This document shows, one piece after another, positions 1 through 64,000 of a stretch of 64,000 nt of DNA. Position 1 is the stretch's first letter. Each line of letters opens with the position of its first letter. The notes below the pieces were generated by a model, which ran no database searches, was not told the DNA's origin, and saw nothing but the letters and a program-made list of their open reading frames with translations. Made by a program: the position numbers and the translations under genes. Origin of the DNA: Styela clava (Eukaryota > Chordata > Ascidiacea > Stolidobranchia > Styelidae); assembly GCF_964204865.1 (NCBI RefSeq), contig NC_135251.1:12028001-12092000 (forward strand), read 5' to 3'.

Positions 1-430
1 TTTCAAACTCTATCATGTTTTATGAAAGAACCAGGTGTTACCAATATATTATTGACATGAGTTTCCGTCGAAATATTTCGAATTGTAATATTACCTGACA
101 CGATAAATACATCTGCTGCATCATATTACATTAACAAAATTTGCACAAAATATGAAAAAGTTACTTAAATCTTTGTATCCATTGAAAGTTCTTGTTAGCT
201 TCCTGAAAATCCTGAAAAATGTTTCCACATAACGTTTTCAGATTCAGGTAAATACCCCATGTCAAACTGGATAACTTGTTTAATTTTGTTTAATAACATA
301 ATTTTTATTAATCTGTTGTCTCTATATTTCAATGAAAGGGCCAATTATCTTGTTATTTTTTCTGTTAGAATATGATAGTTCAAATATTCAGTCTCATTGC
401 ACTATTAATTTTGTTTGTTTATAACAGCTA
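1..430 (+). repeat. R1 flank repeat, copy at window edge
   Basis: Long repeat that recurs in the first 18 kb as upstream flank of the duplicated secreted-protein family. Recognisable landmarks are the phrases around 'ctaccaatatattgttgg', 'gataaatacatctgctgc' and 'ccattgaaattgtttgtt'. Further plus-oriented copies lie near 11,560-12,235, 14,590-15,010 and 17,735-18,070. Minus-oriented copies lie near 5,215-5,560, 12,900-13,390 and 17,265-17,520. No coding potential is seen; it is cut by the window start. Confidence 0.7.
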
Positions 431-631
431 TTAAAGTATGTTAATAAAGTCTGTCTCCAAACGAACTAACCGAGATAGATGAAATTGCTTGCTTGAATAT
501 CTTCGACAGCGTAGATAAGGGCGCTTCTTTAAAACATCGGTGGCTGCTTGTACCTGGTCTTGTTCTGAACGGAAGGGGCGAGTGAGCGTCTTATTGAAAA
601 GTGTCCCTTGCCTGGAAATGAGTACATTTAA

Positions 632-841
632 CAGCGCTCCGAAAATATGTGTACCAATATGAAGGTAAATATTTTTGTTCGCTAATTTTTGTAGTTTTGT
701 GGGAGGAATCAAGTCTATGGGAAGAGGGGATATTCACCTGGCTGACACAGACAGGCCCCGAACTCGTAATAGAACTAAAATAAGGAGAATCAGAATAAAA
801 TGATGGTTTAATCCCAACCTGGTACACATACTGCGGAAGTG
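632..841 (+). mobile_element. MITE-1 copy (diverged)
   Basis: Copy of a roughly 210-bp nonautonomous element found at least eight times in the window. It begins near 'gcgctcc..a..tgtgtacca' and ends near 'cctggtacacatac.gcggaag'. The two ends are imperfect inverted repeats of about 24 bp. The middle carries the conserved stretch 'cgaactcgtaatagaact'. No ORF of its own. Confidence 0.7.
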
Positions 842-1123
842 CACATTTAACTTATCCGGGCCGCCCAGTCAACTAAACAATCGTGTGGCCATTTTATTTG
901 CCTCCCATTGCAAGATAAAGGAACAACTCTTACATTGATGAGTTTGTAATGACGTATCTTCAGCAAAATACTAATTTAAATGCTGACATTTGTAGCTGCA
1001 TTTTTAATAAATATTCGTGGCTTTGACCCTGTCTGACATGTGGAGTATTTGTTTTATATCTACACGTTATCTTCCTTACGAATATCTAACAAGTAACGAT
1101 ACGCACAAGCTTTGAATTTTCTT

Positions 1124-1342
1124 GGTACTTCCGTAGTGTGTGTACCGGGTCGGGGTTAGGTCGTAATTTTATTCCGATTTCTATTTTTATTTTAGTTCTA
1201 TTACGAGTTCCTGCACTGTCTGTGTTTTAAAGGGTATATACCCCATGCCCTTAGGTTTCCCTTTACACAACTTGATATAAAGTAGGCGAACAAAATTAGT
1301 TGCCTCCATATTGGTACACACACTTCTGAAGTGCCATTTTTT
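1124..1342 (-). mobile_element. MITE-1 copy
   Basis: Reverse-oriented copy of the same roughly 215-bp element. The plus strand starts with the 'cttccgtagtgtgtgtacc' end and finishes with the 'ccatattggtacacacac' end. The internal 'ctattacgagttc' and 'aacttgatataaagtaggcg' stretches are conserved with the other copies. Confidence 0.75.
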
Positions 1343-2564
1343 ACTAGAAGGCTCATATTTCCTCGGCATTGCAACAGAACTGAGCCCTAGACAAAACAGC
1401 GAGCTTGCCACGTATTATCAATACCAATATTTTATAACAATAAAAACAAGCGATCGTTACTCAAATATGTAAACACGAAGACCTAAACTCATTTGCCTAA
1501 GCCCATTTTCCAAAAAATCATAGATTGAACGAAGCTTATCTGTGAGTTAATTCGATTAAAAGATTCATGCAATAAATTCTCTTGTTCTGAATAATAAGTT
1601 TTGACAAGAAAAAATATTCAAATCAAAATTCGTTGTCCGAATCCGTCATTATCGAATCGTCATCTGTACTGTCGGGAAAAAGAGCTAAACTGAAAAAAAA
1701 AATTAATAAATGCACTGCTATACATTGTAAAGTAGCAAATCACGATGAATTAATTTATGAATACATATAAAATGTCGACCTGATACGGAAGCTAATGCAT
1801 GTTTTAATATTAAAACGGATTCAATAAGAAAAATTTGCAAACTAATAAACGCTATCTCTCTCGTACGGAAATTGAGTAAATATTGAACTGTTTTAATTGA
1901 TTTCCGCGGGACCATGAACGTAGTTAGATTTGGTCTGGATTTATTGTTGAAAATAATACCATAAGCTTTTATATTCCAGAAACTTTTTGTTTGCTTTAAA
2001 TGCGTTTTTGTACATTATGACGTGGCAAGTTGACAATGAATATTGAAATAATTTATACCTTCATCCACTTTCAAACAATTGAACAATTTTACAATTACCT
2101 ATCCGCTCAACAATTTCACAACCAAAAATAAAATTTTTCTTGATATTCGTTGTCGAATTAATGTGATTATTATTCAGATTGATCACCTGTTGAAATCGCA
2201 ACAAATATCACAAAGATTGAAATCCAGAATAAATTTTCTCTGTTGTTCTAGGTTAATTAAAAATTGCAAAGCATATCGAAATACCAGATAAAAATTGACC
2301 TATGCATAAATAATCCAATCTGATTATTCAATCAATAGAATACGCCTGCTTTCGTAGACATAAATAAACAATAAATGCAATTACCTAAGCCTAAACCTCT
2401 AGCGATTTCTTCAGCCAGACGCCTATACAATTCTAGAGGCAAAAATTTTCCATGATCTTTGCTATCAAATGAACGAGATGCTTCTTCAGATTGGTCACCA
2501 TTTCCTATCGCAACAAATATTACACAGATTGAAATCTAGAATAATTTTATCTGTTGTTCTAGGT

Positions 2565-3694
2565 CAGCGTTTCCCAACCTTTTTTGGTCGCTGTCTATTT
2601 TCTCATCGGCGAAAACCTTTGCGGACTCAAGGTGCGTTTATTGCAACCGTACTCTGTGTGAAGAGCCATGAAACCAAACACACGAATCGTATACCAGGCT
2701 AGGGATAGGCGGTTGCTTCGACTTATGACAAGAATACTTTTTCAAAAGTAATCGCCGCTTATACGTAACTCGTTAAAAGAGCCGACTTTTCAATGATTTT
2801 TTCGATTACATAAAGTATTCAATCCATCACCGATACAGGTATTTTTTAGATGGGTTGCTTTATCATTAATTTATTTGTAATCGTTTTAATCTGCGGTTGT
2901 GTTGACGAAATAAAAGAAACACTACTCAGAAAATCCCATGACAATCCGTGGACACAAAAATGCGTGGTGAAGTGCCCGATTATATTTTGTTTTGATTCGT
3001 ATTTCTGTGAATTCAACAAATCTGATCTGTTCGTGCAACACATATGGCAGTACTTTACAAACCAATGTGTAGGCAGGAAAACAACGAATTCTGAGGAGAA
3101 ATGCCCCGGTACGTATACTACGGTAGCACCCGAAATTTTGCGATATGCAATGTCCAAAAAAGCGTTTTTATTCGGTCGCGGACTATCATAAAACAAAACT
3201 TATGGTGTTCTCCGTTTTATTTTTAGTATTTTGTATTGCCGCTTTCAAATTTGGAAAATTTGGGTGGCCATCATTGATACCTACCAGAAAATAAAATTAT
3301 TCCTCGTTGTTCGAACTCACGAGAAACACCACTTAGGTATCTATCGGAGATGTACAGACTCGTGATTTTGCCGGAAATCCGCAAGTTGTGAAATCCAATC
3401 GTTTGATCCAATCTGTTATCAAATTTTCGAATAGTAAATTGATATACTAATAGTTGAATATTCAAATATATGCCCAGCCCTACTCAGTAACCAGTAATTA
3501 TTGACTCGATTAATGTTATGTGAATAAACTTACTTTTTATCTTTTATATAAATTCTAACGTAAATCGTAACTCGGCTGATAGTTAAGTTTCGCAAAAACC
3601 TTTGCGACCCGCAGTGAATTTCTGTCTCGTTGCGGACTCATTCAAACGCTCCGCGGACTCATTTGAGACCGCGGACTCGGGTTGGGAAACACTG
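2565..3694 (+). mobile_element. hAT-like element, 1,130 bp, perfect 8-bp TSD
   Basis: Terminal inverted repeats CAGCGTTTCCCAACC and GGTTGGGAAACACTG are flanked on both sides by the target duplication TTCTAGGT (2,557-2,564 and 3,695-3,702). TIR type and TSD length fit the hAT superfamily. No transposase was recognised, so it is nonautonomous. It lies in an intron of copy A. It carries a small secreted-type ORF described separately. Confidence 0.85.
2850..3191 (+). CDS. Small secreted cysteine-rich ORF inside hAT element
   Basis: An uninterrupted 113-residue ORF, not recognised as any family. Residues 1-16 (MGCFIINLFVIVLICG) look like a signal peptide. The rest holds six cysteines at 38, 42, 47, 53, 73 and 85 (spacing C-x3-C-x4-C-x5-C-x19-C-x11-C), plus one at 17 by the predicted cleavage site. 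The ORF lies wholly inside the hAT element at 2,565-3,694 and shares its strand only by convention. An open frame of similar length exists antisense, so chance cannot be excluded. No introns or promoter were identified. It could be a captured host gene fragment or a chance ORF. Confidence 0.3.
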   Translation: MGCFIINLFVIVLICGCVDEIKETLLRKSHDNPWTQKCVVKCPIIFCFDSYFCEFNKSDLFVQHIWQYFTNQCVGRKTTNSEEKCPGTYTTVAPEILRYAMSKKAFLFGRGLS

Positions 3695-4423
3695 TTCTAG
3701 GTTAATTAAAAATTTGCAAAGCGTATCGAAATAACAGATAAAATTTGCCTAATGCATAAATATTGCAATCTGATTATTCAACCAAAGGAATACGTCTGCT
3801 TCCATATAATTGAACAATAATTGCAATTACTTATGCGCTCAGCGATTTCTTTAGCCAGGAAATATATTTTCCATGATCTTTGTTATCAGATGAACATGAT
3901 GCTCCTTCAGATTGGTCACCTGTTGGACAATTACTCAATTATTGCAAACTTGAAATTAGAAATAACTTTTAAAAAATATTGGACAGCGCAATGTCGGCCT
4001 AACTCACTCAAAATCAAGAAATATATCTCTGGAGGGAAGGTATACCGACATTATACAAGTGAGCCAAAGTAATAAATCGCATATGACAACCGAAATGTTT
4101 TGATAAAGCATTGTTAAATATAAAAATCCGGTTGAAATACATTGGTAGGATTTAATGGTTCATTTCAATTCAAAATTAAAATAAATTAGAATGTTTGAAA
4201 AGTGACGACATTTGATGACGCAATGAAGCAATCAATGTCAACTAACCTGATCAATCCAAAACTGCAGACCATCATGGCCAGGATAAATACTGCAATCTTT
4301 GCCGACATTTTCTTCGATTTGAAGTTGTCTTGTTTTGTAGACTGAAATCGACTGTGTGGGCTGTCCACAACATTCGCATTTTCATAAATCTCGTTTCCTG
4401 TGTGTAAACAGATGTTTCATTAT

Positions 4424-4672
4424 TGGACACGTTTAGTGGACAAAACGATCGTTTCAATATTATGTTGTTATTGTTATTATTTGTCTCCATCATTTTTAAA
4501 AAATCGCTTTTCTCTTCGAATACTGGACCAATTGCTTTGAAATTTTCAGTGATTAAAGATAAAATATTTCTCCAGAAGGCTATTACTTTTTTTTCCGCTA
4601 AGACGTCATCAAAGTTATTGCCATTGGGGGGCGCTACGTGTCCATATATTTGAGCATAGCTCTCTTGTTAAT
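4424..4672 (+). mobile_element. MITE-2 copy
   Basis: Element of about 250 bp starting at 'ggacacgtttagtgg' with 'caaaacgatcgtttc' and ending 'tatttgagcatagctctctt'. It is inserted upstream of the copy A signal exon; the corresponding place near 11,220 in copy B has no insertion, which defines its borders. Related copies lie at 4,821-5,109 (reverse), 42,375-42,712 and 59,830-60,452. Confidence 0.6.
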
Positions 4673-4820
4673 GATTACATACATATGTTTGTATTATTCC
4701 ATGAAATATTTTTTCTGATTACATTCGTATAAATAAATATTGAGTACTTTTTACTAGTTACCATGAATTGGACGCGGTTTGTAGCTAGTATTAGATATTC
4801 GATTTATAATAATCTAATAA

Positions 4821-5109
4821 ACAAGAGGGCTGTGCTCAAATATATGGACACCACCTAGTGGCAGATGTCGATGACGTCATAGCACACAAAAAAAAAAGAA
4901 TCCTATAAAGCTCACCGGAATATTTGAAATAAATAAAAGTAATAGCCTTCTAGAGAAAAATTTAATCTTTGAGCACTGAAAATTTCGAAGCGATTGTTCC
5001 AGTAATCAAAGAGAAAGGCGATTTTTTCTGTGACAAAGAACAAGAAGAATAAGAAGAATAGTGCCAGCATAAAATGCAAAACGATGGTTTTGTTCACTAA
5101 CGTGTCCAT
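4821..5109 (-). mobile_element. MITE-2 copy, reverse
   Basis: Reverse copy of MITE-2: the plus strand begins 'gagggctgtgctcaaatata' and ends near 'ttgttcactaacgtgtcc'. It lies about 150 bp from the forward copy at 4,424-4,672, so the two form an inverted pair upstream of copy A. Confidence 0.6.
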
Positions 5110-5734
5110 GAATACTACAAAATAATTTGACTCTTTGATCGAAGTTACATAAAAAATATACAAAAAAATCATTTTTTGAAACGAATGTACATAAGTTATA
5201 CTGATTGGCATGATAAAACTATTGCAATCTAAGAACTTTATGTGGAAACATTTTTTAGGATTTTCAGGAAGCTGACAAACATTTTCAATGGATACAAGAT
5301 TTGATGAGTAGCTTATTCATATTTCTGTTCAAATTTTGTTAATGTAGTATTATGAAGCAGATGTATTTATCGTGTTACCTAATTGAATAATTTAAAATAT
5401 AATTCGGCATAAACTCATGTCAATTATATATTGGTAACTCCTGGTCCATCCATTATTATTACGCAATAAAATTTCAGATTAGCTGCTACCAAACTCAATT
5501 TTTCATGGAAGATATAACTAATGAAACAAAGCGGAATTATTATGAATTGCCAGTTTCATTCATACTGAGATAAATCAGTGACTCAAATTGAAAACCCGCC
5601 ATATGGTGTTGCAAAATTCCTGAGCAAATTGTAGGATAATTTTCCAGTAAACCATATTTCTACGTAAACGTTTCAACAGAAAACTAAGTAATATCACTCA
5701 GTTGTTTGATCCCAGTTTAATTATAATATAGCAC

Positions 5735-6660
5735 CATTTAAAAAATACGTGACTACGACCTCACAATCACGCTAAAGAGCTTGCAGAAGTTTAGCTACGA
5801 TTACTCGAAATGGCTTTTTCTCCAACGATAACGAACTCACTAACGCCAGTGATCTCTCTCATATCGGGATCTTCACGACCAGAAAACGAGAGAAATAGCT
5901 TGCTCGATTTTGGGTGATCGTCCGCGCGTCTTGGGTGGCAGTTAGAATAGTTAGGGCCTTATTACGTTAATGTGACGTCGTAGTGACGTAATTTTTGAAT
6001 GATGTAGTCAGGTGGGGGTTAGGAATAACATATGCAAAAATGGATGTGCCACGCCAACTAGAAGTACTTCGTCGTGTTGTAAACATGGCCCAAATTCCCA
6101 CTAGCGTTAATTGTGTCTGTGTATGGTTTGGCATGGACCTGTTTTCTTTATGTAAAATGTTTGCTGTGTGTCTTTTTACCCATAGACGCACAGTGAGTGC
6201 CGGGTATTGCATTTATTGCGCATATTATATATGTTATTTTTTATGTTTAATTCACTAAATATTTTGCCGGTCCGCGAGTACATTTTATTCAATTTCACCG
6301 GCCCGTCAGGGTGAAAAGGTTGGGAACCACTGTTCCAGAGACATCCGATTTGAAGGCGCTTTTTTTTAAATTACGGTATGTTTTCTGGAAATCAATCCGG
6401 TACATTAACCTTTTTTTACGGACCAAACTTAACCGATTGTTTGACAATATGTATAGCAAACCATGACATATTACAAGTTTTATTAGCATAGGTAGATATC
6501 ATCTGTGTATCGAATATTAACATGTCAGAAAATTCGTACGTCAAATGATTGCCACCATTGCTTTTTGTGAATTAAAAATTTCGTGACCCAATTAATTTCC
6601 AATAAACATGAATAAAGTAAAAAATATTTTTGAATTACGATAAATTTACTTATTACGTCG
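5735..6660 (+). repeat. R3 duplicated block
   Basis: A roughly 0.9-kb block repeated at 13,395-14,335 (reverse), 15,300-15,845 (partial) and 16,130-17,055. It includes a hAT-like end (GGTTGGGAACCACTG at about 6,319-6,333). Flanks on both sides are shared by all copies, so whole segments were duplicated rather than the element alone. No convincing coding exon; the short open frames are not conserved between copies. Confidence 0.7.
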
Positions 6661-6669
6661 TCCGGTTAC

Positions 6670-6850
6670 CAAGGGATTAGTAAGCCAGTTTTCAGATGCA
6701 TGGACTTGATGGTGGAGGAAGCCATAACCGACCAGCGGTTACGCGAACCACCCCACGGCGGCGAGGAGTCCAGCAATGCTATATCATGTAATCAACTCCG
6801 CATGGGATCCGAACTTGCGAACCCACGCAGGGTTAGCAGAGGTACGCTGG
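6670..6850 (+). repeat. SINE-like interspersed repeat
   Basis: Relatively GC-rich stretch with 'gatggtggaggaagccat' and 'gatccgaacttgcgaaccc'. A reverse-oriented relative lies in a PLD-gene intron (about 39,960-40,140), and shorter relatives near 38,860-39,000 and 48,180-48,260. The TTCGAA-containing core might be a Pol III B-box remnant, but no clear tRNA head was found. Confidence 0.4.
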
Positions 6851-7142
6851 TAAGCGCAAAGAAAAAATATAAATTTCTGTTGAGACGTGAGACTCCATTG
6901 ATTTATATATTTAAAAAATCTCTCTCGAGGTATTGGTTCAAAATTTGAGATTCCCAGATCGTACTCGCGTGTTTTAATCAGTACAAAACGTACATATAAT
7001 TTTATGCGCAAACTAACTAAGACACTGTTAATTCTATTTCTGCGCTTTTTTTCTCTTTATCCGTGAAACAATTGAACCAAAAGTTTAATGCATTAAAATC
7101 TTTTATTCTGAATAATAAGGTTTGGCAAGAAAAATATTTAAA

Positions 7143-10100
7143 TCAAAATTCGTTGTCTGAATCCGTCATTATCGAGTCGTCATCTGTATTGTCAGGAAGA
7201 AGAGCTAACATGGGAAAAAAAATTAATAAATACACTGTTATACACTGTGAAGTATCAAGGTAGCAAAGCATGACAAATGAAGTTATATATATATATCAAA
7301 TGTCGAAATGATACGAAAGCTAATGCATGTTTTAATATTAAAACAAATACAATAAGACAAACGGAAGGTCGCAAACAAACAATATAATACAAATCATAAT
7401 TACAATTACCTATAGGATCAACGATTTCAGCGCATCCACCAGGTTCAAAATGTTCCCTTTTCGAGATCGTTGTCATCAAATGAATGAGATGCTTCTTCAG
7501 ATTGGTCACCTGTTACAATCGCAATAATTGTTACAAAGGTTGAAATCCAGAATAATTCTTATCTGTTTTTTTTTCAAATTTATTCAGAAATTGCAAAGCA
7601 TATCGAAAAAATAAATAAAAATTTGCAGAATACATAAGTTATAGGTCTGATTATTCAACTAATCAAATTTGGAGAATTGGACAATTTCGATTATTTTTGA
7701 TAATTCAAGACTTTGTTAATGCTGTTGTTAATACGGCTGCTTTTATGTAATTGAACAATAATTGCAATTATCTATGTGATCAACAATTTCTTTCATCACA
7801 GAAAAAACCACGCCCCCATAATTCAACATGATTTCTGTCATCAACTGAATATGATGCTTTTCAGATTGGTCAGAATTACAAAAATAATTGCTCATTTGAA
7901 ATTGGAATAATTTTTAGAAGACTTCAATAATATTGTTGCATGCTGAACCAAATTTTATTTTTTGTTTCGTCATGATGTATTTAATTATTTCACAATTGTT
8001 TATTCCCTTGAACACTTTCGACAGAACCTACACAGCCCTAAGAAATTTCTCAGTATCTTTGTTGTCAGGCGAACGCAATGCCTTCTTAGACTGATCACCT
8101 GTTAATATTACAAAAATATCGTCAAGAAACGATATTTCAACATTTGACTTGCGGTGTCGCTTGAATTACATACTATTTTTGAGCCTGAGAACACCGAACA
8201 AGGGTAATATGAGAAATATGAGTCCAAAAACTTTTTACAAAATTGAAAGTATCAGGCAAATTAGTCACATGTTCCATCAAACTTCAACAATTTTGGGAGT
8301 TTTGGAAATAAAACTGAAATGAATTTTTGAACATTTGGCGGCAGGGAATAGAGAAATTGTAGTTGAAGTTTAGAACTTATTCGACATAATGTGCTGAATA
8401 CATAAATAATGCAATCTGATTATTAAATCAATAAAATTAAGATACTATTTATAATTACCTGTGTCCTTGTCTCCCATTACCCAAAGGAACCATGTTCTCT
8501 TATTATCTTCGTTGTCGGACGAACGCCATACCTTCTCAGACTCATCACCTGTTAATATTACAAAAATATCGTCAAGAAACGATATTTCAACATTTGACTT
8601 GCGGTGTCGCTTGAATTACATACTATTTTTGAGCCTGAGAACACCGAACAAGGGTAATATGAGAAATATGAGTCCAAAAACTTTTTACAAAATTGAAAGT
8701 ATCAGGCAAATTAGTCACATGTTCCATCAAACTTCAACAATTTTGGGAGTTTTGGAAATAAAACTGAAATGAATTTTTGAACATTTGGCAGGAAATAGAG
8801 AAATTGTAGTTGAAGTTTAGAACTTATTCGACATAATGTGCTGAATACATAAATAATGCAATCTGATTATTCAATCAATAAAATTAAGATACTATTTATA
8901 ATTACCTGTGTCTTTGTCTCCCATTACCCAAAGGAACCATGTTCTCTCATTATCTTCGTTGTCGGACGAACGCCATACCTTCTCAGACTCATCACCTGTT
9001 AATATTACAAAAATATCGTCAAGAAACGATATTTCAACATTTGACTTGCGGTGTCGCTTGAATTACATACTATTTTTGAGCCTGAGAACACCGAACAAGG
9101 GTAATATGAGAAATATGAGTCCAAAAACTTTTTACAAAATTGAAAGTATCAGGCAAATTAGTCACATGTTCCATCAAACTTCAACAATTTTGGGAGTTTT
9201 GGAAATAAAACTGAAATGAATTTTTGAACATTTGGCAGGAAATAGAGAAATTGTAGTTGAAGTTTAGAACTTATTCGACATAATGTGCTGAATACATAAA
9301 TAATGCAATCTGATTATTCAATCAATAAAATTAAGATACTATTTATAATTACCTGTGTCTTTGTCTCCCATTACCCAAAGGAACCATGTTCTCTCATTAT
9401 CTTCGTTGTCGGACGAACGCCATACCTTCTCAGACTCATCACCTGTTAATATTACAAAAATATCGTCAAGAAACGATATTTCAACATTTGACTTGCGGTG
9501 TCGCTTGAATTACATACTATTTTTGAGCCTGAGAACACCGAACAAGGGTAATATGAGAAATATGAGTCCAAAAACTTTTTACAAAATTGAAAGTATCAGG
9601 CAAATTAGTCACATGTTCCATCAAACTTCAACAATTTTGGGAGTTTTGGAAATAAAACTGAAATGAATTTTTGAACATTTGGCGGGAAATAGAGAAATTG
9701 TAGTTGAAGTTTAGAACTTATTCGACATAATGTGCTGAATACATAAATAATGCAATCTGATTATTCAATCAATAAAATTAAGATACTATTTATAATTACC
9801 TGTGTCTTTGTCTCCCATTACCCAAAGGAACCATGTTCTCTCATTATCTTCGTTGTCGGACGAACGCCATACCTTCTCAGACTCATCACCTGTTAATATT
9901 ACAAAAATATCGTCAAGAAACGATATTTCAACATTTGACTTGCGGTGTCGCTTGAATTACATACTATTTTTGAGCCTGAGAACACCGAACAAGGGTAATA
10001 TGAGAAATATGAGTCCAAAAACCTTTTACAAAATTGAAAGTATCAGGCAAAGTAGTCACATGTTCCATCAAATTTCAACAATTTTGGGAGTTTTGGAAAT

Positions 10101-11106
10101 AAAACTGAACTGAATTTTTGAACATTTGGCAGGAAATAGAGAAATTGTAGTTGAAGTTTAGAACTTATTCGACATAATGTGCTGAATACATAAATAATGC
10201 AATCTGATTATTAAATCAATAAAATTAAGATACTATTTATAATTACCTGTGTCCTTGTTTCCCAATACCCAAAGGATGCCAACAGGCCAGATTCTCTCAT
10301 TATCTTCGTTGTCGGACGAACGCAATGCCTTCTCAGACTGATCACCTGTTTAAATTACAGAAATATCGCAAAGAACAAGAAATTTCAACAATTTGACTGT
10401 GATGTCCTTTGTATTGGAAAATATTAGACAGAGCAAGGTCGGCATAACACACTCAAAATCAAGAAATATATCTCTGGAAGGAAGGTATACCAACATTATA
10501 AAAGTGAGCACAAGTAATCAATCGCTTATGACAACTAAAATGTTTTGTTAAAGCAATTTTAAGAAAGCTAATGATTTGCCACTCTTACCACGTACCCATA
10601 AATTAGAAAAAAGTTATAAATAAGATACCCGACTGAAATCAGATAAATTTAAATATCTATAAATCTTTCTTTTAAGTAAGTAATAAGTATTTCTATCGAT
10701 TGTTTTTAATAAAATTCGAGAATTAGGAATCTTGAAACATCGCTCAAATTGAAAGTATCTGGAAAAGTAAGTCACGTGTTCAATCAAATTTAAACAATTT
10801 AATTAGTTTATGAGAGTAAAGATATTTTGAACATTTCACATTATTTGTAAACAGAGTTTGAGAACTTATTCGACAGAGTTTAACTCTTCAAAAATTAAAG
10901 GAAATAGGAATATTCATCAACTTACGTGGCTCAAGAGACTTTGCGCTGTGAAAATTAGAATAAAGAATTATATTAGTTATAAAATGCCGTGAAAATACAA
11001 TACCGGCATTCGATGATGCAATGAAGCAATCAATGCCAACCAACCTGATCAATCCAAAACTGCAGACCATCAAGGCCAGGATAAATACTGCAATCTTTGC
11101 CGACAT
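7143..11106 (-). CDS. Copy B: secreted protein built from tandem acidic exon cassettes
   Basis: Unrecognised gene. Exons by splice sites: 11,106-11,045 (signal peptide MSAKIAVFILALMVCSFGLI, ends phase 2); 10,945-10,926 (20-nt micro-exon giving AKSLEP, ends phase 1); 10,345-10,247 (99 nt); 9,889-9,800; 9,442-9,353; 8,995-8,906; 8,548-8,459 (90 nt each); terminal 7,204-7,143 (ends DDSIMTDSDNEF-stop). All repeat exons start GT after AG and end before GTAATT, phase 1 at both ends, so each adds 30-33 residues in frame. Each encodes an acidic spacer (DESEKVWRSSDNEDNER) and then a Trp-rich hydrophobic stretch (TWFLWVMG or IWPVGILWVLG) and a KDTG end. The joined CDS is 603 nt, 200 residues. Alternatively the exon at 8,098-8,028 supplies the stop (203 residues). 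Role unknown; a multi-module secreted precursor is my inference. The pro-region AKSLEP recalls tunicate antimicrobial precursors, but the modules are acidic. Confidence 0.5.
7410..7509 (-). pseudogene. Frameshifted repeat exon of copy B
   Basis: Good acceptor (AACAG|GTGACC) and donor (ATAG|GTAATT). The start DQSEEASHSFDDNDLEK matches the intact cassettes, but the length is 100 nt, which is not in the 2+3n+1 series, and the frame runs into TGA after GTF. It is probably skipped, or marks decay of the 3' part of copy B. A further relic at about 7,750-7,885 has lost both the acceptor and the donor GT. Confidence 0.55.
8028..8098 (-). CDS. Possible alternative last exon of copy B
   Basis: After a normal acceptor the frame reads DQSKKALRSPDNKDTEKF and LRAV, then stops at TAG (8,030-8,028). 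The exon is followed by a poor donor-like GTTCTG. The intron on its 5' side is one of the five near-identical array introns. If used it would end the precursor here; if skipped, the preceding phase-1 exon joins the terminal exon at 7,204 in frame. Confidence 0.35.
8099..10246 (-). repeat. 447-bp exon-plus-intron tandem array
   Basis: Five near-identical introns (8,099-8,458, 8,549-8,905, 8,996-9,352, 9,443-9,799, 9,890-10,246) alternate with four near-identical 90-nt exons, a strict 447-bp period except for 3 extra bases in the first intron. Introns and exons are equally conserved. Long open frames on the plus strand (8,461, 8,908, 9,355, 9,802) are repeat shadows. Confidence 0.9.
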
Positions 11107-11209
11107 TTTTCTCCGGTTGGAAGTTGTCTTGTTTTGTAGACTGAAATCGACTGTATGGGCTGTCCACACCCGTCGCATTTTATACATTTCCCTTTCCTGT
11201 GTGTAAGCA

Positions 11210-12235
11210 TATGTTTCATTGATGATGATTACAGATGTTTTTATTATTTTATGAAATATTTTTCTGATGACATCCGGATAAATAAATAATTTTCTCTAGT
11301 TACCACGAATTGGATCCAGCTGTAGCTAGGATTAGATATTCGATTTATAATATTCTAATAAATAAAAATGAATAAAAAAATAATTTGCCCCTTTCATCGA
11401 AACGTAGATAAAAAATATAAATAAAAATCATTTAACGAAACAAACATAGATAAGTTATTCTGGTTGGCGTGATAAAACTATTGCAGGAATATAATTTGAA
11501 ATAATTCGACGAAAACTCATGCTAACAATATGTCGGTAATATCTGGTCCATTCATAAAACATGCTAGAGTTTAAAACATCTTAATTATGATTTTACTGTA
11601 ATAAAACAACTAAATGATATTACTTAGCTTGAAACATACGTTTGTTATAGAAATAAAGTTTATTAAACAATTTTCCCCCAATTTGCTCAGAAATTTTGCA
11701 ACACCATATTGGGATTTTTAATTTGAGTTAATGATATATTTTTGTATAAATAAAACTGGCAATTTATAATAATTTCCGCTTTTATTCATTAGTTATATAT
11801 TCCATAAAAAATTGAGTCTGGTATCAGTTAATCTGTTTTATTGCATAATAATTATTGGATGGACCAGGTGCTACCAATATATTGATGGCATGAGTTTTCG
11901 TCGAAATATTTCAAGTTATTCAATAAGTAACACGATAAATACATCTGCTGCAGATTATTACATTAATAAAATGTGCACAGAAATATGAATAAGTTACTCA
12001 TTAAATCTTTGTATTCATTGAAATTTTTTGTTAGCCTTCTGAAAATTCTGAAAAATGTTTCCATATAACGTTTTTAGATTGCATTAAATGCGTCAAGTCA
12101 AACTGAAAAACTTGTATACGTTTGTTTTATGAAATGAATTTTATTTATCTGTTGTCTATAGATTTCGAGAAAAGACCGAATTATCTTGTCTAATGATTTT
12201 GTTTCTTTATAACAGTCATTGGTGTATGTTATAGT
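11210..12235 (+). repeat. Upstream flank of copy B, head-to-head R1 repeats
   Basis: Holds no gene. About 11,240-11,560 continues the reverse-strand flank that copy A shows at 4,670-5,460. At about 11,560 the orientation flips and a plus-oriented R1 copy runs to about 12,235. A further inverted fragment (12,300-12,470) repeats the region just upstream of the signal exon. Confidence 0.6.
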
Positions 12236-12479
12236 TTTGAAATGAATTGAATGGTAGGCGATGTTTTTTCTGTCTCAAATAAGATAATAATACCATACGA
12301 TACAATGAAACAAATTGCTGCAGCTGGATCCAATTTATGGTAACTTGTAAAAAGTACAAAGTATTTATTTATGCGAATGTCATTAGAAAAATATTTCATG
12401 GAATAATAAAAACATCTGTAATCATCATCAATGAAACATCTGCTTACACACAGGAAAGGCAAATGTATCATGATTTGCT

Positions 12480-13390
12480 ACATGTCTTCAACAGGCAAAA
12501 TATTTGATGAATTAAACATAAAATAATATCATATATATATAAATGCAATGCCGGGCTCTCACTGTGCGTCTACGTTAAAAAGACACACAGAAAACATTTT
12601 ACATAAAGAAAACAGGTTCATGCCAAATCATATACAGACACAATTAACGCTAGTGACAATTTGACTTCTCTTTCGTTTCCAATATAATAGGCAAACGAGG
12701 TATCAGAGAAGTTTCTTGTTCCTGTTCTTGACTGTTTTCTTACGGCCTCGGGTATGAACAGAGAAATATTAATAATCGCAGAACATAAAAGGTACGAAGA
12801 ACAGAAAAATACCGGTGTCGATTCTAGGTTTCTGACACTTGAGAGATTTAACGAAGCACTTTCGCGACGAATAGGAACCGGAGAAGCGAAAGAATTTGTA
12901 TTAAACTAACAAACATTTTCAATGAATACAAAGATTTAATGAGTAGCTAATTCACATTTCTGTGCAACTTTTATTGATGTAATAATATGCAGCAGATGTA
13001 TTTATCGTGTTATCTAAATGAATAATTTGAAATATTTCGACGAAAACTCCTGATAATAATATACTGGTAACACCTGGTCCATCCGTAAAACATGCTTGAG
13101 TTCAAACCAACTTAATTATGATTTTACTGCAAAAAACAACTACTAGATATTACTTAGTTTTCTGTTAAAACATACGTCTGTTATAGAATCCGTTTATGGA
13201 AAATTTTCCCAACAATTTTCTCAGAAATGTTGCAACAACATATTGGGGGTTTCAATTGGATTCACTGATGTATCTCAGTATGAATAAAACTGGCAATTCA
13301 TAATTATTTCCGCTTTGATTCATTAGTTATATCTTCCATGAAAAATTGAGTTTTGGTAGCTGCTAATCTGAAACTTTATTGCATAATAAT
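12480..13390 (-). repeat. Truncated hAT-like relative plus R1 copy
   Basis: 12,480-12,900 resembles the interior and end of the 46,434-47,772 element: the 'ctcactgtgcgtcta' segment, the 'gccaaatcat..acagacacaatta' segment, and a region around 'cagaaaaataccggtgtcg'. 12,900-13,390 is a reverse R1 copy. No gene is seen. Confidence 0.55.
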
Positions 13391-13394
13391 TAAA

Positions 13395-14335
13395 TTTATC
13401 ATTATTCCAAAATATTTTTTACTTTATTCATGTTTATTGGAAATAACTTGGGTCACGAAATTTTTAATCTACAAAAAGCAATAGTGGCAATCATTTGACA
13501 TACGAATTTTCTGACATGTTAATATTTGATACACAGAATGTTTCTAAGTTATACAACTGATATCTACCTATGCTAATAAAACTTGTAATGTGTCACGGTT
13601 TTCTACATATTGTCAAACAATGGGTTAAGTTTGGTCCGTAAAAGGGTTAATGTACCGAATTGATTTCCAGAAAACATACCGTAATTTAAAAAAAGCGTCT
13701 TTAAATCGGATGTCTCTAGAACAGTGGTTCCCAACCTTTTCACCCTGACGGGCCGGTGTAACTGAAAAAAATGTACTCGCGGACCGGCAAAATATTTAGT
13801 GAATTAAACATATAAAATAACATATATGATATGCGCAATAAATGCAATACCCGGCACTCACTGTGCGTCTATGGGTAAAAAGACACACAGCAAACATTTC
13901 ACAAAAAGAAAAACAGATCCATGCCAAACCATACACAGACACAATTAACGCTAGTGGAAATTTGGGCCATGTTCACAACACGACGTAAGTACCTCTAGTT
14001 GGCGTGGCACAACCATTTTTGCATATGTTATTCCTAACCCCACCTGACTACATCATTCAAAAATTACGTCACTAGACGTCACATTAACGTAATGAGGCCC
14101 TAACTATTCTAACTGCCACCCAAGACGCGCGGACGATCACCCAAAATCGAGCAAGCTATTTCTCTCGTTTTCTGGTCAAAACGATCCCGATATGAGAGAG
14201 ATCACCGGCGTTAGTGAGTTCGTTATCGTTGGAGAAAAAGCCATTTCGAGTAATCGTAGCTAAACTTCTGCAAGCTCTTTAGCGTGATTGTGAGGTCGTA
14301 GACACGTATTCTTTGGATGGTGCTATATTATGATT
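13395..14335 (-). repeat. R3 duplicated block, reverse copy
   Basis: Reverse complement of the block at 5,735-6,660. It includes the hAT-like end at about 13,721 (CAGTGGTTCCCAACC) and the segment with 'cgatcacccaaaatcgagca'. It is followed by R1-type sequence to 15,010. No gene is seen. Confidence 0.7.
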
Positions 14336-15059
14336 ACACTGTGATCAAACAACTGAGTGATATTACTTAGTTTTCTGTTGGAAACATACGTTTATCATGG
14401 AAATATGGTTTACTGGAAAATTATCCTACAATTTGCTCAGAAATTTTGCAACACCATACGGCGGGTTTTCAATTCGAGTCACTGATTTATCTCAGTATGA
14501 ATGAAACTGGCAATTCATAATAATTTCCGCTTCTTATTCATTAGTTATATCTAGCAGGAAAAATTGAGTTTGGTAGCAGTCAGTCTGAAATTTTATTGCG
14601 TAATAATTGATGGATGGACCAGGTGCTACCAATATATTGTTGGCATGAGTTTTCGTCGAAATATTTCAAGTTATTCAATTAGGTGACACAATAAATACAT
14701 CTTCTGCAGATTATTACATTAATAAAATTTGCACAGAAATATGAATAACTTACTCATTAAATCTTTGTAACCATTGAAATTGTTTGTTAGCATTCTGAAA
14801 ATTCTAAAAAATGTTCCCATGAAACTTTTCTAGATTGCATTAGATGCATCATGTCAAACTGAATAACTTGTATACGTTTGTTTCATGAAATGAAATTTTA
14901 TTTATCTGTGGTCTCTAGATTTCGAGGAAAGGATGAATTATCTTGTCTTAATATTTTGGTTTCTTTTTAACAGTCATTGGTGTATGTTATAGTTTTGAAA
15001 TAAATTGAATGGTAAACGAAGTTTTTTCTGTATTAAATAAGATAATACCATACGATAAA

Positions 15060-15845
15060 ATAAAACAAATTGCTGAAAACAGTCAAGAACAGTATAATAT
15101 TCCACGGCTTTCCTTGGCATCCAGTAATATATGAACCTGATGTGAGCCTACAGGAGGTCACGATACACGCAACAAAAGCACGGCCGCAGAAACGTAAACA
15201 GCGGGATTTCGTGCCTGGTTCCAAATCAATGATGTGTTTAGATTGTTCCCAAGTCCTTTTTTATATTGGAAACGAAACAGAAGCGAAATTATCACTCGTG
15301 TTAATTGTGTCTGAGTATGATTTGGCATGGACTTGCATTCTTTATATAAAATGTTTTCTGTTTTTTTTTTGTACCCATAGACGAACAGTGAGTGCTCGGC
15401 ATTGTATTTAGTGCACATATATACGTTATTATTTTATGTTTAACTATCAAATATTTTGCCGATCCTCGAGTACATTTTAATCAATTTCACCGGCCCGTCA
15501 GGGTGAAAAGGTTGGGAACCACTGTTCTAGAGACAACCGATTTGAAGGCGCTTTTTCAAAAATTACTGTATGTTTTTTGGAATGCAATCCTGTACATTTA
15601 CCCTTTCACGGACCAAACTCTACCAATTGTTTGACAATATGTAGCAAATCATAACACATAACAAGTTTTATTAACATAGGTATTTATTAGTTGTTAGCAT
15701 AGAAACATTCTGTGTAACAAATATCAACATGTCAGAGAATACGTCAAATGATTGCTAACATTGCTTTTCATAAAATAAACATTCCGTGACCCAAGTAATT
15801 TCCATTTAAAATAAATAAAGTAAAAACAATTTTTGATTAATGATA
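15060..15845 (+). repeat. hAT-like relative joined to R3 right half
   Basis: 15,060-15,525 contains a different interior from the other R3 copies (around 'ggcatccagtaatatatgaa') before the shared 'gtgtctgagtatgatttggc' stretch and the end GGTTGGGAACCACTG (15,511-15,525). 15,526-15,845 is the common right flank. An open frame of 113 codons (15,070-15,411) spans it but is not conserved in the other copies. Confidence 0.5.
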
Positions 15846-16129
15846 AATTAATTATTATGCAATAAAATTTCAGATTACCTTCTACTAAAATCATTTTTTC
15901 ATGAAAGATATGACTAATGAATCAAAGCGGAAATTATTATGAATTGCTAGTTTTATTTATACTAACATATATAAGTGAATCCAATTGTAAACCCCAATAT
16001 GGTGTTGCAAAATTTCTGGGCAAATTGTAGGATAATTTTTCAGTAAACCATATGTCTATGATAAACGTATGTTATGACTGAAAATCTAATATTATTCAGT
16101 TGTTTGATCACAGTATAATCATAATATAG

Positions 16130-17055
16130 CACCATCCAAAGAATACATGACTACGAATTCACAATCACGCCAAAAGAGCTTGCCAAAGTATAGCTGCGAT
16201 TACTAGAAATGGCATCTTCTCCAACGATAACGAACTCACTAACGCCAGCGATCTTTTTCCTATCGGGATCGTTACGACCAGAAAACGAGAGAAATAGCTT
16301 GCTCGATTTTGGGTGATCGTCCGCGCGTCTTGGGTGGCAGTTAGAATAGTTAGGACATGTGGCGTCGTAGTTTCGTAATTTTAAAATGACGTAGTCGGGT
16401 GAGGTCTAGGAATAACATATGCAAAAATGGTTGTGCTACGCCAACTAGAAGTACTTACGTCGTGATTTGAACCTGGCCCAAATTCCCACTAGCGCTAATT
16501 GTGTCTGAATATTATTTGGCATGGACCTGTTTTCTTTATGTAAAATGTTTTATGTGTGCCTTTCTTCTCATAGACGCACAATAAGCGCCCAGAATTGCAT
16601 TTATTGCGCACATGTATATGTTATTATTTTATGTTCATTTCACTAAATATTTTGCCGGTCCGCTAGTACATTTTATTCAATTTCACCGGCCATCCAAGGG
16701 GACAAGGCTGGGAACTACTGTTCTAGAGACAACCGATTTGAAGATGTTTTTTTTTTTCAGAAAGTACTGTATGTTTTATGAAATGCAATCTTGTACATTA
16801 ACCCTCTTACGGACCAAACTTAACTCATTGTTTGACAATATGTAGAAAACCGTGACACATTACAAGTATTAATAGCATAGGTAGATATCAGTTGTATAAC
16901 TTAGAAACATTCTGTGTATCAAGCATTAACATGTCAGAGAATTCTTGTGTCAAATGATTGCCACTATTGCTTTTCGTGAATTAAAAATTTCGTGACCCAA
17001 GTAATTTCCATTGAAAATAAATTGAGTAAAAACTATTTTTGATTAAAGATGAAGT
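16130..17055 (+). repeat. R3 duplicated block, third copy
   Basis: Direct copy of 5,735-6,660 with scattered substitutions. It is bounded on both sides by R1-type sequence (15,850-16,130 and 17,055-18,070). No coding exon is supported. Confidence 0.7.
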
Positions 17056-18831
17056 TAATTTTATGAAATAAAATTTCAGATTAACTGCTACCAAACTCAG
17101 TTTTTTATAAAAGATATAACTAACGAATCAAAGCGAAAAATATTATGAATTGCCAGTTATATTCATACTAAGATATCACAGTAAATCCAATTGATAACCC
17201 CAACATGTTATTGCAAAATTTCTAAGCAAATAGGGGGGGAAGTTTTTCAATAAACTGTATAAACATTTTTCAGAAAGCTAACAAACAATTTCAATGGATA
17301 CAAAGATTTAATGAGTAACTTATCCATATTTCTGTGCAAATTTTATTAATGTAATAATCTGCAGCAGATGTATTTATCGTGTCACCTAATTGAATAACTT
17401 GAAATATTTCGACGAAAACTCATCATCAATTATTCATCATCCATCCATCAATTATTACGCAATAAAATTTCAGACTGACTGCTACCAAACTCAATTTTTC
17501 ATGAAAGATATAACTAACGAATAAGAATCGGAAATTATTATGAATTGCTAGTTTTATTTATACCAAGATATATCAGTGACTCAAATTGAAAAGCCCAATA
17601 TGGTGTTGCAAAATTTCTGAGCAAATTATGGGAATTTTTTTTTATTAAACTGTTTTTCTATAACAGACGAATGTTTTAAGCTGAGTAATATCATTTAGTT
17701 GTTTCATTACAGTAAAATCATAATGAAGTTGTTTTAAACTCTAGCATGTTTTAGGAATGGACCAGATGTTACCAACATATTGTTGGCGTGAGTTTTCGTC
17801 GGAATATTTCAAATTATTCAATTAGGTGACACGATGAATACATCTGCTGCATATTATTACACAAGTGAAATTTTCGCAGAAATATGAATAAGCTACTCAT
17901 TAAATCTCTGTATCCATTGAATAAGTTTGTTAGCTTCATAAAAATTCCGAAAAATGTTTCCACATAACGTTTTTAGATTGCATTAGATTTATTATGCCAA
18001 TCAGAATAACTTATCTACGTTTGTTTCATTAAATGATTTTTACTTATATGGTTGTCTCGATGTTTCGATGTGGGGGTCATATTTAATTTGTCATTTATTT
18101 TTTTATTAGAATATTATAAATCGAATATCTAATCCTAGCTACAGCTGGATCTAATTCATGGTAACTATGACTAGTAAAAAGTAATAAGTATTTATTCATC
18201 CGGATGTCATCAGGAAAATATTTCATGAAATAATAAAAACAATCTGTAATCATCATCAACGAAACATCTGCTCACACACAGGATCAGGTTGGTTGAAATT
18301 GATTGCTTCATTGCATCATCGAATGCCGTCACTTTTCAAATATTCTGATTTATTTTAATTTTGAAATAAAATAAACTACCAGATACAATTTAACCATTAT
18401 CTTTTTTCCCGGATTTACATATATATATAATTTTCATTCTGTATTTACAGCGCCAAGTCTCTTGAGCCACGTAAGTTGTTAAATTTTCAACTTCCTTTAA
18501 TTCCAAAGATTAAAATTCTGCCGAATAATTTTTCAAAGTCGTGTACCAATCATGTGAAATTTTCAGATTTGCATTCGGTGCTCCCGAAGTATTCCTACCA
18601 GCAGTGGCGTAGCATCCACCCCCGCAACCCCCGCGGTCGGGGGAGGGGGGGGGCACATCGCAAAGGGGCCCCAAGCGGTTAGAATTTAGAAATTCAAGCC
18701 GCAAAACCAAAAGCTGCATTGCAAAACCAGTAATGCACATCTAATTATAATGTTGATTTTAGTTCTGCTCAAATTGTATTGTTACGTAATAATGCTGGAG
18801 TCGTCGATTTTCGGCGTCATGTGGTTTGATA

Positions 18832-20029
18832 TAGAGATGTACCGATGTATCGGTATCGGGTATCGGTAATATCGGCCATTTTTTCGGTATCGGCCAAGTA
18901 TCGGTATCGGTTAGATTAAGGTCAATATTTCCGATATATTTATCTTTTTGATATGATCCAGAATATTTTAAAAGATAAGTTGGAATACTACTTTTGAATT
19001 TATTTTTTGTCTGGATAGATCGTGAGCTATGAGCCATACATGTCCCCACTCCTGCGAGAGAATAGGATGCACGTGTTTTAAGCTATTTATCAGCCAAACT
19101 AATTTGGCTATTTTTGCTGTCAACTTTTTATATTGACAGTTATAATATTATATAGTAATTATGAAGAAATATATCAACACAGCATATAACAAAAAGCAAC
19201 TGGCGCCCAGTTTTAAATCAAACAGTGGATTTGGGGTCCTTATTAACGGCACATGGACTTTGGGCACGGATACAAATTCTGACTGTTTGTCGTCAAGTAC
19301 GAGTGTCATTTAGTCCTTCAACATCGATAAACTAAATTCCGACACAACTATCCCTCTACGCTGAATTTTGTTTAACTACACAATATCTTTATAGATATAT
19401 TGACATGACCGCTTAGCCCTAGACTGTCTCAAAATATATGATGGCAATTGGCAATTGTATAATAATAAAAAATAGTAAAGTAAAGAAAAACATCCTCGAC
19501 GGTTATAGGTAGGTGTTCTTTGGGTCGGTGCTGATTGATATTCTTTCATGTTGGCTTTGCCTTATCGGGTCGACGATTTCGATTAGCCACGAAATAAAAT
19601 ATTTGTAAAATGCTGTTAATTCGAACGTAGGACGGCGGCGCTAGGATGTCTGGGTGATATTCGATATTCTTTTAAACACGAATAACGATATTCGAAGGTC
19701 GCGATATTAACATTAAATTCAAATTGGACATCCCGGCTTATGAGTTTTCTAATTGAACACCGAGATTACTATCGTTACTGTACAATGTATCTTAATCAGT
19801 TTCATATTATGTGATATATCTTTTTTTTCGATCTGAAATAATGTGTACTATGAACAACGCTAAAAAACCATTGTTTTAACCCGCCTGCCTTACACAGCAC
19901 AACTAATTAAGTAATAATTACATAGTATCGGTATCGGAATATCGGTAATATCAGCCTTATTGTAGTATCGGCGTTTTCAGCTAGTATCGGATCGGTATCG
20001 GCGACAAAGGTGGTATTGTTAAATCTCTA
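18832..20029 (+). mobile_element. Nested hAT-like element with TATCGG-rich ends
   Basis: Inserted within the outer element. Ends are TAGAGATGTACCGATG and TATTGTTAAATCTCTA, imperfect inverted repeats. Flanks are GTTTGATA and GTTTGATC (7 of 8 identical). Subterminal regions are rich in 'atcggtatcgg' motifs. A relative of the same end lies at about 57,905-57,948. No transposase is recognisable. Confidence 0.75.
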
Positions 20030-20066
20030 GTTTGATCGTACCGGCACAATTACGAAAGTTGTCAAA

Positions 20067-20340
20067 ATGATGTCGAAAGCAAAACCTCTCAGTGGCGCAC
20101 AGAAACGAAGAAAAAGGGCAGAAGAGGAAGAACGTATAAAAAAAAATCAAAGTAACCAAGATAAGCGAAATATTTAAACCAAAATTGAAACAAGTAGACT
20201 TGGGAATACCGAACGTAACTGAGGAGGAATTAAGCCTAGCACCGGTAGTATCGGTAGAAAACCAGATACGTGTTCAATCTTCAAAACTGATGGCGGCGGC
20301 GCGAATGATTTTTCTTCCAAAACTTACACGACAATTATAA
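20067..20340 (+). pseudogene. hAT transposase N-terminal remnant
   Basis: Begins MMSKAKPLSGAQKRRKRAEE, a basic/acidic start typical, from memory, of some hAT-type transposases (an LSGAQ-R-K-type N-terminus). It stops after 38 codons. The coding thread appears to continue in another frame (KISEIFKPKLKQVDLGIPN onward), consistent with a frameshift in the A-run near 20,140. The catalytic core is missing, so the element cannot move by itself. Confidence 0.5.
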
Positions 20341-22229
20341 CAGGCAAGCTACTGATTTTTGAAGCAAATTGAAAAAATTAATATGACAAAGATGTTGGAT
20401 GAGTTTGCTAACGCGAAAGCACGATCGCGCAAATTTTAGGTTACCATAGCCTTTATATAGCGACATGTTATGCTTTTTGACGAAATAAAAAACGTTGTTT
20501 CAGCTCATGTCCTAGGGTTTTAGGGTCATTTCCACTAAATATTTTGCGGGGGGGGGGGGGGGGGGGTCTTGCTACGCCACTGCCTACCAGTATGTCGAAC
20601 AACTTGAACACAGTATGTGTACCAGCTGATGTTCCAGCTGATGTGACTTATTTGGAACGATAATTTGAATTATGTGCGATGTTTCAAGATTCCTATTTAC
20701 GGAATTTTGCCGAAAAAGCATTAAAAAAATGCAGTTTTATTTGTTCACAAACATTTTGTAAAACCATAAGTAACGCAACTCAACACTTAATAGATATTTA
20801 GTTTTGTCTGATTTCAGTCTGTATTTTATTTGTAACCTTTTCATTCTTCACGAGTACGCGGTAAAACTGGCAAATCATTAGCTTCCTCGTGCTTTATAAA
20901 AAAATTTTAGTTGTCCTATGCGATTGATTACTTTGGCTCACTTTTATAAAGTCGGTTTACCTCCATTCTAGAGATATATTTTTTGAGGTTGAGTCTGTTA
21001 TGCCGACATTGTCCTGTCCAATATTTTCTAGTTCAAATAACATCTCAGTCAAAGTGTTTCAATATCTGTTCTTAACGATATTTTCCTAATATTAAAAGGT
21101 GACCAGTCTAAGAAGGTACTGCGTTCGCCCGACAATCTGATCACAGATAACGAAGATCATGGAAAAATTTTCGAATTGCATCGTCTGACTGAAGTCGCTA
21201 AGCTCATAAGTAATTGCATTTATTGTTCAATTATATCAAAGCAGACGTATTCTATTGGTTGAATAATCAGATTGCATTAATTATGCATTCAGCAAATTTT
21301 ATCTGTTATTTCGATACGCTTTTCAATTCCTGAATAAATTTGAAACAACATATAACAATTATTCTGATTTTCAATCTTTGTATCAATTGTTGTGATAGGA
21401 AAAGATGACCAATCTGAAGAGACATCTTATTATTTTAACAAGAGATCAATCTGAAGAATTATCACATTGATTCGACAACAAAGATCAAGAAATTTTTTAT
21501 TTTTGGTGGTGAAGTTGTTGAGCGGGTAGGTAATTCTAAAATTGTTTAAATAAGTAAGGTATTTTATTAGGAAATGTTGACTTGATGCTTCGCAATGTAC
21601 AAAAACGCATTCAAAGCAAACAAAAAGTTTCTGGAATATAAAAGCTTATGGTATTATTTTCAACACTAAATCCAGACCAAATCTAACTACGTTCATGGTC
21701 CTGCGATAATAACAGTTCAATATTTACTCAATTTCCATACAAAAGAGATAGCGTTTATTAGTTTGCAACTTTTCCTTATTGAATCTGCATTAATATTAAA
21801 ACTTGCATTAGTTTCCGTATTATTTCGACATTTGATTTGTATTCATTAATTAATTCATCATGCTTTGCGACTTCACAGTGTATTCATTATTTTTTTGTTT
21901 CCAGGTTCGATCTTCTTCCTGACAATACAGATGACGATTTGATAATGACGGATTCAGACAACGAATTTTAATTTGAAAATTTTTTCTTGTCAAACCTTAT
22001 TATTCAGAATAAATAATTTAATGCATGAAACTTTCAATTGAATTTAGTTCCCGGATATAGAAAAAGAGAGAGAAATAAAACTGAATAAAACACGCGAGTA
22101 CGATTTGTGAATTTAAAATTTTAAATTAATACCTCGCAAGATTTTTTCCTATTAATCAAATCAATGGAGTCTCACCTTCCAACAGATATTTATATTTTTA
22201 CCGGACCAGACGGCGTCGCCATAGCTATC

Positions 22230-22509
22230 ATTATTTATCGATTTTAATCGGTAAGTAAGTTGATAGGTATTTGTCTGTCTGTTAGATGCACGCGATATCT
22301 CACGAATCTGCTCCAGATTTCACATGATCGTTTATCATATCTCGGACCAGAAGCCTATTGATTTTGGGCGAATTATGTCGTATAATTAGCGAGTTAATAA
22401 TTAATTAGTGATAGGACACAAGGTGTCACTATGGAGTAAGAGCGCTGTTTTGGGGTATCCCCTAACTTTCGATCGATAAGTCTTCGGTCTCTGACCGATA
22501 TTCTCGTTT
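22230..22509 (+). mobile_element. R2 repeat copy
   Basis: About 280 bp: begins with 'atcggtaagtaagttgatag', contains a short TCTG run and 'cacgcgatatctcacgaa', and ends 'tctctgaccgatattctcgt'. Four further copies lie at 23,025-23,307, 30,537-30,863, 57,177-57,350 (reverse, partial) and 58,975-59,212 (reverse). It has no ORF and is probably a nonautonomous transposon. Confidence 0.65.
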
Positions 22510-23024
22510 ATCTCCTTTATTTGGTACATGTGACTCCAATCAGTTTTGGTTTAATTTTAAGTTTCAGACTGCATTTTTCGCCTACTATTCTTTAACCGCC
22601 TTGTAACAGGGGCCGGTAAGTTACAGCACCTGTTCCACAGTTCCAGCTTCGTTCAGGCTATGTTTTTTGGGACATGGACGTAAGCAAATAAAATATTTGA
22701 GTAACAATCGTTTGTTTTCATTAATATAAAATATCGGTATTGATAATACGGTAAGCTCGCTTGTTTGTCTAGGGCTCAGTTCTGACCTCTTGTCTAGGCA
22801 GTGTGAGCTTTCTGGTATGAAAATTCATAGCTTGTGTATATCGTTACTTGTTAGATATTTGTAAGGGAGATGACGGGTAGAAATAAATCACAAAAAATCT
22901 TCGTGTCGGCTAGGTTCAAAGCCACGACTATTTGATAAAAATAAAATGCAGTCACGAATGCCAGCATTTAAATTTGTATCTTGCTGAAGATACGGTAATT
23001 TCAAAATGAACAATGTAAGAGTTG

Positions 23025-23307
23025 TTACTTATCGATCTTGATCGGTAAGTATGTTGATAGGTATTTGTCTGTCTGTCTGTTAGATGTACGCGATATCACA
23101 CGAAAGCAAGGTTGACTCTGCTCCAAATTTTGCATGTGCATTCATCATATCTCGGTCCAGAAGCCTACTGATATTGTATGAATTATGTCGTATAATTAGC
23201 GAGTTGAATAATTGGTGATGGGACACGCGGTGTCACTATAGAGTCATGAATCGAAACCGCAGTTTCGATCGATAAGTCTTCAGTCTCCGACCGACATTCT
23301 CGTTTCG
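23025..23307 (+). mobile_element. R2 repeat copy
   Basis: Second R2 copy within 800 bp of the first, same orientation. It has the same left end (atcggtaagtatgttgatag) and right end (gaccgacattctcgttt). Confidence 0.65.
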
Positions 23308-23386
23308 TTATCTTGCCATGTAAGGCAAATAAAATGACCACCCGATTTTTCAGTTGACTGGGCGAGCCGGAGAAGTTAAATGGGTA

Positions 23387-23613
23387 TTCCCGTAGTATGT
23401 GTACCAGGTTAGGGTTAGGTCCTAATCTTATTCCAATTTTTCATATTTTAGTTCTATTACGAGTTCGGGGACTGTCTGTGTTAGCCAAGTAAATAATCTC
23501 TCTCCCCATAGACTTCTGTACCCCCCCCCCCCCCCAAACTAAACTAAAACTTGACTAAAAAATTAGCGAACAAAATTAGTTACTTTCATATTGGTACACA
23601 TATTTCTGGATCG
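23387..23613 (-). mobile_element. MITE-1 copy
   Basis: Reverse-oriented MITE-1, with the plus strand starting 'cccgtagtatgtgtaccagg' and ending 'catattggtacacatattt'. It has a poly-C run at about 23,521-23,535. Confidence 0.7.
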
Positions 23614-24145
23614 CAGTTAAATGTACTCATTTCCAGGCAAGAGGGACATTTTTAATAAGACGCTCACTCGCGCCTTTTGCTCAGAATAAGATCTTGGAGA
23701 GGCGCGCTTACTATGCTGCCGAAGTTGAACAAGCGAGCAATTTCATCTATGTCGGTTAGTTCGTTTGGAGAAATGATTGATAGTAAGCCAAAAAACGTCG
23801 GGTTATTGCCAGAAATCGTTCACAAATTGAGGCAAAATAGTGTTGGAAAAGTACGAGTTTGTGTCTCACTGCGAATGTCACAGAATCGCTTCCCATTTGA
23901 AGGCTCCTACTATACCCAAGCTTACTATAGAGCTCAATTGTAAACCTCGTAGTTTTGAATATCTTTGAAATTGCCTTGGTTTCGAGAGAACGCGCGTTGC
24001 GCATCTAACGCACAGCTGATGAAAAGCTTACGTTGCATAAATTTCCCGCCAAATTAATTAATCGCGGGACTGTGGCTGTGAACGTAACCGATATCGGAAG
24101 GATCAGGATAACTTCATCTCTGAACTTTTAGCTTCGACATAATCA

Positions 24146-26805
24146 ATGGAAGATCCAATTCCGAGACGAGTATTTGTGGGGAATTTTGATTTTCAAACTA
24201 CCGAAGCTGAGCTCCTCTCAACGTTCGAGGTTAGTATGTAATATATAGTATAAGATGTGGAAGTTCCTCCGTATGTAAGTGGCACCACGATATAAAACGA
24301 AGTTTTTAGGGGAATTCAGGAATTGGGCATGTAACGCCGAAATAGTCTACAATATTTTGCTTGTGTACTTCTGTAAAAACGTAGGTATACCGTAGACTAG
24401 TAGATATTGCATGTGTTACAGTGTTAAAAGATTTCATTCAGCTGAGAAGTAAGACTATTTTATTTCGGTTAGTTTCCACGCATGAAAGAAGTAGTCTAAT
24501 TGACAAAAATGCTTTATTACTGAATGGTACGTGGTACCTGGTGTCCTCCAGATATTTGGCTACTAATGTGTGTATACCTGTATATACTGTCGCCTCATTT
24601 TATATATCCGCATACCACACCTGTTTGAGTGAGGGTCTGGACTAGAGTTAGAGATAGGCTATAATTTCAGGTACAAATACTACAAAAGACACTTGGCTAG
24701 TACCCGAAATCGTAACAGAACGAAAATAAGGAAATTGAAATAAAGTGATGGCCCAACCCTAACCTGGTATATACATACTACGTTCCGGTGTCCGCAATCT
24801 TGGTTCACATACTTCCTTGTTCTGTTACAAACATGCGATATTACACACTTTTCCAGGCATGCGGAAGAATCGTTAACGTAAACATTGTCCGTAAAAGCCT
24901 GACTGATTATTACGGATTCGTCACATTCATGGATTCTATTACAGCAGAAGATGTCTTAAGTGGAAAGGTGACACTGGATTACATACAAATACAAATGTAC
25001 AGTCTACAAAAAATACCTGGATGGATTTATATATATATATATATATTCCGGGAGAAAGAAAGCTGATATGACGAAACACGGCCTCTCGTCCGGTTACAAA
25101 TCCATGTCGGGTTCGGGATCAGTTAGCTAGCTATTTGTTTTCAGCAGTATGTTCCCCGGTTTTTTATTTTAGAGTCTATAGGTGTGTTTCCAAATTTTGG
25201 GGGTGGTAAATATTTTGTTATTAGTGATAAAACTATTTGTAACTTATAAAAATGTGTAATGTATTTGACTGACTCATATCAGAATATGAGCCACTTTTTG
25301 GATATTCAGATATAATTTTATTTACGTTAAGTATGGTGTCACATCTTTGACTTTAGTCAAAAATAGGCTGACAAATATACATTGCCATAAATATATAATA
25401 TAAAATTTGGGAACAAATTTTGTTATTCACAGTATAGCTTCTTCATTCGAGGACGAAAACTTCGGATCAGGAAAGCCTACTTGAGATCAAAAAATTTCGA
25501 TGAAATTGCCAGTAAGTTACTTTGTAATCAATGGTACAAATTCAAAACAATTTTGGGGGCTACTTAGCGATCTAAGCGGTTGTATGGTCTAAGACTAAGT
25601 CAGTGGTTCTCAAACTTTTTAAGACTTTGTCCCCTTTTTAGAATTTTGGTAAAAGTTATGTAAATAACTGATAAATAATGTATGAAATGTAAATATCCAA
25701 AATAAGGCGGGTAAGATCAAATCTAACGATTATTTTTAATTAGCTTCGCGGCCTCTCAAAAATTGTCCACCGCTGATCTAAGTGATGTCAATCGAGGGTT
25801 ATTAAATGAATTCTATAATTCTATTCTATGTTTTTTTGAGAATAAACGAGTCCAGGCCGAAGCGGAATTCTTCCTAAGTTGACTATTCCAATCTGTTGAT
25901 ATAAATATACTGGTACTACACATACTTCTGGAGCATCGACCGAAGTGTTAATGTTTCATCTCATATTTTTATTACAGTGTCAGCAAGTTTTCAACGTGCG
26001 CCCATGACTATTTTGGACATGAATAAAATTCTGGCATCGTTTGAGCGACAATGTGTGATTGAAAAGCAAATGAATATGTCCGGAATAAACGTGAGTGAGA
26101 TTTCCGTACACCTTTTCCTATAAGACAAGGGTTCCTAACCGAGGGCACGTTGCCCACCAAAGGGGCCATAGGGCAGTTGGAGGGGAGCCATCATGCCAGG
26201 CTGACTGATTTTTCTTTTTCCCGCTTGAGTGAAAACTACCCTTCTTCCTAGTTTCATGAGCCTATTTTTCGGGGTGTTTTTCCTTTGTTGAGCATTGATT
26301 GTTTGAACATAATGGGATTTAAAATCCACCAATTAGAGTAGCACTATATATACCACTGAAATGATAAACAGGGAGCCAGAGTGCTAAAAGCCTCCGCAAG
26401 GGGCCCCCCGGATATAAAAAGTTGGGAACCACTGCTATAGGGGTGAACACACTTTGCTCCATAAATTTAGAGCTTGTCCCCACACTTAAAATTTCTAACT
26501 TAAATAGAATAGTATCTGAATATCCAGGAAGTGGCGCGTGTACATGATAGTGCTGCAAAATATCTACCCCCCCCCCCCTTCATACTATGTGCGGGCGGTT
26601 TACCCAACGTTAATATAGTACACAACGATACGAGGCATTAATTTTTGATGTTTTTTCCAATAAATGTTATGTGGATCTACCTATATAACTCATGCAGTTA
26701 TATTTCATGATAATCTTATAATTATAGGTCTTCAATGGCGGAAAAGCACATTACACACCGACATCGGTCATTGCTTCTCTTACTGGATCACATATGCAGC
26801 TTTGA
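24146..26805 (+). CDS. DAZ/BOULE-like RRM protein, five exons
   Basis: Exons 24,146-24,229, 24,857-24,967, 25,433-25,511, 25,978-26,090 and 26,728-26,805 have GT/AG borders and matching phases; the joined CDS is 465 nt, 154 residues. Residues 8-82 form one RRM: RNP2 is VFVGNF (9-14), RNP1 is DYYGFVTF (45-52). The latter departs from the usual KGYGFVTF of DAZ/BOULE proteins. The FDFQTTEAELLSTFEACG spacing, the RGRKLRIRKA end and a later FNGGKAHYTPTSV stretch support a DAZ/BOULE relation. Members bind mRNA 3' UTRs in germ cells and promote translation. It is shorter than usual for BOULE (roughly 280 residues in human), lacking a long Pro/Gln/Tyr-rich tail. The start is the first ATG before the RRM. 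A MITE lies in intron 1 and a hAT MITE in intron 3. Other single-RRM proteins remain possible. Confidence 0.7.
24650..24822 (+). mobile_element. MITE-1-like element, left-truncated, in BOULE-like intron 1
   Basis: Shares the right part of the 54,302-54,526 element: 'ccaaccctaacctggtat', 'actacgttccggtgtccgc' and 'cttggttcacatacttcc'. It ends only about 35 bp before exon 2 of the BOULE-like gene. Confidence 0.6.
25601..25775 (+). mobile_element. hAT MITE, 175 bp
   Basis: Starts CAGTGGTTCTCAAACTTT and ends GTCCACCGCTG. Flanking octamers GACTAAGT and ATCTAAGT match at 6 of 8 positions, so this is an old insertion. It lies in intron 3 of the BOULE-like gene. Confidence 0.6.
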
Positions 26806-29136
26806 GTAAAGAAATCCATTCAATGCTAGAACAACACAAAACGCATGGTTTTCCTCTGTCGTTAGTGGTTAATAATCTTTGAATTTACAGTTTTGGTCAA
26901 GTTGTATTTAATATCAATTTTAGACATTTCTGATTCTGATTATTTTTAAAATTAGACAAAAGTCATGAATTCTCAGAGAGTTTATATCGTTAAAGTTCAA
27001 AACAAAAAATTACATCAGTTAACAAAATTTTACGAAAAGTTGAGAAAGTGTTAGTCAGTTGAATAATTTTAACTCGCCTGTTCTTTGATTTGTCTGTGTT
27101 GACTTCACTTACAATTGAGTTTGGATGAATTAAATTCTTGAGTTGACAAAATGTTGTTTGTTGAATTTAAGTGGACAGAGTATTACGTGTTAAACGCAAC
27201 AAAGATTGGAATAAGATTTTATACTAAAATAAGACCGAATTGTTGGCGCTCCAGAAGTTTGTATACCAATATGGAAGTAACTAATTTTGTTCGACCACTT
27301 TACATCAAGTTGTGTAAAGGGACTGAAGCCTATGAGCAGAAAATTTGGCTAACACAGATAGTCTCCGAACTCGTAATGGAACAAAAAAAAGGAAAATTGG
27401 AATAAAATTATGGCCTAACCTTAACTTGTTACACACACTACGGGAGTACCGAATTGTTTTTGTTGAGTGTTTTGTCGCCTCTCAAAATAACCGAAAAACA
27501 GTTTAGGAGGTTACTGACTGACAGAATACGGTGCCCCACATCCATTGAAAAGCATATGTTCGTATAATAAGATGTATTTTATACATTGATGATATTTATA
27601 ATAAATATATAGGATTACAGAAAATTTGAAAACAAAATGTGCAAGAGAAATAGGAAAAATTGCTATTTAGGCTGCAGTTATCAAAGAAAACAATACTTTT
27701 TTTTTTTTATTTAAAAAGTGAAATAAAAAGCACTTCGCAAAATAGCATTTCGTGCTGAACAATGGAAAATCTGTCACTAAAATGTTGTGAAAAAAAAAAT
27801 CTGTCACTTAAATGTTGTGAAAAAAAAAAAAAAAAATACTTTTTTATATACTGTATATCCGATTAAGATTCAGTAGTCTCTATACACGGACATTCAATGT
27901 TCAAGTATTCACTGCAAACACCAGTTGCTGTAATGGCGTACTGAACGTTGGCCAATCTTATAAATAACTGAAAAGTCGACACAAAAATATTCAACATCTT
28001 AGTATAAAGTGCATAATTTTAATAAATTTTGCATCAGTTTGGACCATTGGTTTAAACTTATCAGAAAATTTCGCGTTTCCATAGAAATAAGACCTAGCCT
28101 GAATTTAAAAATGATTTTAATATAAGCCCTCCCCTTAAAATAAGACCCAGTGGATAGAAAGAAATCTTTCCTCCTCGTTTTGACTGATTCATAATTTTTG
28201 TTTAGCAGTTATTTTAAATAAAAACGTGTTATTTGTAAGTAAATGGATATAGGTTTTCATATTTTGTATATTTAAAAATCTTGTAGTTCTCTACTTTGTA
28301 ATTTTGTTTTTGATAAATCAACATACCGTACATATTTATGCGTCGCAATATCACGTTCAGAAGTTGAAAGTAATAATAATGATGTTGCAAAATGAAGAAC
28401 AATCAGCAGAAATTTTTAATAAGATACAGCTAGGTCAATGATTTTGTTCGCGCAATATAATTCGAGTTTTCAGTATTAAACTTCAACAAGCCCTAAATGC
28501 ATTATTAGAGTAAAAGTGTTCACGCTTAACGCTTAAGACCTAAACTAGTGTCTATTTGTTTAATTTTAAGGTGTGGAGTTTTTCAATTAAAACAAATTTA
28601 TTTATTCGACCTTTTTAGCTTTTTGACTTTTCAAACAAGAAACATTGGAGACAAGAAACACAAACCTAACAATTAAAAAATTAGGCAAATATCAGTTTTA
28701 TAAAATTTTAAACTGGTTATATTCTGTAACAAGCCTTTAAATTAAAAAAAATGATTCAAATTTTAAAAATAGTTAAAAATTTGATGTCCAGTCCGATAAG
28801 GCTTGAGGCTCCTGGGCGTCAGCCTACCTTGCCTAATGGTAAAATCGGGCTCGCAAAGAGGCAATATTAAACCCCCAAATGTGGCTTACTAAAACCGATG
28901 CGGTTAAGCATTTCAATATGAAATAAAACAGTAATAATAATTTAGGTAATTATACATTTTGCTCAGGGTCTGTGAGAGATGGCGCGATTCATCCTATGAA
29001 ACAACCACATAACCGAAGTTACTTTAGTGGTATCTTTGCAATGCGAATGGATATTTAAATGTCATACGCTTACTTAATTTTGGAAACCGAAACGATGGGT
29101 ATTTGTCAATTACTAATCGAGATACGCTATTTTATC
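26806..29136. other. Intergenic, AT-rich
   Basis: Between the BOULE-like and lectin genes. It contains one MITE-1 (27,245-27,452) and a short duplicated stretch with A-runs near 27,760-27,840 ('ctgtcac.taaaatgttgtg' twice). Nothing else is supported. Confidence 0.6.
27245..27452 (+). mobile_element. MITE-1 copy
   Basis: A well-preserved copy: begins 'ggcgctccagaagtttgta', ends 'cacacactacgggagtacc'. It is downstream of the BOULE-like gene. The open frame across it (27,151-27,405) is transposon sequence, not a gene. Confidence 0.75.
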
Positions 29137-32100
29137 TTATACCTCACACATATAATAATGATAAAAGTTGCAAGCTTCGTCCTCAAGTTTTCCATCGTTG
29201 GAAACAGACATTAAAACACAATCAGCTTCAAACTTGTACATAAAAAATTGAGTAAAATTGCTCGGTTGACCGGTCATCCAATCTATCTTGTTAGAGACGG
29301 TCGCGACACCGTCCAACCATTTCCACTGACCTTCTGCAAACACATCTCGCAATCCAATCCATGTTTTGAGATTTTTTCTGAGCCCAAGACCCGAAATAAT
29401 CTCGCTATAAAAATACAAATGATATATATAATCAATAGCATATAAATAGGAGATAAAATGTGGCAACACTACAACAGGAAAACAGCGATGTAACCGAGCT
29501 CGCACAATATGCCTGGATCCATAAAAGAAATAGAATCCAACCCTACAGGAATGATCAAAACAGCGAAGTAACCCAGGTCGCACAATATCCATGGAAACAT
29601 ACAGGGAGTATAGGACGCATCGTACGTTTATAAGAGAGATAGAAAGAATATATAAAAAGTGGCAACCCTACAGGAATGATCAACCAGCGATGTAACCGAG
29701 CTCGCACAATATGCCTGAATCCATAAAGGGAGCAGGATGTATCCAACGTTCGTGCCAAAGAGCAATAAATATATGGTCAATAAGGGCACGCATCGCTACA
29801 ACAATAGCGAAACACCGAGATTGCTCGAAAGATGTCAATCGTCATGAAATGAAGTATTGCTACACGTCATAAAAGTGTCTTTATGAATGGGAATAAACAA
29901 CAAAACTTGGGATGAAATATCCCGTGGTGGAAATTTGAAAAAAATATAATGTAATTTCATAATCATTTCTGTGAATATTTTCTATTATCTTGGCCACGCA
30001 AACACATGCATTCTATACTATATTATGTGAACAAAAGAGACTCTCGAATCCCTTGGGATAGTTACTGATCTTCACTCTTGTTATAGCATCCTCACATTAT
30101 ATGCATAAGGATGCACCGTAACAAACAGCATAGAAGAAGGATAAGTAATTAGTCCCGCAGGGATCGACCCAATCGATAGTAAAAGTTTATATATTTACCT
30201 CTTCAACTTTTTATCTCGGATTCCAGCAGATGCTAGTCTACCTCCCAGACGCTCACAGGAATGCATCGCGTCCGTGAATGTGAGGTCGTTATCGAAGACT
30301 TTGTACATTTTACCGTTGCTGGCTTCGTACCAATTTTCTGACTTAATAATCAGATTCATAATTTCTGAATAATATAATATTAAACGAATTGCAATATAGT
30401 AAACCGCAGGAAATAGAATAGTAAAAATACAGCAACAGTGTCTATTCGTATGATAAAGGACTTTTAGCTGCCACTTAGGGAAGAAACCATTATACAATTA
30501 AACGCAACTGAATACGCTGAAGTTGGAAAACGTACTAGGTATTGATAGGTATTTGTTTGTTTGTTTGTCTGTCTGTCTGTTTGTTCGTCTGTTAGACACT
30601 TTCGTATTTCACGCGATATCTCACGAAAGCGAGGTTTAATCTGCTCCAAATGCATGTGCATTCATCATACCTCGGACCAGAAGACTAATGATTTTGGATG
30701 AATTATGTCGTACAATTAGCGAGTTAATAATTAATTAGTGATGGGACACACGGTGTCGCTGTCGCTGGAGTAAGAGCGGATGAATCGAAACCACAGTTCC
30801 TGTTTTGGGATCCCCTATCTTTCGATCGATAAGTCTTCGGTCTCTGACCGATATTCTCGTTTAGGTATTAGTCATTTACAATTATCAGAAATTTGGTGCA
30901 GGCCCAGAAAAATAGTTCTGCAGGGCTGTAGGCCACTTCACGATCCAATTCTGTATTTGAATAAGTCATTAACAGCATCAAATATTGCTAAACACTTACT
31001 CGGTTGCTTGGAGTTCTTGACCTATAAAATAAAAGTACATGTTAAACAATAATGCTTAAATCTACGTTTCTCAACCAGAGAAGAATTTTGTAGTTCTTGA
31101 AGAGGAGTTTTGTTTGTATTGGCTGTAAGTATTACCAATATTTTTTAGTTCCATTTTGAAACTATAATACTTAGTTATATACACATTATAAACTACTTAT
31201 ACCGTATAAAAGCGGAGTGCGACTTGCGCCTACACTAGATGAAGATATATTGAATATTGAACATAAAGTAGTTTTTACGCATAGTGTGAGAGAAATACAT
31301 AGTTTCAAAATGCGCAAATGGGGGAATTAAACGAAAAATGTTGGGAATCACTGTCTTACATAAAAACTATAAACATCCGAGTGAGAATATAGTCAAGGAG
31401 AAAGAGCTTGAGCCTGCTATTGCGGTTGCAAGCTCATACTGCCCGATACTGGATAAAACAAAACAAAAAATAGTCGTGCAGGTAGGCGACATTGCAAAAA
31501 GTGACGTATTTTCGAATGCCTGCCTGATCCGTGAGAGAAGAGACAAGGTCTTGGAATCAAAACCAACCGTTTAAAATACCGTACTGTCGTAAACCGAACA
31601 TTGTAGCTACATAAAACATTATTAGAATAGGTAAAAGTATAGCGATTGCTGATGTCCCAAAACGCTAACACTTGAACATCGAAGAGTATAGTTTAGATAA
31701 AAAATGGTACTCCTGACGTATGCGCACCAAGATGTCGCATAACCTGTACCCTAACCTGAGTTCAGGTTGTGCGCAATCTTGGTGCGCATACTTCAGGAGG
31801 TCCCAAAAATATTTATTGAATTGCATTGATTGCAGCATATTCTGATTGAATCGTAGTGAGCCGATACAACTACAGAGTTTGTGAAGACATTGACATACGG
31901 TAATTGTAAAACAAAACATTCTTATCAAAAACCCTTTATTAAGTAACAAAAAAAAGAAGTAATATTATCACGATATCGGAAGCATATCTTGTAATATACT
32001 GTATGTATTTACATGTACACGTAAAGCCATTGTCCTATGTATATATATACATATTTGCCAACCCTTCGGGTATAATCCGGATATTCATTAATCGAATGCG

Positions 32101-32789
32101 CAATTTGATATCTTAATAATACTTTAGGACACGCGTCTGTTTCAACTTGGCAAAATTGCAAGGTACAGCCGGTGTTACTGTGTTATTTCGCTAAATATCG
32201 AAAGACGGTTTGCGCTACGAATGTGCGAAATCTTTGTCGCCACAGCAAGCGCTTCAATTGAGCGCTGATAAAATATCGTTTATTCCACCATCCGCTTATT
32301 GCATCGGAAACGACAATACCAGGTTTGGACTGGACGTGACCCTGGCGATAGGATCTCCATGTACCATGTCATTAAGCCGTTCCTACTGGGTTTTCTCTAT
32401 GCTGCATGATAATGAAGGTTCCTATCTTGTTATACGTATATACTTCTCTCATTGTACCAAGTTTCACCAGTATGCTACTGCATAAACAAGAGCAATGCGA
32501 GTTGAGACATTCTTGAAACGCAAAAATATGCGATCATCCGAATAGCGTTATTAAAATAATATATATATCTGATATCCGGATAAGATGAAATATATCCGGA
32601 TAAGATGAAAGACACCCAAAAAAACCGTAGTACCAAAGGATTGCTGACCTACCTGCAAAACTAGGGCAAAGTTTGCAATTGCAAACATTGTGACAAGAAG
32701 CAGTCCAGCAGACAGTATAATGGTGGAAGTCCGCATTCTATTTATCGATGTATCCTTCTTTCTCTGTTCAGGAGTTGTTTGTACTTGAA
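29137..32789 (-). CDS. C-type lectin-domain gene, incomplete model
   Basis: The last exon (29,404-29,137) encodes the second half of a C-type lectin domain: WIGL, GQWKW, TGQPSN, EADCVLM, then EACNFYHYYMCEV-stop. The previous exon (30,364-30,199) encodes the first half, with NWYEASNGKMYKVF and HSCERLGGRLASAG; it ends phase 2 and joins in frame. Four cysteines at the conserved positions are present. The position that decides sugar choice (EPN or QPD in calcium-dependent lectins) reads QPS, so classical sugar binding is doubtful. Upstream, an exon at 32,789-32,653 encodes a charged stretch (PEQRKKDTSINRMR) and one hydrophobic span (about 24 residues from TIILSAG to LVLQ), fitting a type II membrane anchor. 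It ends phase 0, whereas the lectin exon needs phase 1, so at least one stalk exon is missing from this model, or the anchor exon belongs to another gene. The start codon was not found. Confidence 0.6.
29484..29720. repeat. Imperfect tandem repeat in lectin-gene intron
   Basis: The motif around 'cagcgatgtaaccgagctcg', followed by 'cacaatatgcctg', occurs at about 29,487, 29,562 (diverged) and 29,688. The phrase 'caaccctacaggaatgatca' occurs twice. It lies between the two lectin-domain exons. Confidence 0.65.
30537..30863 (+). mobile_element. R2 repeat copy with expanded tetranucleotide run
   Basis: R2 copy whose left end holds a TTTG/TCTG microsatellite (about 30,553-30,595). It ends 'tctctgaccgatattctcgt'. 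It is upstream of the lectin-domain exon. Confidence 0.7.
31710..31799. repeat. 90-bp fold-back element
   Basis: Two 37-bp arms (31,710-31,746 and 31,763-31,799) are inverted repeats with few mismatches around a 16-bp loop. The arms contain 'tgcgcaccaagat'. Similar 'accaagatggcg' sequence marks the ends of the element at 54,302-54,526 and sits at about 51,505, so this looks like a minimal fold-back relative. Confidence 0.8.
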
Positions 32790-33489
32790 CTGAATGTCAA
32801 AAACAAAAGATTAGATGGCAATTGGTGCTGTGATGAGGGCCGTTTGGGGTCAGGAAAGGTTTTCATCCGATTTTGATTCCTCGCTAGTTAAATGCATGAA
32901 TCTGGCTCAAGATGTAGAATCAGATATTTATTTTCGTCATGCAAAAAACATGGTGCGATATGAAATAATAAATAAAACACATGTCAAAATTTACAGAAAC
33001 GGATATCGACTTGTTGCAGTTGACAGGAGGGCGCGAAATACTCAACTAGTCATCTAGTCAGCGACACAGTGCAGCTGAATTAAAGCAACAAATATAGCAA
33101 ATTTAAGCTTGGCAAATATGTTGGCTGCGATTGTGCGTTAAATTGAGTAGAAAATGAGCTCTCGTATTCGAGAAAAACTTTGGCGTATGTAAACATTTGA
33201 ATTTCTGTTCAAAACTTCAGATTGACGCTTAGAATTTTGAATTTCCGAATTCCTGCTCCTTAGAAGTTAGAATTTTAACTGAACTGTTGAGCTCAAAAAA
33301 CGATTTTTTGTCTATAAATACCAAACACCGACGGACAAATTCAATTCAATTGTTGATTCAGTCAAATTTAAATAAATGACTGTGGCCGATATTGTTTAGT
33401 CGCGGAGTTCACAGTATTTTTACGTAATAAAAATTGAGTAGTAGATCCAAACAAGCAGGCGGAATATCAAAACATATTAAACATAATAC

Positions 33490-33702
33490 GGCGCTCAAGA
33501 AGTGCGTGTACCAATATTAAGATAACTAATTTTGTTCGCCTACTTCAAATCAAGTTGTGTAAAGGGACTGAAACCTATGGGCAGGGGGTATATTTACTTG
33601 GCTAACACAGACAGTTCCCGAACTCGTAATAGAACTGAAATAAGGAATATAGGTAATAAAATTATGGCCTAACCATAATCTGGTACATACACTACGGGAG
33701 TA
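33490..33702 (+). mobile_element. MITE-1 copy
   Basis: Starts 'cggcgctcaagaagtgcgtg', ends 'catacactacgggagtacc'. A fragment 'gcagttgatcgaaacaagcg' after it repeats sequence before it, possibly a duplicated flank. Confidence 0.75.
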
Positions 33703-35706
33703 CCACAAAAATGAGCAGTTGATCGAAACAAGCGGGCGGCATATCAAAACATAATACTACGCGCGTTTGGCTATAATGATTCACTCATACGTAACGTGTA
33801 TCACTAATGTATAGCAGAAGAAATTAAGAACCACCTAAAAATAAGAATAACCAAAATACCATTCAGCCGTTTATTTGGACTCATTATTGGCTCACTTACC
33901 GGAACAAATTGTACAAAAGAAAACACCTAGCCTATCTTAAACAAAATTTAATTTGGCAATATTTGATCACACAGAATACATATAGGTGAACAAAATGAGA
34001 GTTACAAACGCCAGAAGTCTTTTAAATAAGTAAACTCCTAAAGATTTTGGTCATATGTATGCACGTTGAAAATGAAGAACATTAAATTAAAAATTACTTA
34101 TTGAGCATGGGCGAAATAAATTGCGTCAACTATTGTTGACCGTTTGGCTTTGTTTATTTCCCTTCCCATTCTGGAAATCATGAAAGAAATGGGATAGCTG
34201 CCCGAAGATTATTAGTTTACATTAGTCCTCATTGTGAATGAAATGTAAGCCTTACAAACCTCTCCCATTGTTACTCTCTGCCTGGGAAACGTCGGTGAAA
34301 TTAACGTACGATATAAGAGTCATGATGCAAAATATGAGCCAATGCTTTAAATGTAGCTCATTTCCATTCTTGTTATAAAAGAATACTTCCTATCAATATT
34401 TGCTATACAAAACTAATAAGAAAAGGATTTGCCAAATATGAATACAACCTGATTAAAATGAATGAATAAAATACTATTACGGCTCATATAAAATTCTTTG
34501 GCCTTTGTATGGCCAACAATACATACTACAATTATCTTCAATTTCTAAATTTTACTGTCACGTACATAATAAATTTAGTCAGCAGTGTACATTTTGTTCC
34601 TAACCTTTCCTGCGCTAATGGCGGCTGTTGTCTTTCTCATATAGGATAGGATTCACATATTTATCCCTTATCTTTCTCATATATTGCTATCAACAGGTAT
34701 ATGTGCAAAGTCTATATACAAATCCTCCGCATATTCGTCCCACCTATTTCCTTAACGTCGTTGTGAAAAACAAAACGTTCGATGTGCCTGAATAGGAAGG
34801 CTTACCACAACACAACGCATGAATGATTTTTTTTTCATCTAAAATGACTAAACAATTGTCTCGTAAAATTGACAATTTTTCGATCTAGATTAACAAGAGC
34901 TCTTTTTGCAAACTCGCTAATACAACATACACTGCTATGACGTTGTAAAATGCTCGATATCATATACTTCACCTCTCTTTACGGAAACTATATAATACAT
35001 GTACAAACAATTCATTCTAAAGACTTGTCCAAGGTGTGTGGAGGTTCGCGATCACGATAATAAAGGAAACGGATGGATGATTTTGAGACGTAATAGATCC
35101 TTTAAAGCAGGTCAAGTACCCCTGTGTTTGTTTACAAGAAATAGTATAAAAACATTGGTAGCTCAATTGACATTGCATACTGCGCTGGTTGACTATTAGG
35201 TTGACATAAATGCTATATATATATACATGCAGTTTCTTCGGTTCATAACTTGGGCCTTCACCATGCAACCAGAAATCGAAAAATGTTTGACATTCATTTA
35301 TGCATTCAGAAATGGTCTTTTCTTATCGTGACATCGTCAAGCTAAGTGCAAAATTTAGATATATTTGTACTTTTCAAAATTATCACGGAAACTCAAATTT
35401 TCCTTGTTTTAAAATAAAAACAGCTCACTTTTGGGGTACGGGCTACAGCATCCAAGCCTTTGTAGCCTAAATTTTCAAACCCGGTTTGATAGATTCACCA
35501 GCTCAATAATGTCAAACAAAAATGCATGCATAAAAAACAATCAACTCCTAGCATCAGCACACAATACAGCATTGCGAATGCAAACCTGGCTAAACCAACA
35601 CGGAAGCAGTGGTGACTCATGGTGTAATCTAAACCGCAATCTGTCTGTTCACTGTTATTTTGTAATAATAATTAGGCATGAAACACACTATAGCTTACTT
35701 GTAGAG

Positions 35707-36065
35707 CAGGCGTGTGCAACCTGCGGCCTACAAGGGAAATTTGTGTGGCCCGTGGAGAAGTGCCAATTTTGAATGGTGTGCTGCCCGCGGAACGTTTTTT
35801 TTTTAGCTAAATCTAGTACGTGCGAGTAATTCAAACTCCTTTTGCGTTGCAAAGCCTATACAATCCCGAGTTCAATTTAATATCTATGACGCTACAATGC
35901 CCTAACAGCTAGCATATGCGAACAACGCATGTCAAGAGATCAATAACCAAAATTTTTGTGCGTGCGACTACTAGGAAGCCTATGTTGAATAAAGTTGCGA
36001 CCCGCGGTTTCACCCAGTTATTTGTATCTGACCCTACTGTATTAATTGAAGGTTGAACACCCCTG
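35707..36065 (+). mobile_element. hAT MITE, 359 bp
   Basis: Ends CAGGCGTGTGCAACCTGCGG and GGTTGAACACCCCTG. Flanking octamers TTGTAGAG and GTGTAGAG match at 7 of 8. Same family as 58,288-58,614 (GC-rich ends with 'gtgtgcaac' and 'ggcccg'). Confidence 0.8.
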
Positions 36066-36939
36066 GTGTAGAGCATTGACAAAGAAACAATACATCAAGG
36101 TCGTTAAAAAAACGATGCCTGCAGGGAAATGGGACGAAGGTCCACATATACGTCTACGCATAAGCACACTACCATGGCTTGTATCTATAGCCGCTTAGTT
36201 GAGATTAATTAGTCGATTTGCGTTCACATCGCACATAAGCCTATAGGCTGTGGTGTCGTGAAAAGTTCAATCTAACTCGCTGAAATTTCCGCTGGATGCG
36301 AGCAGACGAAACTGTTATTCCTAACTTCAGTTTACGACTTGACGTCATTTCCTTTCTATCCTCCAAATACACACAGAGCAAGTACAGAAAGAGCTTTTTA
36401 ATATACAAACGTCATAGTAAATTCGCCACATATTCGTGATAAAATCAAGATGAAATTTAGTTTTTTAATCATTAGAAATTAAAAGTACACGAATTACGAG
36501 AATTAGGCAAACATAGTTTTACTGGGGAAGGAAGCCACAGACAATATTCCAACATCCAATTAAAAAATAGGAGATGTTAGTTTCATCACTATCATAGAGT
36601 ACCGGTATGGCTCAGGAAAAGTTACCTACGTCGCCAGAATCATCATTATCAGGCCACCAAGTGAAATATTGAATCAAAATCACTTATGCTGTGGGAAATA
36701 GTTAACAGCAAATTTTGAAAATTGCGTAACGTGTGCTTACAGTGATGAAGTGTTTAAACCCAACACTTGACAAAAAAAAATGAGTACAAAGACAAGATAC
36801 CGAAGAGAATGAAACTAAAAACGCCATATTTGGCAATAATAAATACCGGAACATGTTCAATTGCAGTAAGGCACAGTACACTAATACGGATGCACTTCTA
36901 AAAGCATATAAAATACAACTACAGTATTCAAGGCAATGA

Positions 36940-38430
36940 GTTGAAACATGATGTGAATGTGAGGCCAGAAATAAATATGATTAAATTCTATTTTTCAAGG
37001 TTCTTGGCGGGTTTTCACACTTTTCAGGTGATTTTTGTTTACTTAATATATCAATTAAAAGAAGGTTTTAAGAAATGGAGAAACGCTATCATTGGAGTCC
37101 GAAAATACTGTGCGAAGAAAATAAGTGCAAAGAAATCACTTAAAATAATATAATTATGAAGATGAATAATCGAAACATACTGAATTAGGTTTTATTCAAT
37201 GACCCTATAAAACATGTTTCTTAATACTTCGGTCTTAATTAACCACAAATTTTTTTTTTGTTCACTTGGTGATTTTTATTAATTTTCTATTATTTATATC
37301 TCTGTGGTCGCAGGTTGCGTGAATTGATATTATATTCTAAGTGAACACCAACCTTCTATTGGATTTTATTATGTTATTTAAATATCCCCATGGTCCTCCT
37401 AGGTGTGTGTGCATGAATTGAATTAAAATTACATTGATATCATAACTTTCCAAGGTTTATTTTTTTTCTATTATATCTGCGTGGTTGTACCTGCAGGAGT
37501 GTGTTATATAATTTAAAAGGGAGTAAACACGCACCATTCTATAAGATTTAAACCCCACTAAAGGAAATATTAGTGTCTGTTGATTCTGCAATCAGTTTTT
37601 CTTCGCCTATTATCAACATATGATAGTCTGTTAAAGTCTAAAGCCAGTAATAAATATGATTAAATTGCTTCAGTAAAAATATAAATGAACATACTTGACA
37701 TTAAGAATGGGGAAATAGTATTTTTCCAGGTTCTTGGTGGTTTTTCAGTTTTTGTTTACTCAATATATCATCCGGAAAAAGCTTTTAAGAGATGGAGAAA
37801 ACGCTTTCAGTGGAGTCCGAAAATACTGAAAGTGCAAAGACATCCCTCAATAATATAAACATAAGACATGGACAACCGAAGCATACTGCATATAACGTTA
37901 TTCAATGCGACATTTGACAGATTCAATAACTCTATAAAACATGTTTGATCTCAATTAAACATAAAAGATTTTCCGGGTTCTCTTTTGCTTTATCAAGCGA
38001 TTTATATTATTTTATCGCTGTGGTCGTAGGTATGCCAGTATGTGCGAATTAATATTATATTTCGAGAGAGTTAACACTAAGCATTCTATCGCATTTTATT
38101 ATATCTCTGCGGTGTAAGTTGTGCGAGTGTGTATGAATAATATATCCCATTTTCGGGTGAGTGAAAATGTACTTATACCAACTTTCTATTTATGTAATTT
38201 TTTTAATATATCTGTGTGGTTGTACGCTTATAATGGTGTTTTATATATTTTCAGATGAGTGAACACGTACCACCGCCTTTGGCAAAACCTTTTTATTCTA
38301 TATGATTTAAACCTCATTTACGGATTTATTAGTGACTGTTGATTCCGCAAACAGTTTTTCTTCGCTTATTATGAACAATATTTGATCATCTGTTATGCTG
38401 CTTATCGAGTTGTAATAAACTTACACTTGA
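36940..38430 (+). repeat. R4 repeat, two tandem copies
   Basis: About 36,960-37,660 and 37,660-38,430 are diverged direct copies sharing 'tggagtccgaaaatactg', 'taaaacatgtttcttaat'-like and 'ctgtggtcg.aggt' segments. Each has internal degenerate repeats. Parts recur at 43,890-44,095 and, reversed, at 59,216-59,480. The open frame at 36,941-37,153 is not kept in the second copy. Confidence 0.6.
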
Positions 38431-38530
38431 TTGATCGTATGACGCCATAAATAATAAATATTGCACTAGATTACACAATGCTTGCTTGTTAAGTAACATT
38501 AAGGAACAAAATTATATGGTTTTCTATGAT

Positions 38531-41500
38531 TTATGTCCCGGCTTCATCAATGGTCCTCGCATAAGGAGAATTCCAATCTCTTTCAAAAACTGCTTTTAAT
38601 TGAACGTGAATGTTGCGCTCACTTGCAACGCTGCCTTTCTTCTGTGATATGATAACTGAAACTCCAGCCGTGTCCAGAAAATAGTCACCAGACCAGTTTG
38701 AGGTACCTTTAAAAAAAGTTTGTTAAATGGTACATACAGAGCTAACATGAGTGAAAAGACTGGGAATTTACCCGATCGCTACCGAGTTTAGTATAAGATA
38801 TCATTTTTATCCCAGAAGGAAAAAAGCTGATAAGATGGCTTAATCATATGGCGTACCGCTAGACTTCTTGTCAAGCCACCAGTCCATGTCAGATATGGGA
38901 TTAGTTAGCAAGTTATTTGTTTCTGATGCACGGACTCAATGGTGGCAAGTGTATTCCTAGCGGTTAGTATGATGCGGTACCCACCGCGTCGCGTTGGTCA
39001 AAAAACGTATCATCCTCCATAGTAAAAATGAAAATAGGGACAATAACTGACCAATAAAAGCCGTTGTTTCTGTCACCATATATTTATTGTGATTGACTCT
39101 TGAATATGGAAGGTTTTCTTGTGCAGGTGTATAAGCCGGTACTTCGAACATTTTCTGGAAGAAAGAAATAAGTTTGGTCTCATTTGAAATCTTAAAATGA
39201 TAAAATAACAAGGGTTGATTGTACTTTGGTTTATACGATTATCTCAATCACAAAAAAATGAGCATAATAACAACACAAGGGTAAAAAAAAACATGAATGA
39301 ATGCTAAATTCGTTAGAACCAGAAACATTCTGCTTGCACATAGGAGATTAAGAATACAAACATGGAACAATAGCATTTCTCAAATTTCAAAAAGATTCAC
39401 ATAATGTAGAAGCACAAAACTTTGGCATAAAAGAAGAGTCTTATTGCATATAATTCAACAAAATATTGTAGAAACTATAAAATATCCTGGAGAAATATTA
39501 GATTTATTGTGAACCAAGGACAGCAAGTAGTGAGAAACGGATGTACACAGTGTTACAAAAAACAATAGGGCCGTGCCAAAACTAAATTTGATCGCAATCT
39601 CAACAAATTCCTTGAGGTAATTTTAACAAAAAAATCAAAATTTGATTTCAGTTTGATTTTGCCTTGAATTACCGAACGAACCGGATGTGACCAGCGGGCC
39701 ATACTTTGCTCGTGTCTGGTCTAGTAACGAATAAACCAAATTTGTTCTTACCACTTCAATAGTGCCGTTCCTCATTGCAGGACTGACGTCTTCCAATGAC
39801 CTAAGAAAAGCTTTAACAGTTTGTTTGCTGTATTTCCACCAGGATGGCATTAATCTCACTTTCACACCTCTCTCAAATGCAGCTGCTCTCAGCCTGTTAT
39901 CAATGATTGGCCAGTACCTATGAGAAAAGAGACATTTCACATTTAAATAAAGGTGCGATGGGTGGCGAATCGAGCAAAGCATCAGGAATAGGCTCGTTAT
40001 TACCCTTTGTGGGTTCGCAGCTTCGAATCTCCCCATGAATGATTATGTGCGAGAGGATTGCTGTTCGCTGGACCCATCGCCAGCATAGGGTGGTTCATAT
40101 AACTGCTGGTCGATTACAGCCCCGTCCACCACCAATGCTAGGGCTGGGAATGGTCAACCGGTTGATCGATTTTTGATGGTTACCGGTTGCAATTTCAAAT
40201 ATCAACCTATATTGTTCACTTAAAATACTTCCATATGTCCGAAGCACGCTGCCTATCTCTTGCAGCAGGGTGATCATGAAACTATCACGATTCATGAATA
40301 ATATAGAGTCTATAGAGCGATAATTGTTACGCAAAACGTCACACTGCGGTTAACCAGTTAATTTTCCCTGGTTAACAATTGGAAGTGAAATTCCAAGCCC
40401 TACTAAATACCCAATTAGACCGGTAACCTGACAAGAAGCGTGCCACATAATTAGTAGTCTCTTCTCCCACATGCTCAAATTCCTAAAATATACAAATTGG
40501 AACTGGTCAAATGGAACTGTAATAAGCAAATTTGTGTGAATTTATCTTGAATTCCCGCTAGTAACTTTTGCTATCCCAATACCTGATCTGGTAACAAGAT
40601 AGGATACAGGAGTGTCAGCAAATGTTTTATCACCCTTTAAAACAAATGTGAAAAATTTGTATAGCTATAAAACCCAAAATAATGGTATATAATGCTGTAC
40701 ATACACATTATTCTTCTGGTACAATGTTACTGGGAAATAATCCATAAGAGCAATATAGATAAATTCTTGAGCCTTGTCTATGATGTCTAGAAGAGCAGTT
40801 AGATCTGATGTACGACCCTCCGGTAGAAACTGGGGAGGTGCAACCTGAAACGATTTATTCCGTTAAAATATTATTCTAAAAATATTAGATATAAAATTAA
40901 ATCACAAGCATTATTTTTTATGCAGAAATACTTGCAACGGGACTACAAGCACATATAATATTGCAATGCAGAACAGTGTGCAATAAAGCTGCTCCGAAAG
41001 TGTGTGTACCAATATGGAGGTAACTAATTTTGTTCGCCTACTTTACATCAATTTGTATGAAGAAGGGACTTAAACCAATGGGCAGGGGGTAAATTCACTT
41101 GGTTAACACAGACAGTTTCCAAATCCATAAAAAGAACTAACATTATTAAGAGGAAAATCTGAATAAAATAATGGCCTAATCCTAACCTGGTACATACACT
41201 ATGAACGTTTCCAATAAAGCTACACCAAAATAGGTAAATATAAGATGTTAATTGTAGTGGAAATGTGAAATGTGCCTATTTATAGTCTTATAAGTTTCGC
41301 CAAATCAAGTAGAGTCAGAAACAAAAGTGGTAAAAGTATTGAAACTATTTGCGCATCTCTGGAAGACATAAATTAGCTTATACATGGTGTCTCGAAAGTG
41401 AGTATACACTTTTAATTTTGATTTGCTTTTCAGGTATTCATCATAGAGCATTCAGTTCTTCAGGAAACATAGTATGGATAAGTAGTACAATTTAGGTATT

Positions 41501-44355
41501 GTTTGCATTTTTCAACAACCCACAAAATGACAAAGAAATTAACCCGATAAATGAGGTGCAAAACTGCTGTTTAGCAAAAAGCATATAATAAAGTAAGGCA
41601 ATCGAAACTTTTACGACGAAGAATTACGAAATTCATCAAAAATCCATGAAATCTGGATCTATGGACGCCCTGAGGAAAACATTCGAAGCTGAGAAGTGCT
41701 AAGTTTGCCGTACTGATTTTAATGCTTTTTGCCAATCAGCAATTTTGCTCCTCATTTTTTGGGGTTAATCCCTCTGTTGTTCTGTGGGTTGTTCAAAAAT
41801 GCAAACAATACCTAAATTTTACTAGTTTCCAATACTATGTTTCCTGAAGAAATGAACGCTCTATGACGAGTACCTGAGAAGAAAATCAAAATTAAAAGTG
41901 TATACTTACTTTCGAGATTACCCTGTAGATACAGTTTACCACTGCCATGTGAAGACTATTCTTCATATATCTGAGAGACATAAACTAGTCTACTCACTGA
42001 AATATACATAGTTTCATTCAGTCCTCCTATTTCAAGAGATGTTGGGTTCTCAAGATTAATGTCAGTTGCTAGTTCTGGGGGCCATTCAGCAGGTACTGTT
42101 GCCCCATCTTCACCTAATTTCCAATACACAGAAAAAACTTTTTGCAAATCACGCCCCATGCAAGCACAATCTGTTACCATTATGCCAAGCTCTTTAACCT
42201 AAAATGACAAGATGGAAAAAATAAAAGGCTATATTTAAAAGAGGTGAAATATTAATAGATAATTTTATATTCAGCATTACTATGTTAAGAATGTAAAATA
42301 TTGCTCTATCAATAAATATAGTAATGACTATGCCTATGTCCAAAACCCTGAGTACTTGTTGGATATGGAGTAGAGATCGTTTTGGTATATGTTGTTGTTA
42401 TTGGACTTCTTTTTTACTCATTATGAGAAAATCCCTCTTTTTTCAATTACAGCACCAATTGCTTTGAAATTTTCTGTGGTTATTAACAAAGATCGTGGTT
42501 GTCGCAAGACTGTTTATTTCACCAGATTTCTGTGGGCTCTACGAGATTTGTTTTTTGAATATGATGATGAATCATCGAAATAAATATTGCGCAACTTGTG
42601 GTGATCAGTCAAAGATAACTATACTACTGTACCAATACTGTGAAAGAATATATATATATATATACTATTTCGTTTGGGACTTTATGTCCATACATTCGAG
42701 CATTGCTTTCTTCTATCTTATAAATTATCACTGATTGCAAATGACAAAAAAAAATCACCTGTGTCAGAGACCGCCAATCAAGATTTGCACTTCCAACATA
42801 AAAATGCATGTTGTCAGCCATCCACATTTTTGTATGCAAGATGCCTGCACCGAGTAGCTTATCAAAATCAAGTGTTCGAACAGCAGCTGCTCCTTCATTC
42901 GCCAATATTGTAGTGTCATTCATTTGATTTGGATCACTGTTGTTATTTTGTGCAATCCGTATAGAAATGCCACCGTCTTTACCAACTTCAAGCAAGCGAT
43001 CAAATATTTTTTCTCCCTGTTTAAAAAATATATTTACCAATAATGTGAGTGAATATTAAAAATACGAGTTTATACAACAAACACTAAGGACAAAAAGTAG
43101 CATTGTAGTTTGAAGTCTTCTTCTTAAAAGAGTAACAAACCATCGCCTTAAATCAAATGTACTTACAGAAGAGTTACAAGCACAGCTGATTTTTAAAAAG
43201 AGACATGAGGGCCAGTTAATGGTATGTGGCTATGCAATAGATATCGTTTGGCATAACAAAATCTCACAGAGAAGGGTTACTGAAAATGTGCAGTTTTGTA
43301 TTTTGTTGTTGCCAAGGCAACCACTAATAGTAGATGGTAATGAAGCTGTTATTGGAAAGAATCCCGTTAACCTTCCAAGCGGATGGATCTGGAACAACAT
43401 CTTCTTCTCGCAAAGTCCAATAAGAAGATCCAATATCAATTCCATAGACTGCTTCATCAATGAGAGAATTCCAACTGGCATAAGTGTCCAGATGTGTAGG
43501 ACTGCCGGATGGAAATGTTAAATTGTCTGGTATTGTTTCCACTAATGTCAATCTATATTATAAAGAAAGATATAATATTTATTAGCAAATATATTGCCTA
43601 CCCAAAGACACTTTAATTGATGCAAAGTTGCAAAAGTTTATTCTTCATTATCTATTTCTTAATTCTCTACGAATGGATCATATGACCATAAGAGCTAAAT
43701 AAATATAAATAATTATTGCCTAAGGTTGCACTTAGGAAGTATTTATATAACAAATATAGACTTTTTGAAACGGCTGACGGCTAACTAACCATGCAACTTA
43801 GAACCAGACACCAGAATATCATTGAAACATAATGCTGTAATGTGAGTTTTCGTGTTGCTATGAAAAATAATTACATAGTTACTATAATAGGTGAGTGAAC
43901 ACGTACCACTTCTTTTGGAAAAACCTTCAAACATAAATTCTGTAGTCTATGGTTTATACCTTACTTACTGACTTAAGGTTTTGTTTGCTCTCCTAATTTG
44001 CAAAGCGGTTTTATTTATTTGTTTTCGTCAATATTTTATATTATTCTTATTTTCTGTTATGCTGATTATGGGGTCGAAATAAACTTATATCGATAAGTAG
44101 TCTACTACTATAACTACTGAAGTATGAAACAAATTTTACTCACTTGCAAATGTCAAAGCACTTGGTTGAATCAGCTGGTGCTGTATTCACTGGTGATAAC
44201 AAGACGGTAGCACATGCAGTCAGAGTAACCAGAGCAATAGTGGAACCCAGGAATATTATTTCCGATCTATGGAACTTTTTAAAGTTAACATTTTCTTGTT
44301 TTTTATCAGTTGCAGATTTCAATCCATCTGTAGCCGTAGCGTGGTCTGTGGACAT
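38531..44355 (-). CDS. Phospholipase D3/D4-like protein, eight exons
   Basis: Exons: 44,355-44,144, 43,552-43,372, 43,016-42,759, 42,198-41,998, 40,844-40,705, 39,917-39,752, 39,154-39,052 and 38,706-38,531. All have GT/AG borders and compatible phases; the joined CDS is 1,437 nt, 478 residues, close to vertebrate PLD3 (about 490). Residues 33-54 form one membrane span after a short cytosolic tail, as in type II PLD3/4. HKD motif 1 is H192-T-K194-x4-D199, followed by YVGSANLDWRSLTQ. HKD motif 2 is H408-N-K410-x4-E415, with Glu for Asp as in PLD3/4, then GTSNWSGDYF. In vertebrates these enzymes are single-stranded-nucleic-acid exonucleases of endolysosomes; that role is inferred. The start is the ATG at 44,355, just after an AG acceptor-like site (TGCTACAG). 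Introns hold MITE-2, MITE-1, R4 and SINE-like copies, and a hAT end lies close to exon 6. The gene looks intact. Confidence 0.92.
39545..39718 (+). mobile_element. hAT MITE fragment next to PLD exon 6
   Basis: Matches the right half of the 60,122-60,429 element: 'aactaaatttgatcgcaatc', 'tcaacaaattccttgag', then 'gcgggccatactttgctcg' and 'gtctgg'. The left half is missing. It ends 33 bp downstream of the exon 6 donor. Confidence 0.65.
39960..40140 (-). repeat. SINE-like repeat in PLD intron 5
   Basis: Reverse-oriented relative of 6,670-6,850: 'gggttcgcagcttcgaatct', 'tggacccatcgccagcata' and 'tgctggtcgatta' are recognisable. It lies just upstream of exon 6. Confidence 0.45.
40986..41207 (+). 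mobile_element. MITE-1 copy in PLD intron 4
   Basis: Begins 'gctgctccgaaagtgtgtgt', ends 'ggtacatacactatgaacg'. It lies antisense to the host gene between exons 4 and 5. Confidence 0.75.
42375..42712 (+). mobile_element. MITE-2 copy in PLD intron 3
   Basis: Shares 'gatcgttttgg', 'accaattgctttgaaatttt' and 'cattcgagcattgct' with 4,424-4,672. It fills most of the 560-bp intron 3. It includes a TA run near 42,648-42,663. Confidence 0.6.
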
Positions 44356-46433
44356 GATCAACAAGAAAACACTGTAGCAATGCTATACAATAGGTCAGAT
44401 AGGTAGCCTAATACTGTAATAGCAGAGCCAGACCAGTAAGAATCAGCCATAGGGCATAGGCTACCTACATGCACCATGAAAGCAATATAACAGTATAAAG
44501 ATATTCAAAGCACCACCCCTCACCATTCAGCCATTGTAATGTATAGCAATACACAGAAAAGCCAAGACTCTGACAAGCCAACATGACCAGAAAAGTTCAA
44601 ACTTATAAACGCTCCATCTAACCTATAGGAGAAAAAACCTAAACAAACTTAGGCAATGTTACCTGACCGTGAATAATAACTCAACGTGTCTCGCGGTCAG
44701 ACGGTACACTGGCATGTCTGTGTGTGTGTCAGTGTGTACGGTAACTATACAAACCAGTATACTTCTGCAGATACAGAATGAAGTAAGAAGTCAAATTAAA
44801 AAATGGCGAGCTGATGGGACGTTACCGGTAACTTAATTACTAGTCATTTACGCAATAATAACGGAATTTCTGTATTATTCTAAACCAATCAGCTCATCGG
44901 TTGATTCGTGCAGCCATCGCAAAGAAAATGCCAAACGCAGCATTTCACATGATTCGCCTTGGCGACCACCGAAACCACGAGCGCGTTATGGCACAAAGGT
45001 CGTGTAGTCACAAAGAGCAAGAAACGTGCATTGATTGCAGCATGAAGCAAAGCGTATATATATTATACAATTATTGCTGGCATGAAGCAGCTTCAATCAA
45101 TAAATCAATCATTTATTTCCGGTTCAATGACATAAACAATACAAAAAGTAAACAGACAAACAAAATGCAGAGATACCTGGGAGACGGGCATAACTTAAAA
45201 AAAGTTGAAAAGCTTACGATGTACGTGCCCGTTCACCAAAAAAGAATAAAAAAAAACACAGAAAAACGCGATTTACAATCGGGCAGTACCTTGAAAGCAA
45301 TTCAACAAAACCAGTAAATTGAGGTAAATAATTGAATGCTATAACTACCTTTTAAATTAAAATGTGAGACGTGTATTGTATAAATCAGTGCTAAAAACAT
45401 AGAACATAAAAACACTGTAGGAGATCGTGGAAGTGTCAAGATAAAAGTAAATTTATGATATTATGCAACATCGGCCCCTAACTTATTCAAACAATTAAAA
45501 AACATTTGTAGTACATAGCAAGTATTCATAGCAGCATGCAAATAACTTTTTTGAAACACGTGTCAAACTTGTATTTGACAACTTCACGTCGATCTGTGTT
45601 TTATTGAGTTTTTTCGAATACGTTTTCGAGTTGTTTTGGCTTCAATTTTTATCATATCATACAACCAAAACAATTTGTCTAAAATAAATACTCTTAAATA
45701 AATTAAAGATCTAGTAATTGTATATTCAGTATAATATCATTCATACATAACTGAAACTATCGAACACTAATTTTCCTGCATTTTACCTCATTGTTGTGGA
45801 TGTATCAGTTACGCTATATTTCTGATATGTTATTCAAAAAATCAAATATTTTAAAATATGTCATAGATTTTTATCATAATGTAACGAAACTTTCGATATC
45901 TACAATTACCATCGTTTCGCAACACGTGTATTAACAAACAAACACCCTTCGAGTTCATCACATCTATCCATAGCAGCATGCGGATCACTTGTATGCAACT
46001 AAATTGGTTCATAAATTGTTGTCTACTATTGTCTCTCAAGTTTCAGCATGTGTTTGGCAATGTTTTTCCAACTCAAATCATATTTGACATGTTTTGAAAT
46101 GTTTTGGTTTTACAGTCATGTCAATATTCTCATAATCTTTGTAGCAAGAGCGTAGTCAGGCGTGGGATGGGCAGTAAAATATTTTCTCGTGATATTGACG
46201 TAATCCAATGTCCACTCGCGCGGTTTGCTCTGACCAAGAATCTAACAATATCTTAAAGAATCGTTCTGCACACTCACTGCGCAGTCGAAGGTATCCAAGA
46301 TATACCAGCATGCATTATCATCTAAATTGGTTGGTTCATTTGGTGAAAGGATTATTATTAATCATTCAAAACGTGTTGGACAGATTTCTTGCTATCGACA
46401 AGGTCAAAAAAAAAATTCGCGTTATTGACTATG
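44356..46433. other. No gene recognised
   Basis: 5' flank of the PLD-like gene. It has a TG-rich microsatellite near 44,717-44,737. An open frame of 138 codons (44,901-45,317, no ATG at its start) is Lys/Asn-rich at its 3' end and has no recognisable domain. Nothing else is supported. Confidence 0.5.
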
Positions 46434-47772
46434 CAGTGGTTCCCAACCTTTCTACTTTTGCGGAACGGTAAAATTAAATTAAATCTACTCGCGGACCGGC
46501 AAAAAATTGAAATGACGGGAACGGAAAAGAATAATATATTCTGCGTAATATAACGCAATGTCGGGCACTCAATATGTTGTTATACAAAAAAGGCACAATT
46601 AAAAACATTTTACACGAAGAAAAACTATCAAATAATATGCCAGCCAAAAATTGAAATGAGTGAAACATAAAAATAATACCATATATTTGCGTAATGAAAC
46701 GCAGTGTTGGGCACCCATTATGCGTAAGAAAGGCACCTATAAAACATCTCACATAAAAAAACATGTACATGTCAAATCATGTACAAACACAATTAACTCT
46801 AGTGAGAATTTTGCTGTTGTTTTGATTTAATTAAAGCTGGTTATGAGGATGTTTTTTCGCATAACGCATAAGTAACTGGTTGAAAATACGGACAACAGTT
46901 TACTTAGCGATGGGTATTCGTTATCAAGAGATATCCGAAATTGTGACAGTGATTCTTTTTTAAATCTGGACTGTAAAGTAGAATCACATTTTTAATCAAG
47001 CTTTTTATTTCGTCGGGTTTATTATATTAATCCCTCTGCAGTTGATCGACGCCTCAAACGAAATGAATTTACATTACAATGACAAAGTCGTCGGTAACTT
47101 GGCACCAGGCTCAATATCCTACTGTGCCTGCTCAATATACTGGAAAAGATCTCTGCGGCCCAAGGTTACGGTGTCGCTGACACGATGACTCTGGTAGTCT
47201 TTCGCGGCCCCGCATCAATATTGCATGTGTCTCTTTATTTCAATTGAACTTTGTGTTACCATTTTTTTATTACTTGTGTAAATACAATATTTCATGCACG
47301 AAGGAAATAAAAATATTTGAATCCCAGATTTTTTGCGCGTCTCGTGACCACCTGCAGAGTCGCAACAGTTTCATATCTTACTGGAAAATTATACTGTTCT
47401 TGACCGTTTTCTGGCTTAAACAAAGAAATATGCCTAACGTCTTATATTGATAATTGATGGTCATATTAATAAGGTAAGGCACGCAGAACAGAAAAACCAC
47501 GCGTGCCGATTTTTAGATTTCTGAATCTTTTTAATGGATTAATGGAGCGAATTCGCGATGAATCGGAGCCGAAAAAGCTTGATTACTCGACGCCAAGATG
47601 TCGCGGTAGACGTCGCAATATGACAGCGGAAGGAAATTGCGTAATAAACCAACGCAACCTCGTCTTCGGTAAAGCGATTGAGACGGCATCGAAACAACGG
47701 AATTTTCTCGCGGACCGGCAAAAAAGCTTTGCGGACCGGCACCGGTCCGCGGACTGGCGGTTGGAACCACTG
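46434..47772 (+). mobile_element. hAT-like nonautonomous element, 1.3 kb
   Basis: Starts CAGTGGTTCCCAACC and ends GGCGGTTGGAACCACTG. Both ends carry 'cggaccggcaaaaa' segments. Flanks share GACTAT with a 1-base offset (46,426-46,433 and 47,773-47,780). The interior has a diverged internal duplication (46,500-46,620 and 46,640-46,790) and matches parts of 12,480-12,900. The open frame at 47,503-47,931 crosses the right border and is not a gene. Confidence 0.65.
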
Positions 47773-48379
47773 GACTATAAGTCTTATTTTCAGGGAAGGG
47801 CTTCTATTAAAATTATTTTAAAATTCAGGTTTGGCCTTATTTTCAGGGTAGGTTTTATTCTCGGGGAGACACGTAACATTTACCCTAATATCTTCATCGC
47901 CCTCGCGTGGTGTATGATTTGCCCAGGTTAATTTCTAACACAAATCAGGATAGCGGAAGTGCCAACGAAACATCGCAAATTAATAGGACGTACCGGTAGT
48001 TAACATATGCAAAAATTGTTATGCTACACCCACTAGAATTAATTCGGGTTCGAAACCATTACTACACTAGACCAAGCTGGTAGTCAAAGTGAATATAACC
48101 TAAACTTTCTGACTTTGCTGGTACCGGTAACTGCCCGTATGCCGTACGGAAGCCTGTGGTTTCCCTTATGCATTAAGTCCTTCTACCGAAAACAAATAAC
48201 TGGCTAACCGGACGAGAGGCCGTGGTTCGCCATATGATTGAGACGTCTCATCGGCTTTCCTCCCTCCGGGATAAATATGTAAATCCTATCCTTATGATTG
48301 AGTCATCTTACTCACTGCCTCAAAGACTACAAGATAAATGTGAGATTCCAATCCTTTACCGCTAGTTTAAAGCATAGAC

Positions 48380-48690
48380 CACTGGTTCTCAACCAGTGGG
48401 CCATGGCCCACTGCTGGGCCACAGGTACATTTTCAGGTGGGCCACGGACCTATTAAAAATTGCTAGAGTTGTCGATAAAGTTAGTTAAATTTGATGGTAG
48501 TAGCAATGGATAAAGTTTTTGTTACAGAGTGGTAATTTTCACCTAATTAATATTGGACTGAAAGTGTCTAATATTGCAGATAGTTTTTGTTTTTCTTGAA
48601 GTATTTTCCCTCGCATGAAAATGTTAGTGGGCCACAAAATTTTCGTGCAACAAAAATGGGCCACGAAAGAAAAAAGGTTGAGAACCACTG
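48380..48690 (+). mobile_element. hAT MITE, 311 bp
   Basis: Ends CACTGGTTCTCAACC and GGTTGAGAACCACTG. Flanking octamers GCATAGAC and GGATAGAC match at 7 of 8. Subterminal 'gtgggccacggacc' and 'gtgggccaca' repeats. Same family as 57,959-58,250. Confidence 0.85.
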
Positions 48691-48699
48691 GGATAGACT

Positions 48700-48960
48700 A
48701 TGATTTCCAAATTTTCATATTCGCAAATTTCGCTTAGTGCTGCTGCGGAAACATGTGTATGATTGGGGTCTAGTTTAGTACCACAAGTACTTGTAGTGGG
48801 CTTAGCATAACGAATTTTGCAGGGATTCCTAACCCCCATCTGACTAAGCCATTCAAAAATTACGTCACTACGACGTCACCATCACGTCATATGGCTTGCC
48901 AAAGTATAATTACGATCGCCCGAAATGGCATCTGCACCGCCGATAACCCAGACTGGATTC
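48700..48960 (-). repeat. Diverged R3 fragment
   Basis: Contains 'ggattcctaacccccatctg', 'cattcaaaaattacgtcact' and 'ccgaaatggcatctgcac', in the order seen in the reverse R3 block near 14,030-14,240. Confidence 0.55.
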
Positions 48961-48964
48961 ATTT

Positions 48965-49215
48965 GAATATTTTTGCATTTCATCAATAAAGTCTTGCTCT
49001 GGAAAAGTAATCGTTTAAGTATGTTTCAAACTTGCCCTAAACGACTACCAAAAATTGCATATTTCACCCCAAAAATGGTTTTTGCTAATTGGAATTTTTT
49101 TTAATTTTGATATTTTTCGCATTACATCAATAAAGTCGTGCTCTGGGAAAATTATCGATAAAGTATTTTTCAAACTTGCCGAAAACGATTACTGAAAATC
49201 GCATATGTCACCCCC
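48965..49215 (-). repeat. Minisatellite, about two units, inverted relative to 51.7-52.35 kb
   Basis: Two units containing 'catcaataaagtc.tgctct', 'gtttcaaacttgccctaaac' and 'attgcatatttcacccc'. These are the reverse complement of the units at 51,670-52,350. Confidence 0.8.
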
Positions 49216-49784
49216 AAAAGGGTTTGTTGCAATTAACAATACAAGCCTGCTAATGCAGTCGGCAGTGGTTCAAGTGGATATACACCCGGTGGAGAACAGT
49301 CAATTATTTGTTAGCAAGGATTGTTATGCAGCGGGATGATCACGACGATGCAGTGTAAGATAATGTTATCACGAAAACACGAATGAGAAAATTGCTACGT
49401 TTTATAGTATATCCTCGGGAAGGAATGTAGTTCATGCTTATGTTCAATGCCAATGGTTTTCAAACGACCAAAGACTCTCAACACTTTTGCTTCTTCTCTT
49501 CTATAAAAATACATTGATATTATATATTCGCATTTACGTCTGTTTGTTCGTGCTCCCAGACAACCGATCCGTGGCCTCCAAGGAGGCTGGAGTCCCCTTT
49601 TAAGAAACCCTGTCATAAACTAAAAGAGGCTTCTCTTGCCTGTTGTCATGATGTCCCTCGACTTCAGCTACAACAAAAAATTCGCAAAAACGGGTTTTAG
49701 ATTTTATTATTTCATTAATATTCTCGACAATGAATGATATACGGGTGGTAAAATGTCAAGGTATTCCACCAACATGATCATGTT

Positions 49785-50048
49785 TTGCAACTTACAACCA
49801 ATATATTGCATGTAACTTTGTTTAAAAGAGCCCCAAGAAAACTAACTACAAATATCAAAAATGTGAGGCCAAAAACGTTACACTACCACATAGTCAAATG
49901 TGCTGTATTTACGATAGATAACAGGTTTACCAAGAAGCATTACATAACAAATGGTAAAATAAAGTTACACTACAACATAGTCAAATGTGCTGTATTTACT
50001 ATAGATAACAGGTTTATTAAGAAGCATTACACAAAAAATGGTTAAATG
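49785..50048 (+). repeat. 87-bp in-frame duplication inside a small ORF
   Basis: 'gttacactac.acatagtc', 'aatgtgctgtatttac' and 'aagaagcattaca' occur twice, 87 bp apart (49,877 and 49,964). Because 87 is a multiple of three, the frame stays open and gives two 29-residue units (each LHY-x-IVKCAVFTIDNRF, then KKHY). The enclosing ORF (86 codons, 49,785-50,045) starts ATG. Product unknown; it may not be coding. Confidence 0.45.
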
Positions 50049-50086
50049 AAGATCAATTCAGCAATATCTACTTAGGACTTGGTGAT

Positions 50087-50269
50087 ATGCATCTGTTGAT
50101 AATTTTATGTTTTTGTTTCGGAAGTTTAATGACAGAAATAATTGTGGTTGTTGGGGATGTTTCAAAAATGGTTGAATGGGAAAAAGTTTTCACAAGGTTT
50201 GAGAGAGGTAGAAAAAATACTCCCTGGTTTTCTTTATTTGATAACTACGCCACAGAACTTCTCCAATAA
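50087..50269 (+). CDS. Short ORF with signal-peptide-like start, unknown
   Basis: Sixty codons: MHLLIILCFCFGSLM looks like a leader, followed by TEIIVVVGDVSKMVEW, FTRFERGRK and a stop. It lies between the inverted minisatellite arrays, 40 bp after the 87-bp duplication. No homologue recognised, no supporting splice sites. Chance is quite possible. Confidence 0.2.
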   Translation: MHLLIILCFCFGSLMTEIIVVVGDVSKMVEWEKVFTRFERGRKNTPWFSLFDNYATELLQ

Positions 50270-50822
50270 ATATACGCAGCAATTGCGTGAGGCACAAACG
50301 CCAATATTAGCGATTCTTAGATATATTCTGATTCCCATCTGAACTGCTTTGAAAAGATGATACCTATCTACACACTTGAAAAACTATGTCAATTAGCGTC
50401 ATATTATCGAATATCAGTAAAGGAATAGTGCAATGGGAAAAGACATACAAGGCGTAACTTCCAGTAATATGCAATCAAATATTCTTATTCTAGAATATAT
50501 ATTCAAAAACATTTCGTCGCGCCAACCGCAGTCCGAACTTTTTGTCTCTGGCTAAGCTTAGATACCAATTAGCACTCATGTAAACTGGTAAGAAGAAGAT
50601 TTCATATTGGAACGTCACGGGATGGAGCAGATAATATGAGTATCTGTCTCCCAGCTGTCATTCAAGTGGAGTACTGCTGTTTTTATTGCAGATGATACTG
50701 ATCTTTTTGTATTAAAGATTTACTGGCATCACCGATTTAAGGATGTCAAGTGATGGATATAAATGAACCAGTTGAAAACTAACACTCAATATTACAAAAC
50801 AAACTTCCAACAAGCGGTTTGA

Positions 50823-51164
50823 ATGAATGAAAAAGCTGAAAGTAGTATTCTTCAGAACAGCATACAAATTCTATGGAATGAAATCATACACAAAAGCTCG
50901 TCAAAAACCTGTAGGTCAATAAACGAGTGGAATTTGATGCATGTGTACAAAAATATGCGCGTTATTACCTACAACCGAAGCACGCAGGAGAATCCGTGTG
51001 ATATTCTAGTGATCAAATTGTTTGACTCAACTATAACAGGTGCACATTTTGGTTTCGCACACGCATACTTTCTAATTCCACAAGGATATATTAATTTTGC
51101 CAAAGTCAATGCAGCACTGAAAGGTTGCGGTTCTTCCAAAAGAAAACACGTTACACATCGTTAG
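50823..51164 (+). CDS. Unknown 113-residue ORF between inverted arrays
   Basis: An uninterrupted ATG-initiated frame with balanced amino-acid composition (for example NEWNLMHVYKNMRVITYN and FGFAHAYFLIPQGYINF), unlike the low-complexity frames around it. No domain or family recognised. Position within the segment flanked by inverted minisatellites suggests it might be cargo of a mobile element; this is speculation. Confidence 0.25.
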   Translation: MNEKAESSILQNSIQILWNEIIHKSSSKTCRSINEWNLMHVYKNMRVITYNRSTQENPCDILVIKLFDSTITGAHFGFAHAYFLIPQGYINFAKVNAALKGCGSSKRKHVTHR

Positions 51165-51669
51165 ATACCAGTGGGTGGGTTTACATGGCCTTGTTCGGAG
51201 TGAAAGACGAGTTCGAATATTCCAATTCATTTCAACTAATAAAACATTTCCCAAGTTCCTAACCTTTAAGCAGGAAAACAAACCGCCCGCCGCAACACTA
51301 ATGTAGTTTGAAAGTGCAAAAGAAAGTGGCTAGATGCTGTCGATGGCTCTTAGCTTATATTAGTGAAATAAACAATCATTTATTCTACTAAAATTGAATT
51401 TATGGCATTGTAAGGAGATTCAATGTTACTATGTATTCAAAACTAACTCATGTAGTTATGGAATAATTGTTTATATTAACAAAAAGTTGCTCCCAAAGTA
51501 TTCGAACCAAGATGGCGCAAAACCTGAACCTTGTATTGTTCCAGGTCGGGGTATATACTTCACACCCACCTGGGTATCATTATTTATGTCATCGACATTA
51601 TATCTAAACAATGAAAAAAACTTCATGTCTCAAAATAATATTGAGGCTCGATTCTGCCGGACTATATTG

Positions 51670-52350
51670 ATGTAATGCAAAAAATATCAAAATTCATAAT
51701 ATATAATAAATTAGCAAAAATCATTTTTGGGATGATATATGCAATTTTCGGTAGTCGTTTACGGCAAGTTTGAAACATACTTGAACGATTATTTTTCCAG
51801 AGCAAGACTTTATTGATGTAATGCAAAAAAATATCAAAATATAAAAAAATTCCAAATTGGGAAACATATGATAAATTAGCAAAAAACGTTTTTGGGGTGA
51901 TGTATGCAATTTTCGGTAGTCGTTTACGGCAAGTTTAAAACATACTTGAACGATTTCATTTTCCAGAGCAAGACTTTATTGATGTAATGCAAAAAATATC
52001 AAAAAATTCCAATTTGGGGAACATATAATAAAAAAAAACATTATTGGGGAGATATATGCAATTTTCGGTAGTCGTTTACGGCAAGTTTGAAACATACTTG
52101 AACGATTATTTTTCCAGAGCAAGACTTTATTGATGTAATGCAAAAATATCAAAATTTGAAAAAATTCCAATTTGGGGAACATATAATAAATTGAAAAAAA
52201 AAATTTGTGGGGCGATATATGCAATTTCGGTAGTCGTTTACGGCAAGTTTGAAACATACCTAAACGATAATTTTTTCAGAGCAAGACTTTATTGATGTAA
52301 TGCAAAAAATATCAAAATTTAAAAAAATTCCAATTTGGGGAACATATAAT
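51670..52350 (+). repeat. Minisatellite of 150-165-bp units
   Basis: Four to five units. 'gcaattttcggtagtcgttt' occurs at about 51,740, 51,904, 52,056 and (slightly altered) 52,219. Each unit also has 'agagcaagactttattgatg' and 'attccaatttggggaacat'. The inverse array is at 48,965-49,215. Confidence 0.9.
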
Positions 52351-52601
52351 AAAAAAATTAACGAAATCAAATTGGACTGAAATCCGGCAAACAATACCGT
52401 TGAAATCATAGTGTTTTTGTTTTCCGAAGTAAGATTCTAGAATAAAAAAAGAACTTGGGACTCGTGGGAACATATAAAAAATTAAATTCCGATCAGGAAC
52501 ATTAGTTTGTATAATAAATAAACGAAAATCTCATCTCGATGATCTCATGACATCCGCGCTTCATATGACATCGTGTTAAATCAGTGACAGGATTAGTTTA
52601 C

Positions 52602-52670
52602 GATTTATCCAAAGTGACTACTGACTATAACCATGGTCCTCACTTGGTTTATAGTCACTTTGGATTTATC
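52602..52670. repeat. Hairpin, about 22-bp arms
   Basis: 'atccaaagtgacta' and 'actataacca' on the left pair with 'tggtttatagt' and 'cactttggat' on the right, with a small bulge and a short loop. No run of T follows. It is in a gene-free stretch (52,370-53,060). Confidence 0.7.
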
Positions 52671-53069
52671 TTCTTGCAGAATTGGATGCTGAGAATTGGC
52701 GGCCAGGGTAAGCCAGGTTAAATTCATGCATGCATTTGTAAGTACCGTATCTGGTCAGCTGGTGGTGATTTATTTCATTGGTAAGTTAGCTTACTGGCCT
52801 TTCAATTCTCTCGGAATATTTTTTATATCCGAGAAAATAGATACTGATCAAACTTTCCTTTCCTGCATATTCAAAACATTCTGACATTAGCATTTTTAGT
52901 TCGTATATTTGTAGCCTACTCTTGATACAGTGATAGGATTACATACTTCTGTACTTAGAGTACCGGTACTGAAGTAGACTAATATCACAGTGCTATTGCT
53001 GTATTTACATAGGCTATATTCAAAATAAGATTTTAAAATATTCCTAATGGCACCTTACAGCCTTTAATT

Positions 53070-53528
53070 CAGGGGTTCCCAAACTTTATTGGCCGCGGGC
53101 CAAAATTAGAATCGGAAGGATGTTCGCGGGCCGGAAGAAACGTGTTTGTTTGACACATAATGGTGCTTTATGTAGTATTGCCACAGAACTAAAATAGTTC
53201 GTTGGCAAAGTGGATAAATTGCTGAAGTTTGATTCCAATCAATACAGGAATACGACTACGAGCCTTCGAACCTTTCTTACATGGCTGAAAACCAAATTAC
53301 TGCCTATGTAATCCTAACACCGGTACGTATAATTGAGATACTTATATAATCGGAATGCTATGATGAACACGAGCTTAAACTGTGATAATGACATAACAAT
53401 CGGAGGTTTCTAGATTGCAAAAAGGTAGAAACAAAATCTGTTTTACAATTCCGCTTAAGCTCGGCGGGCCATTTTAAATCGTTACGCGGGCCGGATTTGG
53501 CCCGCGAGCCGCGGTTTGGGAACCCCTG
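53070..53528 (+). mobile_element. hAT MITE, 459 bp, perfect 8-bp TSD
   Basis: Ends CAGGGGTTCCCAAACTTT and CGGTTTGGGAACCCCTG. The duplication CTTTAATT is present on both sides (53,062-53,069 and 53,529-53,536). GC-rich subterminal 'gcgggccgg' segments. No ORF. Intact borders suggest a fairly recent insertion. Confidence 0.92.
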
Positions 53529-53536
53529 CTTTAATT

Positions 53537-54300
53537 GAATCAAAAATTAAGTAGTTTTACCTTTACAAACTGCATAGAAAGAAAAAATATTGATCTTGTT
53601 ACTGATATTATTAGTGCAACTGAGTTTCCATCTGTATCTTATGTTGACATCAATTTTCTTGCTATTATTCTTACCCGTTCAGGTTATATCATGATTAGCT
53701 TGAGCCCCAGTTCCTCACACCCACATATGACAATTATATTATTTGTTGTTCCTAAATTATGCAAAAATATTACTGGTTTAACTTTTTCAGTAAGTCATCT
53801 TGAAATTTGAATCTTATTCATACAATCGAAAATGGTAGGAGTTGACCTCGATAACCGCATGGTCGTATCGCTCCCTCCTGTCCATACCAAAACAATTTTA
53901 TTGTTGCTACTTTTTACTGCATTGATGACTGTATTTTTTTGTTGACAAAAAAATAAATCTCTATTGTTTCTATTTTTTTTTTAAATACAATCTTTATAAT
54001 ATACAATGACTTATTGTCTGAATGTATTTTACATTCGTAAAATTTTTGTACTGCTGTACTGTGATTGTTTGTAATATATGGTATGACAGTTTGAGGGTTT
54101 CCAATCACTGTAATCCCCAGTGCTGCCTTCCGATTATAGAGATGTTTCAATGACTAGTTTGAGCTGATTCAGAACTATTTGACAGTCATTTTTAGATTGT
54201 CAGTTTTCACATGTTTATAGGGTATGCATTCAGTTCCACCATGGCTGATAATTCACTATTTGAAGTAGGAGTTTTTTCTGAAAAATATTTTAACGATACT
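53537..54300. other. No gene recognised
   Basis: AT-rich. Open frames at 53,535-53,810 (+) and 53,914-54,150 (-) show no domain. A poly-T/A run near 53,930-53,985. Confidence 0.5.
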
Positions 54301-54301
54301 G

Positions 54302-54526
54302 CAGAAGTATGTGATCCAAGGTGGCGGACGCCGGAACGTAGTATGTGTACCTGGTTTGGGTTAGGTTATATTTTCAGGCACAAATATTACGGGAGTCACT
54401 TGTTACCAAACTCTTAATACAACTGAAATAACTAAAATTGGAATAAAATTACGACCTAACCCTAACCTGGTACACGTACTACGTTCCGGTGTCCCGCCAC
54501 TTTGGTTCACATACTTATGGAGCACT
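54302..54526 (+). mobile_element. MITE-1 long-TIR variant
   Basis: About 225 bp whose two ends are long inverted repeats: left 'gaagtatgtgatccaaggtg', 'cgccggaacgtagtatgtg' and 'ggtttgggttagg'; right 'cctaaccctaacctgg', 'tactacgttccggtg' and 'tttggttcacatactt'. The centre is MITE-1-like. It is about 850 bp upstream of NDUFV2. Confidence 0.75.
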
Positions 54527-54965
54527 ATTTTAACATATACCTACATCCCACATTTTTGTTATCATAAAATGAGAAATTTTACACAAGTCATCATTAATGG
54601 CACATAAATGTTGAGATAAATAATGATTTCTATACTTTCCACATTCAAAATTGGCCTATTTTGGTATATCATCAGAGATCAGATGTAATGCGAGGTCATG
54701 GATTTGCTACATCTAATATACTGGAAATCGAAATGAATTTGAATATCTGTTTCGTTTTGGAATCCTTGGTTTAGCGCAGTGGTTCCAAACTTTTATCGTT
54801 GAATTCCTGACTTCGCCTATTTTGGAGCTTTTTCCCACATTTTATTTCCTCAATCTTTAATGAAACGTTAGGAGGTGTTATATGCGCGAGTCACAAGCCT
54901 GATTTCATTTAGTACGAATAGTATATAATTTGTGCATAAATAGGTATTGGGTTTATAGTAATAAT

Positions 54966-55142
54966 AAAGGGCGCTCCAGAAGTGTGTGTACCAATATGGA
55001 TTTAACTAATTTTATTCGCCTATTTTACATCAAGTTGTGTAAAGAGACTGAAACCTATGGGAAGGGGATATTCACTTGGCAGTCCCAATCGTAATAAAAT
55101 TATGGCCTTAACTCTAACCTGGTACACAGACTACGGGAGTAC
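54966..55142 (+). mobile_element. MITE-1 copy, internally shortened
   Basis: Begins 'gggcgctccagaagtgtgtg', ends 'cacagactacgggagtacc'. It lacks part of the centre. It is about 240 bp upstream of NDUFV2. Confidence 0.75.
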
Positions 55143-55329
55143 CTAATAAAAAACTAAAGAATATCAGTATAGTATACTACAGCCAATACAAAGCAAGATT
55201 TCTCCCCTAGAACGACATAATCCCCTACCGGTTGGGAAACTTTGGTTTAGCAGTTTCACTTATCGACTGTTTTGAGTATTACCGGTTCTCACTACCTGAA
55301 ATTACTCTGCTGAAATCTGACATTTCGTT

Positions 55330-55346
55330 TTTTTTTTATGTTACAG
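55330..55346 (+). promoter_or_regulatory. Splice acceptor upstream of NDUFV2 start
   Basis: A T-rich run followed by TTATGTTACAG ends at 55,346, and the ATG is 34 bp further on. It fits either the end of a 5' UTR intron or a spliced-leader trans-splice site, the latter common in tunicates. Which one cannot be told from the sequence. Confidence 0.6.
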
Positions 55347-55380
55347 TAAAATACTGACCAAATATCAACTAATATCAACC

Positions 55381-56121
55381 ATGCTCTCAATTGGAAAATC
55401 ATTGTTTAATCGAAGATTTTCAGATTTTATTTCTACTGGAATTCGAGCGTTCCATACATCACAGGTACGGTCATCAGATGCTTTATTCAACCATGTAGAT
55501 ACCCCAGAAAACAATCCAGATACACCATTTGAGTTCACAAAAGAAAATCTTGCTCGAATTGATGCTATTGTTGCAAATTATCCAGTAGGTCATGAAGCTG
55601 CTGCGATAATGCCTGTGCTTGATATTGCACAGAGACAACATGGTTGGCTGCCTATATCTGCAATGAACAAAGTAGCAGAAGTATTGAAAGTCACACCAAT
55701 GAGAATATATGAGGTAGCTACATTTTATACAATGTATATGCGAAATCCAGTTGGAAAATATAATGTACAGATCTGCACAACTACTCCGTGTATGCTCTGT
55801 GGATCAGAGGACATTAAACAAGCAATTATGAAAAATCTTGGAATTAAAGTAGGGGAGACGACTCCAGACAAGCAGTTTTCACTCAGTGAAGTGGAATGCC
55901 TTGGTGCATGTGTTAATGCCCCTATGGTGCAAATCAATGATGACTATTATGAAGATTTGAAGGTGTCTGATATGGAGGAAATTCTTGAGGACTTAAAAGC
56001 AGGTAAAAAGCCAAAAGCCGGACCTAGAAGTTCTAGGTTTGCATGTGAACCTTTAGGGGGACTAACTTCACTGTCGACACCACCTACTGGTCCTGGATTC
56101 GGAGTACGTAGTGATTTATAA
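55381..56121 (+). CDS. NDUFV2: NADH dehydrogenase flavoprotein 2, mitochondrial (complex I 24-kDa)
   Basis: Single open frame of 246 residues, close to human NDUFV2 (249), with no introns. It is a subunit of the electron-input arm of respiratory complex I and carries the N1a [2Fe-2S] cluster beside the flavin subunit NDUFV1 in the matrix. The cluster ligands are visible: C132 and C137 in [10 protein letters not shown]173 and C177 in CLGAC. The thioredoxin-like core spans about 125-205; a helical N-terminal bundle precedes it ([10 protein letters not shown] to [23 protein letters not shown]). The first 30 residues are Arg/Ser-rich without acids apart from one Asp and fit a mitochondrial presequence (RAFHTSQVR near the end). 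The C-terminal [11 protein letters not shown] and [10 protein letters not shown] segments match the animal family. Start: the first ATG after a splice acceptor. No poly-A tract or flanking repeat shows a retrocopy, though lack of introns leaves that possible. Confidence 0.97.
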
Positions 56122-57090
56122 CTGTCAAAATTGGACACTTTACAAAGTTTTTTATAAATATATATGTAGTTTTTTGGCAGTCTCTGTCATACTTCAAATG
56201 AATTTGTCATTATTATGAGTGATGATGCTTTTGATCAGGGGATATATGAAACATTCAGAGTAAAGTATTGTTATGAATGTGTCTAACTTTAAGGGGCATA
56301 CTTGTGAACATTTTCACAAATGGTTTTTCACCATAGAAGACTTCCAACCATTCATTGTTAGGTCTATTCTGATCCAGGGCTGTGGTGACAGAGTGTGGCA
56401 TGTGTTTTCATTGTAGTCTGTATTTTCAAACTCCCCTCATTTTGGAGTATGTCTGGGCATTTCGAATCGAATAGTAAATTATTTGAATGGGTTTCAGATG
56501 GAAAGTTATGAATTATTCGTCCGCTTTACAATTGAAGCCATATCTTTGCAATGCAAATCTGACTTTTCTAGTTCTTTCTAGTGATGAAACATGTTTCTTT
56601 TTATGTGCAACGCTCAACAAACTGTCCAAGTTATGAAAGCATGTTTTCAGTAATTTATGTGCCTGACCCATGTGTTCGAGTCAGTAGAAGTATTCAATTC
56701 TAAAATCGAAATTCGATTCTGATAGGTATTTAAAAATGCCCAGTCCTAGTATGAAGTCATAATCACAATTTTGAATTCTCTTGAGTTGGTGTTGGAATTT
56801 CAACTTTTGTTCGATATGTGATAAAGAAGTCAAAATTTTATACAGAAGCTCAATAAACATAGGGTTTACTAAGCGCTCGACAATCTTGCATTAACAATAT
56901 CTGATTTTCTGCAGTGGAAGTCAAGGTTGTTCATGGTTGGAATCAAAATTTTTCTTGAACTGGTGTCTGAATGGATTGTATGTTTTCTCCTCTCCATCCA
57001 CAGTGGTGGTAGCAATAGGCGGAATGGGGTTAAATAGCTTTCGCCATCCCTAATTTGACACCCATTATGCAAATTATCTCTCTGGTTTGG
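56122..57090. other. 3' flank of NDUFV2
   Basis: No gene. Possible polyadenylation signals are imprecise (TATAAATATATA about 30 bp after the stop; AATAAA near 56,852). AT-rich, without recognised repeats. Confidence 0.5.
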
Positions 57091-57094
57091 TCAG

Positions 57095-57950
57095 GAGTAA
57101 GGAAGTGCCGATATCACTTTTATCGCTGATACCGACACCGACAAAATAACGCGATACCAATACGCCAATATTTAAACGAGAATATCGGTCGGAGAACGAA
57201 GACTTGTTGATCGAAATAGCGGTTTCGATTTATGACTATAGTGACACCGCATGTTCCATCACTAATTAATTAATAACTCGCTAATTATACGACATAATTC
57301 ATCCAAAATCAATGAGCTTCTGGTCCGAGATACCTTAAGATCGATAAGTAAAAAGCCTACATTCAGAAGATTCCATTCTTAGATGTCTGGATAAAAAAAT
57401 AGTATGTGAGCATTATTCACAGTGCACATTATTTCAGCTTGAAAAAGAGATATTCCAGATAATAAGAAATTGATGTTAGGGATACAGATGTATTGAGCAC
57501 CGACGCTAGTAATCCCGGTGTTCAACAAGAAAACCCGTAGGATTCGGCTACGATAGATGGTAAAATAAATAAATATGTACTTATCCAATCAAACTTAAGT
57601 TGCATGCGCAGGATTTTGTATTTTACACATTGGAAAATCCACTAATATTTGATTGATATATTTCTTCATAATTTCCTTGTAATATTAAAAATGTGAATAT
57701 AAAAATTTGGCTGCGAAAATTAGTTGAGCTAATTTGGCTGATGAATAGCTAAAAACAGGTCAGAATCATATTTCTGTTGCTACTTGCGGGATGGGGACGG
57801 CCATGGCAATTACCAAGAACATGACCACGCAAGCAATAATTTCAATATCCGTATTCTAACTTTTTTTCAAAACATTTTGGATCAGATTAAAAATCGAAAT
57901 ATATCGGTCTGCATTTGGCCGATACTGATACATCGATGCATCTCTTAATT
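57095..57950 (-). mobile_element. Relative of the TATCGG-rich element, with R2 inserted
   Basis: The right end 'gatacatcgatgcatctctt' is the reverse complement of the left end at 18,832. The left side 'gataccgacaccgacaaa' is compatible with the family. An R2 fragment (57,177-57,350, reverse) lies inside. Exact borders and target duplication are not clear. Confidence 0.5.
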
Positions 57951-57958
57951 CTTCAGTC

Positions 57959-58250
57959 CAATGGTTCTCAACCTTTATTCTTTCATGGCCCATTTATTCT
58001 GTGGCCCGTCAAGTTTTTCATGCGACAAAAAAACTACAAGGAAAACAAGAAATTCTTTCTGTAAAAACAGACGCTGTAACTTTTTTAAATCCAAATGAAA
58101 AACCACTCATTTCCAAAAACTGTATAATCATATGTTGCTACTGCAATCAATTTATAACAAATTATTAATAACTCCGGCAATTTTTAATATGTTCATGGCC
58201 CACCTGTAAATGCCACTGCTGGGCCATAGCCAACGGGTTGAGAATCAGTG
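57959..58250 (-). mobile_element. hAT MITE, 292 bp
   Basis: Ends CAATGGTTCTCAACC and GGTTGAGAATCAGTG. Flanks CTTCAGTC and CTCTAGTC match at 6 of 8. Related to 48,380-48,690 through 'catggcccac' and 'ctgctgggcca', in the opposite orientation. Confidence 0.75.
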
Positions 58251-58287
58251 CTCTAGTCAGTAGTGAAATGTCACTCTTGGTTTAAAG

Positions 58288-58614
58288 CAGGGGTGTGCAA
58301 CAGGCGGCCCGCGGGCCACAACCCGGCCCGCCAAGACAATGAGTGTGGCCCTTGTCAACACTCAGATATTTTCCCACTGAGCATCAAATTCTAACCTAAC
58401 AGTTTATGTTTAAAAAAGCGCACACACGGGTTAAAATCCATAATTTTAAGTCTTTCGTCTTTTTGCCTTTATTACTGTAAGACTCAGCTATAGCTTTTTT
58501 GTGGTATTTTTTAATTCATTGTGTACCCGAAAGATATCGAATTTTTCGAATGGCCCGGCTAGATGTCAGAAGTTGGTTATATGGCCCGTCGACAAAAAAT
58601 GTTGCACACTCCTG
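58288..58614 (+). mobile_element. hAT MITE, 327 bp
   Basis: Ends CAGGGGTGTGCAACAGGCGG and TGTTGCACACTCCTG. Flanks GTTTAAAG and GTTAAAGC differ by a one-base slip. Same family as 35,707-36,065. Confidence 0.8.
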
Positions 58615-58974
58615 GTTAAAGCGTATGTATGTCTAGCGGTAGCTATGCATAGCTAAAGGTGGGTAATTTATGAATACAAATCCATCCGGGAATGTTTTGT
58701 AGCCTGTATATTCTTGATTGAGCGTTGTATAACAATGACTGGTATCCGTGTCATGGAAGTTGATAGAAGTTTGGAGCGCACGGATAACACTCGGATTCCA
58801 CTGGAGTTAGTTAAGCAAAGCAAGAAACAATTGTCTGGGAATAGAATGCCCATTGGGAGTGAATTCTGTGTACAAGACTTTGATAGAAATTGAAATGGAT
58901 TGGATGAAAATTGTCATACTGAACATTGCAACCTTTCAAATCCGAAGCAATGACTCGTTCTTGTAATCTGTATA

Positions 58975-59212
58975 ACGAGAATATCGGTCAGAGACCGAAG
59001 ACTTATCGATCAAAACTTAGGGAATCCCCAAAACAGCGCTTTTACTACATAGTGACACCTTGTGTCCCATCACTAATTAATTAATAACTCGCTAATTATA
59101 CGACATATAATGAATGCACATGCAAAATCTTGAGCAGATTCAATCTCGCTTTCGTGAGATATCGCGTGCATCTAACAGATAAATACCTATCAACATACTT
59201 ACCGATTATAAG
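58975..59212 (-). mobile_element. R2 repeat copy, reverse
   Basis: The plus strand starts 'acgagaatatcggtcagag' and ends 'tatcaacatacttaccgat'. It is followed directly by a reverse R4 copy (59,216-59,480) with CA-rich microsatellite sequence near 59,410-59,450. Confidence 0.7.
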
Positions 59213-59829
59213 TATATGTTTATTTCGACTCCATAATCAGCATAACAATACATTTGACAGATGAAAACAAATAAATAAAAACTGATTATGAAATCAGGGG
59301 AGCAAACGAAACCTTAGCTAAGGTTTATAACGTACAAAATATAAGATGGAAGGTTTTGCCAAGAGGAAGTGGTACGTGTTTACTCACCTAAAATTATTAA
59401 GTTATTTCACACACGCTCACATGCACGCACCAGCCACACACACACACAACCACTGAGAAGTTATTTAAGTAAGAATAAAACGCGATAAATTTAGGGTATA
59501 CTATACAGTGAACAAAAAAAAAAAAAATACTAGAAAAAGAAAAAAATTATTTGCCACACCATATTGATAATTTTGTAATGGTTGCCATTGCCAGATTGAT
59601 CGATCTTCTCGACTGATAAGTAATAATACTCAAGTGAGAGATGCGGCATTGGTGAATGTGGGGTAGGCCTATTGATTGTTTGCTATTGTATTTTTATTGC
59701 CTCAGTTTAAAAACAATAAATGTCACGAAAACGAAACAACAGGTGACGTGCATCAAAATGCGATCCGTTTTGCAGGGAGTGGCACTCACGCTAGTGATTT
59801 GGTTCACCCACGAAGAGAATTCATTGCAC

Positions 59830-60452
59830 ACGGAGTGGACCTAGGGATCGTTTTGTTACTATGTTGTTCTTTATGTTAGAATTCTTCTTTCTATCATTAA
59901 TTTTCTAAAAATCTTTTTTCTTATTAATTACTAGACCAATTGAAATTATCAATGGTTAAAGATTATATTTTTTATTAAAAGGGATATTACTTTTGTTTAT
60001 TTCAAATTTTCTGTGAGCTCTATGGGATTCGTTTTTGTGCGGTATGTCGTCAACAAAAGTTGCGCACCTTGTGGCGGTTCCGCGAACGCATTTCAGCGGA
60101 TTCCGTGTTCACATATTTGAGCAGGAGTGGGCAAGGTTTTTGAATCAGGGGCAAAAATTTTTGCCTATCTAGACTGGCGAGCCACGTAAGTGTGACGTAA
60201 AAGGTAACATTTTATAAATTATATTCACAGTATTACAAAAGCAACAGTGGAAAACAATAAGCCTCGTGCTTAAACTAAATTTAACCGCAATCTCAACAAG
60301 TTCCTTGAGTTAGTTTTAGCTAAAATATCAAAATTTGGTTTAAGTTTGGCTGTGGCCGTATCAGGCGGGTCAGATTGAATTGCCGAACAGGCTGGATTTG
60401 GCATGCGGGCCGTACTTTGCCCAGGTCTGTATTTGAGCATTAGCTCTCTTGT
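59830..60452 (+). mobile_element. MITE-2 copy split by a hAT MITE
   Basis: MITE-2 sequence runs from 'gatcgttttgttactatg' to 'cacatatttgag' and resumes after 60,429 with 'tatttgagcattagctctct'. The interruption is exactly the hAT MITE below, which shows the order of insertion. Confidence 0.75.
60122..60429 (+). mobile_element. hAT MITE, 308 bp, perfect 8-bp TSD
   Basis: Ends CAGGAGTGGGCAAGGTTTTT and TACTTTGCCCAGGTCTG. The duplication TATTTGAG is on both sides (60,114-60,121 and 60,430-60,437). A fragment of the same family lies at 39,545-39,718. Confidence 0.92.
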
Positions 60453-61098
60453 TTCAGATGCTTATTGCGTTGTCGTCATTCGTTAATTTTCCATAAGAGT
60501 GCGCAAGCATGCGAACTCATATCAAAAGCTTCAATTAATATATCTAACAGTCTAAAATTACCGCAATCTGGACTCAGTGTTTCGGATTTTTTTTGGATCG
60601 AATTCACTAACAATAGGTTTAAAACATAACTTTTGAAATACCAAATATAATGCTAATAACACAACTCATTTGCTACGGCCGTATAAAGCAAAAACATGAA
60701 CGGGTTCGCTGATATCACGCCATTCCAGGAACGGGTTTGTGCAAACCACACGAGTCTCATCATTGGTTATAAGGAAAACAATCGGAATATTTCCACGCGA
60801 TGGTCTTTAATATTTGTGTTCCGGTCAGGCCGAATTTACTTATGTTTCCCACCTCTATCCTTTGAATAATTTGTGTTAACGTTTTCAATTAAGCTACTAT
60901 TTGTGAAATAAACTCAAACTAAAATGGCAAGTTTTCATAGCAAAAAAGCATTATGATAATAACATATGGGAAGTGATAAGAGATTCGAATAAATTGCTAC
61001 TGAATCAACATAATACTAATAGGAAGATAGCAGAAACGATTGTTTCGAATAATTTCATCAACACGACAGTCTTTACTCGGAGTTGTCTATATTAAACA
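60453..61098. other. Upstream of retrotransposon, no gene
   Basis: AT-rich. It may contain the 5' LTR and leader of the following element, but no LTR border or primer-binding site could be fixed, since the 3' LTR lies outside the window. Confidence 0.4.
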
Positions 61099-64000
61099 GT
61101 GTGTATACCATGGTCATCGCCTCGGGTAGGATTCCTGAATTCTCAGGACTTGGATGCAGCTTTAGCAGATGCCCTAACCGCCGCTCTCCAACTACATGAC
61201 AGGACAGCCCACAGCCCACCGACGGCAGCAACACCTACTCCGAAGCTCAAGTTGGATCCCCCCATTATATCTACGCGGTGCGACCCAGAACAGTGGTCTG
61301 CTTTCAAAAGACAATGGGATATGTACAAGATTGGGATGAGATAATATGATCCCTACAACATTATTTCATTGCTGCGACCAGGAACTGAGGTCAGACATCA
61401 TGAGAGACATACAAGAGAATGTGGCACACATGTAGGAAGCCAATCTGCTATCTGCCATTAAGCGCCTTGCTGTGAAGGACGAAAGCACACTTGTCCACAG
61501 GATAAAATTGAGCAAGATGACGCAATCACCTGGAACTAGCGTTCGCATCTTTCTGGCCAATCTTCGAGGACAAGCTTCATTATGTATTCATATAGCAAAA
61601 TGTAAACAAGCTGGTTGTGACCACACATTTGACTATAGCAACGATATTATCAAGGACAACTTGGTGACAGGAATTGGTGACCATGAGATCTTAGCAGACT
61701 TACTTGAGACACTGTGTACTAGGCCTACATTAGGCCAGTCGAAAACTTGGCACAAAACAATGTCTTGACCACCATGTTTTTCAAGGTTCTTGGATCCCTT
61801 GCCCATCGAAGCCACATCCTATAATCCAGGCAACATTAACGCCACTGCCTTCTGAACATGCTAAATTTGGGCATGATATCAAGTGCACCAAAAATTTGAA
61901 AGCCACAATGATGCCTAAGGTAGCAGACACGGGATGCCAGAGCACGATCATATCATCAGCCTTAGCATTCGCCATGGGATTCAGTCGTTTGGTGTTATCG
62001 GGGCAGTCATCGAGGGCGTGTCAATTAAGGACAACATAGGACAAACCCGATCAACAAAGATTTTTTGCTATGTATCTGATATAATGCAAAAAGCATTCCT
62101 TTGCAGGGAGGCATTGGTAGACATAGGTGCAATCCCATGTGACTTCCCATCAGTACCTACTGCTGATTACATAACGAATATGAATACAGCCACAGAACAT
62201 GAAGATACATACGAACTTCCCATCAGTACCTGCTGCTGATCACAGTATGGATGTTAATACAGCCACAGAACATAAAGATACATACGAACAGGTTGATGTA
62301 GCCACATGCTCTTGCCCAAAATGAACCAGCAAACCGCCACCTATACCGTAGAATCTACCACAAGGCCTCTCAGCCACAAGGGAGGATGTTGATGTCCTGA
62401 AGGAATGGCTAATCAATCACTACGGTTATACTACTTTTAATGTATGTGAACATCAACCCCTTCAATTAATGAATTGTGAGCCATTACACTTACACGTAGA
62501 CTCGAGTGCAAAACCAGTCGCAGTCCATAAACCTGCCTTGTTCAAACCTGTTCATTGGCAAGAAAAGGTCAAGTCAGATCTGGAGAGAGATGTGCGTATT
62601 GGTGTTTTGAAACGGGTTAGCACAAACACCCCTACCACATGGTGCTTGCACATGATGGTGACTGGTAGGGCAGACGGATCCCCGCGACGTACAGTTGACC
62701 TCCAACCACAAAATCGAGCCTCCGTTCGGCAGACTCATCATTTTCCGACACCCTTCCACTTAGTGGACCGTGTACCTAAAGGAACTATCAAAACGGTCAC
62801 CGACGCATGGAACGGTTACCACTCTGTGTCAATCCAAGAAGAGGATCGTCATATCATTACATTCATAACGCCAGGAGACCGTTGATTTCGCTGAACTAAT
62901 AATTACTTCGACGAATATTCGTCCTGATGCGAAATTTTTGGATGCAATTAGGAACTTCCCAACTCCCAAGGATATCACTGGGCTCGATTGGTAAATCAAG
63001 AAGCTTACGCGTTTGCAATGGCCAGACAAATAAAACCATTTAGAAACTTACTTAAGCCCTCAGTGAAATTCACGTGGACCGAGGAACTAGAAAACCCCTT
63101 CCGTCAGTCAAAAGATATTATCATCAGAGGAATGATTGATGGAGTTAGACTGTTTGATCCTGGCAGGCCAACATACCTGGCTACAGATTGGTCAATTGAT
63201 GGAATTGGGTTTTTCATGATGCAGAAGTATTGCTATTGAAAAGCACGAACACCTGCATGTTGCCCTGGCGGCTGGAAATTGTGCTTGGTGGGGAGCCGGT
63301 TCACACATCCAGCTGAGAGCAGGTACGCTCCGATTGAAGCGGAGGCATATGCACTACATCAGACACGTTACTACATTTTGGGGTGCGAAGATCTAATAGT
63401 TGCGACTGACCACAAACCGTTGGTCCAGGTTCTCAACGATCGATCCCTGACTGATATTAGTAACAAAAGACTATTGAACTTGAAAGAGATAATGTTGCCA
63501 TTCAAATTCACCACTGTGCATGTAGCCGGCGAAAAGAATTTGGGACCTGATGCTGCCTCACGACACCCTGTTGACAAAGGTGACCTGATGACATTGCCAA
63601 GTGAACCGGAAGAACTCAAAGAATTCTACATTTGTAGTGAGCTCCGTCGCACAACCCTATTAAGCCTAAGTCAACACACAGCCGATACCGACATGGCCGA
63701 TGATATATCTCTCTGTTCTGCTGCTGCCGCAACCATCAATTCAGTGTCGCCAGTTATCACATGGGACATGGTGCAAGAAGTGACTGCCTCCGATAGAGTC
63801 TCCAGAATGCTGATTGAGCATATACAAGATGGATTCCCAGAGGATCGCAGAAGCGTACCAGCAGAGGTCCGCCCATTCCATAAATTTGCAGACAGTTTGA
63901 GCGTAGTTAATGGTGTTATACTGATGGGACATAAAATGATCATTTCCGTAACACTGCGTGAACAAATTCTGGAAGCCCTCCACGCCGCTCACCAAGGAGT
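61099..64000 (+). pseudogene. Ty3/gypsy-type retrotransposon, decayed and internally deleted
   Basis: Gag-like start at about 61,140-61,350 (PIISTRCDPEQWSAFKRQWD), then a frameshifted Gag tail (61,472-61,768). A protease-like DTGCQS motif lies near 61,927-61,945. The reverse-transcriptase N-terminal part (62,469-62,885) shows PVHWQEKVKSDLERDVRIGV, NTPTTWC and FITPG, then stops. The palm region with the catalytic YxDD box is missing. The thread resumes at about 62,890 with the connection region (KFLDAIRNFPTPKDITG), then RNase H-type motifs (LATDWS; APIEAEAYAL; ATDHKPLV; DAASRHP). The start of an integrase domain (LREQILEALHAAHQG) is reached when the window ends. Several stops and frameshifts separate these pieces, so it is not functional. 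Family assignment rests on the order of domains and motifs. Confidence 0.85.

Follow-up and report, generated by a model that had tools for sequence, protein, structure and literature searches.

Tandemly repeated peptide exons in a Styela clava gene that shares its micro-exon and 3' region with clavanin genes

Introduction

What is made from a gene whose predicted message joins a signal exon and a micro-exon to a series of small, symmetric exons, each encoding an acidic spacer and a hydrophobic block? Such a gene, here gene A, occupies 7143-11106 on the minus strand of the window, the whole 64,000-nucleotide stretch of Styela clava DNA that we analysed. A sequence-only reading had proposed either a secreted multi-peptide precursor or an acidic repeat protein. 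Our analysis favours the multi-peptide side, backed by 13 family loci and by clavanin relatives: with moderate confidence, we consider gene A a secreted precursor of the clavanin superfamily with a tandemly amplified peptide exon, whose blocks lie between clavanin-like cut signals (E and K or R, the block, G, then D or E).

Exon layout of gene A

The signal exon, the 20-nt phase-shifting micro-exon and the five intact phase-1 cassettes of the sequence-only reading are all present with AG/GT borders on the minus strand. Exon 1 (11045..11106, 62 nt) encodes the signal peptide MSAKIAVFILALMVCSFGLI, ends in phase 2 and has the donor gttggt, while TATAAAAT lies at 11177..11184, 78 nt upstream of the start codon. 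Exon 2, the micro-exon (10926..10945; (S)AKSLEP(R)), leads from phase 2 to phase 1. Cassette c1 (10247..10345, 99 nt; GDQSEKALRSSDNEDNER / IWPVGILWVLGNKDT) begins with Arg rather than Gly in the joined protein because it comes after the micro-exon. It is followed by c2 (9800..9889, 90 nt; GDESEKVWRSSDNEDNER / TWFLWVMGDKDT), by c3 (9353..9442, 90 nt) and c4 (8906..8995, 90 nt), neither of which differs from c2, and by c5 (8459..8548, 90 nt), with one synonymous change and one of E to K that gives NKR. The cassettes sit in a tandem array on the same strand (8048..10398; period 447, 5.2 copies, 97% matches). The repeated design is real, but c2, c3 and c4, being identical within the 447-bp array, do not each provide independent evidence for it.

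Two further, defective cassettes had been left out of the earlier count. The remnant cL (8028..8098) keeps an acceptor like that of c2-c5 and has an in-frame stop and an AATAAA at 8004; a search for a donor found none, and cL is a possible alternative terminal exon with a 203-aa product. The remnant c8 (7410..7509, 100 nt) has an in-frame stop, and decayed counterparts of it occur in genes D and E. The frame stays open whichever of the five intact cassettes are joined (32 of 32 combinations); symmetric exons can in general be added or skipped without frameshift. Cassette lengths that are multiples of three are built into our cassette finder; when this condition was lifted for D and E, the first donor still gave a multiple of three in 20 of 21 cases.

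The joined frame is indeed open for the 200 residues first proposed, with a last junction at TTAG/CTC (7204), but a junction 21 nt downstream of it, at 7183, is more probable and would give 193 residues. Both acceptors are in frame in gene A; we prefer 7183 because TACAG/ATGACG is present in 12 of the 13 family loci (missing only in G), whereas TTAG/CTC is present in A, B and G only. By eye, the six H loci also have an open-looking AG near the junction first proposed. The ALLPDNT stretch resembles the pyrimidine tract that goes with the common acceptor in A-F. If 7183 is used, D rather than G comes after the last cassette, and the last peptide copy of each precursor would therefore be without an amide donor. 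The last exon is then 7143..7183 (41 nt; DDDSIMTDSDNEF and stop), followed by an AATAAA polyadenylation signal at 7102..7107, where the 3' UTR matches that of clavanin C. The 193-residue product has a pI of 4.2, 14 Trp, a single dibasic site (KR) and eight G-D pairs. Intron 1 of A (99 nt) is itself open and in frame, but we rejected its retention by eye, the matching introns in C and D being longer and running into stops.

A family of loci with one layout

Gene A does not stand alone: genome searches found 13 family loci. All four exon kinds are present at 10 of the 13, with 2-14 complete cassettes, and because the whole layout is repeated at 10 loci, the structure of gene A is more than chance. 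Two of the incomplete loci, B and C, lie within the window, and the complete locus D adjoins it. Gene B (1623..4308, minus strand) has exon 1 at 4308-4247, a tail at 1663-1623 and cassettes at 3919, 2498 and 2186 that are incomplete by our finder; no micro-exon was found there, and a hAT-like insertion with an 8-bp target duplication occupies 2565-3694. Gene C (18065..21971, plus strand) has lost exon 1 by deletion and retains a micro-exon (18451-18470), one complete cassette (21099-21209) and a tail (21931-21971), together with its own hAT-like insertion (18602-20582, 8-bp target duplication). A promoter-region fragment at 12317..12468 on the plus strand has 86% identity to 11182-11326, with no exon 1 match there. 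One family site lies at C3:17641854.

The conservation of exon 1 likewise speaks against chance. Between A and B a single one of its 62 sites has changed, compared with 32 of 169 in the flanks (P = 0.0004), and its pN/pS is 0.33 over the 11 loci where our script detected it (the exon 1 of G, though present, was missed). Between c1 and c2, exons are more diverged than introns (9/90 against 6/357 differences; P 0.0007). Synonymous and replacement changes were nevertheless alike (2/17 and 7/73; pN/pS about 0.8 on 9 changes), hence there is no sign of positive selection on the cassettes and we do not claim it. Between gene groups, spacer identity is 0.48 and block identity 0.22 (1096 pairs).

Link to the clavanin genes

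Clavanins are long-known tunicate antimicrobial peptides. The sequence-only reading had seen in AKSLEP a hint of tunicate antimicrobial precursors, and rightly so: AKSLE is encoded by a 20-nt, phase 2-to-1 micro-exon that the clavanin gene has in common with the gene A family. Clavanin C is encoded exactly in the same genome, its mature part equal to the clavanin C given in the available part of PMC8719109; in this gene an exon of 47 nt (phase 2) and one of 20 nt (TGCAAAATCTCTGGAGGAAA) accompany the peptide exon. The clavanin match points to Styela clava or a very close relative, whereas comparisons of lectin and NDUFV2 gave no placement of the animal. The micro-exon pattern occurs at 20 sites in 376.6 Mb, as compared with 1 for a reversed control and 2 for a one-base-shorter control version, and identity to the clavanin micro-exon is 14/20 nt in A and 12-15 in the other loci compared. 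In 11 of the 13 loci, gene A included, the clavanin C 3' UTR matched better than any of 500 shuffles; F and H3 were the exceptions. By this micro-exon and the 3' UTR and polyadenylation region, gene A would be counted in the clavanin superfamily, the comparison covering the clavanin loci. It is not a clavanin proper, defined by a 23-residue His-rich amphipathic peptide: gene A blocks have 12-15 residues and no His and are not amphipathic, and by eye the clavanin peptide resembles none of the family blocks. The pattern also marks clavanin-type micro-exon sites at C1:22073067, C10:21157590 and C13:3398030, and two other genes with a clavanin-type micro-exon encode Tyr-rich, structural-looking tandem repeats.

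Peptide blocks and cut signals

Clavanin is cut in the context EEEK/VF...VFG/DD. Among the 56 complete cassettes, 54 have Glu before the K/R that precedes the block (53 by script plus one mis-split row judged by eye; the K/R itself is fixed by our split rule). As second residue, 44 of the 56 have D, 9 have E and 3 have N. The block of c1 is followed by G-N. G/D sites for clavanin-type cleavage and amidation are present in the gene A sequence. Neuropeptide precursors are marked by dibasic sites between their peptide copies, whereas the 193-residue product has a single KR.

Compared with shuffles, blocks of D, F and G are amphipathic (P 0.013-0.043), with a net side-chain charge of 0 to +2, and those of H are borderline (P 0.06-0.25). 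The gene A blocks are neither amphipathic (P 0.98, 0.90) nor cationic (charge 0, -1), and no cationic amphipathic helix of the LCAMP (linear cationic antimicrobial peptide) kind was found in A or E, whose blocks are a Trp-rich, uncharged variant.

A model of the precursor and its alternatives

We propose that the precursor would be secreted with its hydrophobic blocks held inert by the acidic spacers, that a protease would cut after E-K/R and between G and D or E, as clavanin must be cut for its known ends, and that the Gly at the latter cut would be turned into an amide. One transcript would thus yield several copies of a short peptide, with TWFLWVM-amide predicted for gene A, FWGLFVPLVKKAIEEI-amide for D and IFWWVPIVKEIVQAVKR-amide for H, and probably several short defence-type peptides per message. 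The amphipathic blocks of D, F, G and, weakly, H fit membrane action, while those of A and E perhaps have weaker or shifted activity; antimicrobial action, which we infer from sequence, is weakest for gene A because its block is Trp-rich and uncharged. A haemocyte host-defence role of the products is the least certain part of this explanation. Unequal crossing-over may raise the cassette number, and cassettes could be gained, lost or skipped without frameshift.

The product might instead be a Trp-rich, acidic repeat protein that is secreted into tunic, mucus or granule matrix and stays uncut, in which the clavanin leader is merely reused and the cassettes are structural. The low pI, the 14 Trp, the one dibasic site and the lack of an amphipathic block in gene A would suit such a protein, as would the Tyr-rich repeats of the two other micro-exon genes; we nevertheless think it unlikely, if worth serious attention for gene A itself, since blocks diverge while the spacer and cut-site signature is kept, and since amphipathic blocks occur in D, F and G and, less clearly, in H. 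Gene A might also encode several copies of a regulatory peptide, amidated and released at G/D, for which there is a model in Ciona CiEMa, which according to the available part of PMC10888236 is haemocyte-derived with an inferred Gly/Asp cut and amidation, and the eight G-D pairs agree with it; yet a block identity of 0.22 between gene groups is unlike typical receptor ligands and the dibasic site is single, making this very improbable.

Two other possibilities concern gene A itself and both appear rather improbable. It could be a decaying copy without product, the family function residing in D, E and H: paralogues B and C in the window are incomplete, cL and c8 have decayed, the exon 1 donor is gttggt against gttagt in 10 of 10 other loci compared, and the micro-exon donor of G is changed. 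Against decay, the coding exons of gene A are open, exon 1 and the tail show conservation, a TATA and an AATAAA both occur, and neighbouring D is complete. Its transcript could also end at cL, given the acceptor, stop and AATAAA there, rather than at the acidic tail, but the family conserves the tail exon and its polyadenylation region, in part together with clavanin. An origin from prokaryotes or viruses was rejected, since the pattern gave 2 stretches in the former and 21 in the latter, none of them a relative by tblastn. Searches with gene A gave no significant match in Pfam (best E 0.23) or PDB (best E 0.28) and nothing in Rfam.

Beyond the clavanin-superfamily precursor that we prefer for gene A, we offer a tentative extension, slightly less probable than even. 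Some 20 Styela loci marked by one micro-exon may form a superfamily descended from a clavanin-type gene of which different parts were multiplied independently: in the family of gene A the peptide exon, giving 2-14 skippable cassettes, and in other members a tail-like DQQDNGK motif, giving Tyr-rich repeats within one exon. Cassette gain, loss and exchange, possibly with alternative splicing, would then rapidly generate sets of defence peptides that differ between individuals. The micro-exon could serve as a simple genomic marker to find the superfamily in other ascidians, and the family would be useful for studying exon-array expansion and as a source of unstudied natural peptides.

Comparison with known systems

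Searches of open-licence papers for the AKSLE/WFLWV strings gave no fitting title among the matches listed, nor did those for ascidian peptide precursors and the Styela genome give a title on such a family among the matches listed; the block and Tyr-repeat strings did not occur in open-licence papers, which does not imply absence in print.

The closest likeness is to the clavanins (A-D) of Styela clava, which share the signal exon in phase 2, the 20-nt (N)AKSLE micro-exon, the 3' UTR, an acidic pro-part ending in K and a block followed by G-D. In the available part of PMC8719109, clavanins are described as single-peptide precursors; one exon encodes both the His-rich peptide of 23 residues and a tail of 27 residues. 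In contrast, the family has 2-14 separate cassette exons, no clavanin-like block and a short tail on an exon of its own. The Ciona LCAMP precursors (Ci-MAM-A, Ci-PAP-A, Ci-META4) are likewise secreted, ascidian and partly anionic, but each has one cationic helix, as listed in the accessible text of PMC7387483, a paper that is silent on their exon structure (the word 'exon' has 0 occurrences). A sister family whose genes carry as many as 14 peptide exons would give tunicates a counterpart to the magainin and caerulein precursors of Xenopus laevis, which are cut at RXXR, KK or RR sites (PMC7387483, available part) where the Styela family has E-K/R and G-D; those genes belong to other animals and have another leader, and the likeness drawn here is one of design.

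Exon layout of gene A

Gene A occupies 11106-7143 on the reverse strand. Its first exon (11106-11045, 62 nt) codes MSAKIAVFILALMVCSFGLI and ends in phase 2, and a 20-nt micro-exon (10945-10926) shifts the frame to phase 1. Five intact cassettes follow, phase-1 exons that code an acidic spacer and a hydrophobic block, at 10345-10247 (c1), 9889-9800 (c2), 9442-9353 (c3), 8995-8906 (c4) and 8548-8459 (c5), each bordered by AG and GTAATT. All of these exons had been proposed in a sequence-only reading and could be located, together with two decayed cassettes, at 8098 and 7509, that it left unmentioned. The array has a 447-bp period with a 97% match between repeats; c2, c3 and c4 are identical as exons, c5 carries two changes, and the frame is kept in every one of the 32 possible cassette subsets. 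Intron 1 (11044-10946, reverse strand, 99 nt) contains no in-frame stop, and a transcript retaining it would still code an uninterrupted protein; the corresponding introns of the paralogues C and D reach stops, as judged by eye.

A family of cassette genes

Gene A does not stand alone: paralogues lie inside the window, and searches of the 376.6-Mb genome, which put the window at C2:12028001-12092000, returned further loci, with only the best candidates scored, so that locus counts are lower bounds. Genes B (4308-1623, reverse strand) and C (18065-21971, forward strand) are incomplete: in B no micro-exon was found and exon 1 joined to the first cassette meets a stop, and in C exon 1 is deleted. 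Each contains an insertion (2565-3694 in B, 18602-20582 in C) that we take to be hAT-like, with inverted ends of the CAG type and a target duplication of 8 bp. The window also holds coding stretches for a C-type lectin (29137-29667, reverse), a PLD-like protein (39635-43055, reverse) and NDUFV2 (55321-56121, forward, open as a single stretch).

An exon finder accepting only multiples of three counted 56 complete cassettes over 13 loci. There are five in A, none in B, one in C, six in D (directly outside the window, cassettes spaced ~190 bp), 14 in E (on C3, cassettes spaced ~183 bp), three in F, of which one is a 183-nt double, one in G, and 3, 5, 2, 8, 2 and 6 in H1 to H6. Given this design, only the first donors in D and E, counted free of the length condition, put the phase rule to the test: 20 of 21 give multiples of three. 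In gene E (L024 1451-3010), nine of the 14 cassettes have the putative donor GTATTA and the others GTAATT. F and G form a head-to-head pair, as do H1/H2, H3/H4 and H5/H6 (C3:17.60-17.65 Mb), an H arrangement recurring three times within 40 kb; the ~2 kb between partners suggests shared promoters.

Exon 1, micro-exon, cassettes and a common tail, the short last exon, are all present in 10 of the 13 loci (A, D, E, F, H1-H6); G has exon 1, with the micro-exon donor and tail acceptor changed (by eye). The common tail acceptor, TACAG|ATGACG, was found in 12 of 13 loci, the exception being G, and is preceded by a pyrimidine-rich stretch in A-F that is absent there in H. The last junction first proposed, TTAG|CTC, is likewise in frame in gene A. 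Only A, B and G carry this sequence, though all six H loci have, at a similar place, an AG (ttaag|tc) that appears open by eye. Spliced at the common acceptor, gene A would give a product of 193 residues (pI 4.2, 14 Trp, one Cys) with the tail DDDSIMTDSDNEF.

The micro-exon recurs in clavanin genes

A search with clavanin A (letters from PMC4904370) returned two C1 loci, with 83% and 87% identity over 23 residues. One has exons of 47 nt and 20 nt and a peptide exon, giving an 80-residue precursor whose mature part is clavanin C as printed in PMC8719109. The clavanin match identifies the animal as Styela clava or a species very near it. Its exon 2, TGCAAAATCTCTGGAGGAAA, agrees with the family micro-exon in length, phases and coding of AKSLE, and in 12-15 of 20 bases, depending on the gene. 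A pattern of this exon with its splice borders, allowing up to two mismatches, matched 20 genome sites (376.6 Mb), versus one in a reversed control and two with a 19-nt exon version (C6:24178999, C13:19226588). Thirteen are of family type (A, C, D, E, F, G, H1-H6 and C3:17641854) and seven of clavanin type, including two clavanin loci and two Tyr-repeat genes. The 200 bases that follow the stop codon of clavanin C were compared with the 3' UTR of each family locus: in 11 of the 13 the match scores above every one of 500 shuffles, and it fails in F (17/500 shuffles as good) and H3 (484/500).

The two clavanin genes, 36 kb apart (C1:10.54 and 10.57 Mb), differ at 12 of 1800 sites, five of them in the 69-nt mature peptide (P 5e-5). 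The Tyr-repeat genes (C3:16860700-16863700 and C1:22044900-22047900) both have, by eye, a clavanin-like 3' UTR; exon 1 was found in the C3 gene and not in the C1 gene. Their Tyr-rich repeats lie in one exon, at least 181 residues long in the C3 gene and at least 338 in the C1 gene, where ~24 copies of a DQQDNGKGYYPPTY-type unit resemble the clavanin tail DDQQDNGKFY. The repeat strings were not found in open-licence literature; the products are possibly DOPA-type structural or granule proteins.

Constraint and divergence

Between A and B, exon 1 differs at 1 of 62 sites, versus 23 of 122 upstream and 9 of 47 in the intron (P = 0.0004, pooled), and exon 1 pN/pS is 0.33 over the 11 loci where the script located it. 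Last-exon differences, taken with the 62-nt border first proposed, are 5/62 for A and B (P 0.026), 4/62 for A and C (P 0.029) and 7/62 for B and C (P 0.25). Cassette identity is 0.92 for spacers and 0.82 for blocks inside a gene (177 pairs), and 0.48 and 0.22 across gene groups (1096 pairs). The between-group pairs include those of the C cassette, the double and a single mis-split row. Between c1 and c2, 9 of 90 exon sites differ versus 6 of 357 in the intron (P 0.0007). Since synonymous (2/17) and replacement (7/73) rates are alike, exchange between copies would account for this excess as well as selection.

Predicted peptides and their processing

Tested against shuffles at the helix angle, blocks of D, F and G are amphipathic (P 0.013-0.043) and those of H weakly so (P 0.06-0.25), with no amphipathicity detected in A and E (P 0.45-0.98). 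For comparison, this measure gives 0 of 5000 shuffles for clavanin A, 0.06 for Ci-MAM-A and 0.03 for Ci-PAP-A. On this pattern, the family plausibly has antimicrobial activity, which for the gene A product is no more than possible.

According to PMC8719109, the 80 residues of the clavanin precursor divide into a signal (19), a pro-part (10), a peptide described as amidated (24) and a posterior part (27), which implies that the precursor is cut at G|DD and after EEEK. The same cut-site grammar recurs in the cassettes. In 54 of the 56 complete ones, the K/R ahead of the block has a Glu in front of it (53 found by script, plus a mis-split row read by eye); the K/R is fixed by the split rule. The junction codon between cassettes is Gly, with one exception, Asp in E, and is followed by D in 44, E in nine and N in three of the 56. 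The first cassette begins with Arg. After the last one comes the D of the tail with no Gly in between, and one copy in each precursor would therefore be left without the amide. Cutting before acidic residues is noted for ascidian precursors in PMC7387483, and a G|D cut with amidation is inferred in PMC10888236. If cassettes are cut like clavanin, after E-K/R and at G|D/E, each precursor should give several short peptides. That such a design works elsewhere is indicated by the Xenopus laevis magainin and caerulein genes, which also have tandem peptide exons as described in PMC3731216, a likeness of design that implies no homology.
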